Of a DNA stretch of 64,000 bases, positions 1 to 64,000 are shown in pieces (position 1 is the first letter of the stretch; each line of letters begins with the position of its first letter). The position numbers and the translations under genes were made by a program. This DNA comes from a virus, in the IMG/VR virus record IMGVR_UViG_3300032163_000003, positions 1-64,000 of that record; one strand, written 5' to 3'. The notes under the pieces are model-generated. The model had not been told where the DNA came from. It ran no database searches and saw only the letters and a list, made by a program, of their open reading frames with translations.

Positions 1-5
1 TAGAT

Positions 6-200
6 TTATGAGTATTTTTTCCATTCTTCAATAGCAAATTTAGAATGTTTTTCAGTCCATATCCAATTATGTTTACGAAACGGAACATAATTAGTCATAA
101 TTTTTCCGTCGGCAAGTACGTAAGTTCTAACTCCGCCGTTAGCTATACTCATTGAACGACTAATAGCATCTTGAATTAGTTTCTGTTCTTCTTGCGTCAT
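6..200 (-). CDS. Small hypothetical protein (64 aa)
   Basis: A short acidic-then-aromatic protein that I do not recognise. The ATG is well placed behind a GGAGGAATAAAAATT ribosome binding site. It is the last gene visible in the leftward accessory operon, just after the C-terminal half of the split nucleotidyltransferase. There is no membrane segment or metal motif. Function unknown. Confidence 0.6.
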   Translation of the reverse strand: MTQEEQKLIQDAISRSMSIANGGVRTYVLADGKIMTNYVPFRKHNWIWTEKHSKFAIEEWKKYS

Positions 201-233
201 AATTTTTATTCCTCCGGGATTTTAATTTTGTTC

Positions 234-701
234 TTAAATTCGGGTACTGTATTTGTCTAGTATTTGTTGGAGATCAGTTAGTAAGTTCTTAAAAGAATCT
301 GGTTTTGAGATTGCTTGGTCTAACGACCCATAATGTTCCTCAAGGCACGAAAGAAGCAAAGTCTTAATTCTTTCTTCATCTGGTCCATACGGAAGTTTGC
401 TATTAAGATATACAGATTCCAGTTCTTTTTCTTTCTTAGAAAAGTAATCTCGAATTTCCTCTATCTTCCATTCTCCACGTCTGATAGACTTGAGCTGCTC
501 TCTGTTCCTCTCTAAGTCCAAGTCTCCTTCAGTCATTATTTGCTCAACTTCATTAAGAAGACGAACTATATGGTATGAAAATTTTAGATCAAATCCATAA
601 ATTTTTACTCCTTCTGCTCTTTTACTTCCTTCCACTACCTCTTTATACATTTTATAGTAGTGAAGTAATTCTTCATTAGACAATTTAGAAAGGTCAGACA
701 T
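234..701 (-). CDS. RlaP-type nucleotidyltransferase, C-terminal half of a split gene
   Basis: This 155-aa protein looks like the C-terminal half of the COG3541/RlaP nucleotidyltransferase family (RNA-repair-associated DNA polymerase beta superfamily). Family-like features are YGFDLKFSYHIVRLLNE, then DLDLERNREQLKSIRRGEW, then LPYGPDEERIKTLLL. It has no catalytic GS...DxD motif; that lies in the N-terminal half at 1574-2182, beyond an inserted homing endonuclease. I chose the ATG behind GTGGGGGGTTAT over an in-frame GTG 12 bases upstream. The start overlaps the endonuclease stop by 8 bases, so translation is probably coupled. The two halves may assemble into one enzyme, as T4 gp39/gp60 do, but this is inference. 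Confidence 0.75.
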   Translation of the reverse strand: MSDLSKLSNEELLHYYKMYKEVVEGSKRAEGVKIYGFDLKFSYHIVRLLNEVEQIMTEGDLDLERNREQLKSIRRGEWKIEEIRDYFSKKEKELESVYLNSKLPYGPDEERIKTLLLSCLEEHYGSLDQAISKPDSFKNLLTDLQQILDKYSTRI

Positions 702-1581
702 ATAACCCCCCACTTTCTATTAAATGAATAACTTCATCTAATTTATCAAGATGAGTTTCATTTATCCACATAAACTGAATTCCATGTTTTCTGCAATAAT
801 CTTTATACCCTAAGATTTTACACTTATTGTTATTAATAGATTCCATTCCGATTGGTTTAATCTCTAAAATTGCTTTTCTTTCATTGAACATAGTTACTAA
901 GAAGTCAATTCTAGAATATCTAGATTTCCCTTTTTCATTAACATAAGGAACATAGAATGGTTCCAGCTTAAACTCTTTTACTTTAACGTTGTTATCTAAA
1001 CTTTCGCATATCTTCTTTTCCCAAGAACTTCTACAAAACACTTTTCCTGCTTTTCTTGTTTCCACAAACTCAGATCTGTAGTTTTTATTTTTGTGAAACT
1101 TTATATCTTGAAATTTTTCACTTTCACATAATCCTTTACTTACTTTTTTTCCAAATTCGTCTCTATAATTTTCGTCCCTATTTTTCCAAAGGTCTTTACA
1201 CCTAGTTTTGTGTTCTTTTCTTTTTTGAGGATCTTTTAGGGAATTTTTAAAAGGATTTCTATCTCCAGTAATATTGGCGTGGTTCTTGGACATTAGTAAT
1301 TTAGTATCTTCATCATGGTGTTTTCCTTTAAAAGGATTTTTCTCTAGCATAAGTTTTCTCTGATTCTCTATCCAATTTTCTGAATGTTTAAATCCTTTTG
1401 GTCTTCCCGCTTTTCTTCCTTTATCCATAAGTCCTTTTGGTTTTTCTATTCCATATTTCTTAATGTAGTTAAAAACTGTTGTAACTCCGCAAGAAAAGAT
1501 CTTAGAGATTTCCCATACATTTTTTCCTTCTACTATTAGTTTCTTAAGTAAATCTACATCAATATTTTTTAGTTTACTCAC
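694..1581 (-). CDS. Free-standing homing endonuclease splitting the RlaP gene
   Basis: A 295-aa lysine-rich protein with a helix-turn-helix-like N-terminus (residues 10-45, VWEISKIFSCGVTTVFNYI). Repeated NPFKGK/NPFKNS basic segments resemble NUMOD3 DNA-binding motifs. The C-terminal nuclease-like domain has SSWEKKICESL, RIDFLV and ILEIKP, a PD-(D/E)xK pattern (acidic D, then ExK). It sits between the two halves of the nucleotidyltransferase. Its GTG start overlaps the stop of the upstream half and its TGA overlaps the start of the downstream half, as expected for an inserted mobile endonuclease gene. The exact nuclease family is uncertain. Confidence 0.75.
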   Translation of the reverse strand: MSKLKNIDVDLLKKLIVEGKNVWEISKIFSCGVTTVFNYIKKYGIEKPKGLMDKGRKAGRPKGFKHSENWIENQRKLMLEKNPFKGKHHDEDTKLLMSKNHANITGDRNPFKNSLKDPQKRKEHKTRCKDLWKNRDENYRDEFGKKVSKGLCESEKFQDIKFHKNKNYRSEFVETRKAGKVFCRSSWEKKICESLDNNVKVKEFKLEPFYVPYVNEKGKSRYSRIDFLVTMFNERKAILEIKPIGMESINNNKCKILGYKDYCRKHGIQFMWINETHLDKLDEVIHLIESGGLYV

Positions 1582-2182
1582 ATTTTATTCCTCTTCTTTC
1601 TAACTCTTGCTTAACACTCTCGAAAGTAGTTTTCTGGTCTATATTGTTAGTTTTCTCAAACGAAATTAGTTCATTAAGACCTTTATGCTCTTTATAGTTT
1701 GTTCTATGTAACATACTGTATGAGTATCCTTTGAACTTATGCCAGCACCCTTTATGTAAAAATATTTTTCGAGAATCTCTTACCATGTTTCCAACTTTTG
1801 TTATATGAAGAACACACCTATGCGGAACAAATAGTGAGTCAATCATATTAGGATTATTTTCCATAACTAGTTGAAAGTATCTTACGATATTATAGATAGA
1901 AATATCATAACTCTTTCTTGCTTCTTTGTCTTCGACATGATGTTGCTGGTATTGTTCAAATCGGTTTATTTGTTTTCCAAATCCAAGAATCTCTCCCCTC
2001 AAATGAGGAAAGATAACATCTTTAGGGGGGATGCAAAATCCATACACATCCACGTCAGACGTTCCTTCCTCGTTAACTCCATACGCCACACTCCCCATCA
2101 TAACTTCATAGTGGGTGTTATGAATTAAGAAGTGTGGCGGATTGATTAGACCTCGTTTATGCAGCCTGTCGATTAAACTCAT
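1574..2182 (-). CDS. RlaP-type nucleotidyltransferase, N-terminal catalytic half
   Basis: This 202-aa protein carries the nucleotidyltransferase signature MMGSVAYGVNEEGTSDVDVYG (residues 28-48: GS, then DVD for metal binding). NPNMIDSLFVPHRCV and HKFKGYSYSM follow, as in COG3541/RlaP (Pfam PF10127) proteins. It stops where whole family members continue into a helical C-terminal region, and that region is encoded separately at 234-701. RlaP proteins are predicted RNA-end-modifying enzymes found near RtcB, and an RtcB gene lies 1.8 kb upstream in the same operon. The activity of the split form is unknown. Confidence 0.8.
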   Translation of the reverse strand: MSLIDRLHKRGLINPPHFLIHNTHYEVMMGSVAYGVNEEGTSDVDVYGFCIPPKDVIFPHLRGEILGFGKQINRFEQYQQHHVEDKEARKSYDISIYNIVRYFQLVMENNPNMIDSLFVPHRCVLHITKVGNMVRDSRKIFLHKGCWHKFKGYSYSMLHRTNYKEHKGLNELISFEKTNNIDQKTTFESVKQELERRGIKCE

Positions 2183-2201
2183 TTATTACCTCTTAGTTTT
2201 C

Positions 2202-2513
2202 TTACCATGTGGTTCCTGACGTTGTATTCACCCACGAAGCAGTTAAATAACTAGAACCTGTTGAGGCAGAAACATAAAAACTAACAGTATATGCCCCAAT
2301 CGTAGATATTTGTTGTGCTGGAGATTGTCCCCATCTTTGGTCTGTAATTTGTCCTTTTCTCACCGTTCGATAATGATCATGACCACACTCTGGACAATCT
2401 AGTTTGTAATTTCCATCTTGGGACAAATCCAAATTAAAACGAACATACATGCTGCAACTGTGACAAAACAATTCTTGTATTTCTAGTTTAGACCTTCTAC
2501 CTTCACGAACCAT
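2202..2513 (-). CDS. Zinc-ribbon hypothetical protein
   Basis: A 103-aa protein with CHSC near residue 17 and CPECGHDH near residue 39, a clear four-cysteine zinc ribbon. A Ser/Thr-rich beta-like tail (SASTGSSYLTASWVNTTSGTTW) follows. Similar small ribbon proteins occur in many tailed phages without known function. It lies 20 bases upstream of the nucleotidyltransferase start in the same operon. Confidence 0.65.
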   Translation of the reverse strand: MVREGRRSKLEIQELFCHSCSMYVRFNLDLSQDGNYKLDCPECGHDHYRTVRKGQITDQRWGQSPAQQISTIGAYTVSFYVSASTGSSYLTASWVNTTSGTTW

Positions 2514-2522
2514 TATTCCTCC

Positions 2523-2717
2523 TCAATGATGACTAATTGTTAAATGAGGAAACTCATCAAACGTTCCTCCATGTTCCATCTCTGACCAGAATCTCCCATC
2601 TTCATCTGAATATAAAAAGATGTAAGCCGCCTTTTCTTTATTTTCTTCAATAAACTTAATAGCTATCTTTTCAGCTATTTCTCTATTCTTTGCTTTGTAC
2701 ATATCGCTAGCTTTCAT
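2523..2717 (-). CDS. Small hypothetical protein, start uncertain
   Basis: A 64-aa helical protein from the first ATG; not recognised. No ribosome binding site precedes that ATG. A strong AAAGGAG lies further upstream, at about 2754-2760, spaced correctly for an in-frame CTG at 2747, which would add LTEKEYFDAR to the N-terminus. The longer, non-ATG-initiated form is likely the real product. Confidence 0.55.
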   Translation of the reverse strand: MKASDMYKAKNREIAEKIAIKFIEENKEKAAYIFLYSDEDGRFWSEMEHGGTFDEFPHLTISHH

Positions 2718-2770
2718 GCGAGCATCGAAGTATTCTTTCTCAGTCAGATAATCTCCTTTCTTAAGATTTT

Positions 2771-3010
2771 TTATATCTTCCCAATCAGAGATAAATCCAT
2801 CGAAATACCCAGATTAAGTTTGTCAACACATTCTTTAGATAGTTCTAGCTTTATAGCAGTCTGTTTCTGAATATCATCAAAGACCACTTGTGCTTTTTCA
2901 ATAAACAATATATTGTCTTTGATATCATGTAAGAAGACCACTGGTCTATCGAACGCTACTATAAAGCTAGAACTGCTTGAGTTAGTTACAAAATCCTGCT
3001 TGCTTTTCAC
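2771..3010 (-). CDS. TNSSSSSF-motif protein
   Basis: A 79-aa protein beginning MKSKQDFVTNSSSSSFIVAF. This N-terminal serine-run motif recurs at the start of many otherwise unrelated phage and bacterial proteins of unknown function. The GTG start follows GGAGATTAA and overlaps the stop of the membrane protein upstream, so the two are coupled. The rest is a charged helix-strand region with no catalytic motif. Confidence 0.6.
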   Translation of the reverse strand: MKSKQDFVTNSSSSSFIVAFDRPVVFLHDIKDNILFIEKAQVVFDDIQKQTAIKLELSKECVDKLNLGISMDLSLIGKI

Positions 3011-3402
3011 TTAATCTCCTCTACGACAAAGGAACCCCCAAACGCTACTTTTCCTTTGTCAGTTTTGATTCCAATAATGTTGCTGTATCGTTCAACAAAT
3101 ACTCCTTCGAACGACTGTGAACCATCTTTTGTTTGGATTGTGACTTTTACTTTCTCCCCCTTCTCGATGTTGTTTGAAAAAGATGTTTGTTGTTTTACAA
3201 TTTTCTGACCTTCTTCTAATACTTGTTGTTTTTCAAAGTTATTTAAACATCCTTTGACCATACTAACAATTCCAAGAATGAAAATGATACAGCATGAAAC
3301 TATAACTGTAGTAACAATTAGTCTAAGCCACGATATATCATTCTCATCTCGCCAGTCTTGAAATGCTCTCCACAACTTATCAAGAAGTATGATAAGCCAC
3401 AT
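3007..3402 (-). CDS. Membrane-anchored protein, paralogue of the neighbouring lipoprotein
   Basis: A 131-aa protein with one strong membrane segment (about residues 26-49, LRLIVTTVIVSCCIIFILGIV). A short helix and a C-terminal beta domain follow (KVKVTIQTKDGSQSFEGVF through TDKGKVAFGG). That domain resembles the C-terminal domain of the lipoprotein at 3696-3995 (KIVVKVQSPAGEKVYEGTL, then TDNDRTLLSI), so the two are probably paralogues exposed on the same side of the membrane. Function unknown; superinfection exclusion is a guess. Confidence 0.6.
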   Translation of the reverse strand: MWLIILLDKLWRAFQDWRDENDISWLRLIVTTVIVSCCIIFILGIVSMVKGCLNNFEKQQVLEEGQKIVKQQTSFSNNIEKGEKVKVTIQTKDGSQSFEGVFVERYSNIIGIKTDKGKVAFGGSFVVEEIK

Positions 3403-3412
3403 AGTTCCTCCT

Positions 3413-3682
3413 CTACCTTAAGAACATCATAGTGATCCATGTTACAATCGCCAGGACAATTCCAAGAATCCCAAGTTTGGGAATAAATCCAAGGAGAAAT
3501 CCGTGCCACCAGACTACTTGAGCTACTTTTCCATAATAGATCAACCAACTGTTAATTGCGTATGGCCACACAAACATTCCAATGATTCCAAAGATACAGA
3601 TGAAGAATAGTCCAACGACTAATCCTCCTCCGATCATTCCCGCTCCCAAAATAATCGTTAAAAACGTTGTTAGTACTTTCAT
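3413..3682 (-). CDS. Multi-pass small membrane protein
   Basis: About 89 aa from the ATG behind GGAGTTGGAA. The protein is almost entirely hydrophobic, with three predicted membrane spans (starting MKVLTTFLTIILGAGMIGGG). It lies between a lipoprotein and a membrane-anchored protein in one operon, suggesting an envelope-directed group. It has no lysis-gene signature beyond its hydrophobicity, so I do not call it a holin. Confidence 0.6.
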   Translation of the reverse strand: MKVLTTFLTIILGAGMIGGGLVVGLFFICIFGIIGMFVWPYAINSWLIYYGKVAQVVWWHGFLLGFIPKLGILGIVLAIVTWITMMFLR

Positions 3683-3695
3683 TTCCAACTCCTTT

Positions 3696-3995
3696 CTATC
3701 TTGATATTTGTTTTTCCACTGTATAAAATTCAGCGGCAATTGATAGGAGAGTTCTATCATTGTCTGTTTTTATTGTAACCCCGTGAGTCCGCCGCCGAAC
3801 AAGAGTTCCTTCATAAACCTTTTCTCCAGCAGGTGATTGAACTTTGACAACTATTTTATCATCATAGTATTGATTTGAAGAATTTTCTTTTGAAGTCTGA
3901 GTTTGCACTTCCTTGGGATTATCCAAACACCCAGTAAAGACAAAAGACAACATAAGAAAGATACTAATCACTACCCACGTCATAAGTTTCAACAT
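3696..3995 (-). CDS. Phage lipoprotein
   Basis: A 99-aa protein with a signal peptide ending in a lipobox (LSFVFTGC, cysteine about residue 23). A polar linker and a small beta domain follow, resembling that of the membrane protein at 3007-3402. The first ATG has a GGAAAAAATA ribosome binding site and overlaps the end of rtcB by 32 bases. Processing by the host lipoprotein pathway is expected. Phage lipoproteins often block superinfecting phages, but that role is inferred. Confidence 0.7.
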   Translation of the reverse strand: MLKLMTWVVISIFLMLSFVFTGCLDNPKEVQTQTSKENSSNQYYDDKIVVKVQSPAGEKVYEGTLVRRRTHGVTIKTDNDRTLLSIAAEFYTVEKQISR

Positions 3996-6249
3996 TATTT
4001 TTTCCTTTCTTCTTCCAGGGTTTTCTATCCCCCTTATCTTTCATGTTGTGTATTGGTTTAATTCTGTCAATAACTATAGCTGTAGGTTGAATCGCTTCCT
4101 CAATAACTTTTGGATCTTTGTAAGCATCAGGAGCTTCGTCTAATGTTGATATACCAACACTAGTTGAGAAAATTCCCTCCATCTGATCTTCAAACTCACT
4201 CAAGTTAATAGTAGCCTTCGCCTTTGACCTACTCATCAATCTTCCTGCTCCATGCGGTGCTGAGAAGTTCCATTCTGGATTTGATTTTCCTTCACATACA
4301 AGAATTCCATCTCTCATATTAAAAGGAATAATCATTTTTTCGCCAACATAAGAACGAATGGCGCCTTTCCGAATGATGAAATCTCTGAAGTCAACAAAGT
4401 TATGAACAGTCTCAATTCTGTCGAGAATCTCAAAACTACCAACCTCAATAATCTTGTCGACTATTATTTGTCTGTTGACTTCCGCATAAACTTGAGCAAA
4501 TAACATATCTAGAAGATAGTCCACTGCTCTTGAATTCTCTAGCCATTCCAACTCTTTAATACTGACTCCAATTCCGATTCCAGCTTCTCTTCTAGCCTCT
4601 TCAATTCGGATTCCAATTTCTTTACGGTTGTCTGTAGTCTTTTTAATTTCTTCAACTGCTTGGATGAAAAAGTTATTTCTTTTTTCTTTGTGGATGTTTT
4701 CCGCTTTTTCTTGCCAGTAGTCGCAGACTCTTTTACCGAAGTTTCTTGAACCCGAATGAACTGTAAGCCAGGTTTCACCGGTAGCTTCAGAAGTCCCAAG
4801 TTCAATAAAATGGTTTCCTCCGCCAAGCGACCCGATACTGCTGATTGCATATGCCACATCTACTTTTATCTCCTTACATTTTTTTTCAAACCAGTCATAA
4901 GTGTAGGTATATTCTGCATCCGTGTTAAATCTTTTAAAAAGACTAACTGCTCTTTTGTTCACACTTTCCCAAGGAAAATCATTCTTCATGTGAAAGATTC
5001 CACGAGAATGAATGTTAATTCCGAATGGGATGTTTTCTCTTATCTTGTCATCAATTTCTTGATAGTTCAAAGATTGTTTTCCAAGATTGACAGATAGCAT
5101 TCCACAGTTATGAACAAAAACACCTCCAGAAATTGCGAAATTATTAAATTCTTCGACTTGTAAACAATAAACGTCTTTCTTATAGTCTAGATTTTTAACG
5201 TACAGAACTTTATGATTTGTTTGTTTAGATTTACATGAATTTAGATGTTTTGTAAATCCTCCTTTTCCTTTAACTTGTCTTCCACATAGGTCACATGAAA
5301 AAACCATGTTGTTGATTTTTTCGTTATAAATTCTGAAGTAACTAGATCCTCTTTTTCCATTATCTTTAATTTTTTCTAACCATTTTTCTTGGTTATTTTC
5401 CATATAACTTTTAATATTTTCTGTTGCTACTTCTTGTTTCTTCTTCAGAAATTTTGGATCAAAAAAGAATCTTTTTTCTTCAAATTTTAATTCTCTTTTT
5501 TTCTTAAATTCTTTTGTAGCCATATAATTTCTAGACTTCGCTGTTAAAGAAGAATGAAGTTTCTTGTTTAGAAATTCTAAATTCGTGGGGGTATTGTTAT
5601 ACCACTTTTCATTCTTATGATGAACAACTTCATTTTTCTTTCTTTTTCCAAGAAAGAAAGAAGAAACTAATTCGTGTGTAGTAATTGTTTTCTGTCTATA
5701 TGAGTGTATAAATTCATATCCATCTCTAGAACAGTAAGATCTATAGAAAGGCATTAAACTTTCTCTCGGTTGTAAATCTTTAGCTTCTTTATATGAACCA
5801 TCAAGCAGCATAAACTTTTGATCTGGAGTACAAACTAAACGATCTCCTCCACTAATCGCGACTTCAACTAATTCAGAATTTTCTCTAGTTTTTAAAGCTC
5901 TAGCTTTTCCAGGAACTATTTTTAGATCTTCATTCATAGAATAAACATAGAATTCTCCCATATTTACTAGTTCTTTAAATGAATATTCAATCCCGTCCAG
6001 AACTGGAACTTTAGTTTCTTCAATAAAACATCCAATATCCACACCAATTACATTTGGAATTACCTTTTCTCCAAGCGGCATTGTAAATCCAATAACCGAT
6101 CCTTTTCCAAAGTGTGTATCCGGCATGATAGCTACTGGATTTGTGAACGCCGGATGGTTAATAAATTGAATGATTTGAGACATGCATGTTTGCTCAATGT
6201 TATCAATCATAATCTTTGCTGTCGTGTATTTTCCTGGTAACGTAATCAT
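3964..6249 (-). CDS. rtcB: RtcB RNA ligase with in-frame intein
   Basis: This 761-aa precursor is RtcB (3'-phosphate/5'-hydroxyl RNA ligase; GTP and Mn2+ dependent) interrupted by a 308-aa intein. Extein motifs are MPDTHFGKG, GVDIG|CGM, GGGNHFIELG, HSGSRNFGK and PHGAGRLMSR, which include the metal ligands and the guanylated histidine region. Removing the intein leaves about 453 aa, normal for the family. The intein joins directly before the conserved metal-binding cysteine of DxGC, so no ligase can work before splicing. Nearby RlaP halves and a CCA-adding enzyme point to repair of cleaved tRNAs. The protein is cytoplasmic. Confidence 0.95.
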   Translation of the reverse strand: MITLPGKYTTAKIMIDNIEQTCMSQIIQFINHPAFTNPVAIMPDTHFGKGSVIGFTMPLGEKVIPNVIGVDIGCFIEETKVPVLDGIEYSFKELVNMGEFYVYSMNEDLKIVPGKARALKTRENSELVEVAISGGDRLVCTPDQKFMLLDGSYKEAKDLQPRESLMPFYRSYCSRDGYEFIHSYRQKTITTHELVSSFFLGKRKKNEVVHHKNEKWYNNTPTNLEFLNKKLHSSLTAKSRNYMATKEFKKKRELKFEEKRFFFDPKFLKKKQEVATENIKSYMENNQEKWLEKIKDNGKRGSSYFRIYNEKINNMVFSCDLCGRQVKGKGGFTKHLNSCKSKQTNHKVLYVKNLDYKKDVYCLQVEEFNNFAISGGVFVHNCGMLSVNLGKQSLNYQEIDDKIRENIPFGINIHSRGIFHMKNDFPWESVNKRAVSLFKRFNTDAEYTYTYDWFEKKCKEIKVDVAYAISSIGSLGGGNHFIELGTSEATGETWLTVHSGSRNFGKRVCDYWQEKAENIHKEKRNNFFIQAVEEIKKTTDNRKEIGIRIEEARREAGIGIGVSIKELEWLENSRAVDYLLDMLFAQVYAEVNRQIIVDKIIEVGSFEILDRIETVHNFVDFRDFIIRKGAIRSYVGEKMIIPFNMRDGILVCEGKSNPEWNFSAPHGAGRLMSRSKAKATINLSEFEDQMEGIFSTSVGISTLDEAPDAYKDPKVIEEAIQPTAIVIDRIKPIHNMKDKGDRKPWKKKGKNNVETYDVGSD
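5107..6030 (-). mobile_element. Intein with HNH homing-endonuclease domain inside RtcB
   Basis: Residues 74-381 of the RtcB precursor. The intein begins with Cys (CFIEETKVPVLDG) and ends GGVFVHN before a Cys, the classical Cys1 ... His-Asn/Cys+1 splice junctions. Block-B-like SGGDRLVCTPDQKF is present. The middle holds an HNH-like motif (EVVHHKNEKWYNNTPTNLEFL, split here only by reading) and a C2H2/C2HC-type finger (CDLCG ... HLNSC), probably for DNA recognition. No LAGLIDADG blocks are seen. The excised protein is expected to be a homing nuclease cutting intein-less rtcB alleles. Confidence 0.92.
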
Positions 6250-6549
6250 TTAAATTCTCACCTCCCATCCTTCTCCACTTTTTGTTATTTTAGAAACCCA
6301 ATCTGGAACTATTGAAACTCCATATTCTAAAGTTCCTTTTGACAAAACTAGATCCAGTATTCTTAAAGAATCTTTGGTGTATATTCTACATCCATTTCCA
6401 TCATTTCCATAACATGAAAGTCTTCTAGAACACGGCTGAGAAGAATCATTCATATCAAGCTCACAGAAATAGCCATCATCGAAAGAAATAAAGACAATTG
6501 ACTCTCTAACTTGAATTATAGAGATTCTTTTTAAAGCATCTTCATACAT
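6250..6549 (-). CDS. Hypothetical protein (99 aa)
   Basis: An unrecognised soluble protein with a mostly beta pattern and cysteines at CSRRLSCYG and GCRIY. I prefer the ATG giving MYEDALKR, which overlaps the stop of the coiled-coil gene upstream by 8 bases, over an ATG 21 bases earlier. It ends directly against the rtcB start. Nothing shows its function. Confidence 0.55.
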   Translation of the reverse strand: MYEDALKRISIIQVRESIVFISFDDGYFCELDMNDSSQPCSRRLSCYGNDGNGCRIYTKDSLRILDLVLSKGTLEYGVSIVPDWVSKITKSGEGWEVRI

Positions 6550-6820
6550 TGTTACTATCTCCCGCTTCAAGAACTTTTTTCAACCAGTCTAAATCCCTGA
6601 CTTTCTTTTGTAATTCTTTAACTAAAGCTTGTAATTCTATAACTTGTCTCTTTAATTCTTCTATTTCTTGTACTTGTCTTGGTCTTGGAGGTGGCGGGGG
6701 TGGAGGCCCCGAAGGTCTGGTGGTTGGTGGCGCTGGATTTCTTGTCCATCTCCAATTGTTTTTTTCTGGTTCCCAATCTGAATATATGCGTTCCCGGATT
6801 TTGTCTAAAAATTCTTCCAT
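6542..6820 (-). CDS. Proline-rich coiled-coil protein with DW motif
   Basis: A 92-aa protein. Residues 28-48 are proline-rich, with a PPPPPPP run. They are followed by a heptad coiled coil (IEELKRQVIELQALVKELQ) and the end motif VRDLDWLKKVLEAG. The same end motif (VRDLDWVKKATEAG) closes the long coiled-coil protein at 58148-58675, and a related DWV...G motif follows the zinc fingers of many small proteins here. It could be a trimeric fibre or linker protein; unknown. Confidence 0.6.
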   Translation of the reverse strand: MEEFLDKIRERIYSDWEPEKNNWRWTRNPAPPTTRPSGPPPPPPPRPRQVQEIEELKRQVIELQALVKELQKKVRDLDWLKKVLEAGDSNNV

Positions 6821-6829
6821 TTTCTCACC

Positions 6830-7285
6830 TCATAAATCAGACTTAGCTGCGTTAACCTTCATCTTCTTTTCTTCTTTCTTTTTCTTGTATAGTTCTTCTT
6901 CTAATTCCGTAGATAAAGGAATAAACTCGTAAACAAGAGTTCCATCTAAAGTCCAGATTCCGAGTTGAACTTCAATTTTTACATTACCAACCATCCAACA
7001 ATCTCCATCCTTTAGTGGTTTGCTAGGAGTTCCATATTTCTCGGTTAAAGCAGTTGTTAAGACTTCTTTTACTTCTACTCCACCAAACTTAACCTTTCCT
7101 ATCATAAACTTTCCCTTGTAGAATCCATACCTAATTTCAGAAACTCTAACTATTCCAATTTTTAGATCTTCTAATTTGTCACACCACAAAATACCATCAG
7201 AATCAGATACAAGCGGTCTTACTTGAGTTGAGGTTTCTCCAAACTTTACGCCTCTAAATTCTATTATATCTATTTCCATTTTCAT
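6830..7285 (-). CDS. Hypothetical protein (151 aa)
   Basis: A beta-rich protein (IIEFRGVKFGETSTQVRPLV, then WTLDGTLVYEF) with a lysine-rich helical tail (ELYKKKKEEKKMK). The first part reads like the small secreted or periplasmic domains that match gene expression to sequence length, but I cannot assign a family. The start overlaps the stop of the zinc protein upstream by 4 bases. Confidence 0.55.
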   Translation of the reverse strand: MKMEIDIIEFRGVKFGETSTQVRPLVSDSDGILWCDKLEDLKIGIVRVSEIRYGFYKGKFMIGKVKFGGVEVKEVLTTALTEKYGTPSKPLKDGDCWMVGNVKIEVQLGIWTLDGTLVYEFIPLSTELEEELYKKKKEEKKMKVNAAKSDL

Positions 7286-7683
7286 TTTTTCGCTCCTTCG
7301 ATTAAAGATTTGATATAGTCATAACATTTTCTACAGACAACTTTATGTCTTTCAGATGGTTCAATATATTTTTCCCATTCTTCGTCTGAGACATGAAAAA
7401 ATCCCGGCCACAATTTCCCACAGTAAGAACACAGACTCGGCCAAAGAATGTATGAAATTCTACCTTCTTTTTCCAGAAGTTTTAACCATCTTTCTTCTTG
7501 TACTTTTGTTAATCCATGACTGTATGTCCATGTTCCAGGAGAACAGTTGATGCTCAACTTCTTATAAACACATCCACAAGTTATCAACTGTCCTCCACAC
7601 CACGGACAACTTTCCATGTCGCATCCCAAATGATGAATCTCTCCTTCTTTGCAATTACAATCGTAACATCTTTTTTCTTTCAT
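7282..7683 (-). CDS. Multi-zinc-ribbon hypothetical protein
   Basis: A 133-aa protein with several CxxC knuckles: CYDCNC near residue 6, CPWCGGQLITCGC near 26-38, CSYCGKLW near 86 and CRKCYDY near 117. It could bind two or more zinc ions. HLGCDMESCPWCGG resembles zinc-ribbon proteins common in bacteria and phages. Function unknown; likely nucleic-acid or protein binding. Confidence 0.6.
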   Translation of the reverse strand: MKEKRCYDCNCKEGEIHHLGCDMESCPWCGGQLITCGCVYKKLSINCSPGTWTYSHGLTKVQEERWLKLLEKEGRISYILWPSLCSYCGKLWPGFFHVSDEEWEKYIEPSERHKVVCRKCYDYIKSLIEGAKK

Positions 7684-7799
7684 ATTCCTCCTTTACAATA
7701 ATTTTTATCTTATGTTCTAAACAACAGAAAACCTAGAATGTATGAATTATGTAGCGTCTGGAAAACAGAATTCTCATAAAGAGTGGAAGTGTGAACGAG

Positions 7800-8786
7800 T
7801 TAAAGACCAAGCGGACAACAAGCTGGATCTTTTGTAAGAACTTCTCTAAACTTTTTGAATGACTCTCCATTTTTCCAGACTTCTTTGATTGAGTCATTTC
7901 TAATTGAAATTCCGTACTGGTCATGATTCCCAAAAGAACACGGAATTAATTTCATATCTGAACTTACATACACACTAGCTCGGGCCGCCTCGCAAGTGTC
8001 TACGTATTGTTCCTGTTCTTTGGGGAACATATTTAGTTTCTTAATTTTATTAACAAGACAGCTGTCAAGCCCAATTTTAAACGAAGTCTTTCCAGAAGTC
8101 ATCAACGCAGCGAGTTTCTTAATCTGATACTCAGTTGGAACTTCATTTTCTAAACTTTTTCCTCTTCCTTGCGGTTTAAAAAGAAGAAAAATAACTGCGT
8201 TTAGTTTGTTTAGATCTACTTTCCCCCCCCAAACATCTTCGCCCTCAAGAACATCTACTGCTCTAAGTAATCGGCTAGTAGATAATACAAAGTGAATATT
8301 TGTTTTGATTTTTGCCTCTTGAAATTTTCTAATAGCTTCATATGTAAAGTTCTGACTATAATCACTAACTGCAACTGCTCCAGCCTGTTTAGAAATCTCA
8401 ATAGCCTCATCAGTCAACCCATTTCCACTAGTTGTATAATTAGGAATGATATTTTTCGACCTTGTATATTCGATAATCTCTTTAAAGTTTTCATGGAGGT
8501 TTGGATCTCCTTTCCCACCAAGAGCAACTTGCATTACCAATGGAAATACTGCATCAATAATCTTTTTGTAATCTTCTAGTTTCATGTTCGCACCTTTGTT
8601 CTCTCCCTGATAACAAAAAGAACAAGAGTTCAAACAATTTCCCATGATTCCAATGTCCATTAAAGATGGAAAATCTAGAATAAAAGGATCAGGGTTTCCA
8701 TTAATTCCAGACGTAACTTCCATCCCAGTTTTGGGATTAAAAATAATCGCATACTTATCTGTTCTCACTACTTTTAGCATATCCAT
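7800..8786 (-). CDS. Radical SAM protein with SPASM-like cysteine tail
   Basis: A 328-aa protein. GNCLNSCSFCYQGENKG (about residues 48-64) is the radical SAM CxxxCxxC cluster motif, followed by the SAM-binding-like VALGGKGDPNL. A second cysteine set lies in the C-terminal third (DSCLVNK, DTCEAARASV, LIPCSFGN, PACCPL), typical of SPASM/twitch auxiliary clusters that act on peptides or proteins. The gene follows a small Cys protein with overlapping starts. The substrate is unknown and no obvious precursor peptide is adjacent. Radical SAM genes are uncommon in tail-phage accessory regions. Confidence 0.85.
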   Translation of the reverse strand: MDMLKVVRTDKYAIIFNPKTGMEVTSGINGNPDPFILDFPSLMDIGIMGNCLNSCSFCYQGENKGANMKLEDYKKIIDAVFPLVMQVALGGKGDPNLHENFKEIIEYTRSKNIIPNYTTSGNGLTDEAIEISKQAGAVAVSDYSQNFTYEAIRKFQEAKIKTNIHFVLSTSRLLRAVDVLEGEDVWGGKVDLNKLNAVIFLLFKPQGRGKSLENEVPTEYQIKKLAALMTSGKTSFKIGLDSCLVNKIKKLNMFPKEQEQYVDTCEAARASVYVSSDMKLIPCSFGNHDQYGISIRNDSIKEVWKNGESFKKFREVLTKDPACCPLGL

Positions 8787-9021
8787 CTTTTTCCTTTCTT
8801 AGAATTTCTAAAATCTCTTCTATTACTATTTTACCTCTACCAATACCAAAAGTCATAATTTTATCTTCTTCTTCCCTCCATTTATTGAACATATCACAAA
8901 TCTCTTTTATACGGACATTTCCATTTATCAAAAAATGAGCACACGTAAGTCTAAATAAACAAGTAAAACACGGAAGACTTTTTACATGCCTTCTAAGCTC
9001 CTCCTTTTGGTCCTTTTTCAT
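8755..9021 (-). CDS. Small Cys-motif protein overlapping the radical SAM gene
   Basis: An 88-aa protein with the knuckle PCFTCLFRLTC (residues 17-27), a member of the CxxCx5C group seen repeatedly in this genome. The rest is helical and charged. Its end overlaps the radical SAM start by 32 bases, so the two are probably co-translated. A partner or accessory role for the radical SAM enzyme is possible but unproven. Confidence 0.55.
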   Translation of the reverse strand: MKKDQKEELRRHVKSLPCFTCLFRLTCAHFLINGNVRIKEICDMFNKWREEEDKIMTFGIGRGKIVIEEILEILRKEKDGYAKSSENR

Positions 9022-9054
9022 TTCCTCCGAATGTTTTTCATAAAGTTTTATTAT

Positions 9055-9213
9055 TCAATCCCTCCTTCCTAGTTCAATAAAAATTTGTACTCTCTTTGCG
9101 TCTTCCTTACTAATTTCAAAAATCTTTTTTGTGTCTATAGCTATAAATCTTAGATCTTCGTACTCGTTTTCTTGAGAAACATTTTCCTTTTCTTGTTCCG
9201 ATTCTTGTCTCAT
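9055..9213 (-). CDS. Very small acidic protein (52 aa)
   Basis: Starts MRQESEQEKENVSQE behind an AGGAGGAATTT ribosome binding site, which decides this start over one further upstream. It is acidic and charged and not recognised. Confidence 0.5.
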   Translation of the reverse strand: MRQESEQEKENVSQENEYEDLRFIAIDTKKIFEISKEDAKRVQIFIELGRRD

Positions 9214-9338
9214 AAATTCCTCCTGAAAGAGAGGGGGAAGCCCAACCTTTTGGACCAGAAACAATTTACTTTCTGGAAGGAGGCGGTCGGACTTCCCCAC
9301 CCAATCGAAAAAATATTTAGTTTCCCATCATCATAAAG

Positions 9339-9350
9339 TTATATATATAG
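9339..9350 (+). promoter_or_regulatory. TATATATATAG promoter element before structured RNA
   Basis: TTATATATATAG followed by TTTGGAAAGGATA. The same AT box with a following GAAAGGATA-like segment recurs at strand switches elsewhere in the window. The RNA fold begins 19 bases downstream on the plus strand, fitting a -10-type element. The AT core is nearly palindromic, so a minus-strand promoter for the gene ending at 9055 is also possible. Confidence 0.5.
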
Positions 9351-9368
9351 TTTGGAAAGGATAAAAAG

Positions 9369-9489
9369 TTCTAACGCGCAACAATAAGAGACCTACAGTA
9401 GTGGGCACAGTCTCTCGGGCATTCCGGCTAGAATATGGGATGCCTCCCACCCACACTTCCCGGCCTTACGGCATTGTTACGCGTTAGAA
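9369..9489 (+). ncRNA. Structured non-coding RNA closed by a long stem
   Basis: TTCTAACGCG-c-AACAAT at the 5' side pairs with ATTGTT-a-CGCGTTAGAA at the 3' side (16 pairs, one mismatch). Inside are AGAGAC/GTCTCT (9387-9392 with 9410-9415), GGCATTCC/GGGATGCC (9418-9425 with 9437-9444) and a small GCC-TTAC-GGC hairpin. GTGGG in the first loop could pair with CCCAC at 9446-9450 (pseudoknot). No ORF covers it. A promoter-like box precedes it and a T-rich stretch follows on the plus strand, but the neighbouring genes run on the minus strand, so orientation is not settled. It does not look like tRNA, and I do not recognise a known family. Confidence 0.65.
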
Positions 9490-9493
9490 TCGT

Positions 9494-9934
9494 TCACTTT
9501 TTCTTTGGACAGAATCCGGTTGTAGGAGCGCAGCAATTATTTGGATAAACCGGACACTTAGAAAGATCGTCAGAAAAGTTACACCTTCGAAGGGTTGCTT
9601 GAATTCCCAAAAGTCTAATTGGGTCATTCAAACTTTTAACTCCAAAAGATGCATGTTTGGATCCAAAAATCCTACCAAAAGCTGCAGTAGCAATTTCATC
9701 TATAGCATTGTTAATTGCTCTTAGCACATTCTCTCTAAGGATTTCTTTTTCTTCTTTTGTTAAGATTCTTCCAACAAATACTTGATCACCATCATCTAGT
9801 CTCGACGAGAATTCATAATAGAATTCTTCTATTAGTGGAATTTTGAGCTGACCGATCTTACTTCTTTGACGAACATCAAGAGATCTCTCGATTTCCCGCC
9901 AGTCATCTTTTGTTAATTCTCTGATTTGATTCAT
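9494..9934 (-). CDS. Hypothetical protein with C-terminal Cys cluster
   Basis: A 146-aa helical protein. The tail has CNFSDDLSKCPVYPNNCCAP and FCPKKK, five cysteines that may hold zinc or disulphides. NNAIDEIATAAFGRIFGSKH is a predicted amphipathic helix. Not recognised. It is the next gene after a membrane protein with a related Cys-rich end, separated by a single TAA/ATG junction. Confidence 0.55.
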   Translation of the reverse strand: MNQIRELTKDDWREIERSLDVRQRSKIGQLKIPLIEEFYYEFSSRLDDGDQVFVGRILTKEEKEILRENVLRAINNAIDEIATAAFGRIFGSKHASFGVKSLNDPIRLLGIQATLRRCNFSDDLSKCPVYPNNCCAPTTGFCPKKK

Positions 9935-10390
9935 TTATTTTGTTTCCTCCTTTGGATTCACGGTAGCAAAGTCGTGAGTTCGTTTGGCTTTCTTCCAGTC
10001 CATATTTTGGTCAGTGATTTGGAACATCCTACACTTTGAACATCCTTTTGGAATGTCACTTGAATATTCTTTGTATTGACAATTCGAGTAAATGCAAAGT
10101 GTTGTATTTTTGGTTACTCTTTCGTTTCGACACCAAATATGATGTTGTTTCGCAATCTTTTGGATCCCTTGGTAAATTCCCTCCTCTTCGGATAGTTTTA
10201 AAGCTTCCACTTTTGTTTTTCCTAATTGAATCCTTCTGCGAATCTGAGCGAGTGATTCAAGGAATATCGCTGTTGGAGGAATCGCTAGAAGGAATTGCCA
10301 AAGCATAGTAGCGTTCCAGTAGATTTCGACATATTTTTGAACTAGGTACGCTACTCCGAAGCCGCCTACTACTGAGATCAGTCTTAACAT
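9935..10390 (-). CDS. Membrane protein with Cys-rich soluble domain
   Basis: A 151-aa protein. Residues 1-45 hold hydrophobic stretches (VGGFGVAYLVQKYV; MLWQFLLAIPPTAIFL) forming one or two spans. The soluble part contains WCRN, CIYSNCQYKE and GCSKCRMF, a cysteine pattern like iron-sulphur or zinc sites. The ATG lies just inside the end of the CCA-adding enzyme gene. Function unknown. Confidence 0.55.
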   Translation of the reverse strand: MLRLISVVGGFGVAYLVQKYVEIYWNATMLWQFLLAIPPTAIFLESLAQIRRRIQLGKTKVEALKLSEEEGIYQGIQKIAKQHHIWCRNERVTKNTTLCIYSNCQYKEYSSDIPKGCSKCRMFQITDQNMDWKKAKRTHDFATVNPKEETK

Positions 10391-11733
10391 AAATCTTTCC
10401 TCCTAGCGATTTCTACCAACAGAGTTTCTCGCACGTTTTTGTCAGGATCGTCCAGAACAAGTTCTAATAGTTCCTTTAAGACTTTCCCAACTTGTGGACT
10501 TGGTTTGATTTTAAGGATTTCCATTACATCGAGTCCATTAACTTCCAAATCTTTTACTGTTAATGCAAGGTTCTTTGGGCGTCGTAGTTCTACCCAAAAC
10601 TTTCTGGCAAGCTCCTTCGCAGAACTAATCGACCTGTTTACATCTTCTCGAAGGTTTCCCGCTTTGTCAGCAAGTCGCAATCTTACCAAATCTTTCCAAC
10701 TGAGATTCACTTCATGAAGATCCTTAAGCAAACGTCTAGTTGCTTTTGGTCCCATACCTTTCGGCATACGCATGTGGAACTTGATAAGATTAGAAACATA
10801 ACTAATATCTTCCTTTGAAAATCTTAGGTTGCTTAATTCTTTAGATACGATCTCAGCTCCAAAATCTTCATGCTCCTTAAACCAGATTTCTCCAGTTTGA
10901 GGATTGATAGACGCAGCAGGAGCCTTTCCTACGTCATGAAGATAGCCAGTCAACTTCAAAAGGAGGTTCTTGGTTGAGATCGAATCTCCAGTCAAAATGT
11001 TATGATCCCAGATCGATTCCTGGTGCCACCTACCACCATCTACGCCCCAAGATTCTTCTAGAGATGGGAAGATATATTTTAAAGCACCGATCTCATGTAA
11101 TGTCTGAAAGAATATCCCAGTTTTGGATATTTCCATTGCTTTCAGAATTTCCAGTTGGATCCGTTCTGGAGCTACGAAAGTCTCAACTAAGTCAGCGTAT
11201 TTTACTAACGCTTCCTTGGTGTCTGGATGAAATGATCCTTCAATCTTCGCAAGAAACCTACAAGCTCGGATTATTCTATTTGGATCTTCACGAATCCGAT
11301 CTTTGGGATTTCTTACAAACTTCACAACTTTATCTTGAAGATCCTTAACTCCACCAAAGAAGTCGTGAATCTGGTGAGTGAATGGTTCAAGGTACAAGGC
11401 GTTAAATGTAAAATCTCTCCTCTCTGCGTCCTCTAACATTGTCCCTGTTGTGACCTTAACATTCTTATCAGAAAGACCAAAATATCGATCCTTCCGAAAA
11501 GTGGCCACTTCTATCCTGTTAACCAGAACAACCCCAAAACTTTTTCCTACGAGATCAAGTTTCTGGTCAGCAAACAATCTCATTATCTCATCCGGCGACG
11601 CAGATGTAGAAATATCTACGTCGTCATTTTCTTCGCCAAGAAATTTATCTCTAACATACCCTCCAACGAAGAAAGCCTCAAATCCATTATTCTGTAAACG
11701 GAATAGGATCTGAAGTGGATTCATCTGCGTCAC
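10384..11733 (-). CDS. cca: CCA-adding enzyme / tRNA nucleotidyltransferase
   Basis: A 449-aa class II tRNA nucleotidyltransferase that adds or repairs the 3' CCA of tRNAs using CTP and ATP. Visible motifs are the head GGYVRDKFLGEENDDVDIST (G-G, then D-x-D metal ligands), RRDFTFNAL, and the neck motif EDPNRIIRACRF. A C-terminal HD-type domain follows (LHDVGK about residue 266, then KEHEDFGAEIV), as in bacterial enzymes with phosphohydrolase tails. Length is normal. The phage tRNA-Met gene here lacks an encoded CCA, so this enzyme has a direct substrate, and it fits the RtcB/RlaP/RNA-ligase repair set. Confidence 0.93.
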   Translation of the reverse strand: MTQMNPLQILFRLQNNGFEAFFVGGYVRDKFLGEENDDVDISTSASPDEIMRLFADQKLDLVGKSFGVVLVNRIEVATFRKDRYFGLSDKNVKVTTGTMLEDAERRDFTFNALYLEPFTHQIHDFFGGVKDLQDKVVKFVRNPKDRIREDPNRIIRACRFLAKIEGSFHPDTKEALVKYADLVETFVAPERIQLEILKAMEISKTGIFFQTLHEIGALKYIFPSLEESWGVDGGRWHQESIWDHNILTGDSISTKNLLLKLTGYLHDVGKAPAASINPQTGEIWFKEHEDFGAEIVSKELSNLRFSKEDISYVSNLIKFHMRMPKGMGPKATRRLLKDLHEVNLSWKDLVRLRLADKAGNLREDVNRSISSAKELARKFWVELRRPKNLALTVKDLEVNGLDVMEILKIKPSPQVGKVLKELLELVLDDPDKNVRETLLVEIARRKDLC

Positions 11734-11764
11734 CTCCTTTTATTCAAAATTATTTTCCTTCATC

Positions 11765-11965
11765 TTATCCTTTCTTTCCGACAGTCTTCTCCACATAAAC
11801 GTACTCAGAATTCATTTCGGAAGGTCTGACGTTGCTTAATCGTTGAATTAGTTCTGAATCAAGCAATTCTTTTAAAGATGCATCAGTTTCATCATTCCAG
11901 AGATCGGGAGCATACACAAACCAACCCCTACTAACTATTTCGTTAAGTATTTCTGTCGCTTTCAT
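11765..11965 (-). CDS. Small hypothetical protein (66 aa)
   Basis: MKATEILNEIVSRGWFVYAP... is a short mixed alpha/beta protein; not recognised. It is the first gene of the leftward unit. Its upstream DNA carries GAAAGGAG and, further up, the TATATATATTTCTTAATGAG promoter-like element. Confidence 0.55.
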   Translation of the reverse strand: MKATEILNEIVSRGWFVYAPDLWNDETDASLKELLDSELIQRLSNVRPSEMNSEYVYVEKTVGKKG

Positions 11966-12005
11966 TTTTTACTCCTTTCTTTAATCTTTAATTAAACTCA
12001 TTAAG

Positions 12006-12017
12006 AAATATATATAG
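12006..12017. promoter_or_regulatory. Divergent TATATATA promoter element
   Basis: AAATATATATAG lies in the 130-base gap between the leftward and rightward units. Read on the minus strand it is CTATATATATTTCTTAATG, close to the elements at 28578 and 52627. It may drive either direction or both. Confidence 0.5.
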
Positions 12018-12095
12018 TTCTAACTATCCTTCTTGGAGGGAATTTAGAACAAATTATAAATCATTTGTTACTACGGTTTACGTAAAGGACCAACC

Positions 12096-12614
12096 ATGAA
12101 GCCGCTTAGAAAAATACAAAGAAATAGAGAGGTTAGAACACTTGAATTGGAGTATCTGTACAGTAGTGGAAAAACATGGTCGGATAAGTATTTGAAGAAA
12201 AGAAAATTAGTTATTGAAGAAGAGATTAAACAGTTCGGATCTGATCCAAAGAGAGTTTTAGTTGATTTTGATAAAACAATACATACTTACTCTCACGGAA
12301 TCGGAGACGGAACTATTTATGACAAACCAATTGACGGAGCAAGAGAATCATTACAGCAACTTATGAACGAAGGGTATGAAGTTTGTATCTTTACAGCAAG
12401 AGTTTGTAGAGAAAATAGAAAAAGCGATCAAGAGTGGAAAGACCAAATAAGAATGGTTAAAGATTGGTTAGAAAAACATAATATTCCTTATAATAGAATT
12501 ACTGACAAAAAGTTAGCTGCAACTGCGATTATTGATGACAGAGCAGTTCATTTTACAGGTGATTGGTCCAAAGCGTTACAAGAATTAAAAGACATTGAAC
12601 ATAGTAATATTTAA
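12096..12614 (+). CDS. HAD-superfamily phosphatase-like protein
   Basis: A 172-aa protein. VLVDFDKTI (residues 55-63) is HAD motif I (DxDxT, with K in place of G), CIFTARV is motif II, and KLAATAIIDDRAVHFTG is motifs III/IV with the acidic DD pair. About 45 N-terminal residues are a basic helix. Similar phage HAD proteins are related to the 3'-phosphatase half of polynucleotide kinases, so it could trim RNA or nucleotide phosphates in the repair set, but the substrate is not visible. First gene of the rightward unit. Confidence 0.75.
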   Translation: MKPLRKIQRNREVRTLELEYLYSSGKTWSDKYLKKRKLVIEEEIKQFGSDPKRVLVDFDKTIHTYSHGIGDGTIYDKPIDGARESLQQLMNEGYEVCIFTARVCRENRKSDQEWKDQIRMVKDWLEKHNIPYNRITDKKLAATAIIDDRAVHFTGDWSKALQELKDIEHSNI

Positions 12615-12654
12615 GAACAAATTAATATACGAGAAAGAATGGAGGTAAAAGGTA

Positions 12655-13389
12655 ATGAAAAGTTCGTTTTCCGTTTTAAACCAAAACGTTGTCACAAGAA
12701 AATTTGGTGGAACTAGAGCAGGGGCTGCTGAACCCTATGTAACTGGATATTTCTTCTCATATTTTCAGAATCTTCCGCCAGAACTAACTTCAATAGTATC
12801 AGAAATCGCTGGATATTCTCTTATGGAGACAGATATTAAAAACATTCTGGCTGCTACAACATTAAACGTAACCCCACCGGGAGGAACTCTAAATAAAGTA
12901 GATTTTACAGGTCTTGGTGGAATTAAGTGGGCAGTTCCTGGAAGCATTGACTACGGCAATGAAGTTACAGTAAGATTCTTTGAATTCCAGGGAACTCCGC
13001 TTCTACACATTCTACATGGCTGGGTAAAGTTAATTAGAGATTATAGATATGGTATTTCTGACAGATTGATTTCTGGGGAATCCACTGATGGTTATATGAA
13101 AAAGACTTACGCCGGTTCTTTATTCTTCTGGACAACTGCGCCAGATGGAGTAACTGTGCAATATTATGCTGCTTATGACGGGATATTCCCAAACAAAGAT
13201 CCTCAGGATCTATTCACCAGTGACATTGACACTGTTGGAAGACTTGACCTTGAAATCGGATTCAACGTTGACTATATATGGCATGAAGATTGGGTTAAAA
13301 AATTCTGTCAAAAGAAATCTGATGATTGGAGAGGATTAATGCACGCAGTTATTCCGGGTTACGGTCAAACAAGTACTGGAGGATTTTAA
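12655..13389 (+). CDS. Virion protein, probable tail-tube-like
   Basis: A 244-aa beta-rich protein. SIDYGNEVTVRFFEFQGTPL followed by LLHILHGWVKLIRDYRYG resembles the 'linear strand, then W helix' core of gp19-like tail tube proteins. Position supports this: it directly precedes a gene with a probable frameshift extension, as tail tube genes precede assembly chaperones in many phages. The ribosome binding site is GGAGGTAAAAGGTA. It could instead be another tube-fold baseplate protein. Confidence 0.5.
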   Translation: MKSSFSVLNQNVVTRKFGGTRAGAAEPYVTGYFFSYFQNLPPELTSIVSEIAGYSLMETDIKNILAATTLNVTPPGGTLNKVDFTGLGGIKWAVPGSIDYGNEVTVRFFEFQGTPLLHILHGWVKLIRDYRYGISDRLISGESTDGYMKKTYAGSLFFWTTAPDGVTVQYYAAYDGIFPNKDPQDLFTSDIDTVGRLDLEIGFNVDYIWHEDWVKKFCQKKSDDWRGLMHAVIPGYGQTSTGGF

Positions 13390-13451
13390 CCCTAACTTTA
13401 TTTTTTGAGAATTTCTATTAACTAAACAAATCGAAGAAAGGAGATAGAAAA

Positions 13452-14240
13452 ATGTTTACTGGTTTTAATTTAAAGTACCCCGAGTATGAAGTCATAACGC
13501 CACAAACAAAAAAGTCTTTTACAATTCGGACACTAAATGTTCAAGAAGAGGAAAGACTAAAAGCAAGTTTAATAACACCAGCTAAAATTACTGAGCATCT
13601 AAACAAATGTATTTATGAAGCACTTGTTCAGAAACCTGAATCAGTTACAGAATTTTCGTCGTTCTTAAAAACAACTACTTTAAAAGATAGAGAAGCTCTT
13701 TTGTATGGGCTTTATCATATTACTTACGAAGACATTAGGAACTACGATATTAAATGCGGATCTTGTAAAAAAGATTATCCAGTTACAGTTAAAGCTTCTG
13801 ATATTTTTAATATCAATCCATATCCAGGAGACGATATACTTACTAAAAAAGTTAAAGTTTCATTACCTATGTCTCCTGGAGTATCTTGTTTAATTAGACA
13901 GCCTGTACTGCAAGATGAAATAGAGTCAATAAAAAGCTTATCTGGTACTCCTGGTTATACAATGGATCTTCTGTCGGAAACTTTGATTATTGAAAACTTT
14001 GAACAGAATATTGAAGCCCAACTAGAACTAAGTACTATAACTGACAAAGTAGACATAATTTCTGCGTATCAAAGTTTACCAGCTAAAGACAAGAGAGTTA
14101 TCTATGAAAAGTATAATGAAGAGTTTGGTCAGTACAATGTTACTTTAAAAATGAAGTCTTTCTGTAATTTTTGTGGTACTGAGGAGGTATCGACTATTGA
14201 TCTAGTCGAGAACTTTTTTCGAATGGTGTACTCTTCATAG
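13452..14240 (+). CDS. Zinc-knuckle baseplate/tail assembly protein (gp26-like candidate)
   Basis: A 262-aa protein with two CxxC pairs: CGSCKKDYPVTV (about residue 116) and FCNFCGTEEVSTIDL (about 238). The remainder is mixed helix. The architecture and position next to a gp25 homologue recall T4 gp26/gp51 baseplate-hub assembly factors or a tail assembly chaperone. Near its end, AACTTTTTTCGA leads into a long open frame of 74 codons with no start, so a frameshifted longer product is likely. Assignment rests on context. Confidence 0.5.
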   Translation: MFTGFNLKYPEYEVITPQTKKSFTIRTLNVQEEERLKASLITPAKITEHLNKCIYEALVQKPESVTEFSSFLKTTTLKDREALLYGLYHITYEDIRNYDIKCGSCKKDYPVTVKASDIFNINPYPGDDILTKKVKVSLPMSPGVSCLIRQPVLQDEIESIKSLSGTPGYTMDLLSETLIIENFEQNIEAQLELSTITDKVDIISAYQSLPAKDKRVIYEKYNEEFGQYNVTLKMKSFCNFCGTEEVSTIDLVENFFRMVYSS

Positions 14241-14445
14241 TGATCAGATAGATAAATACAAGAAAATTTTACAAGAAAATGTATTTATCTGTATTGAAAC
14301 TTTAAAACAACAATACACTAGTATTATGGAAATGCCGGTTAAGAGACTACATGATTTACTAAGGTGGAAAGCTGATTTAGAAGAAGAGAAAGCTAAGTTA
14401 ATGAAAGAAAAAACTGGTATAGGAAAGAAATCGAGAGGAAAATAA
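14221..14445 (+). CDS. Frameshift extension of the preceding assembly gene
   Basis: A 74-codon open frame (EWCTLHSDQIDKYKKILQEN ... GKKSRGK) with no start codon at its beginning and no ribosome binding site at its internal ATGs. It is entered from the upstream gene by a +1 or -2 shift on the T6 run at 14214-14219, just before that gene's TAG. Its helical, basic C-terminal end is what tail assembly chaperone extensions look like. It fills the otherwise empty gap up to the gp25 gene. Confidence 0.6.
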   Translation, partial: EWCTLHSDQIDKYKKILQENVFICIETLKQQYTSIMEMPVKRLHDLLRWKADLEEEKAKLMKEKTGIGKKSRGK

Positions 14446-14447
14446 AA

Positions 14448-14876
14448 GTGCCAAGTCTATTAGACAAGTTCATAAGAACCACAGTTGGGTCCAAGCATCA
14501 AGACACAGACTATAAGTCTGTGATCAGTCCTTCTGGAGACTTTACAAAGACTATTGGTTTAGAAACTATTCTAAATTCTTGGAATACAATTCTTCAAATT
14601 CCTACAAGAACTTACTTCTTTGATCCTCCTTTTGGTTGTGATATTTTTAAACGAATATTTGATCCTGTTGATCAAATTACTTTAGATTTAATTAAAGATG
14701 AGATTGAGAATCAACTTTTTGGGAATGATGATAGGGCTAGAATAGAAAGCGTTGATGTTAAGTTCTTAAGAAATAAAAAAGGATACACCGTGAATGTTTA
14801 TGTTGTTTACAAAGGAGAAAGGGGAAACGTTAAAGCAACAATTGACGAGACAACATATCTCAATGTGTTAGGATAA
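14448..14876 (+). CDS. Baseplate wedge protein gp25-like
   Basis: A 142-aa member of the gpW/gp25 lysozyme-fold family. SWNTILQIPTRTYFFDPPFG, then IFDPVDQITLDLIKDEIENQ and ARIESVDVKFL, give the family's conserved spacing. In T4 this protein joins the wedge to the sheath-initiating ring. The GTG start follows GAGAGGAAAATAAAA. The neighbouring gp6-like gene confirms a baseplate block. Confidence 0.85.
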   Translation: MPSLLDKFIRTTVGSKHQDTDYKSVISPSGDFTKTIGLETILNSWNTILQIPTRTYFFDPPFGCDIFKRIFDPVDQITLDLIKDEIENQLFGNDDRARIESVDVKFLRNKKGYTVNVYVVYKGERGNVKATIDETTYLNVLG

Positions 14877-14879
14877 ACT

Positions 14880-15857
14880 ATGCCAGCTTCATACATATAT
14901 TACAATGTTCTTAAGATGTATAAAGGGACTTTAAAGAAGACATACAAAGGGAATACGCATCTTCTTATAGTTCCAATTACTCCAAGGAAATACTTATACT
15001 TAGCTGTAATTGGACAATTAATTGACCAACATGGTTCGTATGCTTGTCATTTAGTTGTTTCTATTCCTTCAAGATTAGTAGATAGTATTATTTCTGGTGA
15101 AGAGGAACATTTTGGTGACAGATACGTAATAGTTGAGAAACTAAAGTGCGAACCACAAATAATTGGAGAAAGTCATTATAATATTGCTTTGGAAAATCCA
15201 GAGAAAGCAAAAAATATTAAGTCTGATTTAACTATTGAATATCATCCAGAGTTTAACCTTGGATCTAAAAAGATTTATGTAGTTACTGGAGAGTTAAAAT
15301 TCGAAACTGAAGAGATTTCTTCGAAAGGTGAAATGGGAATGACCGCAGCTAAGCAGTCAGCTCTTATGGGAAAGAAATCTAGATTTGAGGAACCAGAAAC
15401 TAAACAAGATATTAAAGAGGGACAATATATGGAAAACTCAGATAAACTAAAAGTTGCATTGATGGGGAACATCCAAGAAAGTAATTTACCAAAAAAAGGA
15501 AAACTATTACTTTTAGATCTAGTTTTTGAGAATGAAGATTTAGGACAAACTTTGGAAGTTTTGGAATCATTCGCAGTTATTGATGAGAAAACTAAAGAAA
15601 AGTTAATTAATGAAGTTTGGGCTGACTTCTGGTCAGGAGGAATTTATCGTTTGGCGGGGAGAGGGCTTAGATCTATATTTGACAAGTGCGTTAAAGAATG
15701 TGGATATACAAAAGGGATTTCGTCAAACATTGAAGCAACTGGTAGAAAAATGTGTATCGCAAAATGTAAAGGTCAACTAGAGAAACTAGCAAAAATAGAA
15801 ACTTCTAAAAGAGGAAAAGAGGCAAAAAGAAGAGGGTTAGAAGGGCCCGAAGAATAA
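14880..15857 (+). CDS. Virion-block hypothetical protein with twin CX3C
   Basis: A 325-aa protein starting 4 bases after the gp25 stop. The first 180 residues look beta-rich. A polar linker follows (ISSKGEMGMTAAKQSALMG), then a helical end with CVKEC and CIAKC separated by 17 residues, a twin CX3C helical-hairpin pattern. The tail is very basic (KRGKEAKRRGLEG). No family recognised; its position among baseplate genes suggests a structural or assembly role. Confidence 0.55.
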   Translation: MPASYIYYNVLKMYKGTLKKTYKGNTHLLIVPITPRKYLYLAVIGQLIDQHGSYACHLVVSIPSRLVDSIISGEEEHFGDRYVIVEKLKCEPQIIGESHYNIALENPEKAKNIKSDLTIEYHPEFNLGSKKIYVVTGELKFETEEISSKGEMGMTAAKQSALMGKKSRFEEPETKQDIKEGQYMENSDKLKVALMGNIQESNLPKKGKLLLLDLVFENEDLGQTLEVLESFAVIDEKTKEKLINEVWADFWSGGIYRLAGRGLRSIFDKCVKECGYTKGISSNIEATGRKMCIAKCKGQLEKLAKIETSKRGKEAKRRGLEGPEE

Positions 15858-15888
15858 TATCCAAAGTATTGGATCTGGAGGGATACAG

Positions 15889-16425
15889 ATGGCTTTAGAA
15901 GAAAAATATGTTAAAGAAGCTTGTAGGCTTTTCTTAAAAGAAGCTGCAATTGTTAGTCCAAACTTTAAACGACTTACAGAAGATGACTGGCGAAGACTTA
16001 AAGGATTTATTAATAAACTTACTACAGAAGAAATGGTTAGTTTAGTTTTTGGACCAGAAGCTCTTCAAGAAAAAGAATGGGCAAAATACGCTGGATTGGC
16101 AGTAGCTGGTGGGTTGGCTGGTAGGCATTTAGCTGGTGGTAAAAAAAGATCTGGCCTTTTAGGTGCAGCGGCTGCGACTGGTGCTTATTACTTGTATAAG
16201 AGGTATATTGACCGATGCGCTAGAGGTAATACCCCCCAAGAAGAAGCAAGTTGTCGCGCTTCTAGTGCTCAAAGGGTTATTACCCAATTAAAACAAAATA
16301 TGAAAGATTGTAATGCTTCTGCAACTCCTGAGAACTGCGCTCTAAGACTTCAGGGACAATTGGACAAGTGGCAGAAAATCTATAGCGACCAATCAGTAAA
16401 AGCTCATGGGGTGGGTAGGAAGTAG
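15889..16425 (+). CDS. Gly/Ala-rich hydrophobic virion-associated protein
   Basis: A 178-aa protein. The N-terminus is an amphipathic helix (MALEEKYVKEACRLFLKEAA). Then comes a Gly/Ala hydrophobic stretch (AGLAVAGGLAGRHLAGG ... LLGAAAATGAYYLYKRY, about residues 68-106) and a helical end with four spaced cysteines. This plan matches the proteins at 36358, 36899 and 37341. It could be a membrane-active internal or ejected protein; unknown. Confidence 0.55.
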   Translation: MALEEKYVKEACRLFLKEAAIVSPNFKRLTEDDWRRLKGFINKLTTEEMVSLVFGPEALQEKEWAKYAGLAVAGGLAGRHLAGGKKRSGLLGAAAATGAYYLYKRYIDRCARGNTPQEEASCRASSAQRVITQLKQNMKDCNASATPENCALRLQGQLDKWQKIYSDQSVKAHGVGRK

Positions 16426-16426
16426 T

Positions 16427-17077
16427 ATGCAGAACTACAAAAGACTTTATGATTACATGGGTGATTATTGGAAGTTACTCTACGACATTTATCCGAAATT
16501 TGGGATTGCATATCTTTGCACATATTATAACATTAACAAAGATAAGACTACTTGGGATGATGAATTCTTAATGGGAGGTTACTACGAAAAGTTTGGAAAT
16601 CTTTCAGGAATAAAGTTTGATAAGTATCTTATACTACCTGTTTATTTTACAGAAGAAACTACAACCGACTGGGATGCTCAAATGGAAGGTTATATCAATG
16701 AAGGTCAATCTTCAATCACACTGCCCTGGAACTATGGAATTACACCGTATGCGAACGACCAGGTATTCTTTGATCAAAAACCTTTAATTACGCCAAGCGA
16801 TCCAAACATCAACCCCCTTTTTGGAGTAACAGGACTACAAAAAATTGCTCACCAAGAAAAAACATTTTGGAAGTTAAAACTAAATATAGAGCAAAGCATG
16901 ACTACCAATCATATAGATGACCAAGTAGCAAATACTTATGTTTTCTTTGACTATACAAAGAAAATTTATAATGTTCCTCAATCCCAGACATTAACTAGGA
17001 TGTTAGTAAAAAATGAAACTATCCGCAGAGTTCTTAAAAATAGATACGACGACAACAGCGGATTTTATTTCTTATAA
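16427..17077 (+). CDS. Virion structural protein in baseplate block
   Basis: A 216-aa aromatic-rich protein beginning MQNYKRLYDYMGDYW, chosen for its AGGAAGTAGT ribosome binding site. YDIYPKFGIAYLCTYYNIN and LPVYFTEETTTDWDAQMEGY read like a phage structural protein placed between gp25 and gp6. In T4 the wedge protein gp53 is also nearby, but I see no convincing gp53 signature. Baseplate component by position. Confidence 0.5.
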   Translation: MQNYKRLYDYMGDYWKLLYDIYPKFGIAYLCTYYNINKDKTTWDDEFLMGGYYEKFGNLSGIKFDKYLILPVYFTEETTTDWDAQMEGYINEGQSSITLPWNYGITPYANDQVFFDQKPLITPSDPNINPLFGVTGLQKIAHQEKTFWKLKLNIEQSMTTNHIDDQVANTYVFFDYTKKIYNVPQSQTLTRMLVKNETIRRVLKNRYDDNSGFYFL

Positions 17078-17091
17078 GGGAGTAAAAGACC

Positions 17092-19572
17092 TTGGCTGAG
17101 ACTACGCTTTCAAATCAAATCTTTCTTTCTAGAGATCAGACAAGACTTCAGATAATTGAATACTTAAAAACATATCTGGAGGTTGAGAATGTTGATCTTG
17201 CAAAGAGTTCCTTCCTGTCATTCATTGTAAATGTCTTATCCACTTTGACTTCTAACTTGCTTTTTTACGAAACATCTGTTTATAAAGAATTCTTTTTAAC
17301 TACTGCGCAACTGCCAGATTCTATTCTAAATCTTTCTAGTTTCTTAGGATACAGTTCTACTAACGCTACTTACGCAGAAACAGATTTGTTAATAAGAGTT
17401 CCTTTAAAGTTTACAGACAGCCACATAAGATTTGTTATCCCAAAAAACTTTAATTTCTACGCTGGAAATATTCAGTTTACAACTTACTATAGAACAGAAG
17501 TCACTGTCCTAAACAATAATAGCGCTACTGTTGTGATACAAGAAGAAGATAGAATCTATAACATTCCTGTAAATGTAGATACTACAGCGAATATGGACTT
17601 TTCGTTCCTTCTTCCTGTGAGACAGTATAAACAAACAACTCAAGAGTTCCAGGTAGACTCAGATCTAAAAGCATTCCAGTTCTTTACTATTGATGTTCCT
17701 ATTAAAGGAAAAGTTCAATCTTTAATCGTATCTGTTAGAGATCCCGGAGGAACAGAAGACAAGATCTATAAACAGTTTAGTAGTCTTTACTTGATGTCAT
17801 CTACTGACTACGGTTATGTTTCTAGAAAGACAGCAAAAGGTAGAAGGCTATTCTTTGGAAACGGTCTCATTGGTGTTCAGCCTCTACCAGGATCCGCAGT
17901 AACAGTCCTAATAAATGAGACAGAAGGTTTAGGAGGGAATGTTATTGCAGGTTCACTGAAACGAGGAGACAGAATCTATTACACACCTTCAACATCCCTT
18001 CAAACAAAAATTATAGAATATACAGTAAACAACCCAAGTGGTGCTACTGGAGGAACAGACGAAGAAGACTTAGAAGAAACAAGAAGTAATTCAATCATTA
18101 GTCTAACAGCTTTAAATAGACTTGTGTCGGAACTAGATTACAAAAACGCAAACTATATTGTTCCATTCTCAGCAATGGCGTTAAATCCAATTGCCGTGTT
18201 AAAAAGATCAGATGTCAAAACAAATGAAATTCAACTATATATGCCTCTGGTTTATAATGATTCGTTAGTTCCTACAAGAAACGAAAAAATTTCAGTTCCT
18301 TATGGAACAACTTTCCTTCCAAGAGGAACAGTTATTACAGATTCAGTTCTGATGGAATACATAACACTATTTGATATTACTCTCGACTATATCAATAGTG
18401 TCGCAAACTTTCACTACATAATGTACAAGATAAATCAAACTCTCACTTTAGTAAGTAGTTATGGATCATCTTACGTTATGTCAGCGGGTGAAGTTAATAT
18501 CTCAAAATCTGGATTAACAGCTACTTTTGAAGTTCCATACTTTACAACAGAAATAGACTATACGACAACAACTTGTATAATGGAATTCTTAGAAACAGAC
18601 GAAACATTTACAATGACAAACGATACAATAAATAAAAAATTTATTTATACATTCACAGACTACACAAACATTCCAGAAGGAGACTTAACACTATTATTTA
18701 CAATTAGTCATATTTCAAATCAAGTAGCGACTTACTCATCTACTGTAGTTTTCAGAAAAGATTTAAAAGATATAATGATGTCAAATGTTAAGATTGATTC
18801 AACAAGCGCAATTATTTTTGACATACCAGTGGTCGAAAAAAGTTATTACAATATGGTAGACAAGCAAGAATTTGAGTCCTATGTTCTGCAGAATATGATG
18901 GTAGGTATGGAAACATATCGATATAGGATGCTTACGGATTTCACAAATGTTAAGTTTGTTAATACCTACGGACAAATGCAGAACATGAAATATAATAAGG
19001 TCACCAAACCTTCGGTGAAAGATATTAGAAACGATCCGCCTTCTAGTCCAAGTTTGGGCGATAGATATATTGTCGGAGAAACTTCTAGTATAGAATGGAT
19101 GGGACAAAAAAATAACATTGCGCAACTATCAGATACTACTTCTAACATTTGGACATTCTTTGAACCAAAGACTGACGAAACTATATTTGTAGTTTCATAC
19201 AATGATAAGTATCTATTTACTGGGCAGAGTTGGGTTCTTCCTAGATTTACTTGTCCACTTCAGATAAAAGCAGAAGTCTTTAAAAAAGAGACATTTATTG
19301 GATCTGATACGGAACTAACTGCGAAAATTAAAAATGCTCTTGTGCAAGTATTTAGACCAAAGTTTGGACCTAACGCAGCAATTTATAGATCTCAAATTAT
19401 CAGAGTAGTGCAGAGTATCGAGGGTGTAGACCACTGTCAACTTATCTTTCCAACATCTGACGTTTTCTTTAACTTTGACATTATGACAGATTTAACTCAA
19501 GAACAATTACTTGAATTCTCTCCCGAGTATGTATACTTTACAATTACAGATATTAGTTTAAAGATTATTTAA
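17092..19572 (+). CDS. Baseplate wedge protein gp6-like (J-like)
   Basis: An 826-aa protein. The N-terminal region FLSRDQTRLQIIEYLKTYLE, LSFIVNVLSTLTSNLLFYET and FLTTAQLPDSILNLSSFLGY is the conserved start of gp6/baseplate-J-like proteins. The C-terminus KPRFG-like VFRPKFGPNAAIYRSQIIRV, followed by GVDHCQL, matches the family end. gp6 forms the inner ring of the wedge. Translation starts at TTG behind AAGGGAG. It is longer than T4 gp6 (660 aa), with inserted beta domains between about residues 430 and 640. Confidence 0.85.
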   Translation: MAETTLSNQIFLSRDQTRLQIIEYLKTYLEVENVDLAKSSFLSFIVNVLSTLTSNLLFYETSVYKEFFLTTAQLPDSILNLSSFLGYSSTNATYAETDLLIRVPLKFTDSHIRFVIPKNFNFYAGNIQFTTYYRTEVTVLNNNSATVVIQEEDRIYNIPVNVDTTANMDFSFLLPVRQYKQTTQEFQVDSDLKAFQFFTIDVPIKGKVQSLIVSVRDPGGTEDKIYKQFSSLYLMSSTDYGYVSRKTAKGRRLFFGNGLIGVQPLPGSAVTVLINETEGLGGNVIAGSLKRGDRIYYTPSTSLQTKIIEYTVNNPSGATGGTDEEDLEETRSNSIISLTALNRLVSELDYKNANYIVPFSAMALNPIAVLKRSDVKTNEIQLYMPLVYNDSLVPTRNEKISVPYGTTFLPRGTVITDSVLMEYITLFDITLDYINSVANFHYIMYKINQTLTLVSSYGSSYVMSAGEVNISKSGLTATFEVPYFTTEIDYTTTTCIMEFLETDETFTMTNDTINKKFIYTFTDYTNIPEGDLTLLFTISHISNQVATYSSTVVFRKDLKDIMMSNVKIDSTSAIIFDIPVVEKSYYNMVDKQEFESYVLQNMMVGMETYRYRMLTDFTNVKFVNTYGQMQNMKYNKVTKPSVKDIRNDPPSSPSLGDRYIVGETSSIEWMGQKNNIAQLSDTTSNIWTFFEPKTDETIFVVSYNDKYLFTGQSWVLPRFTCPLQIKAEVFKKETFIGSDTELTAKIKNALVQVFRPKFGPNAAIYRSQIIRVVQSIEGVDHCQLIFPTSDVFFNFDIMTDLTQEQLLEFSPEYVYFTITDISLKII

Positions 19573-19582
19573 GGAAATCGAA

Positions 19583-20326
19583 ATGAAATTATGTGAATGT
19601 GGGTGTGGTCAAGAAGTAAAAAAAGAAAAAAATAGATTTATTAGTGGGCATAATCGAAAAGGAACAAAACAATCTAATTTTCAAAAACAAAGAGTTTCAG
19701 AGTCTAACAAAGGAAAGAAAAAAGAAAAGGCAGTCAAAGTCAGTAATAAAAAGTTGCTTTGTAACTATGGGTGTGGACAAGAAGTCAAATTCCAATTTAA
19801 GAATGAAAAATATTGCTGTAATGACAATGTTTCAAAATGTTTGAATATTTCAGAAAGAATTAGAAAAAAAATTAAAGGAAGAAAACAAAGCAAAGAAAGT
19901 ATAGAAAAAAGGTCAAACAAAGGGAAAAAGATTCATAGTAAAAAACATAAAGAAGAATTAAGTCTTTGGATGAAAGAAAATTATAGTTATATACACAAAT
20001 TTATTAAAAAAGTTTCTTCTGGAGAACTCAAACTTAGAGAAATAGTTAAAATTTTATATCCAGCATCAGAACACACACATAGAATTCTTAATTATGATAT
20101 AGATATTACTATTCCTGAATGTAAAATTGCTATCGAATATGATGGGTGGTATCATTTTGATACAGAAGGACATAAAGAATATCATAAGAAGAGACAACAA
20201 GAAATCGAAGAAGAAGAAGGATGGAAGTTCTTAAGATATAATATTTTTCAGAAGTTTCCAACAAAAGAACAAGTTAACGAAGATATTTTAAAATTGCTTG
20301 GAGATAAAAATCATGAAAGCTTTTAG
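19583..20326 (+). CDS. Homing endonuclease, Vsr-like, MKLC family
   Basis: A 247-aa lysine-rich protein. It has two N-terminal zinc modules (MKLCECGCGQEVK and LLCNYGCGQEVKFQ), NUMOD3-like repeats (RKKIKGRKQSKESIEKRSNK) and a C-terminal nuclease domain (CKIAIEYDGWYHFD, then WKFLRYNIF). That pattern resembles EDxHD/Vsr-type homing nucleases such as I-Bth0305I. Its closest relative in the window is the gene at 37820. It lies between the gp6-like gene and a leader-family gene, overlapping the latter by 14 bases, so it was inserted without breaking either. Confidence 0.8.
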   Translation: MKLCECGCGQEVKKEKNRFISGHNRKGTKQSNFQKQRVSESNKGKKKEKAVKVSNKKLLCNYGCGQEVKFQFKNEKYCCNDNVSKCLNISERIRKKIKGRKQSKESIEKRSNKGKKIHSKKHKEELSLWMKENYSYIHKFIKKVSSGELKLREIVKILYPASEHTHRILNYDIDITIPECKIAIEYDGWYHFDTEGHKEYHKKRQQEIEEEEGWKFLRYNIFQKFPTKEQVNEDILKLLGDKNHESF

Positions 20327-20585
20327 TTTCTACCAACTACTAGAAAAACTAGATAAAGAATTAGAACAGATAAACCTCCAACCTTATAAAGCTGGTATGT
20401 TTACACCAGCAGAAGATGAAGAAGATGAAAATATGGAAGAGATGGCTGCTCCAGGTTGGGAAGGTTCAGTTAAGAAAATGAAAAAACACAAAGATATTAC
20501 AAATCCTTGGGCGTTGTCCTGGTTTATGAAGAAACAAGGTGCTCATCCACATTATACAAAAAGTGGCAAAAAGAAAGACGAATAA
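20313..20585 (+). CDS. FSFY-leader protein with GWEGSVKKMKKH domain
   Basis: A 90-aa protein beginning MKAFSFYQLLEKLDKELEQ, the same leader as the cluster at 33.5-37.8 kb, including the L-L-E tripeptide. The acidic middle is followed by PGWEGSVKKMKKHKDITNPW and ALSWFMKKQGAHPHYTKSG. This C-terminal motif is widespread in tailed-phage virion proteins. The start is chosen for the leader, and it lies inside the end of the upstream endonuclease gene. Probably a packaged or scaffold-associated protein (inference). Confidence 0.65.
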   Translation: MKAFSFYQLLEKLDKELEQINLQPYKAGMFTPAEDEEDENMEEMAAPGWEGSVKKMKKHKDITNPWALSWFMKKQGAHPHYTKSGKKKDE

Positions 20586-21376
20586 TGAAATCTACTCTTA
20601 ATGACATAGAATCTTTCTACGACAAACTTCTGAATGTTTGTAAGGAAAAGGATTTCTCTGTTAAAACATTAGGAAAAGTTGGAAAAAAATATCCATATCC
20701 AATTTACTTTGTAGATAGAGATGTTCGAATAGGACCAAAGATTTTAGTTTCATCCGGGTTTCACGGGAACGAGCCCGCTGGACCTTGGAGTATTATTTCT
20801 TTCTTAACGAATCTAGATTTAAACTTTATTTCTGGTGTTGATGTTTCTTTTCTTCCACTAGTAAATCCAACCGGGTTCGTAAACAATATAAGAGAAAATG
20901 AAGAAGGGTTGGATTCCAACAGGGGATATATGATTCCGGAGAATAGAGTCGATCTTCTTAAACCTCTAACCAAAGAAGGAAAGATCTTAAAAGATCATGA
21001 AGACTTATTAGCTGGTTCTTCTAAAGATGGACTTATTTGCTTACATGAAGCTCCAGTAATGCAAGAAACGTTTTTTGTTTATGGGTATGAAAACTCTAGT
21101 AAATCAGGCGAATTCACAAAACTATTTAGAGACATTGAATTAAAATACTTTAAGCCTTATCCTGATGGGTTAACAAGAAGAGGACTTACAACTAAAGAAG
21201 GAATAATTCTTCACAATTATGATGGAGGATTTCAAGATTGGCTTTTTAGAGAAAAAAGAATAGAACAAGCAATAGTTACAGAAACTCCTTCAAATAACCA
21301 ACCATTTAATTACAGGTTAGAAGTAAACGTAAAACTAATAGAAACATTTATAAACTACTTTAAGGAAAAAGTTTAA
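20585..21376 (+). CDS. M14/AstE-type zinc carboxypeptidase-like protein
   Basis: A 263-aa protein. SSGFHGNEPAGPW (H60, E63) is the HxxE zinc motif of M14 peptidases and the aspartoacylase/AstE group. NPTGF and DSNRGY follow as in the family's substrate site, LHEAP supplies a possible third ligand, and VTETPS near the C-terminus supplies the catalytic glutamate. The ATG overlaps the preceding stop (TAATG). Phage M14-like enzymes often cut peptidoglycan peptides, so a role at the tail tip or in lysis is plausible. Confidence 0.75.
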   Translation: MKSTLNDIESFYDKLLNVCKEKDFSVKTLGKVGKKYPYPIYFVDRDVRIGPKILVSSGFHGNEPAGPWSIISFLTNLDLNFISGVDVSFLPLVNPTGFVNNIRENEEGLDSNRGYMIPENRVDLLKPLTKEGKILKDHEDLLAGSSKDGLICLHEAPVMQETFFVYGYENSSKSGEFTKLFRDIELKYFKPYPDGLTRRGLTTKEGIILHNYDGGFQDWLFREKRIEQAIVTETPSNNQPFNYRLEVNVKLIETFINYFKEKV

Positions 21377-21384
21377 CAAATGCT

Positions 21385-22509
21385 ATGGAAGAACTTCTTA
21401 AGATTGCAAAGCCAGACTTTCCAAAACTAAGCAAAATTATACGTCACATTGCTGGTATTCATTTATCTAACCTTTCAGAACCATGCTATTTTCCAGATCA
21501 TAAAGTCTATTACTTTGAGTTTCTAAATGCACTAACTTTGACAGACCAAGATGTTAAACAATGGATCAAATACTTCTGGAAAGGGATGCCTCAAGCGAAA
21601 GCTGGAATTCAAACAAGAACAACTCCAATGCTTCTAGCATTTCTTATGTGGTTGTTCTTAAAAGAGAAAAATCAACTTTCTTACGAATCTACTATGATAT
21701 TCTTTACTGAAGTAATGTATGCTAATTCGATGCAAGGATCATTTCCAAAGTTTTGTAATATAGATGTTTTCAGGTATACATTAGACCATTTAGCAAAAAC
21801 ACATCTTTTTGTTCGAGAAAAAACTATCTCGGGTGCTATTTTTCACCTTTCCAAAGAAATGATGAAGAAACATACAGAGACTATAAGAAATGTAGATAAA
21901 TTAAGAATAAGTATGTTTATGCAAGAATTAAGAACTAGAATAAATCAAAGCGTTTGGAGTTTTGCTGAACAATACTATATCAACGCTGAAGAAGGGAAAA
22001 AATACACAACTCCGTGGGAAACAGAGGAAGGTAAAGGAGAAGCAGTAGCTCCTGCTGTAGAAAATGTGGAAAGGATTGCTACTGAAATTGCTCGAAGGAT
22101 CACAATTTATGGTGAGATCAACCCTCAAAATTTGGAAACTGCTCAGAAATTGACCAAGATTTCAGGCACTTTTGCTGCCGACATTGCGAAACAAGTATCT
22201 ATACCAGAACACAAAGAAGATGTCAAATTAATTATAGAACTGTTCTTGAGAGAGTTAAGAAGTGTAAAACAAATTTGCGGTAGAGACTTCTTTGGGATGG
22301 TAACAAGTCTTCTTTCAATTAAAAGAACTACTAGACAAGTTTATTTTAAGAAGGAAGTAACATCTTTGCTTCTTAAGGTTCTTAGACAAAGTAAACAAGA
22401 AAAAAAGTTTTTGGGACTTACTAGACAAACTCAATTTAGTGCTATCACATTCCTGTCTCTATACATAATGTTATTTGCTAGACAAACATTATGCCCAGAA
22501 GCAAAGTAA
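21385..22509 (+). CDS. Helical hypothetical protein (374 aa)
   Basis: A largely alpha-helical protein with no recognised domain. It begins MEELLKIAKPDFPKLSK and includes VERIATEIARRITIYGEINP and LIIELFLRELRSVKQICG. It ends the rightward unit and runs straight into a strong bidirectional terminator. Co-orientation with baseplate genes suggests a virion or assembly role, but nothing more can be said. Confidence 0.55.
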   Translation: MEELLKIAKPDFPKLSKIIRHIAGIHLSNLSEPCYFPDHKVYYFEFLNALTLTDQDVKQWIKYFWKGMPQAKAGIQTRTTPMLLAFLMWLFLKEKNQLSYESTMIFFTEVMYANSMQGSFPKFCNIDVFRYTLDHLAKTHLFVREKTISGAIFHLSKEMMKKHTETIRNVDKLRISMFMQELRTRINQSVWSFAEQYYINAEEGKKYTTPWETEEGKGEAVAPAVENVERIATEIARRITIYGEINPQNLETAQKLTKISGTFAADIAKQVSIPEHKEDVKLIIELFLRELRSVKQICGRDFFGMVTSLLSIKRTTRQVYFKKEVTSLLLKVLRQSKQEKKFLGLTRQTQFSAITFLSLYIMLFARQTLCPEAK

Positions 22510-22551
22510 AAAAGAGTCCGGAACTATACAACTGTTCCGGACTCTTTTTTT
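22508..22551. terminator. Bidirectional terminator between convergent genes
   Basis: AAAGAGTCCGGAAC, a 9-base loop, then GTTCCGGACTCTTT, with A-run and T-run flanks. It serves the rightward gene ending at 22509 and the leftward gene ending at 22550. Its stem is nearly the same as that at 23027-23070. Confidence 0.9.
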
Positions 22552-22951
22552 AATTCCAAATTCCGCCAGGGTTTTCAAAGTTTAGAGGGTCTACTGGTTT
22601 TTTCCCCATGTGCGCCAATATTTCCTTTCCCATCGAACAATTCGCGCAGTCTCCATCACAATCTTCTTTCTCGGACTTTGTGGTTGGACGATCAAATTTT
22701 GTCCATAGAAAAGCCACAACCCATTTAGCGTCTTCTGGCGAATCCGTAATGATTTCTCTCGAAAGAAGCTCATCTCTGAATTCCTTGTTAATTATAAAAA
22801 ACGGATTTTGGGTTGCATCAAAGGGATTCCATTTCTCTCTTGGTCCTTTTTCTAAACCCTTCCAGAAAGTTTCTAACTTCTCACTAAACTTTAATTCTCT
22901 CCATACTTGTTTCGCTGCCATAAAAAACTTCAACCTCTTCTCAAAACTCAT
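22550..22951 (-). CDS. Hypothetical protein with Cys motif (133 aa)
   Basis: A helical N-terminus (MSFEKRLKFFMAAKQVWREL) and the cysteine knuckle CDGDCANCSMGKE near residue 98. Not recognised. It is a one-gene leftward unit, with its own TATATATAT element about 50 bases upstream and the terminators at 22508 and 23027 on both sides. Confidence 0.55.
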   Translation of the reverse strand: MSFEKRLKFFMAAKQVWRELKFSEKLETFWKGLEKGPREKWNPFDATQNPFFIINKEFRDELLSREIITDSPEDAKWVVAFLWTKFDRPTTKSEKEDCDGDCANCSMGKEILAHMGKKPVDPLNFENPGGIWN

Positions 22952-23001
22952 ACTTCCTCCTTTTAGTAATTGAAATAAAATAATCTTTCCTATCTAGTAA
23001 G

Positions 23002-23015
23002 TAATATATATATAG
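23002..23015 (-). promoter_or_regulatory. TATATATATAT promoter element
   Basis: Read on the minus strand it is CTATATATATATTACTTACT, followed by GATAGGAAAGATT, resembling the boxes at 28578 and 52627. The gene starting at 22951 begins about 50 bases downstream behind AAAAGGAGGAAGT. Confidence 0.55.
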
Positions 23016-23026
23016 AAGATCAACGT

Positions 23027-23070
23027 AAAAAAGAGTCCAGAACTAAAAAAGAAATTCTGGACTCTTAAAT
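23027..23070. terminator. Terminator hairpin
   Basis: AAGAGTCCAGAA / TTCTGGACTCTT with a 12-base A-rich loop. It ends the leftward unit beginning at 23622. The stem differs from the terminator at 22508 by a single base in the paired core, so one may be a copy of the other. Confidence 0.8.
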
Positions 23071-23076
23071 TTACTT

Positions 23077-23622
23077 TTATGTTTCCGCTCTTACAGGTGT
23101 ACTCACAACATGTTTCTGACTAGAAGCTGCTTTAATCTGAGCTAACCTTTGTTGTCCTGTTTTTCTCAAAACTTTTTGAGTAAAAGGTTTGTCCCCAATT
23201 TTTGCTGCTGCTATCCTTTTCTGAACCCACGGCGGTTGAGGTCTATCTTTAGTTAAATAATTTTTAACACCTTGCCAGTTTATCTCTTGCAATTCTGAGT
23301 CTTGTACATAAGTTAAGTACGCTTCAATTAACTCTGCTTCTTTAAGATGTTTCTTTTTCTTCTTGGTTCCAATTGTAGCAGTAAAGAACCCACTACCGTC
23401 TGGAAGTCTTACCACTCCAGATTTTGTCTTGGTTACTATTCCTTCTTTAACTTCTTCTGGTTCTTCTAACCTCTGCATCATCTCACCACACTTTGGACAG
23501 GAGTAATGCTGACAAGGAACACCTATGTGATGAACAGATTCAAATCCACATTTAGGACATTTGCATTCCGAATATACAACATCCAGATTTTGTTCTAAAA
23601 CTAAAGGAACCCACGATTTCAT
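23077..23622 (-). CDS. Zinc-ribbon protein with basic C-terminus
   Basis: A 181-aa protein starting MKSWVPLVLEQNLDVVY, behind AATAGGAGATATAAA. CKCPKCGFESVHHIGVPCQH then YSCPKCGEMM (residues 21-50) form a His/Cys-rich zinc ribbon. A GTKKKKKHLKEAEL segment and a basic C-terminal part follow. Likely nucleic-acid binding, but no family is recognised. Confidence 0.6.
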   Translation of the reverse strand: MKSWVPLVLEQNLDVVYSECKCPKCGFESVHHIGVPCQHYSCPKCGEMMQRLEEPEEVKEGIVTKTKSGVVRLPDGSGFFTATIGTKKKKKHLKEAELIEAYLTYVQDSELQEINWQGVKNYLTKDRPQPPWVQKRIAAAKIGDKPFTQKVLRKTGQQRLAQIKAASSQKHVVSTPVRAET

Positions 23623-23691
23623 TTTATATCTCCTATTTAAAATATAATACAATTTATTTTAATATTGGTATTTGCTGTTTTGGATTTTGTT

Positions 23692-24090
23692 TCACACTTC
23701 GTCAACAATAAACTTCTCCAGAACACTCATCGCTACTGCAGGTAATTTCAGGTCTCCGAATTGATCCAGACTAAATTTATAAACGTCGATCTCAATTTCT
23801 TCCTTACCAAGCTCGGCGAATACTTTTTCAAATTCAATCCTTTTCTCTGGTTCAAATTCATACTGAGTTTTTTCGACATTGAGTTTCATCTCACCTTTTT
23901 CGTCCGTAATAACATACCTCTCGATGAGCTTTTTCCTAGCTTCCTCAAATTCCAGAAATTCTTTGTTTACACCTTTCAAAACCCGATTTAACCAGTACGC
24001 AGTTTTTACTGGTAATGGATTCTGGGCTAGAAAAATAAGCACTTGATGAATTCCTGATAACTCTTCCAATTTGATCTTTTCTTTTTGCAT
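23692..24090 (-). CDS. Hypothetical protein, DUF1617-like
   Basis: A 132-aa protein. The segment PLPVKTAYWLNRVLKGVNKE followed by FEEARKKLIERYVITDE resembles the small phage proteins of the DUF1617 type, which lie near tail-fibre genes. Its location beside the fibre module agrees. The match is from memory of the pattern only. Possible fibre assembly factor. Confidence 0.5.
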   Translation of the reverse strand: MQKEKIKLEELSGIHQVLIFLAQNPLPVKTAYWLNRVLKGVNKEFLEFEEARKKLIERYVITDEKGEMKLNVEKTQYEFEPEKRIEFEKVFAELGKEEIEIDVYKFSLDQFGDLKLPAVAMSVLEKFIVDEV

Positions 24091-24176
24091 ATTATTCTCC
24101 TTCTCTTTTTGTTCTTACGATGACATTATCAAACCATGAGTTTTTGCACAACGCATCCTAAATAATTGCCTTTTGT

Positions 24177-24770
24177 TTATTCTGAAGTCATGTAAAGCAC
24201 CAAAAACGTAATCGATCCAGTATCTACAAGAGTTGTTACATCTAAATATGCTCCTGTTGCTGCGTCTCTAAATTGAAGATACAATCCACCACTCAAAGAT
24301 TGATGAATAGAAAGCGCCGTTCCACAGTTATTTCGCACCATAGTAGCAGCAAGATTTGCCACTACATTACCCGTTATGCCTGCATCTAAAAATCTCAAAA
24401 CAGAGCCAGAGGCATCTAAAGACCAGAAACCATCTGGAGATGTCTCACCTGCGGCGAATTCATCTGACTGTGCATGTTCATCACCATTCCATGCCTGTTC
24501 GGCGGTACATTTTATGTGTGCGGCGATCGCGCCAATGGCCAGGACCCAGAAAAGGAGACTAAGTTTGGTTCCCTGGATAGCGTCGGCCAAGCTTTTCTTT
24601 TGTTCACTCTTCTTCATTTCATCGATCTTGGCCAACACATCGCCATGGCCTTTATCAATTTTTTCCTCGATGCGTTGATTCTACTCGCTCATGTTTTTTT
24701 GTCCGGTTTCGAGACTTCCCAGACATCTCATGACTTCAGAATGTTCAGGGCAAAAAAGTTCAGGCGCCAT
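24177..24770 (-). pseudogene. Holin/XhlA-like gene interrupted by an amber codon
   Basis: Reading from the ATG at 24770, the frame gives MAPELFCPEHSEVMRCLGSL...MSE. It then meets a TAG at 24681-24683 and continues in the same frame with NQRIEEKIDKGHGDVLAKID, a hydrophobic segment (LLFWVLAIGAIAAHI) and a beta-rich tail ending LYMTSE. The CPEH...LE..Q start plus coiled coil plus one membrane span is typical of small phage haemolysin/XhlA-type proteins. A downstream GTG (24638) could still give the 153-aa C-terminal part. It is either a broken gene or a readthrough case. GC is higher than in its neighbours. Confidence 0.6.
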
Positions 24771-24924
24771 CAGAGGAATCCTTTTGGGGAAATTCCTCTT
24801 TCACTGTACCTTGAAGAATTTGTTGCTTGAACCCATAAAGCTCGTCCAGAGATTTTCCTGGAATGGTTACGCTGTTAAGAAGCTCCAAAATAATGGTCCG
24901 TTCCTTTTCCGTATCGAATATCAT
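24760..24924 (-). CDS. Small protein downstream of the tail fibre (54 aa)
   Basis: MIFDTEKERTIILELLNSVT... has the ribosome binding site GGGGGGAAT and ends in SSDGA, overlapping the start of the amber-interrupted gene by 11 bases. The helix plus 'IPGKSLDELYGFKQQILQ' pattern is common in small phage genes beside fibre or lysis genes. It belongs to the GC-richer imported module. Confidence 0.6.
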   Translation of the reverse strand: MIFDTEKERTIILELLNSVTIPGKSLDELYGFKQQILQGTVKEEFPQKDSSDGA

Positions 24925-24941
24925 ATTCCCCCCTTTTATTT

Positions 24942-27900
24942 TTATGCGCTGGCCAACAATCCGTGGGCTTCAAGTCGAGTTAAAAGCGTGTTGAATTGTG
25001 CAACTATTGTCCCCGCATCTGCATCGACAACATGCGCGCCTTGGTTTGAAACCACCTGCACGTCGTCTACTTTTAGAACGCCTGTGCAGTTAATGTTGCC
25101 TGTTACATCAAGTTTTTCGCCTGGGGCGGTGTCCCCGATGCCGACGTTGCCTGCGTCATCTATATAAATTCTCTGATTCCCACTTCCATCTGCGATGATG
25201 ATTGTATTAGACAACCCAGCAGCCAACCCCGTCACATTCGCCCCGATGATGGTGTTGTTGATCCCCGTCACGATTCCTTTACCTGTATTATACCCAACAG
25301 CGGTGTTGTTCCCTGATCCATCATCTGCGGTTATGTTTAGGTCCCACAGAGCATTGCAGCCAATCCCTACATTGCTATAACCTGTCGTGTTCTTGAATAG
25401 CGCCTGTCCTCCAATGCCCGTATTGTAGCTACCAGTAGTGTTGTAAGCTGAAGCGTACTGGCCAATCCCGACATTATAGCTACCAGTAGTGTTGTAAGCT
25501 GAAGCGGCCTGGCCAATCCCGACATTATAGCTACCAGTAGTGTTGTAGTATAAGCACTGCATGCCAAGCGCAATATTATAATTACCGGAGATATTATAAT
25601 ACAAAGCACCGTAGCCAAGTGCTTGGTTACCGGCCCCTACGGTGTTATTTTGTAAAGCACCATAGCCGATTGCCGCGGCGGCACTACCAGTAGTGTTCAT
25701 TTGTAGGGCGCTCGCTCCGGCTGCAAGGTTGCTGATTCCGGTGGTAGTGTACAGCCCGGCGTTTAATCCTATAAAAGTGTTGTTTACCCCACCACTGACT
25801 CTTAGCTCCATCCCCACTGTTCCATTGGAGAAAGCATAGGATGACAGAGCGGTTGTTCCGGCTGTGATGGCTTTGATGGAGATGAATATAGTCCCGTCAA
25901 AAGTGGAGGTAGGTGTTATGGTTAAATTAGCCGTTGAAGTGGTCGTCGGACCAAATGTGCTTGTCCCATTGGTTGTCCGGGACTGTCCTCCGAAATCTAT
26001 TGTAAAACTGCCCGCTGTCCTACCTGTCACCGTGTAAGTGATCTGATATTTGGTCGCGTTGACGGCCGCGGTCGATTGGGACAAAACTGAAGTGTTGCCC
26101 GTCGTGTGAGTCCAACCAGCACCCCAGCTGCCAGTCCAATCGGTGGATGTCCAGTCACTTTCAGATAGGAACTCGGCTCCATAAGTGGGTAAGTCAGTAG
26201 CCGTTGTGCCTTGTACAGAAAGCCTGGAAGGTGGAGTCAGTGTTCCGATGCCGACGTTGCAATTCATAAAACTAATAAAATCCGTTGCCGCGTCGGTGAA
26301 TTGGATTGTGCCCTTGCCAGATCCAAGACCGATTGTGCCTGCGTCTGGGACGATGGTAGCCGCTGGTAGAGCGATGGTGGTATCAAAAACTACTGTATGC
26401 GCCCCAACATGTTCTCCGATGTGATCCGCGAGAATAGTGGTGGTGTGGAGGGTTGTGAAGTTGCCTTGATTAAATGTCGGACTATCATCTGTCTCCAGCC
26501 CAAGATTCTTCCGAAAGGAAGTCGCACCGGTGTAGGCAAGGCTGGCCAAAACTTTATCTGCGTTTGTTACAACTGGAAGAGAAGCAGTTAGGGCACCAAA
26601 TCTGGAAGCACCTGCTTGCACATCAACGGCATAATTTTTAACTCCCAAAGTAGGTGCGTTTAAAATTATGAGTGTTGCTGCCTCAGTAATTGAAGCACCC
26701 GAAGCAGCAATAATCTCTGGAGCCATAAGATACAGAGTTGCAAATTCTGGATGAGTTTGGTTGGCCACCATTTTAAGAGTGCCTTGAATATAAGCTTCAT
26801 AAGCACCATACGCTCCAACTGCGGGAGTTAAGGTAGAATCGAGAAAAAGTCCAAAAGCATTAGAAGTACTTACAAAACTTCCGCCAAAATGGTACTGCAG
26901 ATGAGAATACAGGGTTCCGCCAATGGCGTGTGGTCCCGCATAACTGGTCACTATTGGCGTGGCTCCCAACCCTGCAAGAGTTGGATTCAATGTTGCAGGA
27001 AAATCAGCGTCTACCAAAGCTCTGAAAGTCGGAGCCGCAACCGCACCAGAGACTGGACCAAAAAAGCCAAGATTTGCGGCTTGGTTGTCAAGTCCCAAGG
27101 CTTGAGTTGAAAGTGATAATAATGTATCAGCGTTTGTGTCGAGAGTTATAGCGTTGTGATGATCGTTCGCTCCAATGCTTCCAAGGTCAGAGTGTACGGC
27201 GCTTCCCCCTATGACGCCAGCAGTCGCCTTAAGAACTCCTGCAAGAGCACCAACTGTCAGGCCAGCCAAGGTTGGACTATCGTCTGTCTCCAACCCCAAA
27301 TTCTTTCTAAATGAAGTCGCACCAGTATAAGCAAGACTGGCCAGAACCTTATCTGAATTTGTTACGATTGGAAGTGAGGCAGTCAGGGCACCAAACCTGG
27401 AAGCGCCCGTCAAGACATTAACCGCATAATTGCTGACTCCAGCAGTGGGGGCTCCAGCAACCAAAAGGGTAGTCGCCTCAGTTACTGAAGCTCCTGATGC
27501 TGGAAAAATAATTGGGGGGCCAACCCATATTGATGCAACTAAAGGATGAACTTGGTTTGCTACTATCCTAAAACCTGGATAAACAAAAGCTCCATAACCC
27601 CCTCTATTCGTTCCTCCAGGAGTTAATACACTTCCACAGCGCATCCCGATAACATCACCCGTACTTACAAACTCCCCCTTTACATAAAATTGAACAGTTG
27701 TGACAACATCCCCACCAATAGCATGAGGCCCCGCATAACTGGTCACTATTGGAGTAGCACCAAGACCAGCGAAGGTTGGAGATGACGAAGTCTTAACAGC
27801 CTGATCAAACCAATTCTCTAAAGCTACACTATCTGCTAACGTAGTAGCAGACGTAGCTTTTGGTAAGTAACCGCTAGTAAGACCTGTAAGTCCAATTCCA

Positions 27901-28115
27901 GAATAACCGCTTGTACCTACTATTCCAGAGTATCCAGAAATACCTGAATATCCAGAAGTTCCAACTAGTCCTGAATACCCTGAGTATCCGCTTATTCCGC
28001 TAATTCCAGAATAGCCTGAAATACCACTTCCTGAAATAGACGATGAACCATCCGAATTAATATAAGCTTTTTTAGTTTCACCCTCATATAACTCTATATT
28101 TCCAAATATTTTCAT
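24942..28115 (-). CDS. Long tail fibre / receptor-binding protein with collagen-like repeats
   Basis: A 1057-aa modular fibre. Residues 1-25 form an anchor (MKIFGNIELYEGETKKAYIN). Residues about 28-82 are collagen-like SGISGYSG repeats. Two related modules start near residues 115 and 380 (each AGLGATPIVTSYAGPHAIGG ... TGATSFRKNLGLETDDSPT). A beta-rich region follows, then YadA/adhesin-head-like repeats of about 18 residues (NTTGSYNVGIGQ) near 805-915. The end reads DAGNVGIGDTAPGEKLDVTG, as in phage fibres that stop before or without an S74 chaperone; no S74 catalytic dyad is seen. Most of the gene, apart from the collagen part, has visibly higher GC, suggesting domain exchange. Confidence 0.85.
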   Translation of the reverse strand: MKIFGNIELYEGETKKAYINSDGSSSISGSGISGYSGISGISGYSGYSGLVGTSGYSGISGYSGIVGTSGYSGIGLTGLTSGYLPKATSATTLADSVALENWFDQAVKTSSSPTFAGLGATPIVTSYAGPHAIGGDVVTTVQFYVKGEFVSTGDVIGMRCGSVLTPGGTNRGGYGAFVYPGFRIVANQVHPLVASIWVGPPIIFPASGASVTEATTLLVAGAPTAGVSNYAVNVLTGASRFGALTASLPIVTNSDKVLASLAYTGATSFRKNLGLETDDSPTLAGLTVGALAGVLKATAGVIGGSAVHSDLGSIGANDHHNAITLDTNADTLLSLSTQALGLDNQAANLGFFGPVSGAVAAPTFRALVDADFPATLNPTLAGLGATPIVTSYAGPHAIGGTLYSHLQYHFGGSFVSTSNAFGLFLDSTLTPAVGAYGAYEAYIQGTLKMVANQTHPEFATLYLMAPEIIAASGASITEAATLIILNAPTLGVKNYAVDVQAGASRFGALTASLPVVTNADKVLASLAYTGATSFRKNLGLETDDSPTFNQGNFTTLHTTTILADHIGEHVGAHTVVFDTTIALPAATIVPDAGTIGLGSGKGTIQFTDAATDFISFMNCNVGIGTLTPPSRLSVQGTTATDLPTYGAEFLSESDWTSTDWTGSWGAGWTHTTGNTSVLSQSTAAVNATKYQITYTVTGRTAGSFTIDFGGQSRTTNGTSTFGPTTTSTANLTITPTSTFDGTIFISIKAITAGTTALSSYAFSNGTVGMELRVSGGVNNTFIGLNAGLYTTTGISNLAAGASALQMNTTGSAAAAIGYGALQNNTVGAGNQALGYGALYYNISGNYNIALGMQCLYYNTTGSYNVGIGQAASAYNTTGSYNVGIGQYASAYNTTGSYNTGIGGQALFKNTTGYSNVGIGCNALWDLNITADDGSGNNTAVGYNTGKGIVTGINNTIIGANVTGLAAGLSNTIIIADGSGNQRIYIDDAGNVGIGDTAPGEKLDVTGNINCTGVLKVDDVQVVSNQGAHVVDADAGTIVAQFNTLLTRLEAHGLLASA

Positions 28116-28132
28116 TGATGTTCCTTAATATT

Positions 28133-28486
28133 TTATGGACAAGTACAACCAGTACCTGAGTAAGTTCTAAATGGACCATGATACCAACCAAGATACTTAA
28201 GTAAAGATTCATTCCAATAAAATCTAAACAAATAGTAATCACCTACGCCAGGAAAGTAGGTTAAAGGTCCGTTGTGTTCTCCAAATTTTTCCCACAGGAT
28301 GTTAGTTGGCCAACCTACGCTATGTCCTCCACCAGCTGTATCAAAGATCTCTAATGTAAGAATAGCTGTACTATCAATAGGTGGTATAAATCTAATACAA
28401 GCTTTCGTAGTTAAAGTAAAGAACTGTTCACAATCAACGTTCCAATAAACTGTTATATTTCCCCCTGATCCAAGATCATACGACAT
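28133..28486 (-). CDS. Virion protein preceding the tail fibre
   Basis: A 117-aa beta-rich protein starting MSYDLGSGGNITVYWN, behind AAAAGGAGTTTTTGTC. IPPIDSTAILTLEIFD and GWPTNILWEKFG are typical of small phage proteins that sit at the tail tip or cap fibres, with cysteines at GTGCTCP at the end. Lies immediately upstream of the fibre gene. Role inferred from context. Confidence 0.5.
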   Translation of the reverse strand: MSYDLGSGGNITVYWNVDCEQFFTLTTKACIRFIPPIDSTAILTLEIFDTAGGGHSVGWPTNILWEKFGEHNGPLTYFPGVGDYYLFRFYWNESLLKYLGWYHGPFRTYSGTGCTCP

Positions 28487-28577
28487 GACAAAAACTCCTT
28501 TTATATTTAAGATCAGATCCTCAACTTTTACAACTCTAAAGAATTTATTATTTGTTCTGAAATATATAGTCCTACAG

Positions 28578-28610
28578 TTATATATATTTCTAATTGAAAG
28601 GATAGAAACT
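28578..28610 (+). promoter_or_regulatory. TATATATAT promoter with GAAAGGATA segment
   Basis: TTATATATATTTCTAATTG followed by AAAGGATAG. The minus-strand element at 52627 reads almost identically through the same bases. It precedes the plus-strand gene at 28635 and lies in a divergent gap. A second AAATATATAG box at 28560-28569 may serve the leftward fibre unit. Confidence 0.6.
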
Positions 28611-28634
28611 AATTTATTTTTTAAGGAGGAAAGA

Positions 28635-29093
28635 ATGAAAGAAGATGATGTTTTGGTTAACGAGGAAAATGCTATGTGGAACAATGTGTTGGGATTCTTG
28701 AGTTTGGAACTGTTTGGACCTGAGATCACAGAATCGATAGGACATCACATTTTCAAGGGATTCCCAATACAGAAAGAGGAAACAGTAATAGATGTAAAAC
28801 TGGCTAATTGGGAAAAGCGGTTATTTATCATGACTGACGCTGCACTGGAGTATGGACAGAACAACCAGGATGATCTTCCAGTCTACAAAGCCAAAGCAAC
28901 ATTACGGATAGCTGATGCTTTGCGTGAGATCTTCTGGGCGAACCTCTCTCTCAGACATAAAGAAGTAAGAAACAAGGGCTTTGGTGTAAGAGAGGGACTC
29001 AAAGTAGTCGAGATTCCTAAGACTCAAGAGCCCGAAGGGAATCCATTAGAGAGACTACTCAAAACATTCCCATTTCCACCACCCAGAAAGTAA
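28635..29093 (+). CDS. Hypothetical protein in isolated plus-strand cassette
   Basis: A 152-aa protein, start chosen by TTTTTTAAGGAGGAAAGA. The middle contains WEKRLFIMTDAALEYGQNNQ and IADALREIFWANLSLRHKEV, helical; the tail is proline-rich. It is not recognised. It is transcribed opposite to its neighbours, with its own promoter and terminator, like an expression cassette acquired separately. Confidence 0.6.
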   Translation: MKEDDVLVNEENAMWNNVLGFLSLELFGPEITESIGHHIFKGFPIQKEETVIDVKLANWEKRLFIMTDAALEYGQNNQDDLPVYKAKATLRIADALREIFWANLSLRHKEVRNKGFGVREGLKVVEIPKTQEPEGNPLERLLKTFPFPPPRK

Positions 29094-29108
29094 ATCAAAA
29101 TCCAAATG

Positions 29109-29147
29109 ATAAACTCCAGTTGAGAAATCTTCTGGAGTTTATTTTTT
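29109..29147 (+). terminator. Terminator after the 28.6 kb gene
   Basis: AAACTCCAG, 12-base loop, CTGGAGTTT, then ATTTTTT. Intrinsic terminator on the plus strand. Confidence 0.85.
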
Positions 29148-29182
29148 AAAAGGAGAAAAAAAATAAAAAGGAGGGTAAATAA

Positions 29183-29278
29183 TTGAGATTGGTTCAAACT
29201 TATCATTTTGTGAAATTTGCTATAGAAGCTCTTGCGTGGTGCATAGTAGTAGTTCTCATTTATTATATACTAAGGTAA
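29183..29278 (+). CDS. 31-aa membrane peptide with TTG start
   Basis: TTG start behind AAGGAGGGTAAATAA; the product starts MRLVQTYHFVKFAIEAL and ends in a hydrophobic span (WCIVVVLIYYILR). It sits between two intrinsic terminators, so it is read either by leak-through or from an unrecognised promoter. Tiny single-span peptides of this kind can act on the host membrane. Real translation is likely given the ribosome binding site. Confidence 0.55.
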   Translation: MRLVQTYHFVKFAIEALAWCIVVVLIYYILR

Positions 29279-29290
29279 GACATCGGCAGA

Positions 29291-29335
29291 ATAAACTCTT
29301 AGATACTAGAACAGATCTAAGAGTTTATTTTTTTG
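29291..29335. terminator. Terminator between convergent genes
   Basis: AAACTCTTAGAT, 9-base loop, ATCTAAGAGTTT, then ATTTTTTT. Ends the plus-strand cassette before the leftward gene ending at 29341. Confidence 0.85.
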
Positions 29336-29340
29336 TCAAT

Positions 29341-29808
29341 TTAGCAACAAGCTTCTTCTAAACTAGGCCCACAACAAGAAGAACATTCAGTCTCTTTAAC
29401 TTCTTCATGACCTTCTTTTCCTAAAATATAAGGAGAGATCGGAACTAATTCATGCCACAATATATCATCTTTAATTCCTTCCCAAGTAGATCTAGATAAC
29501 TTACCATCCTTAAGATCTCTTCCTCTATTCCAATCTTCACCAGGTTTTTTCATTCTAGAAGTACAAGTACATCCTAAGTAAGACTTATACTTATCATTAG
29601 TAGTTTCTTGTACGGCAACTATATGGTACTCAAACAATCTAGTATAGAATGTAAACCTAAAAGTAAAGTTAGATCTACCACTAGAATCACAATCACCAGA
29701 ATCTTCAGTAATGTTAAGATATTCCTTAGAGTTGTATCCAACTCTAACCAATTCTGTCATCCACTGCTTTACGTTGTTAATACTAGCTACGATTTCCACG
29801 TCTTCCAT
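29341..29808 (-). CDS. Hypothetical protein with Cys-rich tail
   Basis: A 155-aa protein. The middle has YLGCTCTSRMKKPGEDWNRG then DLKDGKLSRSTWEGIK, a pattern I associate with small conserved phage proteins of unknown role. The end is CSSCCGPSLEEACC. The cysteines may bind metal. Lies downstream of the ClpP-like protease in the same unit. Confidence 0.55.
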   Translation of the reverse strand: MEDVEIVASINNVKQWMTELVRVGYNSKEYLNITEDSGDCDSSGRSNFTFRFTFYTRLFEYHIVAVQETTNDKYKSYLGCTCTSRMKKPGEDWNRGRDLKDGKLSRSTWEGIKDDILWHELVPISPYILGKEGHEEVKETECSSCCGPSLEEACC

Positions 29809-29842
29809 ATTCTATGTTCTCCTCTTAAGATTAGTTCTAGTC

Positions 29843-30529
29843 TTACTTCTCTTTCTCGATTTTTGTGAATGTACCAAATCTTTTAACTGTATCAGCGAAT
29901 CCATACTTTACAGCTTCATCTGCATCAAGCCACAATTCTTTCTTTTTAATCTTTTCGTTTAACTCTTGTTTAGTAATTTTACTATGCATTATAATGTAAT
30001 CGTTAACTTTATCTTGGATCTTTCTCATGATCTTAGCTTCTTCTTCCTTATCTGCTGGTGTTTCAATAGCAAAGAACTTAAACTGCCAAAACTCATGAAA
30101 CATGATCATTGACCATTCATCAAGGTATCTATAACCCGGATTCCCTGAAATTAAAATCAATAAACCAGCACTCGCAATTAAACCACGTCCTCGAATTTCT
30201 ATAATCTTACCTGTAGACTGTTGTTCTTTGAAAATAGAGATAATACCCATAGCATCAAATAGACTTCCACCAGAGGTAAGTAAATCTATAACTACAACCT
30301 TATAGCTAATACTCTTTAAAGAAAGAAAAACATCTCTTATATTATTAAAGTCTATGTATCGAATAGACATGTAAATAGTATCTCCATATTTAGATACACC
30401 TTCTGGAAGTATATTATCTGCTGTAAGTTTACCCTTAGCATCTGCACTATATCCTTCTCTTATAGAAAATCCAAAGACAAGGCAACTAATTAAGACTAGT
30501 ATAACTACTATTAAATTTAAACGTTTCAT
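29843..30529 (-). CDS. ClpP-like serine protease with signal peptide
   Basis: A 228-aa protein. Residues 1-30 are a signal peptide or anchor (LNLIVVILVLISCLVFGFS). The ClpP/SppA crotonase-like fold follows: VVVIDLLTSGGSLFDAMGI, then GLIASAGLLILISGN (nucleophile serine in SAG, about residue 119), then MFHEF (histidine about 143). Position and order match ClpP-type proteases. Export would place it in the periplasm or membrane, unusual for a phage ClpP homologue, most of which are cytoplasmic head-maturation proteases. Start chosen at MKRLNL behind AAAAAGGAACAAAC. Confidence 0.8.
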   Translation of the reverse strand: MKRLNLIVVILVLISCLVFGFSIREGYSADAKGKLTADNILPEGVSKYGDTIYMSIRYIDFNNIRDVFLSLKSISYKVVVIDLLTSGGSLFDAMGIISIFKEQQSTGKIIEIRGRGLIASAGLLILISGNPGYRYLDEWSMIMFHEFWQFKFFAIETPADKEEEAKIMRKIQDKVNDYIIMHSKITKQELNEKIKKKELWLDADEAVKYGFADTVKRFGTFTKIEKEK

Positions 30530-30550
30530 TGTTTGTTCCTTTTTCCTCAA

Positions 30551-31024
30551 TTTTTTACTTCCATAATCATCAATTTATCCTATTCTTACATCAGAAGTAT
30601 TTATATTTTGTTCTAAATACTATATGTTTAATGAGTAAATTACAGATAATATCTAATTGTAAGTTAATGGATCGGATCTCATCTATCTATTTAGAGTTAA
30701 GGGTTCAGAGTCCTGGAAAATGTGAGTGTTGTGCGTGAACTTGTAGTGCTCACATAGTGGTACTGAGAATTATTCAGGTTTCTTGGTAGTAACACTGAGC
30801 GGAACTCTGTGAGGAACTGTTCTTAGTACAGGGTAGAAACCAGAATACGATTGTACCAAATTTGTACCTACATTTTATTGCTCACAGTCCAACTAACAGC
30901 GTATCTTACGCACAATTAGCACTTTCCAAACCCACGCACTAGCAGTTCCCCACACAATCCAACTAACATGATTCTTCACTAATTAATTAGATCATGAAAG
31001 CCCCATAGAAAAGACATAGTCTAA
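30551..31024. other. 474-base non-coding region with hairpins
   Basis: No credible gene on either strand. Potential stems are TGTGAG/CTCACA (30721-30726 with 30749-30754), GTACTGAGAA/TTCTTAGTAC (30760-30769 with 30820-30829, one G-U) and GCGTA-AGA-TACGC near 30900. TCCAACTAACA occurs twice (about 30891 and 30958). It lies between the tube-cap-like gene and the ClpP-like gene, so it may be a regulatory RNA or long leader. Confidence 0.45.
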
Positions 31025-33199
31025 TTAAATGTATTTGTTTTCTATAGTGGCTAGACTATTTTCATGAGCAACTTTTATTCCATTTAACCCACGATTATAA
31101 GTATTAATGGTGGCTTCATATTGTTCTTTAGTCATACCACCTGAATTGTATAGATTAGTAGTCTTCTGAATACCAGTATTAAGTACTTGAACACCACTTG
31201 TATATTTTTGATTCTCTCCTGCTATTGCTGAGCTTCTTGCTTGCATTTTTTCTTGACTTGCTGCTACTGTTGGTTCTACTTGTGCTTTCACAGTCTCCTC
31301 TGCTGTAGTTGGGAATGTGTCTGCTTTCTTAACTTCTTCTACTGTTGGTTTGGGTGTTATTGTTGTTTTAATACTTTGTCCTAAATCCTTAACTGTACCA
31401 GTAGCTTTTGTTATACTTTCAGATAATTGTTTAGCTTTAGAACTTGCTCCATCTATTACTGACGTTGCTATCTTAGTTCCTGCTGCATAGACTGCTGTTC
31501 CTGTTGCAGTTAACTTACTTGATACTCCACCCCAGAACGAATCTGATTGTCCAGGAGCTTTACCTCCTTCAGGTAATTCTTTAGGTACATTCTTAGAGTC
31601 TCCTGGTACAGCGCCATATTCATCTTGTATATATGCACTATCTTCTGGGACTGCTGCCATAGCCTCTGCTGCGTCTATCATCTGATCTCTACTTGCTCCT
31701 GGAGTCAGTCCTGCTACTTGAGTTGCTTGTGTTTCTGGTCTCACTCCTTCATAGTACTGTGCTGCTTCTAGTTGATCTTGTAACTTTTTATCTTGTAGAG
31801 CTTTCTGTTCTGCGTTCTGTCCCGCATAGTCTTCCATTTCTTGTGTCTGTTTAGCTTGATCTAACTTAGATGCTTCTAGTTCCTTATCTCTTCCTGCTAC
31901 AATTCTAGCTTCTCTATCTACTTCACCCGGAGCGGTAGCAGCATCTGCTTCTTTCTTTTTAAGATATGCAGCATCTGCTTCATCATCTGACATTACTCTT
32001 GGAGACGGATTCTGGTACGCAGTAGGATCAACAGTACTGGTTGGTGTTCCTGGTGCTGTAACAATATCTTCGTCTGAAGGTATTCCTCTAGATGTTGAAG
32101 TTACATTTGGTGCTCCTGGTTGGGGGCCATACATTTTTGGCGCTACAGTTCTTTCTCCCAACTGGTCTATATAGTCTCCAACTGATGGAACACTGGTAGA
32201 GGTCCTCCGTCCCAACATAACAGAATGCAGCGGTTGGAACTCTAATCTGACATCAATCATGCTAGGTCTATTATTCCATGACATTTGGTTTTCGGGACCA
32301 GGTTGTACTGTGATCCCTATGCATGATGCCATCTTCCACTTAAACAGTCCGGGACTCCAAATTTGATGAATATAAGGCCAACGATATAGATTATCTTGGT
32401 CAGATAGTGGTGCTCCAAGCATTAAAAGTACAGTTAATGGTTCAATGATGTACTTATTGTAACATACATCACTAGCCTGATTTGGGTTATATAACCTTAC
32501 CGGAATTGAGACCGGACCAGAGAATCCACTACCCATCCACACTTTAGGGAAATCAACTCTAGCACCAGTTAACATTTGACCTACTACACTTAACCCAGTA
32601 CTGACCATGTTTCTTACACCTTGTTGTGTATTAGTTGGTAATTTATCTATTGCTTTTTCACCAAGACCTGCTATTCCTTTTATCAAATCGCCAATTTTTC
32701 CGCTTGCCCATTCTCCTGCTCCTTTTCCCCTTTGTCCGGCAACCGCTCCCCCCAACTGTCCTGGGAGTTTTTGTGCTAAGCTTCCAAGACTAGTAGAACC
32801 TGACATTTGGGCTAACTGTCCAAGTAGAGGTCCTCCAACTGATGTAATACTCTCTAAGAAACTAGCACCATAATCATTAGATAACTGAATGCCTGGAATA
32901 GCTTCAGGAAGGAATGCAATAGGAATAGCATTAGAGTCTGTTTTTAACAAAATATCATAATCATTCATTAACATATCTTGAAATTCACCTAGTTTATCAT
33001 CAAAATGAAAAACATCTAAACCAGCAACAAATTGTCCTTGACCAGGTATAAGATACATAAGGGGAATGGATCCCTTTAAAACTTCATTAGAGAAATACAG
33101 TTCAACAGGAGGAAACCCAATTGGTAATCTAGTTGCTGTACTCTCTCCGGAAGATAGTGGATATCCCGGGGTTTTTGCTGCTTTAGCTGGATCTGCCAT
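31025..33199 (-). CDS. Tail-tube cap/initiator-like structural protein with disordered tail
   Basis: A 724-aa protein. Residues about 1-360 contain FPKVWMGSGFSGPVSIPVRL, YNPNQASDVCYNKYIIEPL, TVLLMLGAPL and WPYIHQIWSPGLFKWKMA, the arrangement seen in gp48/gp54-type baseplate proteins that start the tail tube. A Gly-rich segment interrupts it (LAQKLPGQLGGAVAGQRG). The C-terminal half (about 370-724) is Ala/Gln/Glu/Lys-rich, disordered or coiled coil, and far longer than the T4 proteins. Family match is by pattern only. Confidence 0.55.
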   Translation of the reverse strand: MADPAKAAKTPGYPLSSGESTATRLPIGFPPVELYFSNEVLKGSIPLMYLIPGQGQFVAGLDVFHFDDKLGEFQDMLMNDYDILLKTDSNAIPIAFLPEAIPGIQLSNDYGASFLESITSVGGPLLGQLAQMSGSTSLGSLAQKLPGQLGGAVAGQRGKGAGEWASGKIGDLIKGIAGLGEKAIDKLPTNTQQGVRNMVSTGLSVVGQMLTGARVDFPKVWMGSGFSGPVSIPVRLYNPNQASDVCYNKYIIEPLTVLLMLGAPLSDQDNLYRWPYIHQIWSPGLFKWKMASCIGITVQPGPENQMSWNNRPSMIDVRLEFQPLHSVMLGRRTSTSVPSVGDYIDQLGERTVAPKMYGPQPGAPNVTSTSRGIPSDEDIVTAPGTPTSTVDPTAYQNPSPRVMSDDEADAAYLKKKEADAATAPGEVDREARIVAGRDKELEASKLDQAKQTQEMEDYAGQNAEQKALQDKKLQDQLEAAQYYEGVRPETQATQVAGLTPGASRDQMIDAAEAMAAVPEDSAYIQDEYGAVPGDSKNVPKELPEGGKAPGQSDSFWGGVSSKLTATGTAVYAAGTKIATSVIDGASSKAKQLSESITKATGTVKDLGQSIKTTITPKPTVEEVKKADTFPTTAEETVKAQVEPTVAASQEKMQARSSAIAGENQKYTSGVQVLNTGIQKTTNLYNSGGMTKEQYEATINTYNRGLNGIKVAHENSLATIENKYI

Positions 33200-33299
33200 T
33201 TATGTCTCCTTACTTAAAATTGCTCTAAAGTGAATTTTGTTTGTTTAAGCCTTAAAATCACTATGAATGGATTTGTGTTTGAACCCCAGTTCCGTGGAC

Positions 33300-33420
33300 T
33301 TTGAAAATACACGATTGTGCGTGTATCCGGTTATGTGACCGGTCATGTGAAGGTACTAGTAGCACCGTTGTCCTGACAGTCTGACAAAACTGTCCTTTTG
33401 GTACGGTGGTGGTGTTTTTT
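33300..33420. ncRNA. Structured intergenic RNA candidate with three hairpins
   Basis: Successive perfect stems are ATACACG/CGTGTAT (33307-33326), CCGGT/ACCGG (33327-33342) and CACCGT/ACGGTG enclosing GACAGT/ACTGTC (33363-33408). A T6 run at 33412-33417 would suit plus-strand termination. The flanking 33200-33300 holds nothing I recognise. It lies between the leader-protein cluster and the tube-cap-like gene. Confidence 0.5.
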
Positions 33421-33472
33421 ACTTCGCCATCCCCGATCGTCCGATACCGAGATTTTTTACAAAAAAAATTTT

Positions 33473-33729
33473 TCAGTTTGAAACTGTTTCTTTTAACTTC
33501 GTTATTTCATCTCTAGCAGTAGATATCTCGTCATCCCAATGTCTCCGACAACTTTTTAAATCTGAATACTCATGCCCCCATTCTTTACCTTGTTTTACAA
33601 GTCTTGGACAATTCTTCTTTGCAATCTCACATTTCTTTATAAACCCTGTAAACGCTGAATCCGTTCTTTAGGGTCAGACTTGAAAAAGCCTTCTGTAAGT
33701 CCCTCTACTAGTCTATAAAATGAGAACAT
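33473..33729 (-). CDS. FSFY-leader protein, needs a -1 frameshift
   Basis: From the ATG the frame encodes MFSFYRLVEGLTEGFFKSDP, continues to QRLQGL and stops (TAA at 33637-33639). The codons just before the stop are G GGT TTA, a canonical -1 slippery heptamer. Slipping there joins a 54-codon open frame (IKKCEIAKKNCPRLVKQ ... ETVSN) that has no start of its own. The long product would be about 85 aa with C-x5-C cysteines. Either a programmed frameshift or a recent frameshift mutation. Confidence 0.6.
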
Positions 33730-33732
33730 ATC

Positions 33733-34233
33733 TTATTCCTCTGTCTTAGCTGCTTTCTGGACCTTTTGTCTTTGTAATGCAAGGACTCTAATTGTTCTAA
33801 AAAAATTCTTCTTTGTTACTGGATCTTTAATTTCTGTTCCTGATTTTGCTAATCGTTTTATTGATGGACGTAAACTGGGATCTAGATAAAATTCGTCTAA
33901 TTGATCTGTTCTTTTTAATCCTTCTACTTTAGCTGCTTGCTGCGCAGCTGCTTTATTCTTTTGTGCTACCTCTCTAGAAGCTCTATATACTCCTGATAAA
34001 AAAGACGAAGCTCGTTTGCCACTAAGGGGGGTTGATCCTTTGAATACTTCTTTAACTCTCCCTGGATCTCGCATTCTAGCTCTAGCTTCCCATGACCTCT
34101 TTGTTTCTTTTTTGGCTTTTCTTAATGGAAAAAATACACTGGGTTTAAGTTTAGTCATTGTACTTATACCTTTTTCCCATTTGTATTCATTTAACTGATC
34201 TAACGTTTCTACTAGTCTATAGAATGAAAACAT
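33733..34233 (-). CDS. FSFY-leader basic protein
   Basis: A 166-aa protein with leader MFSFYRLVETLDQLNE. The rest is very basic and helical (KKETKRSWEARARMRDPGRV), suiting DNA binding or packaging in the head. A second leader-like site KRTDQLDEFYLD lies near residue 113. The L-V-E and L-D-E tripeptides fit the T4 prohead-protease pattern. Probably an internal head protein, by inference. Confidence 0.6.
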   Translation of the reverse strand: MFSFYRLVETLDQLNEYKWEKGISTMTKLKPSVFFPLRKAKKETKRSWEARARMRDPGRVKEVFKGSTPLSGKRASSFLSGVYRASREVAQKNKAAAQQAAKVEGLKRTDQLDEFYLDPSLRPSIKRLAKSGTEIKDPVTKKNFFRTIRVLALQRQKVQKAAKTEE

Positions 34234-34235
34234 GA

Positions 34236-34451
34236 TTATGTCTCCTTACTTGATTTCATATGTGAATAATCTTTTAAGTATCTTGGATCTTTCCACATGC
34301 AAGTATCACAAACTATTATCTCACCAGAATTTGCATAGTTACCCCAGGGTTCACCAGTTGGCCCAACTGCATAAAATCCGGCCGTGGCTGTTTCGGTTCT
34401 AATTCCATCTATCATTTTTCCACATCGGTCGCACTTGACGGTTACTTTCAT
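34236..34451 (-). CDS. Zinc-ribbon small protein (71 aa)
   Basis: VKCDRCGKMIDGI at the N-terminus and VCDTCMWKD near residue 50 form a two-knuckle zinc ribbon around a glycine-rich strand region. Not recognised. Its start overlaps the previous stop by one base. Confidence 0.6.
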   Translation of the reverse strand: MKVTVKCDRCGKMIDGIRTETATAGFYAVGPTGEPWGNYANSGEIIVCDTCMWKDPRYLKDYSHMKSSKET

Positions 34452-34693
34452 TAGAGTCTATTCCTTCTTCTATCATTACATATTATACCAGTTGAACTAA
34501 CATTAATATCTATATTAATAACTTTACCAAATAATCTTTCTAACCAGTCTAACTTTCCGTTTCCACCACATACATGACATAAATAGGGAATTTTTAATTC
34601 CCCGGTAAATTCGGTTCCTATCCCTTCACACTTTGGACATATGATGTCGGTCTTTTGGAGGTCTTCTTTTTGAACTCCAAGTTTACCGTTCAT
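34451..34693 (-). CDS. DnaJ-type zinc-finger protein with LDWLE motif
   Basis: An 80-aa protein with CPKCEGIG and CHVCGGNGKLDWLERLFGK, the paired CxxCxGxG knuckles of the DnaJ zinc finger, followed by the DW motif common to the family here. It lacks J or substrate domains. It sits among leader proteins, far from most paralogues at 51.6-63.9 kb. Confidence 0.65.
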   Translation of the reverse strand: MNGKLGVQKEDLQKTDIICPKCEGIGTEFTGELKIPYLCHVCGGNGKLDWLERLFGKVINIDINVSSTGIICNDRRRNRL

Positions 34694-34914
34694 TCTTCTA
34701 CTGGTCCTGCTAAATTCTTTTCTGCAGGTTCAGGTTCTGGCTCTTTAGTCTTTACTAGAGATAGTATTTTCTTCTTCCCTGGATTTTCTGGAGGATTGAT
34801 AGCTCCCGCTGCTGAAACTCCACTACTTGTTGGAAGTCCAGCAACTCCTGCGTCCCCTCCTGCGTCTTCATATAGTTTACCTAACGCTTCTACTAGTCTA
34901 TAAAATGAAAACAT
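34690..34914 (-). CDS. FSFY-leader acidic protein
   Basis: A 74-aa protein: leader MFSFYRLVEALGKLYEDAGG, then a low-complexity Gly/Ala/Pro region and a KTKEPEPEPAEKN segment. Presumably flexible after leader removal. Its stop overlaps the next start (4 bases). Confidence 0.6.
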   Translation of the reverse strand: MFSFYRLVEALGKLYEDAGGDAGVAGLPTSSGVSAAGAINPPENPGKKKILSLVKTKEPEPEPAEKNLAGPVEE

Positions 34915-34942
34915 ATCTTAATCTCCAATTGTTTTGTCTATG

Positions 34943-35335
34943 TTAAAATTTTAGAAGTGGGCCAGTCTTTATCTGTATGTCTGGTACTATGTTAACTAAA
35001 GTAGCAACTAAATATCTTGTGCTCTTGGTTCGTTCAGAGTTTTCCATCAGAATGGTACCTTCTAGTATTTTAAATTCGGATCCTTTGAAACTAAGAAGTC
35101 CCATGCTAAAACTTGTAACGTCATTTTTGTTTTCGTCTGTTAGCGTTACGACAAGATTTCCCTTTATGGGAATGTCAGTTTCATTCTGTATAGTTACTTT
35201 CCATTCTAATATACATCCGTCAGAACTACATGCAGCAGATAGTACTGCTGGAGTTATACTTACTTGACCATGTACTGCTGGAGCTATGAGTAATAGACTT
35301 AAGACTATTAACAATACTGCTAAGAATTTTTTCAT
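34943..35335 (-). CDS. Secreted protein with cleavable signal peptide
   Basis: A 130-aa protein with signal peptide (KFLAVLLIVLSLLLIAPAVHG, cut around residue 23) followed by a beta-sandwich-like domain (ILEWKVTIQNETDIPIKGNL) with a cysteine pair (AACSSDGCILEW). It looks like an exported Ig-like domain. Its target is unknown; within a virion-protein cluster this is unusual. Confidence 0.65.
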   Translation of the reverse strand: MKKFLAVLLIVLSLLLIAPAVHGQVSITPAVLSAACSSDGCILEWKVTIQNETDIPIKGNLVVTLTDENKNDVTSFSMGLLSFKGSEFKILEGTILMENSERTKSTRYLVATLVNIVPDIQIKTGPLLKF

Positions 35336-35346
35336 TTATATCTCCT

Positions 35347-35568
35347 CTATACTTCTGCTTCGTCTTTCTTCTCTACATAGCAAGGACAATTATGTTGCCT
35401 ATTTTTCTCGTTATTAAAATAGACACATCTACCAGCTTCTGAGACTCCTGCTTGTTTACACCCCGGAATACATAAGTTATCTTTCTTTTTCCATTTGGAA
35501 CAGACCTTACCATTTCCACAATAATCTTCTTGTTCTAATACTTCAAGTAATTTATAGAATGAAAACAT
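35347..35568 (-). CDS. FSFY-leader cysteine-rich protein
   Basis: A 73-aa protein: leader MFSFYKLLEVLEQED, then a compact domain with seven cysteines (YCGNGKVCSKWKKKDNLC, IPGC, GRCVYF, NCPC). The spacing suggests a disulphide-rich or zinc-bound mini-domain, which could be active after ejection into the cell envelope. Confidence 0.6.
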   Translation of the reverse strand: MFSFYKLLEVLEQEDYCGNGKVCSKWKKKDNLCIPGCKQAGVSEAGRCVYFNNEKNRQHNCPCYVEKKDEAEV

Positions 35569-35583
35569 GAGATTTAATCTCCT

Positions 35584-35784
35584 TTATTTATCACACTCTT
35601 TGCAATCTAACTCACTAGCGCCGATACCTGTAGTTCTGAATTCTTCTATGTGTCCACACTCAAGAGTTGTTTCTACTATGTGATATATTGTATGATGAAC
35701 TTCATTGCTTAGATAACCCGAACATCCCTGTGGGTCTGTCCATGTTCTATCTGTATGTTTATAAGATATAACTTTTCTAATCAT
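35584..35784 (-). CDS. Small Cys/His protein (66 aa)
   Basis: Starts MIRKVISYKHTDRTW; an earlier start would run into the upstream leader gene. It has TLECGHIEEFR and LDCKECDK, which can form one zinc site. Not recognised. Confidence 0.55.
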   Translation of the reverse strand: MIRKVISYKHTDRTWTDPQGCSGYLSNEVHHTIYHIVETTLECGHIEEFRTTGIGASELDCKECDK

Positions 35785-35794
35785 TATTTTATTT

Positions 35795-36064
35795 CTATTC
35801 CTCTTCTGCTGGTTCCGCTTGCATTTTAAATCTTGACATTGCGGAAGATACTTTTTGTTTAGCATGTTGCGCTGCTTTGAAAGCGTTTACATATAATTGT
35901 TTATCTAGAGGAACTTTTGATTTCATATATGCTTTTCTACGTACTATCGCTGTTGCTATCTTATCTTTCCATGAAGAAAGAGATGGATTGTTTGAGCTTA
36001 AATTTCGATTCCATACCGCTTCTAGTAATTCTAGTTCTTCTATTAATTGGTAGAAACTAAACAT
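35795..36064 (-). CDS. FSFY-leader protein (89 aa)
   Basis: Leader MFSFYQLIEELELLEAVW with I-E and L-E sites, then a basic helical body (KDKIATAIVRRKAYMKSK, FKAAQHAKQKVSSAMSRF). The end is acidic (AEPAEEE). It resembles a DNA-associated internal protein. The start overlaps the small ORF upstream by 8 bases. Confidence 0.6.
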   Translation of the reverse strand: MFSFYQLIEELELLEAVWNRNLSSNNPSLSSWKDKIATAIVRRKAYMKSKVPLDKQLYVNAFKAAQHAKQKVSSAMSRFKMQAEPAEEE

Positions 36065-36185
36065 TACTTTCTATCTCCTTACATGCCCTACATTTAAGTC
36101 CTGGAATTACGCACCTTTTGAAAGTAATTCCTAAAATGAAGTCTAGTAAACAATATGTTATACCTAGATAGATTAGAATTTCCAT
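36057..36185 (-). CDS. 42-aa hydrophobic Cys peptide
   Basis: MEILIYLGITYCLLDFILG... then KRCVIPGLKCRACKEIE. The ribosome binding site is AGGAGATCTAAGAAA. One membrane-like stretch followed by a CxxxxxxCxxC segment. It is too short for usual gene finders, but start, spacing and overlap with the next leader gene support it. Confidence 0.5.
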   Translation of the reverse strand: MEILIYLGITYCLLDFILGITFKRCVIPGLKCRACKEIESNV

Positions 36186-36357
36186 TTTCTTAGATCTCCT
36201 ATGTGAACGTGAACCTACGGTGCTTGCGATCCTGCTTTAAAGATAATACACTTACCTACAATCTAGTCCACACCCACATGAACCAGCCCGAGTGAAAATC
36301 CTTAAAAGGATTTTCTTTATCCACACTTTTAGTTTAACAAAAAATACTTTCATATTT
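36186..36357. other. Intergenic region with hairpin and shared RNA motif
   Basis: No gene. AAAATCCTT-aa-AAGGATTTT (36295-36314) is a strong hairpin with a T-rich plus-strand flank. On the minus strand AGCACCGTAGGTTCACG (about 36204-36220) matches AGCACTACAAGTTCACG (about 30734-30750) at 13 of 17 bases, linking it to the non-coding region at 30.6-31.0 kb. Confidence 0.4.
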
Positions 36358-36897
36358 TTATTTCCGTATCTTTGAACCTTTATATTTTTCCGACGTTAAC
36401 TCTCTATATCTTTCTCTTAGTTCTAGAATTTTTTCCTCTGATGTGTCTACACAGTTCTGTCTGAGGAAAGCGCGTTCTTTACTAATTTTTGTATAACAAT
36501 TCTGAATTCGTTTTCTTAGAAGTCCTATTTGTACTTCTATTGCTTGCAACTTTAGTTTCTTTCTACATTCAAATCCTTCTACTCCTGTTTTAGAAAAACA
36601 TGTTTCTTTTTCTTTAGCTTCGAAATGAGCAGCTACCGCTCCTATAATAGCAGCAATTGTTATAATTCCTAACACTCCTAATGTACTTACTTTTTGTTTT
36701 TTCTTTCCTTCTAAAACATATGGAATAAAAGTTTCTTCAACTTCTTCGGGGTTTTCCGATTGTAGAATCATAGGTTCCTTATCTTTAGACTGTAGTATCG
36801 GTGCATTCGGAGCTATCTTAACTATTTTTGGATCTCTAACTTGTGGAGCTTCAGTTCTATCTAACTCAATAAGTTTTATAATTCTACTTATTCTCAT
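36358..36897 (-). CDS. Single-span protein with cysteine-paired helices
   Basis: A 179-aa protein. Basic N-terminal helix (MRISRIIKLIELD), disordered Pro/Glu linker, a hydrophobic segment (VLGIITIAAIIGAVAAHF, about residues 83-100), then helices carrying CFSKTGVEGFEC, NCYTKISKE and RQNC. The plan matches the proteins at 15889 and 36899. Could insert in a membrane after ejection. Confidence 0.55.
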   Translation of the reverse strand: MRISRIIKLIELDRTEAPQVRDPKIVKIAPNAPILQSKDKEPMILQSENPEEVEETFIPYVLEGKKKQKVSTLGVLGIITIAAIIGAVAAHFEAKEKETCFSKTGVEGFECRKKLKLQAIEVQIGLLRKRIQNCYTKISKERAFLRQNCVDTSEEKILELRERYRELTSEKYKGSKIRK

Positions 36898-36898
36898 T

Positions 36899-37336
36899 CT
36901 ACTGTCCTCCGACAACACTTACTTGTGACTTTTCTTTAACTTTTCTTGGGCTGCTCCACGGGGAAGTATTGATTATACCTTTTAGCTTATCTGACGCTAA
37001 AGTCTTTCCCGAGGAGTTTGGGGTTTTATCTCCCATATTGAATGAGTTTACGTTCTGAACTTCAGACACCTTCTTTTTCTTTGTTGCTTTATACGAATGC
37101 TGCATTATTGTAGCTTTTCGATTAAAACAATCGACCACGCATTTTTCCCACTCTTTTCTATCCAAGATACGAGAACACTCTGATTTACAAAACATCATCG
37201 CGTCACGTTCTTTCCCTTTTTTTATGAGATGACGTAATCCTAAAACACCAGCGATAGCTGCAATAGTTGGAGTAGCAAATAGTTCCTGCAGTTCTTGTTC
37301 TTCCAAATATTCTATTAATTGATAGAATGAAAACAT
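36899..37336 (-). CDS. FSFY-leader membrane protein with twin CX3C
   Basis: A 145-aa protein: leader MFSFYQLIEYLEEQELQE, a hydrophobic stretch (PTIAAIAGVLGLRHLIKKG), then CKSEC-x11-CVVDC, a twin CX3C helical hairpin like those that form two disulphides. The C-terminal third is low-complexity and basic. Start chosen at the leader; an upstream start would overlap the preceding gene widely. Confidence 0.6.
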   Translation of the reverse strand: MFSFYQLIEYLEEQELQELFATPTIAAIAGVLGLRHLIKKGKERDAMMFCKSECSRILDRKEWEKCVVDCFNRKATIMQHSYKATKKKKVSEVQNVNSFNMGDKTPNSSGKTLASDKLKGIINTSPWSSPRKVKEKSQVSVVGGQ

Positions 37337-37340
37337 GAAG

Positions 37341-37823
37341 TTATTCCTTATGTTGTTTCCAGGATTTAATTCCTGGTCCACCCAAGTTCTTAGTTGGTGC
37401 TCTGAATTTACCAGACCATTTATTCTTAATCCAATTATAACCTCTTGCTGCAATATTCGCGGCGTTTAACTTTTCATCCAACGACTGGAGATATTCGTCT
37501 AGTTGTGTAGTTTTTAGGAATTCTTGTTTATTTGTTTTTGAACTTTCTTCTACATTTTCTTCGTCTTTATCTTCTCTCTCGTAAGGCCTGAATGGATATC
37601 TTACCGCATTAACTGCGCCTTTTGCCACACCCTTAACTGCTCTGTATGCTCCGTATAATCCACCCGCTGCTAAGCCAGCAGTTCCTAAAGCACCAAGTCC
37701 TGCCACTTTTGCAGTTTTTTTAGCCGCGCTTTTTATTGCGGGAGCTGGTGGAACATATATTCCTTCCTCTTTCAGTAATAAGTCAAGGTCTCCTAAGAAC
37801 TGATAAAAGCTAAATCGTTTCAT
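37341..37823 (-). CDS. FSFY-leader protein with Gly/Ala hydrophobic segment
   Basis: A 160-aa protein: variant leader MKRFSFYQFLGDLDLLLKEE, then a Gly/Ala-rich span (AGLGALGTAGLAAGGLYGAY, about residues 42-61), and a second leader-like site (EFLKTTQLDEYLQSLDEKLN). The basic C-terminal tail (WIKNKWSGKFRAPTKNLGG) could bind DNA. It lies downstream of the inserted endonuclease gene at 37820. Confidence 0.6.
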   Translation of the reverse strand: MKRFSFYQFLGDLDLLLKEEGIYVPPAPAIKSAAKKTAKVAGLGALGTAGLAAGGLYGAYRAVKGVAKGAVNAVRYPFRPYEREDKDEENVEESSKTNKQEFLKTTQLDEYLQSLDEKLNAANIAARGYNWIKNKWSGKFRAPTKNLGGPGIKSWKQHKE

Positions 37824-38458
37824 ATATTTCCTCCTAGAATAACTTTTTGAATATCTCTTTTTACTTGATCTTTAGTTGGAAACTTATCGAACATTGTATA
37901 TCTTATAAATTTCCACCCATCTTCTTCAATTTCTTTTTGTCTTTTCTTGTGGTGTTCTTTGTGTTTCTCTGTATCAAAATGATACCAACCGTCAAATTCT
38001 ATAACTATTTTATGTTTAGACAAAGCGTTGTCAACTTCATAATCTTTATTTTCTAAAACTTTGTATGTATGTTCTGAAATTGGAAATAATTCTTTTACAA
38101 TTCCTCTAAGTTTAAGTTCTTGTTTTGATGGATTTTTGATTTGTTTTCTAGCTTTTCTAAGATTTTCTTTAACTTTCTCATTTCCTTTCATTTTTACTGA
38201 AACTTTTTCTGCTGCTCTTCTTCGCCCTTCATCATTCTCTTTAGTTCTACCGGTTATTTTTTCCGCTGCTCTTTCTCGAACCTTTTCAGTTTGAAAACTA
38301 AGAGCGTGAACTGCTCCTCCGTTTCTCATGTATTCTGCTTGTCTTTTAACGCTTTCATCATTCTCTTTTGTTTTTCCTCTTCTATTATGTCCAAGTATAA
38401 ATTTATTTCCTTCTTTAGTCACTTCTAATTCACATACTCCACAAGCACATAATTTCAT
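37820..38458 (-). CDS. Homing endonuclease, Vsr-like, MKLC family
   Basis: A 212-aa protein beginning MKLCACGVCELEVTKEG, with a basic repeat region (RAAEKITGRTKENDEGRRRA) and the same nuclease end as the gene at 19583: HKIVIEFDGWYHFDTE, then WKFIRYTMFDKFPTKDQV. The two are clear paralogues. It lies flush between two leader-region genes, overlapping the next start by 4 bases. Confidence 0.8.
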   Translation of the reverse strand: MKLCACGVCELEVTKEGNKFILGHNRRGKTKENDESVKRQAEYMRNGGAVHALSFQTEKVRERAAEKITGRTKENDEGRRRAAEKVSVKMKGNEKVKENLRKARKQIKNPSKQELKLRGIVKELFPISEHTYKVLENKDYEVDNALSKHKIVIEFDGWYHFDTEKHKEHHKKRQKEIEEDGWKFIRYTMFDKFPTKDQVKRDIQKVILGGNI

Positions 38459-38474
38459 TGATAATCTTCCTTCT

Positions 38475-38837
38475 TCATTCATAATTTGATTTAACCCTCC
38501 CAGTTCCTGAAACTGATTTAGACTGGTTCTCCCAGTTAGATCTGTTCATTCTAAATGTTTTAAAGTCACCAAACTTTTTATTTAACTTAACTATTTCTTT
38601 AGTCTTTCCTGAAAATCTTGGAGATTGTTCTTTACCTATTGTCGAAGGAAGTGGACGAATAGGACTTGCAGATTCACTTTCAACTGCGTCTCCAGTTTGT
38701 AATCTATTTGATCTTTCTGAATCAACATTTGACATAAACTTATTTAGTTTTAATTGCGCGCCAACTTTCTTCTTTCCGCTTAGATAGACCTCGTATTCAT
38801 CAAGTCTAGTAATTCTTAAGAACTGTTCCTTTGTCAT
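38475..38837 (-). CDS. Protein with LDEY leader-like start
   Basis: A 120-aa polar protein starting MTKEQFLRITRLDEYEVYL, which resembles the internal 'FLKTTQLDEYLQSL' site of the 37341 protein. The rest is Ser/Lys-rich and disordered (SESASPIRPLPSTIGKEQ). Possibly another packaged protein with a divergent targeting sequence. Confidence 0.5.
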   Translation of the reverse strand: MTKEQFLRITRLDEYEVYLSGKKKVGAQLKLNKFMSNVDSERSNRLQTGDAVESESASPIRPLPSTIGKEQSPRFSGKTKEIVKLNKKFGDFKTFRMNRSNWENQSKSVSGTGRVKSNYE

Positions 38838-38871
38838 ATATAATTTGTTCCGTTTTGTGACAAGATCTGAT

Positions 38872-41800
38872 TTAAATATTACCACTTAAAATTGCAGCGA
38901 TTTCAGGATCAAAAGATCCTTGTCCGCTTTGTCTTCCACCCCCACCGCCCTGTTGATTGCTTTGCATATTTGTGATTACGTTAGAGTTAGAAATTATCGC
39001 TGCGTTTACTCCTTTGAGACCTTTATCTATAGCTCCAACCATTGGGTTCATTGCTTTACTCATTCCATTGATTCCCATCATAGCATTTTCTACTTCTCCA
39101 TCAATCAAGTCTTTTCTTTTGTAAGGAACATTGAATTGTTTAGGATCTCCAACTTGTGGTTTCATTTGCAAATGCCATGGCTCATTTCCCATTGGCTGAT
39201 AAAATCCATACTTCTCCATCAGACCTTCTTTTTTCAAACCATAAGCATCTCCACTATTAATGTCTAACGCCAATCCTTTTCCGTGAGGAGATTTTCCTGG
39301 AGGAGCAGCGTATGGGTTAGTTTTGTACAACTCAGCTTGTTTTGCTGGAGACCTGTAGGCGGAGTTTAATTGAATCTCTTTTCCTGTTCCTTTCTTATAT
39401 TCTTCTGCCATCAAAGAGAAGTTTTTCCAAATTGGTTCTTGAACTCCACTTATATCAACATCAGGCATTTTCTTGATTCCAACTAAAGATCCAAGTCGTT
39501 CCCCAATCGTAGTAGCTCCAGAAACTATAGATTTTCCTATATCTGTTATTCCTACTTTTTCAGCTACTCTTTGAGCAAATCCAGTAGCTCCAGTTGCTGC
39601 TTGACCAATAGCCCCAGCGGCTTTTCCTAGTAAACTTTCTTTTTGATATTCTAGTTGGATTATTTTTCCTACGTCTGCGAAACCCTCTTTAATCGCTTCT
39701 CGAATAGTAATAGCTAAGTGAGATTCACTGCTTGCTGATTTACCAACACCATCCCCTACTTCTTTTATTTGACCATACTTTCTTGGTCCATATCCCGGAT
39801 CTCCAACTCCTCCCATTTGCATATATTTTTCATATTCCGCTTGCCCAGCACCAGGAGTAGTTTCTGGAGCTTTTTCCGGTCCACCTGTAACTTTCTCAAC
39901 AGCCCATCCAATCGCTTTTACAAGAGGATTCTTTTTAACTAAATCAACTATCCAATCTTTTGCTTTAACTGCTAAGTCCCACATAAAGTCAACTGGATAT
40001 AGAACCAAATCTTTTATCGCTATAGCCTTTTCTTTAACATAACCAACTACAGAATCTATAGATTTCGAAATTGTTTTACTAGCAGATTCAACTATATCAA
40101 AAACTAAGTCTCCGAGCCATCCAGGTCCTTTATATTTTCCTCCTGAAATCCACTCACCAAACATTCCAAATAATTCACCAACAAGAGTTTTTTCCCCTCG
40201 AAAAGCTTGTATCATTTCATAAACACCAAACGCAGCTGCTCCTACTGCAGCTCCCATTGGTAACATTCTTAATAAAGCACCACCCGCTTTACCCAGTCCT
40301 TTTAGCCCCAACCCACCAAGGGCTTTTAAGTATCTTAGAGGATTTAACTTTGTCATAAGACTCTTTACCCAACCACCGATTGCTCCAACAGTCATCAGCA
40401 AGTAGTCAGATATACTTTTAGTTCCTTTTTTAAGTATGTCTATAATTTTAGCTGTATCCTCTTTAATTGTTGCTACTATCTTTGAGGTAGGTTTTGCGAT
40501 ACCTATTATTTGTTTAGTTTGGTCTTTTGAAAGCTTTCCAAAATATCTTGAAATAAATCTAGCTGCTTTTCCTGATATTTCGGAAATAATTATCTTAGTT
40601 TCTAACTCCTTTTTTTCTCCTTCTTTGACTCCCATTCCAGCTTTTGCTGCTGCAAAAGGAATCTTGTAGTCTTTATAAGTCTTATCTTCTTTTACTTTAC
40701 CATGTTTTCCACCAAACAAAATTCTTTTTATGTTTTTTGGTCTTAAAGCTCCTAATCCTCCAACACCTCCAGCTTCCACTTCTCCAGCTCCAACCCCAGC
40801 GAAACCTAACATTGTTTCCCACGCTTTTTGAACTATGTCAGAAAAGAATCCACCACCCATTCCACCAACGGTAACTTTCTCTCTCTTCTTTTTAGCAGCT
40901 TTTTGACTAGGCGATTCCCAACCACCTTCTTCTGGAGCACCACCAAAACCAAGCATTCTTTTTATCTTATCAAACATTCCTTCTTCTTTTTTACCTGCCG
41001 GTTTCCACCAACGCTTGACTCCTCTAGCTCCAAGTCTTATTTTTTGAATTCCGGTTGCTTCCATCTTTTCTCTTGGTTCTCTAAATCGTTCCTGTTTTAT
41101 ATCAAGACCCATTCCAATAGCTTTTAGAGAAGAAAGTATGTGATCATATTTATGCATGAAGTCAGCATAAATCATTCCCAATGTAGTAGCAATATTTCCT
41201 AGAACGTTTGGACCTTTTGGAACTTTAGCTTTGTATTTGCTTTGAGTAGAGAATAACCACTTTAAAGGTTTAGCCATCCAATCGCTAATTTTTATAAATG
41301 TTTTGAACATAGGGATTTCTTTAAACATATCCCGTATCATGCCATATATTCCCCCCGGTTCTCCTTCCACATTCGGTTCAGAAATCGTTGTTAATTGTTC
41401 TCGAATTGCTCCTAACTCAGTCGTTACTGGTTTAATTGACCGTTTAAACATTAGGTTAAATTCTCTAAACAATTTTTGAGAAGGAACTACAACTTCTGCT
41501 GCATGCACTTGAGCTAGTCCTGTCTTTGCTACATATCCGCCTTTCTGTAGTTTTGGAATTCTTGTGTTTTCTCTAGCAGATTGACCAGCTCTAAACATTG
41601 ACTTAAACTTAGATCCAACCACACTAGCGGCGTCACTAAGTTTATTTTTAATTGCGTCACTAAATTTTCTGAAAACACCAGTTTCCATGAATTTAGCGGC
41701 GAAGTATCCAAATATAGGAGTAGCTCGACTCAGCGCCATTGCGACGGTATTTGGCGCGCTGATATTTAATTCTCTTTGTAAAATGTTTTTATAATTTTGG

Positions 41801-42132
41801 AGTGTTTCTTTTGTGATGGAAGATATCTTGACAACGCCTCTTCCCATTATGTCAAACACGTATCCAACTCTATTTAAGATACCAGAAACCGACTTTTCTA
41901 TTTCTCTAATTCCTTCAGTTCCAGCCATTCTTTCTACTTTAAGTCTTCTAGCTTTTTCTGTAATTCTTCTAATATCATTTCTAGCTCCGCCAAGTTCTTT
42001 TTGAAAGTCATCGTTATTTCTTTCTATAAAATTCGAAACAGCATTGATCCCTTTAGCTCGTTGGTTTCCTTCTGCCGTTGCTTCTCTTTCATTCTGACTC
42101 ATCATTCGTCTAATGTCTCGGTCATTAGCCAT
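38872..42132 (-). CDS. Tape measure-type protein with C-terminal M15 peptidase
   Basis: A 1086-aa protein. A long helical, Ala/Gly/Lys-rich body with hydrophobic spans (AVGAAAFGVYEMIQAF about residue 627) precedes a peptidase domain. SAYRSPAKQAELY (about 924), HGKGLALDI (about 949) and WHLQMKP (about 986) give the H-x6-D...H ligands of the M15/VanY family. M15 enzymes cut peptide links in peptidoglycan, so the tape measure would open the wall on injection. The N-terminus is highly charged coiled coil. Confidence 0.8.
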   Translation of the reverse strand: MANDRDIRRMMSQNEREATAEGNQRAKGINAVSNFIERNNDDFQKELGGARNDIRRITEKARRLKVERMAGTEGIREIEKSVSGILNRVGYVFDIMGRGVVKISSITKETLQNYKNILQRELNISAPNTVAMALSRATPIFGYFAAKFMETGVFRKFSDAIKNKLSDAASVVGSKFKSMFRAGQSARENTRIPKLQKGGYVAKTGLAQVHAAEVVVPSQKLFREFNLMFKRSIKPVTTELGAIREQLTTISEPNVEGEPGGIYGMIRDMFKEIPMFKTFIKISDWMAKPLKWLFSTQSKYKAKVPKGPNVLGNIATTLGMIYADFMHKYDHILSSLKAIGMGLDIKQERFREPREKMEATGIQKIRLGARGVKRWWKPAGKKEEGMFDKIKRMLGFGGAPEEGGWESPSQKAAKKKREKVTVGGMGGGFFSDIVQKAWETMLGFAGVGAGEVEAGGVGGLGALRPKNIKRILFGGKHGKVKEDKTYKDYKIPFAAAKAGMGVKEGEKKELETKIIISEISGKAARFISRYFGKLSKDQTKQIIGIAKPTSKIVATIKEDTAKIIDILKKGTKSISDYLLMTVGAIGGWVKSLMTKLNPLRYLKALGGLGLKGLGKAGGALLRMLPMGAAVGAAAFGVYEMIQAFRGEKTLVGELFGMFGEWISGGKYKGPGWLGDLVFDIVESASKTISKSIDSVVGYVKEKAIAIKDLVLYPVDFMWDLAVKAKDWIVDLVKKNPLVKAIGWAVEKVTGGPEKAPETTPGAGQAEYEKYMQMGGVGDPGYGPRKYGQIKEVGDGVGKSASSESHLAITIREAIKEGFADVGKIIQLEYQKESLLGKAAGAIGQAATGATGFAQRVAEKVGITDIGKSIVSGATTIGERLGSLVGIKKMPDVDISGVQEPIWKNFSLMAEEYKKGTGKEIQLNSAYRSPAKQAELYKTNPYAAPPGKSPHGKGLALDINSGDAYGLKKEGLMEKYGFYQPMGNEPWHLQMKPQVGDPKQFNVPYKRKDLIDGEVENAMMGINGMSKAMNPMVGAIDKGLKGVNAAIISNSNVITNMQSNQQGGGGGRQSGQGSFDPEIAAILSGNI

Positions 42133-42135
42133 TTT

Positions 42136-43008
42136 TTACTTTCCTTCTACAAATTTTCTTATTTTATTTTCTACTTTTTCCATATCTTTTAGCTCATTTT
42201 CCCAAATTACTAAAGTCTTATACCCAAACTTTGCAAATATTTTCTTTCTTTCTTCTGGATCTTCTCCTTGATGATAATAATTTCCAAAATGTTCAATCAG
42301 TAACTTCTTACCATTGATACAAGTAAAGTCAGGATTTTTACCATTAATTAAGAAACTAAAATCTCCTGTATATTTCCATTCGTTGGGGTAAAACTTATTT
42401 AGAACATTCAAAATTTTAACTTCACATTTGTTTGGTCTAAGGTCTCGTGCTTCTTTTTGTTTTTGTTGATATTCTGGATCTTTCCAGTTTTCTAGTTGTT
42501 TTTCTGCCATTCTTTTAACACCTTTATTATTCTCTTTAGTTCTTCCCTTCTTTTTTTCTGCTCCTTTTCTACGTCCTTCTTCAGTTACAAAACTAGCTGC
42601 ATAAGTTGCTCCACCACTTTTCATTCGTTTCGATCGTTTTTTTATTTGTATTCTTTTACCTTCTTCGGTTACACAACTATTCATATAAGATGCATGACCA
42701 TTTTTCATTCTTATTCTTGTTTGTGATCTTTCCTCTTCTGTTACATCTCGAAAGTTTTTTATACCTTTATTCCACGGGATTTTTCCGAACATATGATTAT
42801 TCTCTCCTGTTATTTTTTCTGCCCCCTTTTTAACTCTCTCATCTGTTTCTTTTGTTAAATCTTTATTCCACGGAATTCTTCCTTTAAGATTTTCGCTATT
42901 TTTCTTTGAGACTTTTGGGCATTTCATAACATTTAAACTACAACACCATTTTTCGTTCTTGAATTGATATTTCGCTTCTTGACCACAACCATAATCACAT
43001 AATTTCAT
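42136..43008 (-). CDS. Homing endonuclease, MKLC N-terminus, second nuclease type
   Basis: A 290-aa protein. N-terminal zinc module MKLCDYGCGQEAKYQFKNE; NUMOD3-like repeats (GRIPWNKDLTKET, GKIPWNKGIKN). The C-terminal nuclease has GKNPDFTCINGKKLLIEHFG, then NYYHQGEDPEERK and TLVIWENEL, a Vsr-like fold with D and H ligands. The N-terminus is close to the second zinc module of the 19583 gene. Inserted between the metalloprotease and the tape measure, leaving the latter's ribosome binding site intact. Confidence 0.8.
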   Translation of the reverse strand: MKLCDYGCGQEAKYQFKNEKWCCSLNVMKCPKVSKKNSENLKGRIPWNKDLTKETDERVKKGAEKITGENNHMFGKIPWNKGIKNFRDVTEEERSQTRIRMKNGHASYMNSCVTEEGKRIQIKKRSKRMKSGGATYAASFVTEEGRRKGAEKKKGRTKENNKGVKRMAEKQLENWKDPEYQQKQKEARDLRPNKCEVKILNVLNKFYPNEWKYTGDFSFLINGKNPDFTCINGKKLLIEHFGNYYHQGEDPEERKKIFAKFGYKTLVIWENELKDMEKVENKIRKFVEGK

Positions 43009-43021
43009 TAATAAATTCTCC

Positions 43022-43909
43022 TTACGTTAAACTTTTCATCATCGTTATAAACTTATCTTTTAGAATCTTTTTTTCCACATGTAAAGCTATAACTTCCTCT
43101 GGTCTCCATAACTCTTGAAAACATACATTCCCATACGTCGGCACGTCCAAAGCGTCATACGTTCGGTACATCGGAGATAAAATATGCATGTACCCGTTAT
43201 ATAAAATGTCTTGCGCTTTTCCGCCATACACAGTTACAAGTTTAATGCATTGTTTCATATCTTCTACATTCTTGTCAAACTTATCCGGATCTTTTGAATA
43301 CTTCTTTAGCGGTAACATAACTTTTGAATACTTGCTTATAACAGCTGCGATTGAAACCTCGGCCCCAAATTCGGTATGCATCTGAACAACTATCTTCCAA
43401 ACCTCATCGTCAATTTTTTGTCCTTTCAGAATCTTAAAAATATCTTTGAAAAATAGAATGTAGTAGTCTTTGATATAGTCTTTGAAAATTGTTAAGAACT
43501 TATTTGGTTCTCTATCAGTACAGTAATGGACTAGTTCATGACTAGTAACTCTAGCAAGAACTTTATTTGGATATGATAAGAACCAGTTGATGTAGTTATC
43601 AAGAACTATAAAGATCTTTCTTTGATTTGGTTCGTAAAAAGCTGCAAATCCCGGTCCTTCTATTGACTGTAGTATTTTCTTTGTGATAAACTTTATTGCA
43701 CTGCTTTCTTGCCAACATGGAACTATTGCTTGCTTTTTTCTAACAAGATTATCTATCTCTCGGATCACATCTGAAAAATAATCCGACTTCGCCAAAGCTT
43801 TTACAAATCTTTCTTGAATTCTTTCCGAAGTATAAAAAGGCACACCTTCAAGTTTCACAGCGATCCTTCCATTTTCCGGTAGTGCGAACAGTTCTTGAAC
43901 TTGTTCCAT
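43022..43909 (-). CDS. HExxH metalloprotease-like protein
   Basis: A 295-aa protein. VTSHELVHYCTDREP (about residue 124) is the zincin HExxH motif. IVLDNYINWFLSYPNKVLAR precedes it, and MHTEFGAEVSIAAV may supply the third ligand (E). Placed directly after the terminase gene, so it may act in virion maturation or be carried in the particle. No family beyond the motif is recognised. Confidence 0.65.
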   Translation of the reverse strand: MEQVQELFALPENGRIAVKLEGVPFYTSERIQERFVKALAKSDYFSDVIREIDNLVRKKQAIVPCWQESSAIKFITKKILQSIEGPGFAAFYEPNQRKIFIVLDNYINWFLSYPNKVLARVTSHELVHYCTDREPNKFLTIFKDYIKDYYILFFKDIFKILKGQKIDDEVWKIVVQMHTEFGAEVSIAAVISKYSKVMLPLKKYSKDPDKFDKNVEDMKQCIKLVTVYGGKAQDILYNGYMHILSPMYRTYDALDVPTYGNVCFQELWRPEEVIALHVEKKILKDKFITMMKSLT

Positions 43910-43915
43910 GTATCG

Positions 43916-45646
43916 TTATCCTTTTTCTATTCCGATAAACTTTCCTAGTTCTTCCTCTTCCTCTTCGTCCTTTGGGAGCAGATCTATGGCTTTTCTAGAT
44001 TCGATCTTGTATCCAGGAGCTGCTCTGCTTAGTTGAGTTGTGCCATCATAGAAAGAAAGAGTATTTAAAAACCCTTGGTTTGCAGATATGTTATCTTTTA
44101 CGAACTGCATAATGTCTTCATTAGTTAGATTAGATCTTTGGTTGTCGTTCATTTTCATTACATCATTAAACATTGTGTCAGATAAGAACTTACTAGATTC
44201 TACCCCCATTGGTGGGTCATACTTGCGGACGTAAAATGCGCAAGCAGTTGCGAGAGACAAGTCATCTCTACAACCTACATCTCCTTCAACTTTTCCAGCT
44301 TTAGTAATTAATCCAATTAGTTCTAATGAAAGTCTTTTTGATTTAACTAATTCTGGGAATTCAGTAATATAGGAATATAACGAATCTATAATTAAAGGTC
44401 TAGTTTTAGAGTTATTCGATAGTCCGGCAACTACTTTATTATCACCTTTTTTCTCTTTGTACAGCATGTTTGATAAATCGGATCTATCAATCTCTTCACA
44501 TACTTGGTTTCCATATCCTCCAGTATTTTCAACAACTAGAAGACCAGGATATTTAGTACAAGCTAACCTAACTACTTTACTAAACTCGGTAACAGCAAGT
44601 TTTCCTTCGTACTCCCAAACTTGTTCTAAAGTTACATAGTCCCAAACTGTAATTGCAGAATTGTCTACGCCGTGTTCTGCAGCGGTATCCACTCCAATCA
44701 AATAGTATCTTCCCTTCTCGGGCTTCTTAAACATCCACGATTCCCCACCAAATATCCTTACAATTTCTATTGGTTCAGATTTATCTCTTTGTAACTTCTC
44801 GCAAGTAATTTCATCAAAGAACGATCCTTTTGTAGGTAAAAAGATTAAATCTAGTTCTTGCTTGATCGACCTTTGGTCATTTGCAAACATTTCACATTGT
44901 GTTTTATACCAAGTAGGATCTCCCGCAAGTTCTGGAATTTGTTTCCAGTGAATTTCCATATATTTAAAAATATCATCACCGCTCATTGATCGTTGATATC
45001 TTTTATAAAACCACGCACCTAAACCAGTAGTTTTATTAGGAGTTGATAATATTAAAGTTCCATATGGAACATTTGCTTCTCTTGCGTGCTTTTGATTAGT
45101 TGATAAAGCTGGAACCATTCCAACCCATGCATCTTCAATGTGTGGAATGAACGCTGCTTCGTCAATTACTAAGAATGTTATTGCTTTACCACGGAGAGTT
45201 CTTTCTGGGTGGTTTGGGTTTACTGGAGTAGCATAACATTTGCACCCGTTGTCAAGAATAAATTGTTGTTCTGTTCTTTTCTTGAACTTTGGAGACAACC
45301 AAATAGGAAGTTTATCTATCATTGACATTATCGCTCTAGCAAAGTCAGTAGCTTCTTTTCCATCTTTGGAGATAATTCCGATAACTGCGTTCTTAAAGAA
45401 ACAAACCAACCATCCAATATATGCTTGAACTACTGTAGAAATTCCAATTTGTCTAGATTTTAGAACTAACATGTTATGAATGGTGTGAATTAAGTTAATT
45501 AATTCAGCCTGTTTCTGATAAGGTTTTATCAGACGATCTCCCCCAACTAGTTCAAGTTTGATATACTTTCTGCAAAAATACTCGAATGAACTCTTACACT
45601 TAAAGTATTCTTGGAGCCTATACTGCCTTTCTTTTTCGTCAGTCAT
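43916..45646 (-). CDS. Terminase large subunit, gp17-like
   Basis: A 576-aa DNA-packaging motor. ATPase part: LVLKSRQIGISTVVQAY (Walker A-like, about residues 60-76), FLVIDEAAFIPH (Walker B with catalytic Glu), ILSTPNKTTG (coupling motif). Nuclease part: YLIGVDTAAEHGVDNSA (first Asp, about 317), LVVENTGGYGN, and RDDLSLATACAF (last Asp pair). Length is typical of T4-type terminases. No small subunit lies adjacent in this window. Confidence 0.93.
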   Translation of the reverse strand: MTDEKERQYRLQEYFKCKSSFEYFCRKYIKLELVGGDRLIKPYQKQAELINLIHTIHNMLVLKSRQIGISTVVQAYIGWLVCFFKNAVIGIISKDGKEATDFARAIMSMIDKLPIWLSPKFKKRTEQQFILDNGCKCYATPVNPNHPERTLRGKAITFLVIDEAAFIPHIEDAWVGMVPALSTNQKHAREANVPYGTLILSTPNKTTGLGAWFYKRYQRSMSGDDIFKYMEIHWKQIPELAGDPTWYKTQCEMFANDQRSIKQELDLIFLPTKGSFFDEITCEKLQRDKSEPIEIVRIFGGESWMFKKPEKGRYYLIGVDTAAEHGVDNSAITVWDYVTLEQVWEYEGKLAVTEFSKVVRLACTKYPGLLVVENTGGYGNQVCEEIDRSDLSNMLYKEKKGDNKVVAGLSNNSKTRPLIIDSLYSYITEFPELVKSKRLSLELIGLITKAGKVEGDVGCRDDLSLATACAFYVRKYDPPMGVESSKFLSDTMFNDVMKMNDNQRSNLTNEDIMQFVKDNISANQGFLNTLSFYDGTTQLSRAAPGYKIESRKAIDLLPKDEEEEEELGKFIGIEKG

Positions 45647-45710
45647 TTGTTGTATTACCCTCGCACCGTAAGATTCTCTATAGTTTGTTCTATTATTTAA
45701 CTAAGTTCTC

Positions 45711-45725
45711 AACTATATATATCTC
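45711..45725 (+). promoter_or_regulatory. TATATATAT promoter element before the 45.8 kb cassette
   Basis: ACTATATATATCTCTTATTG followed by AAG matches the box at 28578 in core and spacing. It lies in the divergent gap between the terminase gene and the plus-strand cassette. Confidence 0.55.
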
Positions 45726-45776
45726 TTATTGAAGTATTTAATGCGAAGATTGGATACTAAAAAAGGAGGTAAGAAA

Positions 45777-46073
45777 GTGGCAAAGTTTTCAATCTCAAGA
45801 GTGAGTGAAAGTCAGTCGTTGCTTCAAGTCACGATGTCTTTCATGATTCAATCTAACATGGAGTCCCTTTTAAAAAAGTCTCCAATTGTTTCCAAACTAT
45901 CAAAAGTTTTAACTTCAGATGGAATCCTAACTGGTCCGATATCTTCCAATATCAAGAAAGTCGAACCACTGGATATTAAGATTCCAAACGAGAGAAGAAA
46001 TCCGATGGCTCCAAGAAGTAAAGGTCGTAGTTTGAGAAAAGACTTTGATAACATGTTTGGAGAGGACTTGTAG
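45777..46073 (+). CDS. Small hypothetical protein in single-gene cassette
   Basis: A 98-aa protein with GTG start behind AAAAGGAGGTAAGAAA. It is a charged, helical protein (SLLQVTMSFMIQSNMESLLK) with a polar basic end. Not recognised. It has its own promoter-like box and terminator and runs opposite to all neighbours, like a moron gene. Confidence 0.6.
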   Translation: MAKFSISRVSESQSLLQVTMSFMIQSNMESLLKKSPIVSKLSKVLTSDGILTGPISSNIKKVEPLDIKIPNERRNPMAPRSKGRSLRKDFDNMFGEDL

Positions 46074-46086
46074 AAAGAATTTCGAC

Positions 46087-46130
46087 AAAAAAATTTACTT
46101 GGGAATTTTAATATCCAAGTAAATTTTTTT
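46087..46130. terminator. Bidirectional terminator
   Basis: AAAAATTTACTTGG, 12-base loop, CCAAGTAAATTTTT, with A/T-run flanks on both sides. It separates the cassette from the convergent gp27-like gene. Confidence 0.9.
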
Positions 46131-46131
46131 G

Positions 46132-47376
46132 CTAAATTGTATTATTGCTGCGGAATAAGTCTAGTTTGCAAGTTGGAAACCACTCTCCAGCTTTTGTAAA
46201 AATGATATCACTGTTTTTGAGAATATATTTTCCCGCTAGATTTGTATACTGAAGATTCTTCGTTAACAATTTTACTGGTTCACCTACATTTAGAAGATTT
46301 AAGATTTTCAAGTTCTTTTCTATCTCAACTGAAATAGTAGTTATGTTGGATAGGTATTTTGATAACCTTGAATTTATAAAAGTTTCATTCTCTTGATATC
46401 CAAGATGATCTGTGTAATACTTGGTTCGGTCTGTTATTGGATCAGTAGATACTTTATCATACTTATAAACTACTCCATAATCAGAAGTAACTTCATCTAG
46501 ATCTTTATTAATTATATTATATAATGCATCTTTTGGTTTAACTAAGTGCTTTGTTTGTTTTGCTAAAAAAGAAAACTTTGTATTTCCAGAGAAGTCACTT
46601 TTTATCGGGGCGTATGTGTAGAAATTTTTTCCTTCTTCACATCGTTTAAAAATTTCATCCATTTCCTCTTTTGTAATATCTAAAGGAACTTGAAAAATTC
46701 CAAAAGTCTGATCTTTGTTTATTTCTTTTGATAGATTGTGTACACGAAACTCATTACTTAAGTTACAGTGTACTTCTAACATTCCATCAAAAATTCCAAA
46801 TGTTTCATCTAAATACAGAATTGCTTTGTATAAAGTGGTTGGAGGAATAACTACTTGATCTATCGTTTCTGTATTTGCACCAGTATTTGTAAAATTCAAA
46901 GTAGCATCTGTTTTTCCAGTTAGTGCTTGAACTATATCTTTTACTGTTTGACCAATAAAAACATCGTTGACTAAAGTAGTAATGGTTTTGAATGGTTTTC
47001 TTGGAACAGTAATTATTCTAAACAGAGATCTATCTCTTTGAGAAGTAGCTGAAATTCGAACTTGTGGAGCAGCGGCATAACTGGTTTTAAGATACATCAA
47101 ATCTAAATCTATTCGTTCTAAAGTTGCTTTCTCGGTTCCTCTTCCTTCTAGTTTAATACTTAGTTTTAGAGGATCTTTTGAAAAAACATTTTCTTTGAGA
47201 ACTTGTTCTGGATCAATTAGAATATCTAAAGTGATTATCTGGTAAGGCGCAAATATTGAAGATGTAATTCTCACAGAAAGTAATTCTGGCGTATAATCAT
47301 AATCCTTGATGATTAATTGCAGATCGTACCCTCTAGCGAGTACGTAACTTCTTGGGTCTTTTACTTGATCAGCCAT
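46132..47376 (-). CDS. Baseplate hub protein gp27-like
   Basis: A 414-aa protein. SVRITSSIFAPYQIITLDIL (domain I), KPFKTITTLVNDVFIGQTVK and AILYLDETFGIFDGMLEVHC, and the end YILKNSDIIFTKAGEWFPTC resemble gp27/gpP-type hub proteins that sit atop the spike. The start codon shares one base with the stop of the inserted endonuclease gene upstream. Function is inferred from fold-like pattern and baseplate company. Confidence 0.65.
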   Translation of the reverse strand: MADQVKDPRSYVLARGYDLQLIIKDYDYTPELLSVRITSSIFAPYQIITLDILIDPEQVLKENVFSKDPLKLSIKLEGRGTEKATLERIDLDLMYLKTSYAAAPQVRISATSQRDRSLFRIITVPRKPFKTITTLVNDVFIGQTVKDIVQALTGKTDATLNFTNTGANTETIDQVVIPPTTLYKAILYLDETFGIFDGMLEVHCNLSNEFRVHNLSKEINKDQTFGIFQVPLDITKEEMDEIFKRCEEGKNFYTYAPIKSDFSGNTKFSFLAKQTKHLVKPKDALYNIINKDLDEVTSDYGVVYKYDKVSTDPITDRTKYYTDHLGYQENETFINSRLSKYLSNITTISVEIEKNLKILNLLNVGEPVKLLTKNLQYTNLAGKYILKNSDIIFTKAGEWFPTCKLDLFRSNNTI

Positions 47377-48161
47377 TACTTTGTTTCCTCAAACAATCTA
47401 AAAAGTTGTTCTTTTGTTATCCAACTTTTGTTTTTCTTTTTATCATTTTCATCCCAAGGAATAAGTTGAAGATTACATTTGTGACCGATTATGTATGGAG
47501 GAATATTACTTAAAAATCCGTCCTTAATACTAAAGGTATGATCTGCTTGAAAAGAATCTTTTACTCCACACCGGCCGGTTTTAGACAACTCTTCTGCCGA
47601 GAATTTGTCTTTTATTGATTTTTGTGTAAAGAAATAAACTTTTCTACGATATAAGTTAAAAAGTGATATTTTTTCATCTGGAAGCCATGTCCCATTTTTT
47701 ATTTTTGTTTCTCTCCCTTTCCTAATTACTTTTTCCTTTATCTCTGGGACAAGCATATTATGTGAAACACCATAATTTTTTAAGAAAGTTTTTACTTGTT
47801 TTTCTGTTATAAATTTGATTTCTTCTTCTGTCTTGTTCTTTTTGGTTTGTTTTATTTTTTCAGAAATCCAAGGAACTTGACTTATATTTTTTACACCGTA
47901 TTTTTCTAAAGTTTTTTGAATGTATATTTTTGTAGTCCCATATTTCTTTAAAATGGATTCTTTTCTTTTCTTAAAGATTTCTTTCTTTTCTTCTTCTGAT
48001 TTTCTTTTCCATTTTTCTCTTACTTTGGTTCTCCAGTTTTCTTTTTCTTTCTCATTTCTGGATAGTAACGTTTCGCTGCATTTTCCTCTGTTGTTGTAAA
48101 ACTCATTTCCATACTTTTCTAAACATGTATTTCTAGCTTTTTCTCTGTTTGTTTTACTCAC
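47376..48161 (-). CDS. HNH-type homing endonuclease with YGV repeats
   Basis: A 261-aa basic protein. Repeats of the form KYGVKNISQVPWISEKI and NYGVSHNMLVPEIKEKV (DUF7487/NUMOD-like) form the DNA-binding part. The C-terminus has FQADHTFSIKDGF then GHKCNLQLIPWDEN, an HNH-like nuclease (DH ... H ... N). Overlaps the next genes by 1 and 4 bases, so inserted cleanly between the hub gene and the DUF5661-like gene. Confidence 0.75.
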   Translation of the reverse strand: MSKTNREKARNTCLEKYGNEFYNNRGKCSETLLSRNEKEKENWRTKVREKWKRKSEEEKKEIFKKRKESILKKYGTTKIYIQKTLEKYGVKNISQVPWISEKIKQTKKNKTEEEIKFITEKQVKTFLKNYGVSHNMLVPEIKEKVIRKGRETKIKNGTWLPDEKISLFNLYRRKVYFFTQKSIKDKFSAEELSKTGRCGVKDSFQADHTFSIKDGFLSNIPPYIIGHKCNLQLIPWDENDKKKNKSWITKEQLFRLFEETK

Positions 48162-48571
48162 TTCTTCTTTGCCTCAGATTCCATTTTCTTTAATAAATCA
48201 TAATAATTCCCTATTTCAGCAAGGTGGTCCTTTGCAATTTCTTTCGCTAGTTCTGGATCATCCGTATGCTCTTTTTCTACTTCGACTCCCATATTCAACT
48301 GCTCAGCATCAAACTGCTCATCTCCAATATCTCTATGTCTTCCAACTTGAAGAAGATTTGAGAGAAGACCATACGCAATAGTTTCAAGTCTATCAACTGG
48401 CATTCCAATTTTATCTGAAAATTCATGCACGTCTTTATCGCTTGGTTCTGGGTGTTCTATAAAGAAATTCTTTACAATTTCAATCGTATGGGGATCTTCT
48501 AGAGTCTGTTCTACAACTCTATATCTTCGTAATTGTTTTTTTAACTGTTCAAAATAATACATATCTTCCAT
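48158..48571 (-). CDS. DUF5661-like phage protein
   Basis: A 137-aa protein starting MEDMYYFEQLKKQLRRY, behind GGAGGGAACGTT. DKIGMPVDRLETIAYGLLSN, then AEQLNMGVEVEKEHTDDPEL and AKEIAKDHLAEIGNYYDLL, are the hallmarks of the DUF5661 family, small helical proteins common in phages and bacteria with unknown role. Confidence 0.75.
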   Translation of the reverse strand: MEDMYYFEQLKKQLRRYRVVEQTLEDPHTIEIVKNFFIEHPEPSDKDVHEFSDKIGMPVDRLETIAYGLLSNLLQVGRHRDIGDEQFDAEQLNMGVEVEKEHTDDPELAKEIAKDHLAEIGNYYDLLKKMESEAKKK

Positions 48572-48641
48572 AACGTTCCCTCCATTATAATTTGTTCCCA
48601 AAAATGTACAAGAAAAGTGGGGGGTCATCCCCACCCACTTT

Positions 48642-49514
48642 TTAGAAGGTTGATCCTCGGAGAGCTCTAATCATGCGCGTTGGTACAACTAACAATCTTT
48701 CTGCTATGTCATCCAACATCAGCTTTGCGTTCAAGTTTCCCTCCTTTGAGCTGAATTTTGCAATGGCTAAAAACAGATTCCAGTTTGTTATTTGGCTTCC
48801 TGCGCAGAGCTCGGAAAGAAAGGCAGATATACTATTCCGTCTATTCTTACCGGCTTTTTCTTCTATCATCGCAAGGGACTTTAAGATTTCTTCATCAGTA
48901 AGTATTTTAGAACTTGTCTCCGAAATTATGTCGACAATATTCTCATTGAAGATCTCAAAGAACGATCCGATGACACCACTTAAAACTGTTTTACTTTTTG
49001 ATGTGTGAATCTGATGGTAGGAACCCATCTTTTGTTTAAAGGTTACACGATACTCCCCCATTATGGAGAATCCAAAAGATACTCTTGCAACACCTGTGCC
49101 ATCATAGCTATTTTGCACAGTCAATTGTGGGACAACATCTCCGTCTCTTGGGGTAGTAACAACGTTTTCAATTTCAATTTCATGCCAAAAATGAGTAAAC
49201 CGAGGAGCGTTTAAAAAAGTTCTTTCTCTTAAAATTGGTTTTCCAGTTCCAACAATTGACTCTTTGATCATGCATACTACAATGTCATTACCAATGAACT
49301 TATAATCTTCTGATACAAATCCACCCATTCTTCCGAACGTTTGAGAAGTTGGTGAAGCAAAAACAGTGAAGTAGGGGATGGCTGTAAACTTGTCTGCGTC
49401 TTCAATGTATGACCCAATGTATCGAACTGCGCCATACTTGTCCTCATACAAAAAGGTTCTGTTGTTGATTTTCTTTAATCCATCTCTCACAGCTCGTTGT
49501 TCAAATGTTTCCAT
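48642..49514 (-). CDS. Hypothetical protein, DUF932-like
   Basis: A 290-aa protein starting METFEQRAVRDGLKK, behind GGAGGAAGA. VPQLTVQNSYDGTGVARVSF and TVFASPTSQTFGRMGGFVSE resemble DUF932-type (LGT_TIGR03299) plasmid and phage proteins in the conserved 'NSYDG' strand. Function unknown. The assignment is tentative. Confidence 0.5.
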   Translation of the reverse strand: METFEQRAVRDGLKKINNRTFLYEDKYGAVRYIGSYIEDADKFTAIPYFTVFASPTSQTFGRMGGFVSEDYKFIGNDIVVCMIKESIVGTGKPILRERTFLNAPRFTHFWHEIEIENVVTTPRDGDVVPQLTVQNSYDGTGVARVSFGFSIMGEYRVTFKQKMGSYHQIHTSKSKTVLSGVIGSFFEIFNENIVDIISETSSKILTDEEILKSLAMIEEKAGKNRRNSISAFLSELCAGSQITNWNLFLAIAKFSSKEGNLNAKLMLDDIAERLLVVPTRMIRALRGSTF

Positions 49515-49524
49515 TCTTCCTCCG

Positions 49525-49908
49525 TTAATCATTGTTGTTGCTTCCGGAATCTGAACTTCCACTACTGGAATCAGATTCTAGGATTGATTCTTGTTCATGT
49601 AGATCACATGACTCACACTTCTTGTCGCAGTCATCAAAAGATCCACTTGCACCACCTCCGCCGCTTTCTCCACCTTTTCCAGAGAAAGCCTCTTCTGCTA
49701 AAAGATCTCCTGCGTTCGGTGGAACTTCATGAAGCATCTCCATCATTGAGAACATTAGTAAAAGAGATGATTCATTTAAAGACTCAATTCTTTCAACTTC
49801 TTGAATCTTCGCTCTTACCAACTGGGGATGCATTACTCGGAGATGCGCCCGAAAGTCTTTCATAAAAATTTCCTTCTTACAAAATCTACACTTTACCTTT
49901 CTGTCCAT
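49525..49908 (-). CDS. C2H2-type zinc-finger protein
   Basis: A 127-aa protein with one finger at residues 6-26 (VKCRFCKKEIFMKDFRAHLR then VMH: CxxC-x12-HxxxxH). A helical middle follows, then an acidic, Gly/Ser-rich tail with CDKKCESCDLHE. Single fingers of this type bind DNA in other phage proteins; here the role is unknown. Confidence 0.65.
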   Translation of the reverse strand: MDRKVKCRFCKKEIFMKDFRAHLRVMHPQLVRAKIQEVERIESLNESSLLLMFSMMEMLHEVPPNAGDLLAEEAFSGKGGESGGGGASGSFDDCDKKCESCDLHEQESILESDSSSGSSDSGSNNND

Positions 49909-50275
49909 TCCATAACTCCTTTGAATGATTTTGGTGTAACTTAAAATACATGCTTAGAAGATTTTCACAATCTTTGGAACAGTTTATTATTATAATACAA
50001 TCTTTACAAATCTCTTTTTTTGCTACTTTCCATATGATTACTTCTTGTGTTAAGTCTATCAACCGAACGTTTGTAAGATCTCCCTGGTATTTGTGTTCAA
50101 ATTTCCAAGAACAACGTTTGTCAACTTTTTCAACATGTGCTATATTCTCCTTGAAGAATTTGAAAAGAATCTTCCGGAAACCCAGTTGCTCCTTAGATGT
50201 CTTAGTAAGGGCTTCAGATATCTTTAAAGCAGTTTCATCTTTTATGGAAGGTAATTTTTCTTTACTCGATTTCAT
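49886..50275 (-). CDS. CxxC-x5-CxxxC motif protein
   Basis: A 129-aa protein with a helical first half and the knuckle ICKDCIIIINCSKDC near residue 88. The same motif occurs in at least three neighbouring small proteins (53991, 56028, 57083). Function unknown. Confidence 0.55.
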   Translation of the reverse strand: MKSSKEKLPSIKDETALKISEALTKTSKEQLGFRKILFKFFKENIAHVEKVDKRCSWKFEHKYQGDLTNVRLIDLTQEVIIWKVAKKEICKDCIIIINCSKDCENLLSMYFKLHQNHSKELWNGQKGKV

Positions 50276-50477
50276 GAACTCGACCTCCCATCGCCTTTAC
50301 CCACGAAACCTGATCAGGAGTAGCCTCTTGAATGTAGGAACTCATAATAGTTCCAAACAATCTTAAAGCGTAAGTCTTTGCAAATTGTTTGGAACTAGAT
50401 CTCACAATGGAACAATTTCCTCCATCCAGGGTCACATAATAGTCCTTCTTCCTGAGTAATGATAATTCTTCTTTCAT
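50262..50477 (-). CDS. Small hypothetical protein (71 aa)
   Basis: MKEELSLLRKKDYYVTLDGG... contains a short strand region and a helix (RLFGTIMSSYIQEATPDQ). Not recognised. It overlaps both neighbours by a few bases and lies directly downstream of the RNA ligase, so it may be co-translated with it. Confidence 0.5.
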   Translation of the reverse strand: MKEELSLLRKKDYYVTLDGGNCSIVRSSSKQFAKTYALRLFGTIMSSYIQEATPDQVSWVKAMGGRVHEIE

Positions 50478-51634
50478 TATCTATGTTTCTCCTTTTCTTT
50501 AATTAGTCCGGCTTGCTTCAAAACTATTGTTCCTACCTTGGACATCATACCTTTGGGAAAGTAATTGCTCATGAACCGCATTGTTTGGTTTTTGTCCTTT
50601 GTTACATCAAATCCCTCAGCCTTTGCTTTAACCCAAACTTCGTTAACATTCTTTACTAGAAGCATGTGCTCATTCGCCCAATCCCAAATCTTTTTGATCT
50701 TTAGTCGAGACTTATTTATTATGTCTTGAGCAAACTCTTCCAGAAGAAGGGTTTCTAAATCATCAACAGTTGGATCTTCTTTGTCCTCAAAAACATTCAA
50801 GGCAGTATTTTTTAGAATCAGGATCGGAATAGAACCAGAAGCAGCCCAGTGAATCTTCTCAATCTCTTCTGGTTTACATTTGAACATTCTCCAAGAAGGT
50901 TCTCCAACATGGGCATATAAAACCATTCCTTCGACAAATAGATCTTCATTATTTATTGCTGACATAACTTCACGCAATTGGTTATATCCTTCTGTAAGTT
51001 TTTCCCTTGTAGGATTAACCATTTCTCCACCCTTTGTTGGAAGTTTTGCTCCATCTATAAGATTAACAAGATTTGGAGGTTTAATTGCTCCGTCTTTTCT
51101 TCTGACGCCAAACAAGAAGTTTACTTCTAGCGGAACTTGATACTTGATGGTTATTGGATTTCTGGAACCAAATAGTTCAAAAGAAAGATTGAAGTCTGGA
51201 TTTGCTTTAATCAATTCTTTAATCCACTTGTTCTCACTCATATATTCTATCCACATGGACTTAAAGGAGACCAAAGTTGAGTCTTTAACAATTTGAGTCA
51301 ACCTTGTTTTGTATGTAATGAATTCTTGTTCTTTGTAAGAATATCTATATTCGAGAATGTTAGTTCCGTCAAGTTTATCCCAGACTCTTACTTCCTGAAT
51401 ATCTGGCCAGTTATAAGTTCCTTGCTTATCAAATGGATAGTGAAGCTTTGGTGTTCCAAATATTACTTGCTCACAAGGTTCATCGTTGACTTGAAAAATA
51501 ACCAAAGCTCCATATCTATGGTCTGGCTTTACGCACATAAATCCAGACAGTTTGTTGTTATTGTTGAATGAATCCTCAGATTCGAATGGACTAATTTCTT
51601 TTGTATCAAGTATTTCAATCGCTCTTTCTTTCAT
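50477..51634 (-). CDS. ATP-dependent RNA ligase family protein
   Basis: A 385-aa member of the nucleotidyl-transferase ligase superfamily. VWDKLDGTNILEY (residues 84-96) is motif I (KxDGxN, with the lysine that takes AMP). NLSFELFGSRNP is motif III, FVEGMVLYA is motif IV, and MFKCKP is motif V. The helical C-terminal part (about 270-385) resembles RNA-binding tails of phage RNA ligases. Ligates 5'-phosphate and 3'-hydroxyl RNA ends in relatives such as T4 Rnl1. With RtcB it gives the phage two end chemistries for tRNA repair. Confidence 0.85.
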   Translation of the reverse strand: MKERAIEILDTKEISPFESEDSFNNNNKLSGFMCVKPDHRYGALVIFQVNDEPCEQVIFGTPKLHYPFDKQGTYNWPDIQEVRVWDKLDGTNILEYRYSYKEQEFITYKTRLTQIVKDSTLVSFKSMWIEYMSENKWIKELIKANPDFNLSFELFGSRNPITIKYQVPLEVNFLFGVRRKDGAIKPPNLVNLIDGAKLPTKGGEMVNPTREKLTEGYNQLREVMSAINNEDLFVEGMVLYAHVGEPSWRMFKCKPEEIEKIHWAASGSIPILILKNTALNVFEDKEDPTVDDLETLLLEEFAQDIINKSRLKIKKIWDWANEHMLLVKNVNEVWVKAKAEGFDVTKDKNQTMRFMSNYFPKGMMSKVGTIVLKQAGLIKEKEKHR

Positions 51635-51644
51635 TATAAAACCC

Positions 51645-52142
51645 CTATAACAACTCGTTTAATTTTTCGATCATATTATCTTTTATCTTCTGAAACAACC
51701 TAGATCTTTTAGTTGGTTTGGGTTCAGGTATAGAAACATTAGTAACTGGAGGCGAATACTGTGGAATACTAATACTCGGTGGATGAATTATAGGAACTCC
51801 GTGTTGTATAGACGGTGGAGGACTAGGTCCAGACTGGAAAATATAAGATGAAAATCCACTAGTACCCTGATATCCGCTTACACCAGTATGTCCAGAAACG
51901 CCCTGATATCCGCTTACACCAGTATGTCCAGAAACGCCCTGATATCCGCTTACTCCAAAGATACCATACATTGGTTTATAATCTTTAGATCCAGTTATAT
52001 TTGAAACCCAGTCTGTCTTTCCTTTTCCCCAACAACGCGGACACATTATGTCTGAGTCACCTACAGAAATTATTCCTTCTCCCTTGCACTTACTACACTG
52101 AACTAGAGCTTCCTCCGGACATTGCTGGTCCTGATTCGACAT
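51645..52142 (-). CDS. DnaJ-type zinc finger with collagen-like repeats
   Basis: A 165-aa protein. CSKCKGEGIISVG and MCPRCWGKGKTDWVSNITG are the DnaJ-type knuckle pair plus DW motif. Next come three VSGYQGVSGHTG-type collagen-like repeats (about residues 67-98) and a Pro-rich segment. The repeats recall the SGYSG repeats of the tail fibre. Could form a trimeric zinc-capped fibre. Starts at MSNQDQQ. Confidence 0.65.
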   Translation of the reverse strand: MSNQDQQCPEEALVQCSKCKGEGIISVGDSDIMCPRCWGKGKTDWVSNITGSKDYKPMYGIFGVSGYQGVSGHTGVSGYQGVSGHTGVSGYQGTSGFSSYIFQSGPSPPPSIQHGVPIIHPPSISIPQYSPPVTNVSIPEPKPTKRSRLFQKIKDNMIEKLNELL

Positions 52143-52587
52143 TATCATTGCTAAATCCCTTTGATCCTCCCACTACGTTTTGGATCCAGTCGACATATCC
52201 ACGGCCTCTACACCTCACACATGTTCCAGATGTATGATTTCTTTTGTGAATTCGAAGAAACCAATATCTACTAGATTTTGGAGTCCAACCATTTCCGTTA
52301 CAAGTTTTACATATAATGTTACCTTGTTTTTTGATTCTTCTTTTGATTAAAAAATCTCTGAAATATGATTCTACGATTTCAAGAGTAATTTCACATATGA
52401 TTCCAAGTGAAATAATTAGTATTGTTTTGAATGGAATTGTAAGGGAAATAAACTTTCCATTCAAATCAAAATTAACACTCATACCAATTATCAAAGCGAC
52501 TAGTCCCCATCTTATAACTGCGGTGGTAATTCTTTCTCTTCTTGAAGGTATTCGGAAAGGTCTCATGTTGGCCCATTCAATTGGCAT
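52093..52587 (-). CDS. Membrane-anchored DnaJ-type zinc-finger protein
   Basis: A 164-aa protein. Two hydrophobic segments (VIRWGLVALIIGMSV; PFKTILIISLGIICEI) lie before CKTCNGNGWTPKS and CVRCRGRGYVDWIQNVVGG. It couples the DnaJ-like zinc/DW module to the membrane. First gene after the TATATATATAT box, so likely strongly expressed. Confidence 0.6.
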   Translation of the reverse strand: MPIEWANMRPFRIPSRRERITTAVIRWGLVALIIGMSVNFDLNGKFISLTIPFKTILIISLGIICEITLEIVESYFRDFLIKRRIKKQGNIICKTCNGNGWTPKSSRYWFLRIHKRNHTSGTCVRCRGRGYVDWIQNVVGGSKGFSNDNVESGPAMSGGSSSSV

Positions 52588-52614
52588 ATTTTTCTCCTAA
52601 TAAAAATTATTTAT

Positions 52615-52640
52615 CTTTTCAATTAGAAATATATATATAG
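52615..52640 (-). promoter_or_regulatory. TATATATATAT promoter with AATTGAAAAGATA segment
   Basis: On the minus strand CTATATATATATTTCTAATT then GAAAAGATAAAT, nearly identical to the plus-strand element at 28578. It stands just before the gene starting at 52587. The two copies in opposite contexts are the best evidence that this is a phage promoter. Confidence 0.6.
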
Positions 52641-52643
52641 AAT

Positions 52644-52952
52644 TTACAATCCATACCTTACGAACTTAAAATCTTCTTTTAAAATTTCTACCATCTGGTC
52701 ATAGTCGCCAAATTTATAGAAATCTTTTACAACTGGATCCTTGATTCCACCGTATGACAACATATAGTCTGCGTCAAGAACAGTTTCAATTACTTCGTCT
52801 TTTTTCATGACTACTTTGTTAATATTTTTTCCCTCTGCTTCAGCAGTACATTGAAGACAATCATACGCAATTGTTTGCCACGTTGCTTGTGCTGCTCTTT
52901 GAAATTCTTTTATTTGTTTTGGTGTAAGATTAAACCTTTTTCTTTCTTTCAT
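52644..52952 (-). CDS. Hypothetical protein (102 aa)
   Basis: A charged, mixed protein (KQIKEFQRAAQATWQTIAYD, then a regular alpha/beta tail). Two cysteines (DCLQCT) are the only notable residues. Not recognised. Confidence 0.55.
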   Translation of the reverse strand: MKERKRFNLTPKQIKEFQRAAQATWQTIAYDCLQCTAEAEGKNINKVVMKKDEVIETVLDADYMLSYGGIKDPVVKDFYKFGDYDQMVEILKEDFKFVRYGL

Positions 52953-53316
52953 TTTTCTCCTTTATACTTTTTAAGTCTTTAAGAGTTTCTTCAACAACAG
53001 TAATAATTTTACTTGGTCTAGTTTTTATAACTCTTCCTTTGACTTTACATTCTTTGACTTGATCCCAAAGGTGACTTCCAATAATACCAAGATCTTTCGC
53101 AGTTCCTTTTGCAACTTCTTTATACTTTCCTTTTTTAATCCGTAAACTTACAGTCCATACGTTTTCAGCGTTAATATTCCAGTCACCTTTTTCCAAAAAC
53201 GCGCAGTATCCATTTCTCATTTTTCGTTTACCTTTTCGAATGGACCAGTATGGACAATTACCTTTGTCACTATAACAATAGGATCCGCGGGGTATCAGTC
53301 TCTTATCTTTTTTCAT
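52930..53316 (-). CDS. Basic Cys-containing hypothetical protein
   Basis: A 128-aa, very basic protein. The N-terminal part SYCYSDKGNCPYWSIRKGKR then NGYCAFLEKGDW has four cysteines in a possible zinc site. A basic linker and helical end follow (TVVEETLKDLKSIKEKNE). Possible nucleic-acid binder. Confidence 0.5.
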   Translation of the reverse strand: MKKDKRLIPRGSYCYSDKGNCPYWSIRKGKRKMRNGYCAFLEKGDWNINAENVWTVSLRIKKGKYKEVAKGTAKDLGIIGSHLWDQVKECKVKGRVIKTRPSKIITVVEETLKDLKSIKEKNERKKKV

Positions 53317-53330
53317 TTTTTGATTTCCTT

Positions 53331-53876
53331 TTATAAATACCTGTAGCGGTATTTTCTCATAAATTTTCTGCCGTTTCCAGAGTTTTTAAACCTATAGTTT
53401 TTTGTTAGTGAGTGACAGTTTGGACAAACTAGTTCTAAATTTTCAGGACGATTGTGTTTCCAGATTCCATCTTTGTGATGTAACTCAATAGGAATTGTTT
53501 TATAATATGGATTTTCTTTATTCCATCCACATTTCATACATTTGTTTCCATAAGTTTCAATAAAGTATCGTTTTATATGACTAGACGCTCCACCCTTCTT
53601 AGTTCCAGTTATCTTACCTTCAAACCACTGTTTAATAAAAACTTTGTATTTATAATCGTTAAAACAGTGAAGATTACAAAATTTCTTTTTACATGAGAGT
53701 TGTTTTCCACAAGATAAACAGTTTAAGAACTTTCTTTTTATTACGCCAGAACCGCCCAACGATTTACTTATTTTTACTCTAGTTTCTCTTTTATGTTTTC
53801 TTCCTGGTGTATTGAATTTTGCAGCGCAAATTCTACTGCAGAACTTTGGATTTTTTGTTTCTTTTTTGCATAACAA
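53331..53876 (-). CDS. HNH endonuclease abutting tRNA-Ile, start uncertain
   Basis: An HNH nuclease of about 180 aa. Zinc knuckles CLLCKKETKNPKFCSRIC and CLSCGKQLSC...FCNLHC precede a helical linker. The HNH domain follows: CMKCGWNKENPYY, ELHHKDGIWKHNRPENLELV, CPNCHS. The open frame continues upstream through the whole tRNA gene, so that part is not real coding. A TTG at 53876, just after the tRNA, is the most likely start, though no ribosome binding site is visible. Probably a mobile endonuclease tied to the tRNA locus. Confidence 0.65.
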   Translation of the reverse strand: MLCKKETKNPKFCSRICAAKFNTPGRKHKRETRVKISKSLGGSGVIKRKFLNCLSCGKQLSCKKKFCNLHCFNDYKYKVFIKQWFEGKITGTKKGGASSHIKRYFIETYGNKCMKCGWNKENPYYKTIPIELHHKDGIWKHNRPENLELVCPNCHSLTKNYRFKNSGNGRKFMRKYRYRYL

Positions 53877-53884
53877 ACATTTTC

Positions 53885-53962
53885 TGGTAGAGGTGCTTGG
53901 GCTCGAACCAAGAACCTGTTTCTTATAAGGAAACTGCTCTACCACCGTTGAGCTACACCTCC
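53885..53962 (-). tRNA. tRNA-Ile (TAT anticodon)
   Basis: A full cloverleaf: acceptor GGAGGTG/CACCTCT (one G-U), D stem GCTC/GAGC, anticodon stem GTTTC/GAAAC with loop CTTATAA (anticodon TAT), and T arm CTTGG TTCGAGC CCAAG. Discriminator A followed by an encoded CCA. It would read AUA, common in this AT-rich genome. Confidence 0.9.
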
Positions 53963-53990
53963 TCATTTTAGATCTCCCTTCTAATAGTCT

Positions 53991-54341
53991 TTAACCAAGG
54001 TTGTTTACATCTACGGCAAGTTTTTTGTTTGGAAGAACAACAGCTCTCATGTCATCTACGAATAATGTTCCGTGAACAATTTGTGCTATTTTTATTGTTT
54101 TTCTTTTTAGCTTCCTAAGATCTTCAAACTTTATATCTATTCCATCTAGACTTTGCCAAAAGTATTTTAATAGTTCTCCTTTTGACACTCCATATTCTCC
54201 TTCTGCATCAAAATATGGATCGTCCTCAAATATCCAATTTATAACTTTCGTTCCATTTTTGACGATAGCAAGAGATTTGTAACATGGCTCAGAACAAATA
54301 GATTTTATTATACAGTTGTTACATATTTTAAGGTATTTCAT
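53991..54341 (-). CDS. CxxC-x5-CxxxC motif protein (116 aa)
   Basis: N-terminal knuckle ICNNCIIKSICSEPC (residues 6-20), then a mixed alpha/beta body (VINWIFEDDPYFDAEGEYGV). Same metal-binding pattern as the proteins at 49886, 56028 and 57083. Role unknown; lies just upstream of the tRNA-Ile gene. Confidence 0.55.
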   Translation of the reverse strand: MKYLKICNNCIIKSICSEPCYKSLAIVKNGTKVINWIFEDDPYFDAEGEYGVSKGELLKYFWQSLDGIDIKFEDLRKLKRKTIKIAQIVHGTLFVDDMRAVVLPNKKLAVDVNNLG

Positions 54342-54519
54342 CTTCCGGAATCTCCTTCTGAAATATCTCTTCTATCCAAATGATTTTCCCCTCTCCTTGA
54401 CATCTTGGACAATCACATCCTTCACAGCCAACACAACCCAAAGCCTCGGTTTTTGGCCTTAACTTTCCAGTACCTTTGCACATAGGGCAATCAATCATTC
54501 CTTCTTGTTTTTCAGTCAT
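54328..54519 (-). CDS. DnaJ-type zinc-finger protein (63 aa)
   Basis: Starts MTEKQEGMIDCP, with GGAGATTTTT as ribosome binding site. CPMCKGTGKLRPK and CDCPRCQGEGKIIWIEEIFQK are the two knuckles and a variant of the DW motif (IIW). Two extra cysteines at CVGCEGC may add a site. Confidence 0.6.
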   Translation of the reverse strand: MTEKQEGMIDCPMCKGTGKLRPKTEALGCVGCEGCDCPRCQGEGKIIWIEEIFQKEIPEDEIP

Positions 54520-54770
54520 AAAAATCTCCAATCCATATAATCACTCGGTTCTTCAATTCTAACATTAAAAAAATTTCTATCGTAATATAGTTTTAATGTT
54601 TTTGGAATTATCATTGATTTTTTAACTCCAACTACTTTTTCAACCCAGTCAATTTCTTGATGTCCACGACATTGTTTGCATAATATAATTTCTAAATCCA
54701 CTTCATTAAGAATCCTAAATCCTCGTCCATTACATCTATTACACTTTTCCTTTATTCTCAATTTCTTCAT
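54516..54770 (-). CDS. DnaJ-type zinc-finger protein with DWVEKVVG
   Basis: An 84-aa protein starting MKKLRIKEKCNRCNG behind GAGGAACCG. CNRCNGRGFRILN and CKQCRGHQEIDWVEKVVGVK give the family motif in full. The tail (KTLKLYYDRNFFNVRIEEPS) is unique to this member. Confidence 0.65.
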   Translation of the reverse strand: MKKLRIKEKCNRCNGRGFRILNEVDLEIILCKQCRGHQEIDWVEKVVGVKKSMIIPKTLKLYYDRNFFNVRIEEPSDYMDWRFL

Positions 54771-55095
54771 CGGTTCCTCGATTAGAAAGTATATCATAAT
54801 CTCTCTTGGTTACAAAATATCTCCTAGCACTTTTGTATGCTATAATCTTTTTGGGATATAACTTTCCGTGTTTGATCACAGCGATATATACTTCTACTTC
54901 TTTGTAAGATTTCAAATTACTTTCTTCTGTCTCGGTATTGAAATCACTTGCTAACCAGAAAAGTTTTTCTAACTCAGCAGCGGGATAACCCAGTTTAACT
55001 TCCATGCTGGCTATCCCAGACCACCAACTATTCGCCTCTCTTTCCAGAACGTCATGTCCTCTTTCAATTGTAGAAATTAAGATTTTCATTTTCAT
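54739..55095 (-). CDS. Hypothetical protein (118 aa)
   Basis: MKMKILISTIERGHDVLERE... is a mixed protein with a W-rich segment (ANSWWSGIASMEVKLGYPAA) and a basic end (YKSARRYFVTKRDYDIL). Not recognised. Its start overlaps the upstream stop. Confidence 0.5.
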   Translation of the reverse strand: MKMKILISTIERGHDVLEREANSWWSGIASMEVKLGYPAAELEKLFWLASDFNTETEESNLKSYKEVEVYIAVIKHGKLYPKKIIAYKSARRYFVTKRDYDILSNRGTDEEIENKGKV

Positions 55096-55316
55096 CCATC
55101 TTTCTTAACAAAGGTTTTTCCTTCTTTTACATAGTACTGACCTAGTCCCATACCAAGTCCGACACCATGAGTCTTAAAACATTTTTTACATAATATTCCC
55201 CACCGCCACCACTTTCTACACGGATCCATTTTGGTTTTAGCGTCGTAGAATTGATGCAAATCTTTTCTACCACATTCGTTGCATTTTGGGTCACTTCCTG
55301 ACCATATTTTTGGCAT
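55092..55316 (-). CDS. Zinc-ribbon small protein (74 aa)
   Basis: KCNECGRKDLHQF near residue 11 and LCKKCFKTHG near residue 42, joined by a W-rich turn (CRKWWRWG). A compact zinc ribbon. Unknown role. Confidence 0.55.
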   Translation of the reverse strand: MPKIWSGSDPKCNECGRKDLHQFYDAKTKMDPCRKWWRWGILCKKCFKTHGVGLGMGLGQYYVKEGKTFVKKDG

Positions 55317-55319
55317 TCT

Positions 55320-55505
55320 TTATTTCCTTCTTTCACACTTTATAGCCTCTCGTAAAACTTGTAATCCATATGGAAATCTCTCTTTATCGTTAATATCTAA
55401 AAGAATTGTTCTGTCCAGATTACCTATTACTGGAAAAGTTTTTCCTACTAAATCCTTAAAGTCCAAGCTTATATACTTTTCATTAACTATGGTTGCTTGT
55501 TTCAT
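55320..55505 (-). CDS. Small hypothetical protein (61 aa)
   Basis: MKQATIVNEKYISLDFKDLV... then a beta-like stretch (VIGNLDRTILLDINDKERFP). No motif. Starts within 4 bases of the next gene's stop, so co-translated. Confidence 0.5.
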   Translation of the reverse strand: MKQATIVNEKYISLDFKDLVGKTFPVIGNLDRTILLDINDKERFPYGLQVLREAIKCERRK

Positions 55506-55933
55506 AGAGGTTCTTCTCCAGGATATTTCTTGAACATTTTTTTGTTTTGATTTCTTTTAGTTGGGATTGCATCTTCTGGATATACCTCGTCTCGATAGTA
55601 ATTGTCAAAAACTGCCTCTAGTTTATCAATAGCTTTAAGTATTCTATTATAATCAGATTTTTTATTAGTTTCACACTTTCTATGAAATTTCGCGAACTTA
55701 CAAATTTTGCAATCTCCATCAGTGTCAATGCAAAAGTAGCACGTATCTCCGTATAATGGAAATATTTCATGCGCTAATTTTAAAAGAAGATCTTTTTTAT
55801 GTTCCATTACTGACTCTACTGTTTTGCATTCTGAAATTTGTTCAATGTAAAAATCGAAAGTATTTTGCGCACACTCTTTACAATATTCAAGACCTCTTAC
55901 CATTTGCTTAAGAACGTTTTTCTTTACTTCCAT
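55502..55933 (-). CDS. Cys-rich hypothetical protein (143 aa)
   Basis: Starts MEVKKNVLKQMVRGLEYC behind AAAGGAGAAGAA; an upstream in-frame stretch is the tRNA-Met gene and is not coding. Cysteine pairs at CKEC, CYFCIDTDGDCKICKF and KCET suggest two metal sites. The C-terminal helix is charged. Confidence 0.55.
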   Translation of the reverse strand: MEVKKNVLKQMVRGLEYCKECAQNTFDFYIEQISECKTVESVMEHKKDLLLKLAHEIFPLYGDTCYFCIDTDGDCKICKFAKFHRKCETNKKSDYNRILKAIDKLEAVFDNYYRDEVYPEDAIPTKRNQNKKMFKKYPGEEPL

Positions 55934-55950
55934 TTCTTCTCCTTTTGCGG

Positions 55951-56022
55951 AAGCGGGGAAGGGACTCGAACCCTCGACTTCGTGGTTATGAGCCACGCGT
56001 TCTACCTCTGAACTACCCCGCA
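55951..56022 (-). tRNA. tRNA-Met (CAT anticodon)
   Basis: D stem GTTC/GAAC, anticodon stem CGTGG/CCACG with loop CTCATAA (CAT), T arm GAGGG TTCGAGT CCCTT. Acceptor GCGGGG/CCCCGC with a terminal T-T mismatch. No CCA is encoded after the discriminator, so the phage CCA-adding enzyme would be needed. Could also be an Ile-lysidine tRNA; elongator versus initiator is not settled. Confidence 0.85.
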
Positions 56023-56027
56023 CATTT

Positions 56028-56390
56028 TTATTTCCTCTTCGCTAATTTTTTCTGACACACTTTACAATTGTCTGGACTATTGTCATTACCCTCTTCTAAA
56101 TCTGGATTTCCAATAATCATCCACTTTTCACAGAGAGATATTTTCTTAACAAAGTAATGCCACTTTCTCGTATTAACTAACCAAGTCCATCCTTCTCTTA
56201 CATTATTAGGCATGGGATATAAACAACCTCCTGCTGCGGTTTTTCTATGTTTAAATCTAGTTAGTATTTTGATATGCTTTGCTAGAAGTTTCAAATGATT
56301 GTTAAAGAAGGGACAGTTCATTCGTTTATTACAAATCATACCAACAATACAAGTCTTACATGGTTTAGTTGGATATTTTGAAGTTTTCAT
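56028..56390 (-). CDS. CxxC-x5-C motif protein (120 aa)
   Basis: N-terminal knuckle PCKTCIVGMICNKRMNC, then a basic helical region (LAKHIKILTRFKHRKT) and a C-terminal CKVCQKK. Basic; possible nucleic-acid binder. Role unknown; upstream of tRNA-Met. Confidence 0.55.
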   Translation of the reverse strand: MKTSKYPTKPCKTCIVGMICNKRMNCPFFNNHLKLLAKHIKILTRFKHRKTAAGGCLYPMPNNVREGWTWLVNTRKWHYFVKKISLCEKWMIIGNPDLEEGNDNSPDNCKVCQKKLAKRK

Positions 56391-56863
56391 TTTTTCTTCT
56401 TTTTTGACTTAAGTATCTTCATCTCGTTATAGTTTTTTTCGTCTCTGATTTTTCTTTCTTCATGCATCTTATCGATTTCTTTTTGATGTTGTCTTTCTTT
56501 GAAGATTTTGTTATCTAACATTTTATCTCGCTCGTCTTCTGTAAAGTCATCAGAAAGAAACAATTGTACAAAATAAGAAAGTTCTTTTGAATCTTGCGGT
56601 AACTCTGGAAATATGTTCGCGCCACATTTTTTACATTTATATTTTATGTTTAGAACTGCGTATGAACTACAGGCACAATCGCCCTCCAACTCGGCGTCGA
56701 TGTTAACTTCTATATCTCCATCGCATTCAACCATGTCTGGTTCTGGAGTAAACCTACCTAGTGATATATAGTACCTCGGATAAATCTTTACTGCTTTTTG
56801 ATAGGGCGCTCCAGATCCTTTTTTTCTGGCGGGAATAAATTTTACAAATGATTTACATTTCAT
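56387..56863 (-). CDS. Zinc-ribbon protein with charged helical tail
   Basis: A 158-aa protein. CDGDIEVNIDAELEGDCACS then KYKCKKCGANIFPEL form a four- to five-cysteine ribbon around strands. The tail is a long charged helix (QKEIDKMHEERKIRDEKNYN) ending in KSKKKKK. Unknown. Confidence 0.55.
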   Translation of the reverse strand: MKCKSFVKFIPARKKGSGAPYQKAVKIYPRYYISLGRFTPEPDMVECDGDIEVNIDAELEGDCACSSYAVLNIKYKCKKCGANIFPELPQDSKELSYFVQLFLSDDFTEDERDKMLDNKIFKERQHQKEIDKMHEERKIRDEKNYNEMKILKSKKKKK

Positions 56864-56864
56864 A

Positions 56865-57068
56865 TTACTTCCTCTTTTTCTTCTTGTCTTCTATAATTCC
56901 CCCATCTTTGATTTTTACGACTCTATCTTCCTTTAAAACTAAATGATCTTTTTTAACTTTGACACTATTAATAAAACAAGCTTCATCCCAACCTGAAGAT
57001 AGATCTGTTCCTCTATAACGATCTTCGGATGTTTTTCCGCAAGCTAAACATACCCAGATAGTTTTCAT
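56865..57068 (-). CDS. Small zinc-knuckle protein (67 aa)
   Basis: VCLACGKTSEDRYRG (single knuckle) and DEACFINS, then a basic tail (EDKKKKRK). Not recognised. Confidence 0.5.
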   Translation of the reverse strand: MKTIWVCLACGKTSEDRYRGTDLSSGWDEACFINSVKVKKDHLVLKEDRVVKIKDGGIIEDKKKKRK

Positions 57069-57082
57069 AAAACTTTCTCCTT

Positions 57083-57271
57083 TTATTTTAATATGTTACT
57101 AGCGTATATTAGAAACAAGGTCGCGAATATGCCAACTATTTGAAAAAAAGCTTTTATATTATTTTTAACATTCTTTTTTCTTTCTAACTTAAAATAGAAC
57201 TTAGTATAATCATTACAATCCTTACTACAAATCTTTTGAATTAAGCAAGTATTACAAGGATTTATTATCAT
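57083..57271 (-). CDS. Cys-knuckle protein with one membrane span
   Basis: A 62-aa protein. PCNTCLIQKICSKDCND then a C-terminal hydrophobic helix (AFFQIVGIFATLFLIYAS). A membrane-anchored version of the CxxC-x5-CxxxC family. Confidence 0.55.
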   Translation of the reverse strand: MIINPCNTCLIQKICSKDCNDYTKFYFKLERKKNVKNNIKAFFQIVGIFATLFLIYASNILK

Positions 57272-57510
57272 AAGACTTTTTCCTCTTTAATTGTAAAGTA
57301 ATAAGGACCGGAGTCCCACTCAAGTATTTTTATCCCGTTCCATTTATCTGCTTTTCGTTTAGCGTACTTCTCGGCGTATGTTTTGGCTTTGTCTCTATCG
57401 CTAAATAGTTTAACCCACATAAAGTCAGTATGTTCGGAACCCATAGGACCGCCGAGAGAACCAGCGTTTTCACAGATTAGTAGATAGATTTTGTTCATTT
57501 CTTTCACCAT
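57268..57510 (-). CDS. Hypothetical protein (80 aa)
   Basis: MVKEMNKIYLLICENAGSLG... is a small alpha/beta protein (FMWVKLFSDRDKAKTYAEKY), resembling many short phage proteins that follow a 'strand, helix, strand' plan. The second ATG (MNKIYLL) has the better ribosome binding site (GGTGAAAG). No function visible. Confidence 0.5.
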   Translation of the reverse strand: MVKEMNKIYLLICENAGSLGGPMGSEHTDFMWVKLFSDRDKAKTYAEKYAKRKADKWNGIKILEWDSGPYYFTIKEEKVL

Positions 57511-58127
57511 GTTAAAGATTGTTCTTTCCGTTCTAATTTTCTTCCTAAGAAGAAGTTTGTAAATTCTAACATTGGATGCATTTTTATGAAGTTAATTTCA
57601 TAATTCCATTCATCTGTAATTAATTGTTTATTCTTTGATGTTCCTTTTGGTGTTCCTGGGGGTGTTGGTTTTCCTCTAACTCTTTTATATTCCTCTTCTG
57701 TTAACCAACCAAATAATTCAATTACTTTGTAGTCATCATAACATCCACCAAAAATCCAATAGTTTGGTTTCTGATCATATCCCCTTAGAGGTATTAAAAT
57801 ACTCCAATCTAACTGCTGGGAATAATAACCTCTTACTTTTTTCGAAAGAATATTTTTAGTTTTAACTTCAGTTTTAAATCCTTGAGTTATTACATCACAA
57901 TCGTAATCCACTCGATCTTCGATAAAATCACAATGTCTAATTCCCATCTTTCTTACCCAGTCTTCGAATCCAGTACATACATATGCATGTCTTTTGCTTT
58001 CACCAACTGGATCTTTTAAACCTTCTTTATTGAGAATGTTTTTTTGATACCGTCTTTCCGATATTTCTTGAATTTCTTTTGTAGTTGGGAAACGAATCAT
58101 TTGGTTCACGGATTGTATGTAGGACAC
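57504..58127 (-). CDS. PD-(D/E)xK nuclease-like protein
   Basis: A 207-aa protein. DYDCDVITQGFKTEVKTKNI (about residues 73-92) fits the nuclease pattern D-x(10-12)-ExK, with an acidic residue further upstream. GWLTEEEYKRV and WNYEINFIKMH follow. A lone endonuclease or a recombination-type enzyme. GTG start behind GGAGAATAG. No family name assigned. Confidence 0.55.
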   Translation of the reverse strand: MSYIQSVNQMIRFPTTKEIQEISERRYQKNILNKEGLKDPVGESKRHAYVCTGFEDWVRKMGIRHCDFIEDRVDYDCDVITQGFKTEVKTKNILSKKVRGYYSQQLDWSILIPLRGYDQKPNYWIFGGCYDDYKVIELFGWLTEEEYKRVRGKPTPPGTPKGTSKNKQLITDEWNYEINFIKMHPMLEFTNFFLGRKLERKEQSLTW

Positions 58128-58147
58128 CTATTCTCCTTTCAAAGTTG

Positions 58148-58675
58148 TTAAAACGTCTGAATTCTATCCGCAGGCTCTAAAATCGAAGTCTTCAAACTTC
58201 CCGCTTCAGTTGCTTTTTTAACCCAGTCTAGATCCCGAACTTTTGCTTTTAACTCTGAGACATCATTTTCCAATTTATCAGTTGTGTCTTCTAAGTCGGT
58301 TGTTCTTGAATCTAGATCTTCTTCAACCGTTTCTCTATCATCTGCCGATCCTTCTAGTTTATCTACTTTTTCCTTGATCTCGTCTCCGTTACATTCCAGT
58401 TTATCTGTTTTTGATTCTAGATCATCTAGTCTGGAATCAAGGCTTTGAGTTGTTGTCTCAAGTTCTTCTACTTTACTTTCAGCATCGTCTAATCCAGATT
58501 CCAGATCATCTAATCTGGTTTCTGAGTTTTCCGATGTTGGTTGAACTTCATCTAAGGTTGACTCTAAGTCACTTACTTTTGACTCAGCATCATCTACTCT
58601 AGATTCCATATCTTCAATTCTTTTTTCCAAAGTGTCGATTCTTTGGAATAGTTCTGTTTTTTCTTCGTCTGTCAT
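58148..58675 (-). CDS. Long coiled-coil protein with DW motif
   Basis: A 175-aa protein that is almost wholly heptad repeats (RLDDLESGLDDAESKVEELE), with Asp-rich 11/7-residue spacing, ending AKVRDLDWVKKATEAGSL. The same end motif as the protein at 6542 and a related motif in the zinc-finger family. Likely a trimeric rod; its partner is unknown. Confidence 0.6.
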   Translation of the reverse strand: MTDEEKTELFQRIDTLEKRIEDMESRVDDAESKVSDLESTLDEVQPTSENSETRLDDLESGLDDAESKVEELETTTQSLDSRLDDLESKTDKLECNGDEIKEKVDKLEGSADDRETVEEDLDSRTTDLEDTTDKLENDVSELKAKVRDLDWVKKATEAGSLKTSILEPADRIQTF

Positions 58676-58684
58676 TGTTTCTCC

Positions 58685-58882
58685 TCAATCTTCTTGACCA
58701 GCTCTTCTGCTGTCAGCATATTTTACTGTTCCATGTTTTAAAGAAACTCGATATCCTCTCCATCTTAGTTCTTCAGCTACTTTTCTTGTGAAGTTTGGGG
58801 ATAGACTTGTTTCAATTGGCGCAATAAGTTTCTTTAATTTTCTTGATTTCATTCTAGGAATACTTTGTTCTAAATTGTTCAT
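58685..58882 (-). CDS. Small basic hypothetical protein (65 aa)
   Basis: MNNLEQSIPRMKSRKLKKLI..., basic with a short amphipathic helix (NFTRKVAEELRWRGYRV). Not recognised. Overlaps the upstream small ORF by 4 bases. Confidence 0.5.
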   Translation of the reverse strand: MNNLEQSIPRMKSRKLKKLIAPIETSLSPNFTRKVAEELRWRGYRVSLKHGTVKYADSRRAGQED

Positions 58883-59001
58883 TGTTTCTCCTTCTTCGGA
58901 TACAGTATGGTTACCCAGTCGGAATATGCTTTGTTGAATCCAACCAGGTAACCGTACCAGTACCCGAATAGTGCGATTACAAGTAGTAGGATAGGTAGCA
59001 T
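58879..59001 (-). CDS. 40-aa single-span membrane peptide
   Basis: Starts MLPILLLVIALFGYWYGYLV and ends KKEKQ, overlapping the next gene's ATG. One membrane segment near the N-terminus. The ribosome binding site is weak. Likely real because it fills the gap exactly. Confidence 0.5.
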   Translation of the reverse strand: MLPILLLVIALFGYWYGYLVGFNKAYSDWVTILYPKKEKQ

Positions 59002-59006
59002 ATCAA

Positions 59007-59351
59007 TTATTTTCTTGCTCTTCGAATATCAGTAAGAGAAAGCCCATCTAATTCAGTAAGATTTAATCTTTTGTTTATGTTAATTAAAGGTTCAATATTT
59101 GGATAATATGCAGCATTTTTTATCAACTGCTCAAGGAAGAACTTAGACTTGATTGGATCTGAAAGTCTAAAATTATCGACTGCGTCTTGAGTTCTTTGGT
59201 CTAAGTTTCCTTCTTTATTAGAGTCTCTAAATTCTCTATAAGTAGTTTCTAAAAATTCTTGTCTAAGTTTTTGAATATCCAGTCGAGGTGTTAAAAGGTC
59301 CTCTAAAAACTGACTAATTCTTTCCAGCTCTTTCTCTATTTTTTCACTCAT
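59007..59351 (-). CDS. Helical hypothetical protein (114 aa)
   Basis: A charged helical protein (ELERISQFLEDLLTPRLDIQ) with a C-terminal LNLTELDGLSLTDIRRARK. Not recognised. Directly after the large methyltransferase gene. Confidence 0.5.
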   Translation of the reverse strand: MSEKIEKELERISQFLEDLLTPRLDIQKLRQEFLETTYREFRDSNKEGNLDQRTQDAVDNFRLSDPIKSKFFLEQLIKNAAYYPNIEPLININKRLNLTELDGLSLTDIRRARK

Positions 59352-59363
59352 TCTTCTTTCCTT

Positions 59364-61883
59364 TCATTTTAAGAATCCAAACTTATAAACTCCCTCTCTT
59401 AATCGTTCACTAAACTTTTTATATAACTCATTAAACGTTTTTAACTCTTCTGGATAAATCTTCTTTAACATTGGTTTTAACTGAGCCCATCCAGAATCCC
59501 ACGCATTTAGGTGACACTCTTTATATTCTTCATGAAATGTTTGTCTTACAGACATAGACTTTCTAATTAACTCTTTTGCGTATTCTAAAATTCTTTTTGC
59601 GTCATCTGAAATATGAACTGTTTCTAGAAGTTTATATACATACCTATCTTCTGGGAATTGTTTGGAATCTTGATACATTTCATTAAATCCGCATTTATTC
59701 GCTAATTCTGACATCTCTTTGTTTGACATAAAAAAGAACTGGTTAAAGACTTTCCATAAATTATTTCTGTATGAAATATTTCTTAAACTAGATTGTTGGC
59801 TAGCACTTTCAAAAAGAGAGTAAATTATACAATCTAAATTCCATTGTTGATAATCTTTGTGATTGACATTTGGTTTTAAATATTCGTCATTAGAATTCGA
59901 CCAGTTATAGTAGAATGTTGATAACTTTCTTGCTGAGAATGCCGCTACAGTTTTTAGAAAATTTTCTTCGGTAATTGGGAATCCATTATATTCAACTGAG
60001 CCGGTTGCTGTAAGCATTGAAACTCGTAAAATACTTTCATACATTACATTCCCTGAATAATATAAAAATCCCAACTGATTTGGAAGACTTTTTCCTTTTC
60101 TTCCATCATCTGAAATAACTAAAGCACTTTTTAATCTTAAACCATCAGAAAACTTAAGACCTTTTATTTCTTCTCTAACCCAGTCAGCACAATTTTCTAG
60201 GGCATCAACATTGTATAAGATTTTCTTTCCTACGGTTTCTATTTCTCCAAATTTTGAAACGTCTTTTAGTTCAACCTCAAAAACGTTTTTTTCTTCACTA
60301 TTTCCTGATTCCCATACTGAAAACATTAATCCCCAATTTCCAGACACGTCGGCAAAATGGGAAGCATTGAATACCATTCCCCCTAAAAATTTAAACTTAC
60401 TTAAAAACTTACTTCTAAAATCTTTAAATGATCTGGTTGTTAGAAACGACGTTGGAGAAAAGAAAGCTATTTTTATATTTTCATTTTTGTACTGTTCTGG
60501 TAACTGTAGAATTCTGTATAAGAATTGAGCATATAGTTGAGAAGATGGAAGACCAAGTTTTTCTCTTAACATGCATTCATTTATTTTGTTTCTTGATATT
60601 CCAGATCTAGATTTTTTACTAATATTTTTACTTTTTAGCTCTCCGGCGGTTCCATACGGCGGATTCATTATTACTATAACAGATTTATTATCTTCTAAAT
60701 TTTTAACTAAACTTCCTGCAAATTTTCTCAACTTTTCTTCTTCAAATGTTGGTCTACCTTGATCCCAAACATCATCGTTTAAAAAGTCGTATTGAAAAGC
60801 TGGGGTTTTTTTATAATATCCCATATCATTAATTGTATCTACATCTCCATGCTCAAGAGTACATAGAAATAAATTTTCAATTGGATAATCTTTAGAAAGA
60901 TTTGCTGTTCCGCATCCAGGATAAAACCAAGTAAGATCGGTATAACAAGTTGATCCAAAAATTTTTGAAATCATTTTATGAATTTCATCTGCCCAGATCT
61001 TAGGTGTAAAGAAAGCTCCAGTTCGACGTCTATACAACTCTTCTAAAACTCTATCTTTACAAGAAGTTAGAATTCTCAACTCTTCAGATGTATAATCTTG
61101 TTTGAACTGAGAAAAGAAAGAAACAAACAGATTTGCGTTTACTTTAAATGAATCTCCTCTACAGATTAATGTATTCGCCTTTTTTGGATGCAAGAATACA
61201 TTATCTTTATCTGTTAAACAACTAAAGAAAATATCAACCAATCTACTTATTCTTTTATTTTCTTTAATCTCAGTTGGTGCTTTTCTTTCTGTAATAACGT
61301 TATCCTTAAAGTATGTGAAAATTGGGACAATATTAGTTGGGCTAATACTAATAGAAAACGTTTCACCAGAATAGATTGCTTTCATTTTTTCTACCACCTG
61401 AGAGAAATCAAAATTTTTATCAATATCATAAATAAATGGTTGAATTTCAATGTCCGTAGAAAGTTCTTTTACTAGATCTGGATACTTACCTGGAGCTTTT
61501 GATGGTGCTATGTTCCAATCTAAGTTTCTAGACAAATACTTAAAAATGGACTTGACTGAATTACAAAAACAACCGAACATATCACCTGCAAAAACTGAAG
61601 ATGGAAATCCAGTACCTTTCTCTTCTAGTTTCTTTAAGTAAAACAGAAGTTGAACAAGAATTTCTGCTTGGTTGATTTTTTCTTTTAAGTTAAATTTGTG
61701 TTTAAATTCCATTAAAAATACATAAGGCTCGGATTCGAGAAGTCCATCAACTTTATTTGGGGATGATATTGTTGATGGAAAGTAATGACTAAATGCTTGT
61801 CTATAAGCATTTTCTACATCTTTTTCACTCTTAGCTATTGACAAAGACTTAGCTAAATTTTTGTTCATACTTTTCTTTGTCAT
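59364..61883 (-). CDS. Nuclease-methyltransferase fusion, type IIG/PglX-like
   Basis: An 839-aa protein. Residues about 40-60 hold a PD-(D/E)xK-like site (KVDGLL ... FLMEFKHK). TGAFFTPKIWADEIHKMI (about 295) and WFYPGCGTANLSKD (about 319) are the adenine-methyltransferase TG.FYTP and motif I. IVIMNPPYGTAGELK (about 402) is motif IV. The C-terminal third is probably a target-recognition domain. The order matches phage-borne Eco57I/type IIG-like enzymes, which may modify phage DNA or restrict competitors. The nuclease residues look intact. Confidence 0.75.
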   Translation of the reverse strand: MTKKSMNKNLAKSLSIAKSEKDVENAYRQAFSHYFPSTISSPNKVDGLLESEPYVFLMEFKHKFNLKEKINQAEILVQLLFYLKKLEEKGTGFPSSVFAGDMFGCFCNSVKSIFKYLSRNLDWNIAPSKAPGKYPDLVKELSTDIEIQPFIYDIDKNFDFSQVVEKMKAIYSGETFSISISPTNIVPIFTYFKDNVITERKAPTEIKENKRISRLVDIFFSCLTDKDNVFLHPKKANTLICRGDSFKVNANLFVSFFSQFKQDYTSEELRILTSCKDRVLEELYRRRTGAFFTPKIWADEIHKMISKIFGSTCYTDLTWFYPGCGTANLSKDYPIENLFLCTLEHGDVDTINDMGYYKKTPAFQYDFLNDDVWDQGRPTFEEEKLRKFAGSLVKNLEDNKSVIVIMNPPYGTAGELKSKNISKKSRSGISRNKINECMLREKLGLPSSQLYAQFLYRILQLPEQYKNENIKIAFFSPTSFLTTRSFKDFRSKFLSKFKFLGGMVFNASHFADVSGNWGLMFSVWESGNSEEKNVFEVELKDVSKFGEIETVGKKILYNVDALENCADWVREEIKGLKFSDGLRLKSALVISDDGRKGKSLPNQLGFLYYSGNVMYESILRVSMLTATGSVEYNGFPITEENFLKTVAAFSARKLSTFYYNWSNSNDEYLKPNVNHKDYQQWNLDCIIYSLFESASQQSSLRNISYRNNLWKVFNQFFFMSNKEMSELANKCGFNEMYQDSKQFPEDRYVYKLLETVHISDDAKRILEYAKELIRKSMSVRQTFHEEYKECHLNAWDSGWAQLKPMLKKIYPEELKTFNELYKKFSERLREGVYKFGFLK

Positions 61884-61914
61884 TTCTCCTCCTTTGTGGT
61901 AAGATTATTTCTTA

Positions 61915-62637
61915 TCAAATGAATTCCTTGACTATACTCTTCGCAAATCCCTCAAAGTAAAACTTCCAATAATGGTCACGATCTATATCGCCAGCATCCA
62001 TCACTCTCGCCATCGTCTTAGAGATCCTCGTGGGTCCATATCCTTTTAACATCACAGATCCTTCTTTGTCATCCTCCGGTACATAGTACAATAGAGAATT
62101 TTTAGAAGTAAAAACCTCTTCTCGGATCTTCTGTAATGACTCAAATACCGCCCACTTACTCAGAAAGTTTATTTTAAGAATTTTGGCAAAAATTTCATCA
62201 ATCATTTCATACCTTTGGGGTACCCCTTTTATGGAGATCTCACTGTTCTGGTAAAGTGCCAAGAACTTATCTCGGTTAAAGGACGACAGAAAAGTTTGAA
62301 TGATTCCCCGCAGTTCCAAAGGTAAAAATTCGTCAGTTCCAACCATCGGTTTCGACACGATTATACCATCATACTGTCTTAAGATCACCGACGATTCATC
62401 AATATTATTTCTCGTCAGATACTCGTTTATTGTTGATTCCGTTATTGTCCTCAGCATGGATGTTAGATTTGGATTGTCTCGCATTAGTAGCCCGATTCGA
62501 ATATTTCTTTGCTCTTTATTATTCGGGTCAAGACCAGATAAGTCTACTCCAAGTCCTTTTAGAATATTGTAGTGACAAGATGATACGTCGTATAGAAATA
62601 AATCTCTTAAGAAAAGTTTCTCACTATTTATTTTCAT
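61915..62637 (-). CDS. Possible polymerase-palm-like protein
   Basis: A 240-aa protein starting MKINSEKLFLRDLFLYDVSS. 'FLYDVSSCHYNILKGLG' has the Asp-x-Ser spacing of polymerase motif A. 'SSVILRQYDGIIVSKP' places an Asp in a strand-turn-strand as in motif C, though with DG instead of DTD. No exonuclease or thumb is recognised. Could instead be an unrelated fold; the assignment is tentative. Confidence 0.45.
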   Translation of the reverse strand: MKINSEKLFLRDLFLYDVSSCHYNILKGLGVDLSGLDPNNKEQRNIRIGLLMRDNPNLTSMLRTITESTINEYLTRNNIDESSVILRQYDGIIVSKPMVGTDEFLPLELRGIIQTFLSSFNRDKFLALYQNSEISIKGVPQRYEMIDEIFAKILKINFLSKWAVFESLQKIREEVFTSKNSLLYYVPEDDKEGSVMLKGYGPTRISKTMARVMDAGDIDRDHYWKFYFEGFAKSIVKEFI

Positions 62638-62834
62638 TTCGGTTTTGGATCCAGTGTTCTTGCAAATTCTGGTGTATGACCATACCAATTTTCTCGACGA
62701 CTTACTGCTACATCAAAGGATTTTAAGCAACCCGTTAAAAATTGAGCAAGAATAAAATCTGGAGTGTCTGATCCATTTTCCTTGCTATATCTATTAATTA
62801 AAAACTCCAGTTCCTTTTTAAACGTTACTTTCAT
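62634..62834 (-). CDS. Conserved small phage protein (66 aa)
   Basis: MKVTFKKELEFLINRYSKEN followed by TPDFILAQFLTGCLKSFDVA and REN-WYG. The 'ELE.LINR.S.EN...TPDFILA' pattern is shared by small conserved phage proteins of unknown role. Overlaps both neighbours, so co-translated with the next gene. Confidence 0.6.
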   Translation of the reverse strand: MKVTFKKELEFLINRYSKENGSDTPDFILAQFLTGCLKSFDVAVSRRENWYGHTPEFARTLDPKPK

Positions 62835-63165
62835 TTTTCTTGTCCTCTATTCGTCTCAAAAGTTTCCTACGTTTTTGTTCCATCACAATTCCATCTGTTC
62901 CAAAAATATTACCTTCTGTGATTAATTTTCGAACTAGTTCTGTTAGTTGTCCTAGAAATGGAAGATCACAACCAGCAGGTCGAGAACCGGTAATTCTACT
63001 TACCCAGTCTATCTTTCCTGTTCCTTTACATTTTGGGCATAGAAGGTAGTAGTATTCTTTCTTTTCTTTCTCTTTTTTTCTGCTGTCCCAACCTAGTACA
63101 GTCATTCGTCCAGGACCACATCCTTCCCCAGAACATAGATTACATTCTTCAGTATTGATTTTCAT
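62818..63165 (-). CDS. DnaJ-type zinc-finger protein with DWVSRITG
   Basis: A 115-aa protein starting MKINTEECNLCSGEGCG, with the second knuckle CPKCKGTGKIDWVSRITGSR after a longer linker. The tail ends in a charged helix (MEQKRRKLLRRIEDKKNE). First in DNA order of the four tandem paralogues. Confidence 0.7.
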   Translation of the reverse strand: MKINTEECNLCSGEGCGPGRMTVLGWDSRKKEKEKKEYYYLLCPKCKGTGKIDWVSRITGSRPAGCDLPFLGQLTELVRKLITEGNIFGTDGIVMEQKRRKLLRRIEDKKNESNV

Positions 63166-63415
63166 ATGGTTCACCAAATGCCCAGTCATTTCCTGTACTC
63201 ATAATGAAAAAACCATACCCAGTTTCCTTTTCCCACCTTTTAACTAATGTTGTCATAAACGGAACTTCTCTTGGATCAAAAGATCTGGTAACTTTCTTTA
63301 CCCAATCTATTTCACCAAAACCACAGCAACTCTTACATCTATAGATTGTACGTTCTTTTTTGAATACATATCCTCTGCCGTTACATTCTTTACAATCTTC
63401 AGTATTTATTTCCAT
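63149..63415 (-). CDS. DnaJ-type zinc-finger protein with DWVKKVTR
   Basis: MEINTEDCKECNGRGYVFKK, then CKSCCGFGEIDWVKKVTRSF. An 88-aa paralogue. The C-terminal part (LVKRWEKETGYGFFIMSTGN) resembles the other members' tails in length only. Confidence 0.7.
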   Translation of the reverse strand: MEINTEDCKECNGRGYVFKKERTIYRCKSCCGFGEIDWVKKVTRSFDPREVPFMTTLVKRWEKETGYGFFIMSTGNDWAFGEPYENQY

Positions 63416-63642
63416 TTTGTTTTCTTCCAGTCGTAAAGCGTTATTGTATTAGTTTCATAATACCTATCAAGTAACTGAGAATCGGATGGAAATCTTCTTT
63501 CTCTATTTGGTCCAACAACATTTTCTAACCAATCTAATCCTCCGCAGCCAAGACATTTTGGACATCTTCGAAGAACTTTCTTGCGACTTAACAAATACCC
63601 TTTTCCGTTACATTTTTCACAGTCTTCAGTGTTTATTTTCAT
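63406..63642 (-). CDS. DnaJ-type zinc-finger protein with DWLENVVG
   Basis: MKINTEDCEKCNGKGYLLSR, then CPKCLGCGGLDWLENVVGPN. A 78-aa paralogue; the tail RFPSDSQLLDRYYETN matches the next member's RIPSSDQLIRLYEIDN, so these two are the closest pair. Confidence 0.7.
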   Translation of the reverse strand: MKINTEDCEKCNGKGYLLSRKKVLRRCPKCLGCGGLDWLENVVGPNRERRFPSDSQLLDRYYETNTITLYDWKKTKWK

Positions 63643-63645
63643 TTC

Positions 63646-63906
63646 TCACTCATATTTACTTACTCGGTAAGTAACTACTTTTCTAAGGAACTTTTCTTCT
63701 CCACCATTGTCTATTTCATATAGTCTAATTAACTGATCCGAACTTGGTATTCTTCCGGTTCTTTTTGGTCCAACAACTACTTCTACCCAATCCAGCTCTC
63801 TCTTTCCATAACATTTTGAACAACGAGTAATAGTATTTTCTTTAACTATTAAATATCCTTTTCCGTTGCATTTTCTACACTTTTCTCTTTCTTCGTAATT
63901 TTTCAT
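63646..63906 (-). CDS. DnaJ-type zinc-finger protein with DWVEVVVG
   Basis: MKNYEEREKCRKCNGKGYLI, then CSKCYGKRELDWVEVVVGPK. An 86-aa paralogue and the last complete gene in the window. The 94 bases beyond it up to the window end hold no complete gene that I can support. Confidence 0.7.
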   Translation of the reverse strand: MKNYEEREKCRKCNGKGYLIVKENTITRCSKCYGKRELDWVEVVVGPKRTGRIPSSDQLIRLYEIDNGGEEKFLRKVVTYRVSKYE

Positions 63907-64000
63907 ATCTTCTCCAAAAGTGGACGTCCAGATTTCTCCAGACGCCCAACTCGGTTATTGTTTTGTCAACATAAAGATAATTACTGAATCTATCATAACA

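Follow-up and report, generated by a model that had tools for sequence, protein, structure and literature searches.

A run of small genes at positions 33473–37823 of the window (the whole 64,000-nucleotide stretch analyzed, positions 1 to 64,000 of virus record IMGVR_UViG_3300032163_000003) raises the question of why proteins that otherwise differ completely should begin with the same FSFY peptide. An earlier note had recognized this shared start and read it as a capsid-targeting leader. Our six-frame search bears out the shared start, with seven genes on the minus strand (33637–37823) and one on the plus strand (20313–20585); besides these eight, the whole 110-kb record holds no further FSFY leader with a real open reading frame (ORF). 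The leader follows the consensus FSFY[RQK][LF][VIL][E/G], is 9–11 residues long (n = 8 genes), and starts at 33729, 34233, 34914, 35568, 36064, 37336 and 37823 on the minus strand and at 20313 on the plus strand, in each of the eight cases behind an AGGA/GGAG-type ribosome-binding site. The genes are as follows, with a slash after the Glu of the (L/I)xE motif:

Leader gene 1: 33637–33729, minus strand; MFSFYRLVE/GLTE..., ORF of 30 aa
Leader gene 2: 33733–34233, minus strand; MFSFYRLVE/TLDQLNE..., 166 aa, very basic, internal TDQLDEF motif
Leader gene 3: 34690–34914, minus strand; MFSFYRLVE/ALGKLYE..., 74 aa, acidic
Leader gene 4: 35347–35568, minus strand; MFSFYKLLE/VLEQED..., 73 aa, 7 Cys
Leader gene 5: 35795–36064, minus strand; MFSFYQLIE/ELELLE..., 89 aa
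Leader gene 6: 36899–37336, minus strand; MFSFYQLIE/YLEEQELQE..., 145 aa, hydrophobic segment, twin Cx3C
Leader gene 7: 37341–37823, minus strand; MKRFSFYQFLGDLDLLLKEE..., 160 aa, internal KTTQLDEYLQSLDE motif
Leader gene 8: 20313–20585, plus strand; MKAFSFYQLLE/KLDKE..., 90 aa, body AAPGWEGSVKKMKKHK...
Divergent ninth leader gene: 36358–36897, minus strand; MRISRIIKLIE/LDRT..., LIE at residue 11

Past an in-frame GGGTTTA heptamer and a TAA, leader gene 1 runs on in the −1 frame to about 33474, and the true start of leader gene 6 is the ATG at 37336, not the TTG at 37453 (the ORF had been listed as 36899–37453). In the ninth gene the leader is followed by a hydrophobic segment and a Cys hairpin, and the protein is a weak member (E 2e-6) of a lineage-wide 4-Cys family. 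The bodies are indeed unrelated, as had been claimed, and are without Pfam or PHROG relatives above cut-off; a tblastn search of the proteins encoded at 20313, 37341 and 33733 against 50,697 phage records returned no body relatives.

The claim that nearly every leader contains L-x-E also holds, with (L/I)xE at the aligned position in 7/8. The exception is leader 7 (start 37823), which reads FSFYQFLGD and has LLKE only, further along. A second (L/I)xE lies within residues 10–20 of six of the eight leaders, vs 3.3 in shuffles (P about 0.03). Both K-x-FSFY genes carry aromatics at F4 and Y7, and the MFSFY genes (n = 6) carry them at positions 2 and 5, with the same spacing of three. Two further properties were rejected as arguments: a basic pI of the mature bodies, since 46% of the genome's small-protein background has a pI >8.5, and an amphipathic leader helix, since the hydrophobic moment is not consistently high and does not single the leader out.

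The search for the leader elsewhere that the earlier note had proposed was run by spelling scans of IMG/VR and of GTDB (about 85,000 genomes) and found no homologous leader. The exact spelling ATG-TTY-TCN-TTY-TAY-NNN-YTN-NTN-GAR matched 8 stretches in all IMG/VR and 52 in 257 Gb of genomes, none of which proved on inspection to be a plausible leader gene; in the same scans the AGY spelling gave 2 matches and the KxFSFY spelling 0. At the scan rate about 2e-5 TCN-spelling leaders would be expected in 110 kb, vs 5 seen. Because both scans gave chance matches only, the leader appears to be private to this virus.

The genes that surround the leader genes, or that help to place the virus, are:

Gene with T-x-LDE-Y/F motif, start MTKEQFLRITRLDEY...: 38475–38837, minus strand; neighbor of the leader cluster
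DUF559/Vsr-like endonuclease: 37820–38482, minus strand; overlaps the start of leader gene 7
DUF559/Vsr-like endonuclease: 19583–20326, plus strand; overlaps the start of leader gene 8
g42, conserved virion structural gene: 31025–33199, minus strand; flanks the cluster, adjoins g55 directly in relatives
g55, tape-measure-like with VanY peptidase domain: 38872–42132, minus strand; opposite flank of the cluster
T4-type terminase large subunit: 43916–45646, minus strand; marker for placing the virus
Lineage-wide 4-Cys family member: 15889–16425, plus strand; baseplate operon, N-terminus ...CRLFLKE/AAIVS

The seven-gene cluster is a single insertion in a tail operon, and more than 50 relatives have nothing inserted at the junctions that hold leader genes here (g42/g55 and g29/g32). 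The leader gene set is restricted to structural operons, namely those of the tail and baseplate, and does not adjoin head genes. As a separate observation, translating the 110 kb in all six frames gives just three T-x-LDE-Y/F motifs, those of leader genes 2 and 7 and of the 38475–38837 gene.

Searches of the 110-kb record returned no gp21 protease, no gp23 and no other head gene, and in a record without head genes the missing gp21 is uninformative. The gp21-like protease that the earlier note had hoped to see elsewhere in the genome is instead found in a relative of 248 kb (G014, found here; TerL 58% identical). This relative encodes a portal and a gp23-type capsid protein (2e-34) beside a gp21-type head maturation protease, h38, which matches phrog_207 at 3e-23 and Pfam PF03420 at 2.7e-6, the latter below its cut-off; the catalytic residues His69 (in ELDHP) and Ser133 (in GxSxRG) do not vary between h38, T4 gp21 and two others. 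Pfam S77 is present in 14/14 records of the wider terminase group, excluding the head-less fragments G001 and G002. In a search of 50,697 phage records, no close relative of this phage lineage came to light; in unannotated records genes were called by a simple script and start sites are approximate. Within the record, a ClpP-like protein (29843–30529) was set aside as a less likely leader protease: a signal sequence stands at its N-terminus, and the enzymes known to cut (L/I)xE-type sites are S77 proteases. For an HExxH protein (43022–43909) the AlphaFold2 model was unusable (mean pLDDT 38).

T4 and other gp21-bearing relatives have (L/I)xE leader families of their own, and in the latter LxE is present in both members of 15/19 leader pairs with unrelated bodies (counts that are non-independent). 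In one of the closest relatives, L170, a homologue of the 20313 body (62% over 52 aa) occupies the corresponding locus behind the leader MKNKLLNTYLEFLQE, which differs in sequence and still ends in LxE.

Based on these observations, we consider it probable that FSFYxLxE is a leader of the capsid-targeting type, carried by accessory virion proteins and cut by a gp21-type protease, with delivery to the host a likely outcome. In such a scheme, a large myovirus would make its unrelated accessory proteins with this leader at the N-terminus. By binding to the prohead core, or to some other intermediate of assembly, the leader would bring them into the virion; a prohead protease of the gp21 type (S77) would then clip it off after the Glu of (L/I)-x-E. 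The particle would carry the mature proteins and probably deliver them to the host. The capsid-targeting claim of the earlier note is thereby upheld in part. The peptide-conserved leader, its (L/I)xE site, the neighboring gp21-type protease and gp23-type capsid genes of the lineage and the leaders of the relatives speak for it; the protease is absent from the record itself, and packaging, cleavage and ejection are what we infer. Because the leader genes sit in tail and baseplate operons, the evidence favors a role in the virion more than one in the capsid specifically.

That same location is what a tail or baseplate docking peptide, acting in tape-measure or hub assembly and not necessarily cut, would account for. 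The leader genes are inserted between tail genes, lineage-wide 4-Cys proteins are present in the baseplate operon, and tail spikes of RaK2 and viunalikeviruses share an N-terminal region interpreted as baseplate-binding (PMC3622015). However, docking leaves the recurring (L/I)xE unexplained, including in gp21-bearing relatives; in the G014 head module the prohead protease has a 4-Cys protein on either side; and T4, too, has its internal protein genes at a distance from its head genes. We regard docking as unlikely. An address that acts inside the infected cell and not during assembly, directing proteins for example to the membrane or a phage nucleus, seems very improbable. The leader is hydrophobic, residues 3–20 of leader gene 5 are predicted to form a helix (AlphaFold2, single sequence, mean pLDDT 71), and the virus resembles some jumbo phages in encoding multi-subunit RNA polymerase subunits, but the confinement of the set to structural operons, the inconsistent hydrophobic moment and the unexplained LxE argue against it.

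The common start could also be a by-product of recombination, a cassette of ribosome-binding site and leader spread by duplication or homing endonucleases and devoid of any targeting role. Three leaders share ATG-TTY-TCA-TTY-TAT-AGA-CTA-GTA, both K-x-FSFY genes come directly after the DUF559/Vsr-like endonuclease genes, and the cluster is an insertion. Yet among the FSFY codons 51 of 112 pairs show synonymous differences and none a change of residue, and Ser is spelled either TCA or AGY, a pattern that implies selection for the peptide itself. The sequences upstream of the leaders differ from each other, and L170 keeps an LxE leader of other sequence on the 20313-type body, making a mere cassette an unlikely account.

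Extending the preferred reading of a cleaved virion-targeting leader, we tentatively suggest that the leader may be a standardized, swappable virion-delivery tag. Accessory genes landing in a hot spot between conserved tail genes might gain the lineage's own leader, whereby unrelated and possibly anti-host sets would be loaded; the leader could be replaced on an orthologous body with the protease site kept, and might serve as a general predictor of injected proteins in uncultured T4-type phages. Proteins injected with phage DNA are the first to act against host defences: IPI of T4 inhibits a type IV restriction enzyme, and on certain E. coli hosts the phage needs IPIII (PMC9026906, PMC9391042). 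Similarity searches tend to miss such proteins, since many are small, evolve fast and lack homologues. A common leader with a prohead-protease site would make such proteins recognizable in uncultured phages and yields a concrete test list; if the reading is true, the T4 targeting principle extends to a large, RNA-polymerase-encoding phage lineage.

Finally, we compared the leader with known systems. In phiKZ and SPN3US, which are likewise large, ejection (inner-body) proteins are processed by the gp21-related gp175/gp245 protease, and their N-terminal propeptides are cut after Glu, often at several sites each (PMC5694885, PMC10052503, PMC9026906). The phiKZ motif is S/A-x-E vs (L/I)-x-E here, and SPN3US propeptides mostly exceed 100 residues vs 9–11 here (PMC9026906, PMC10052503), which places the FSFY leaders outside a phiKZ/SPN3US type marked by S/A-x-E sites and mostly long propeptides. 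A further case is Flavobacterium phage immuto, whose genome has an S77 protease and in which an N-terminal scan found two four-member leader families with (L/I)xE (MENFDLKKFLVENKLT and MKKSxLxxIIKE); these too are within-genome sets of unrelated proteins with a common leader, although they have no sequence homology to FSFY and are known here from genomes alone. As a positive control, the N-terminal scan recovered the T4 IPII/IPIII leader MKTYQEFIAE. Like the capsid-targeting sequences of T4 IPI, IPII, IPIII and Alt (10–19 residues), the FSFY peptide is a short N-terminal leader on unrelated small bodies (PMC9026906), with aromatics three apart followed by (I/L)xE, and the genes are variable accessory genes distant from head genes. 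In MKAFSFYQLLE the aromatics stand at 4 and 7, as in MKTYQEFIAE; mutational work in T4 assigned residues 4 and 7 to targeting and 8 and 10 to processing (PMC9026906). Unlike in T4, the sequence is FSFYxLxE, with only the pattern in common and no alignable homology, and there are 8 or 9 leader users vs 2 or 3, seven of them clustered as one tail-operon insertion and known here from sequence alone. By this analogy, the leader looks like the T4 head-loading address tag in a new, expanded form.

A six-frame search of the window's source record, an IMG/VR virus record of 110,069 bases of which the window covers 1-64000, recovered eight genes whose proteins begin with FSFY. These genes, and the structural genes that flank their cluster, are:

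Between 33637 and 37823, minus strand: seven FSFY leader genes
At 20313, plus strand: one FSFY leader gene
31025-33199: g42, a conserved structural gene, on one flank of the leader cluster
38872-42132: g55, a tape-measure-like gene, on the other flank

Six of the proteins start directly with MFSFY and two with MKRFSFY or MKAFSFY, and the leader consensus is FSFY[RQK][LF][VIL][E/G], with Glu in 7/8. The bodies that follow have no evident common feature; their types include strongly basic (166 aa), acidic (74 aa), seven-Cys, and a hydrophobic segment with twin Cx3C. Small genes without the leader are interspersed in the cluster, and the gene at 36358-36897 starts with MRISRIIKLIE, which resembles a diverged form of the leader. 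Translated in six frames, the 110 kb holds the pattern T-x-LDE-Y/F only three times, always in the leader-gene region: inside leader genes 2 (33733-34233) and 7 (37341-37823), and at the start of 38475-38837. The minus-strand ORF 33637-33729 ends in CAG GGT TTA TAA, with an in-frame slippery heptamer, GGGTTTA, immediately before the stop, past which the -1 frame stays open for ~57 further codons (FIKKCEIAKKNCP...TVSN); either a programmed -1 frameshift or a single-base error in the assembly accounts for this.

The virus encodes a T4-type terminase and baseplate proteins, and the eighth leader gene sits between baseplate wedge gene g29 and g32. A search with two baseplate proteins yielded ~85 contigs from the lineage to which the virus belongs. 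The pairs g29-g32, g32-g42 and g42-g55 are directly adjacent in most of the contigs spanning the region (>50); since these junctions are empty there, this virus carries the leader genes as insertions. Two leader genes come straight after DUF559/Vsr-like endonuclease genes, with overlapping ends, which hints at the route by which they may have arrived. A YGCGQEAK zinc-finger-like N-terminus is common to ~12 genes spread over the genome (window 19583-20326, 37820-38482 and 42136-43008; several in the stretches L009 and L010), two of which have a DUF559/Vsr-like C-terminus confirmed by Pfam; together they make up an expanded family of mobile endonucleases.

Scanned in its TCN spelling, the MFSFYx(L/F)xE codon pattern matched 8 times in IMG/VR and 52 times in 257 Gb of prokaryote genomes, and inspection of all these matches revealed no credible leader gene; two further spellings gave 2 and 0 stretches. 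At the database rate ~2e-5 TCN-spelling matches are expected in 110 kb, versus five present. Pairwise comparison of the four FSFY codons shows a difference in 51 of 112 pairs and a changed residue in none, and Ser is written both as TCA and as AGT/AGC, between which there is no single synonymous step. The counts put the leader beyond chance, and the codons show that it is selected as a peptide; a recent DNA copy alone would leave another codon picture, and the codon evidence also disfavors a leader that is merely a mobile start cassette. The 20313 protein has a body (AAPGWEGSVKKMKKHKDITNPWALSWFMKKQGAHPHYT) that shares 62% identity over 52 residues with a gene occupying the same junction in L170, one of the closest relatives. 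The homologue starts with MKNKLLNTYLEFLQE, versus MKAFSFYQLLE on the 20313 protein: the leader sequence differs and LxE is kept.

The same N-terminal scan recovered in T4 the IPII/IPIII leader MKTYQEFIAE, an established capsid targeting sequence, and in Flavobacterium phage immuto MENFDLKKFLVENKLT on four proteins and MKKSxLxxIIKE on another set of four. Among gp21-bearing relatives, (L/I)xE occurs in both members of 15/19 leader pairs with unrelated bodies, the pairs being non-independent, as compared with 33% of single proteins; by leader family, about seven have LxE and two are signal-peptide-like without it.

Neither gp21 (the T4 prohead protease, Pfam S77) nor gp23 (the T4 capsid protein) was found in the virus record, nor was a portal or sheath. 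Most likely the record is a fragment that lacks the head genes, so the missing gp21 and gp23 say little. A 248-kb relative, G014 (identity to the virus: TerL 58%, RNA polymerase beta' 54%, baseplate protein 61%), encodes a gp23-type capsid protein (30013-31179; 2e-34), and its head operon also encodes an S77-type head maturation protease (phrog_207, 3e-23; Pfam 2.7e-6, under Pfam's cut-off) with His and Ser motifs invariant relative to T4 gp21, immuto and Mel-JY01. Because ~170 kb separates the head operon from the tail operon in G014, lineage fragments lack the former: among 20 large lineage records, a gp23 or S77-type protease gene was found in G014 only. S77 is present in 14/16 records of the wider terminase group, those without it (G001 and G002) being short own-lineage fragments lacking head genes. 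A ClpP-like protease with an N-terminal signal sequence lies near the leader cluster (window 29843-30529, minus strand; Pfam CLP_protease 2e-16, PHROG head maturation protease 6e-17), and LR756511.1, a 595-kb uncultured phage, has two S77-type matches far apart (242621-242989 and 526118-526534).

Several other features of the virus and its lineage are:

L260 12294-12704 and 13370-13912, window 15889-16425, and many lineage loci: four-cysteine family members
Window 2771-3010, L009 729-1088 and 1085-1471, G014 from 180062: copies of the N-terminus M[KR]xKxDFVTNSSSxS
L174, L176, L177, L192, L202, L203, L211 and L252: further loci of this N-terminus
Window 43022-43909, minus strand: a conserved gene, flanked by those for terminase and tape measure, whose product has an invariant HExxH
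L010 3768-6842 and 7977-10697: multi-subunit RNA polymerase beta/beta'-like proteins, alongside a T4-type terminase

The four-cysteine family, found throughout the lineage (~188 hits), has a hydrophobic segment followed by A-K-x-C...C...C...NPxKC; its genes occur in head and baseplate operons. In the G014 head operon the protease has a member on either side, and the leader cluster contributes a remote one, 36358-36897 (E 2e-6). Tested members had no PHROG match. (L/I)xE falls within residues 5-22 in 54% of the family versus 22% of other proteins, a comparison whose P value is inflated by relatedness, and the commonest residues after it are S, A, V and I. The second shared N-terminus is widespread in the lineage, stands on unrelated small proteins and has no LxE; a phrase search of a paper library turned up no description of it. 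The 43022-43909 product, with HELVH, HECMH and HELQH in three lineage members, is possibly a metallopeptidase from its motif, and no relative was found in phage records. The nearest phage-record relatives of the polymerase-like proteins are from an Acinetobacter phage and Rhizobium jumbo phages (~28% identity).

In the T4 IPIII leader, incorporation is directed by residues 4 and 7 and cutting by residues 8 and 10 (PMC9026906). By analogy, the most likely mechanism is that FSFY and the next Leu bind the assembling core and the prohead protease cuts after LxE; the leader proteins would be packaged, cleaved and injected. The strongest rival places them in the tail, to which the neighborhood of their genes points. 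The earlier note had proposed a capsid-targeting leader, and we retain this as a candidate assignment: the FSFY leader probably works like the T4 capsid targeting sequence, and is a candidate rather than an established member of that class, since homology to the T4 leader sequence was not found and the virus's own protease was not found in its record. A second (L/I)xE follows soon after the first in 6/8 leaders (shuffled mean 3.3, P ~0.03), and in this most FSFY leaders resemble phiKZ-type propeptides, which have redundant cut sites.
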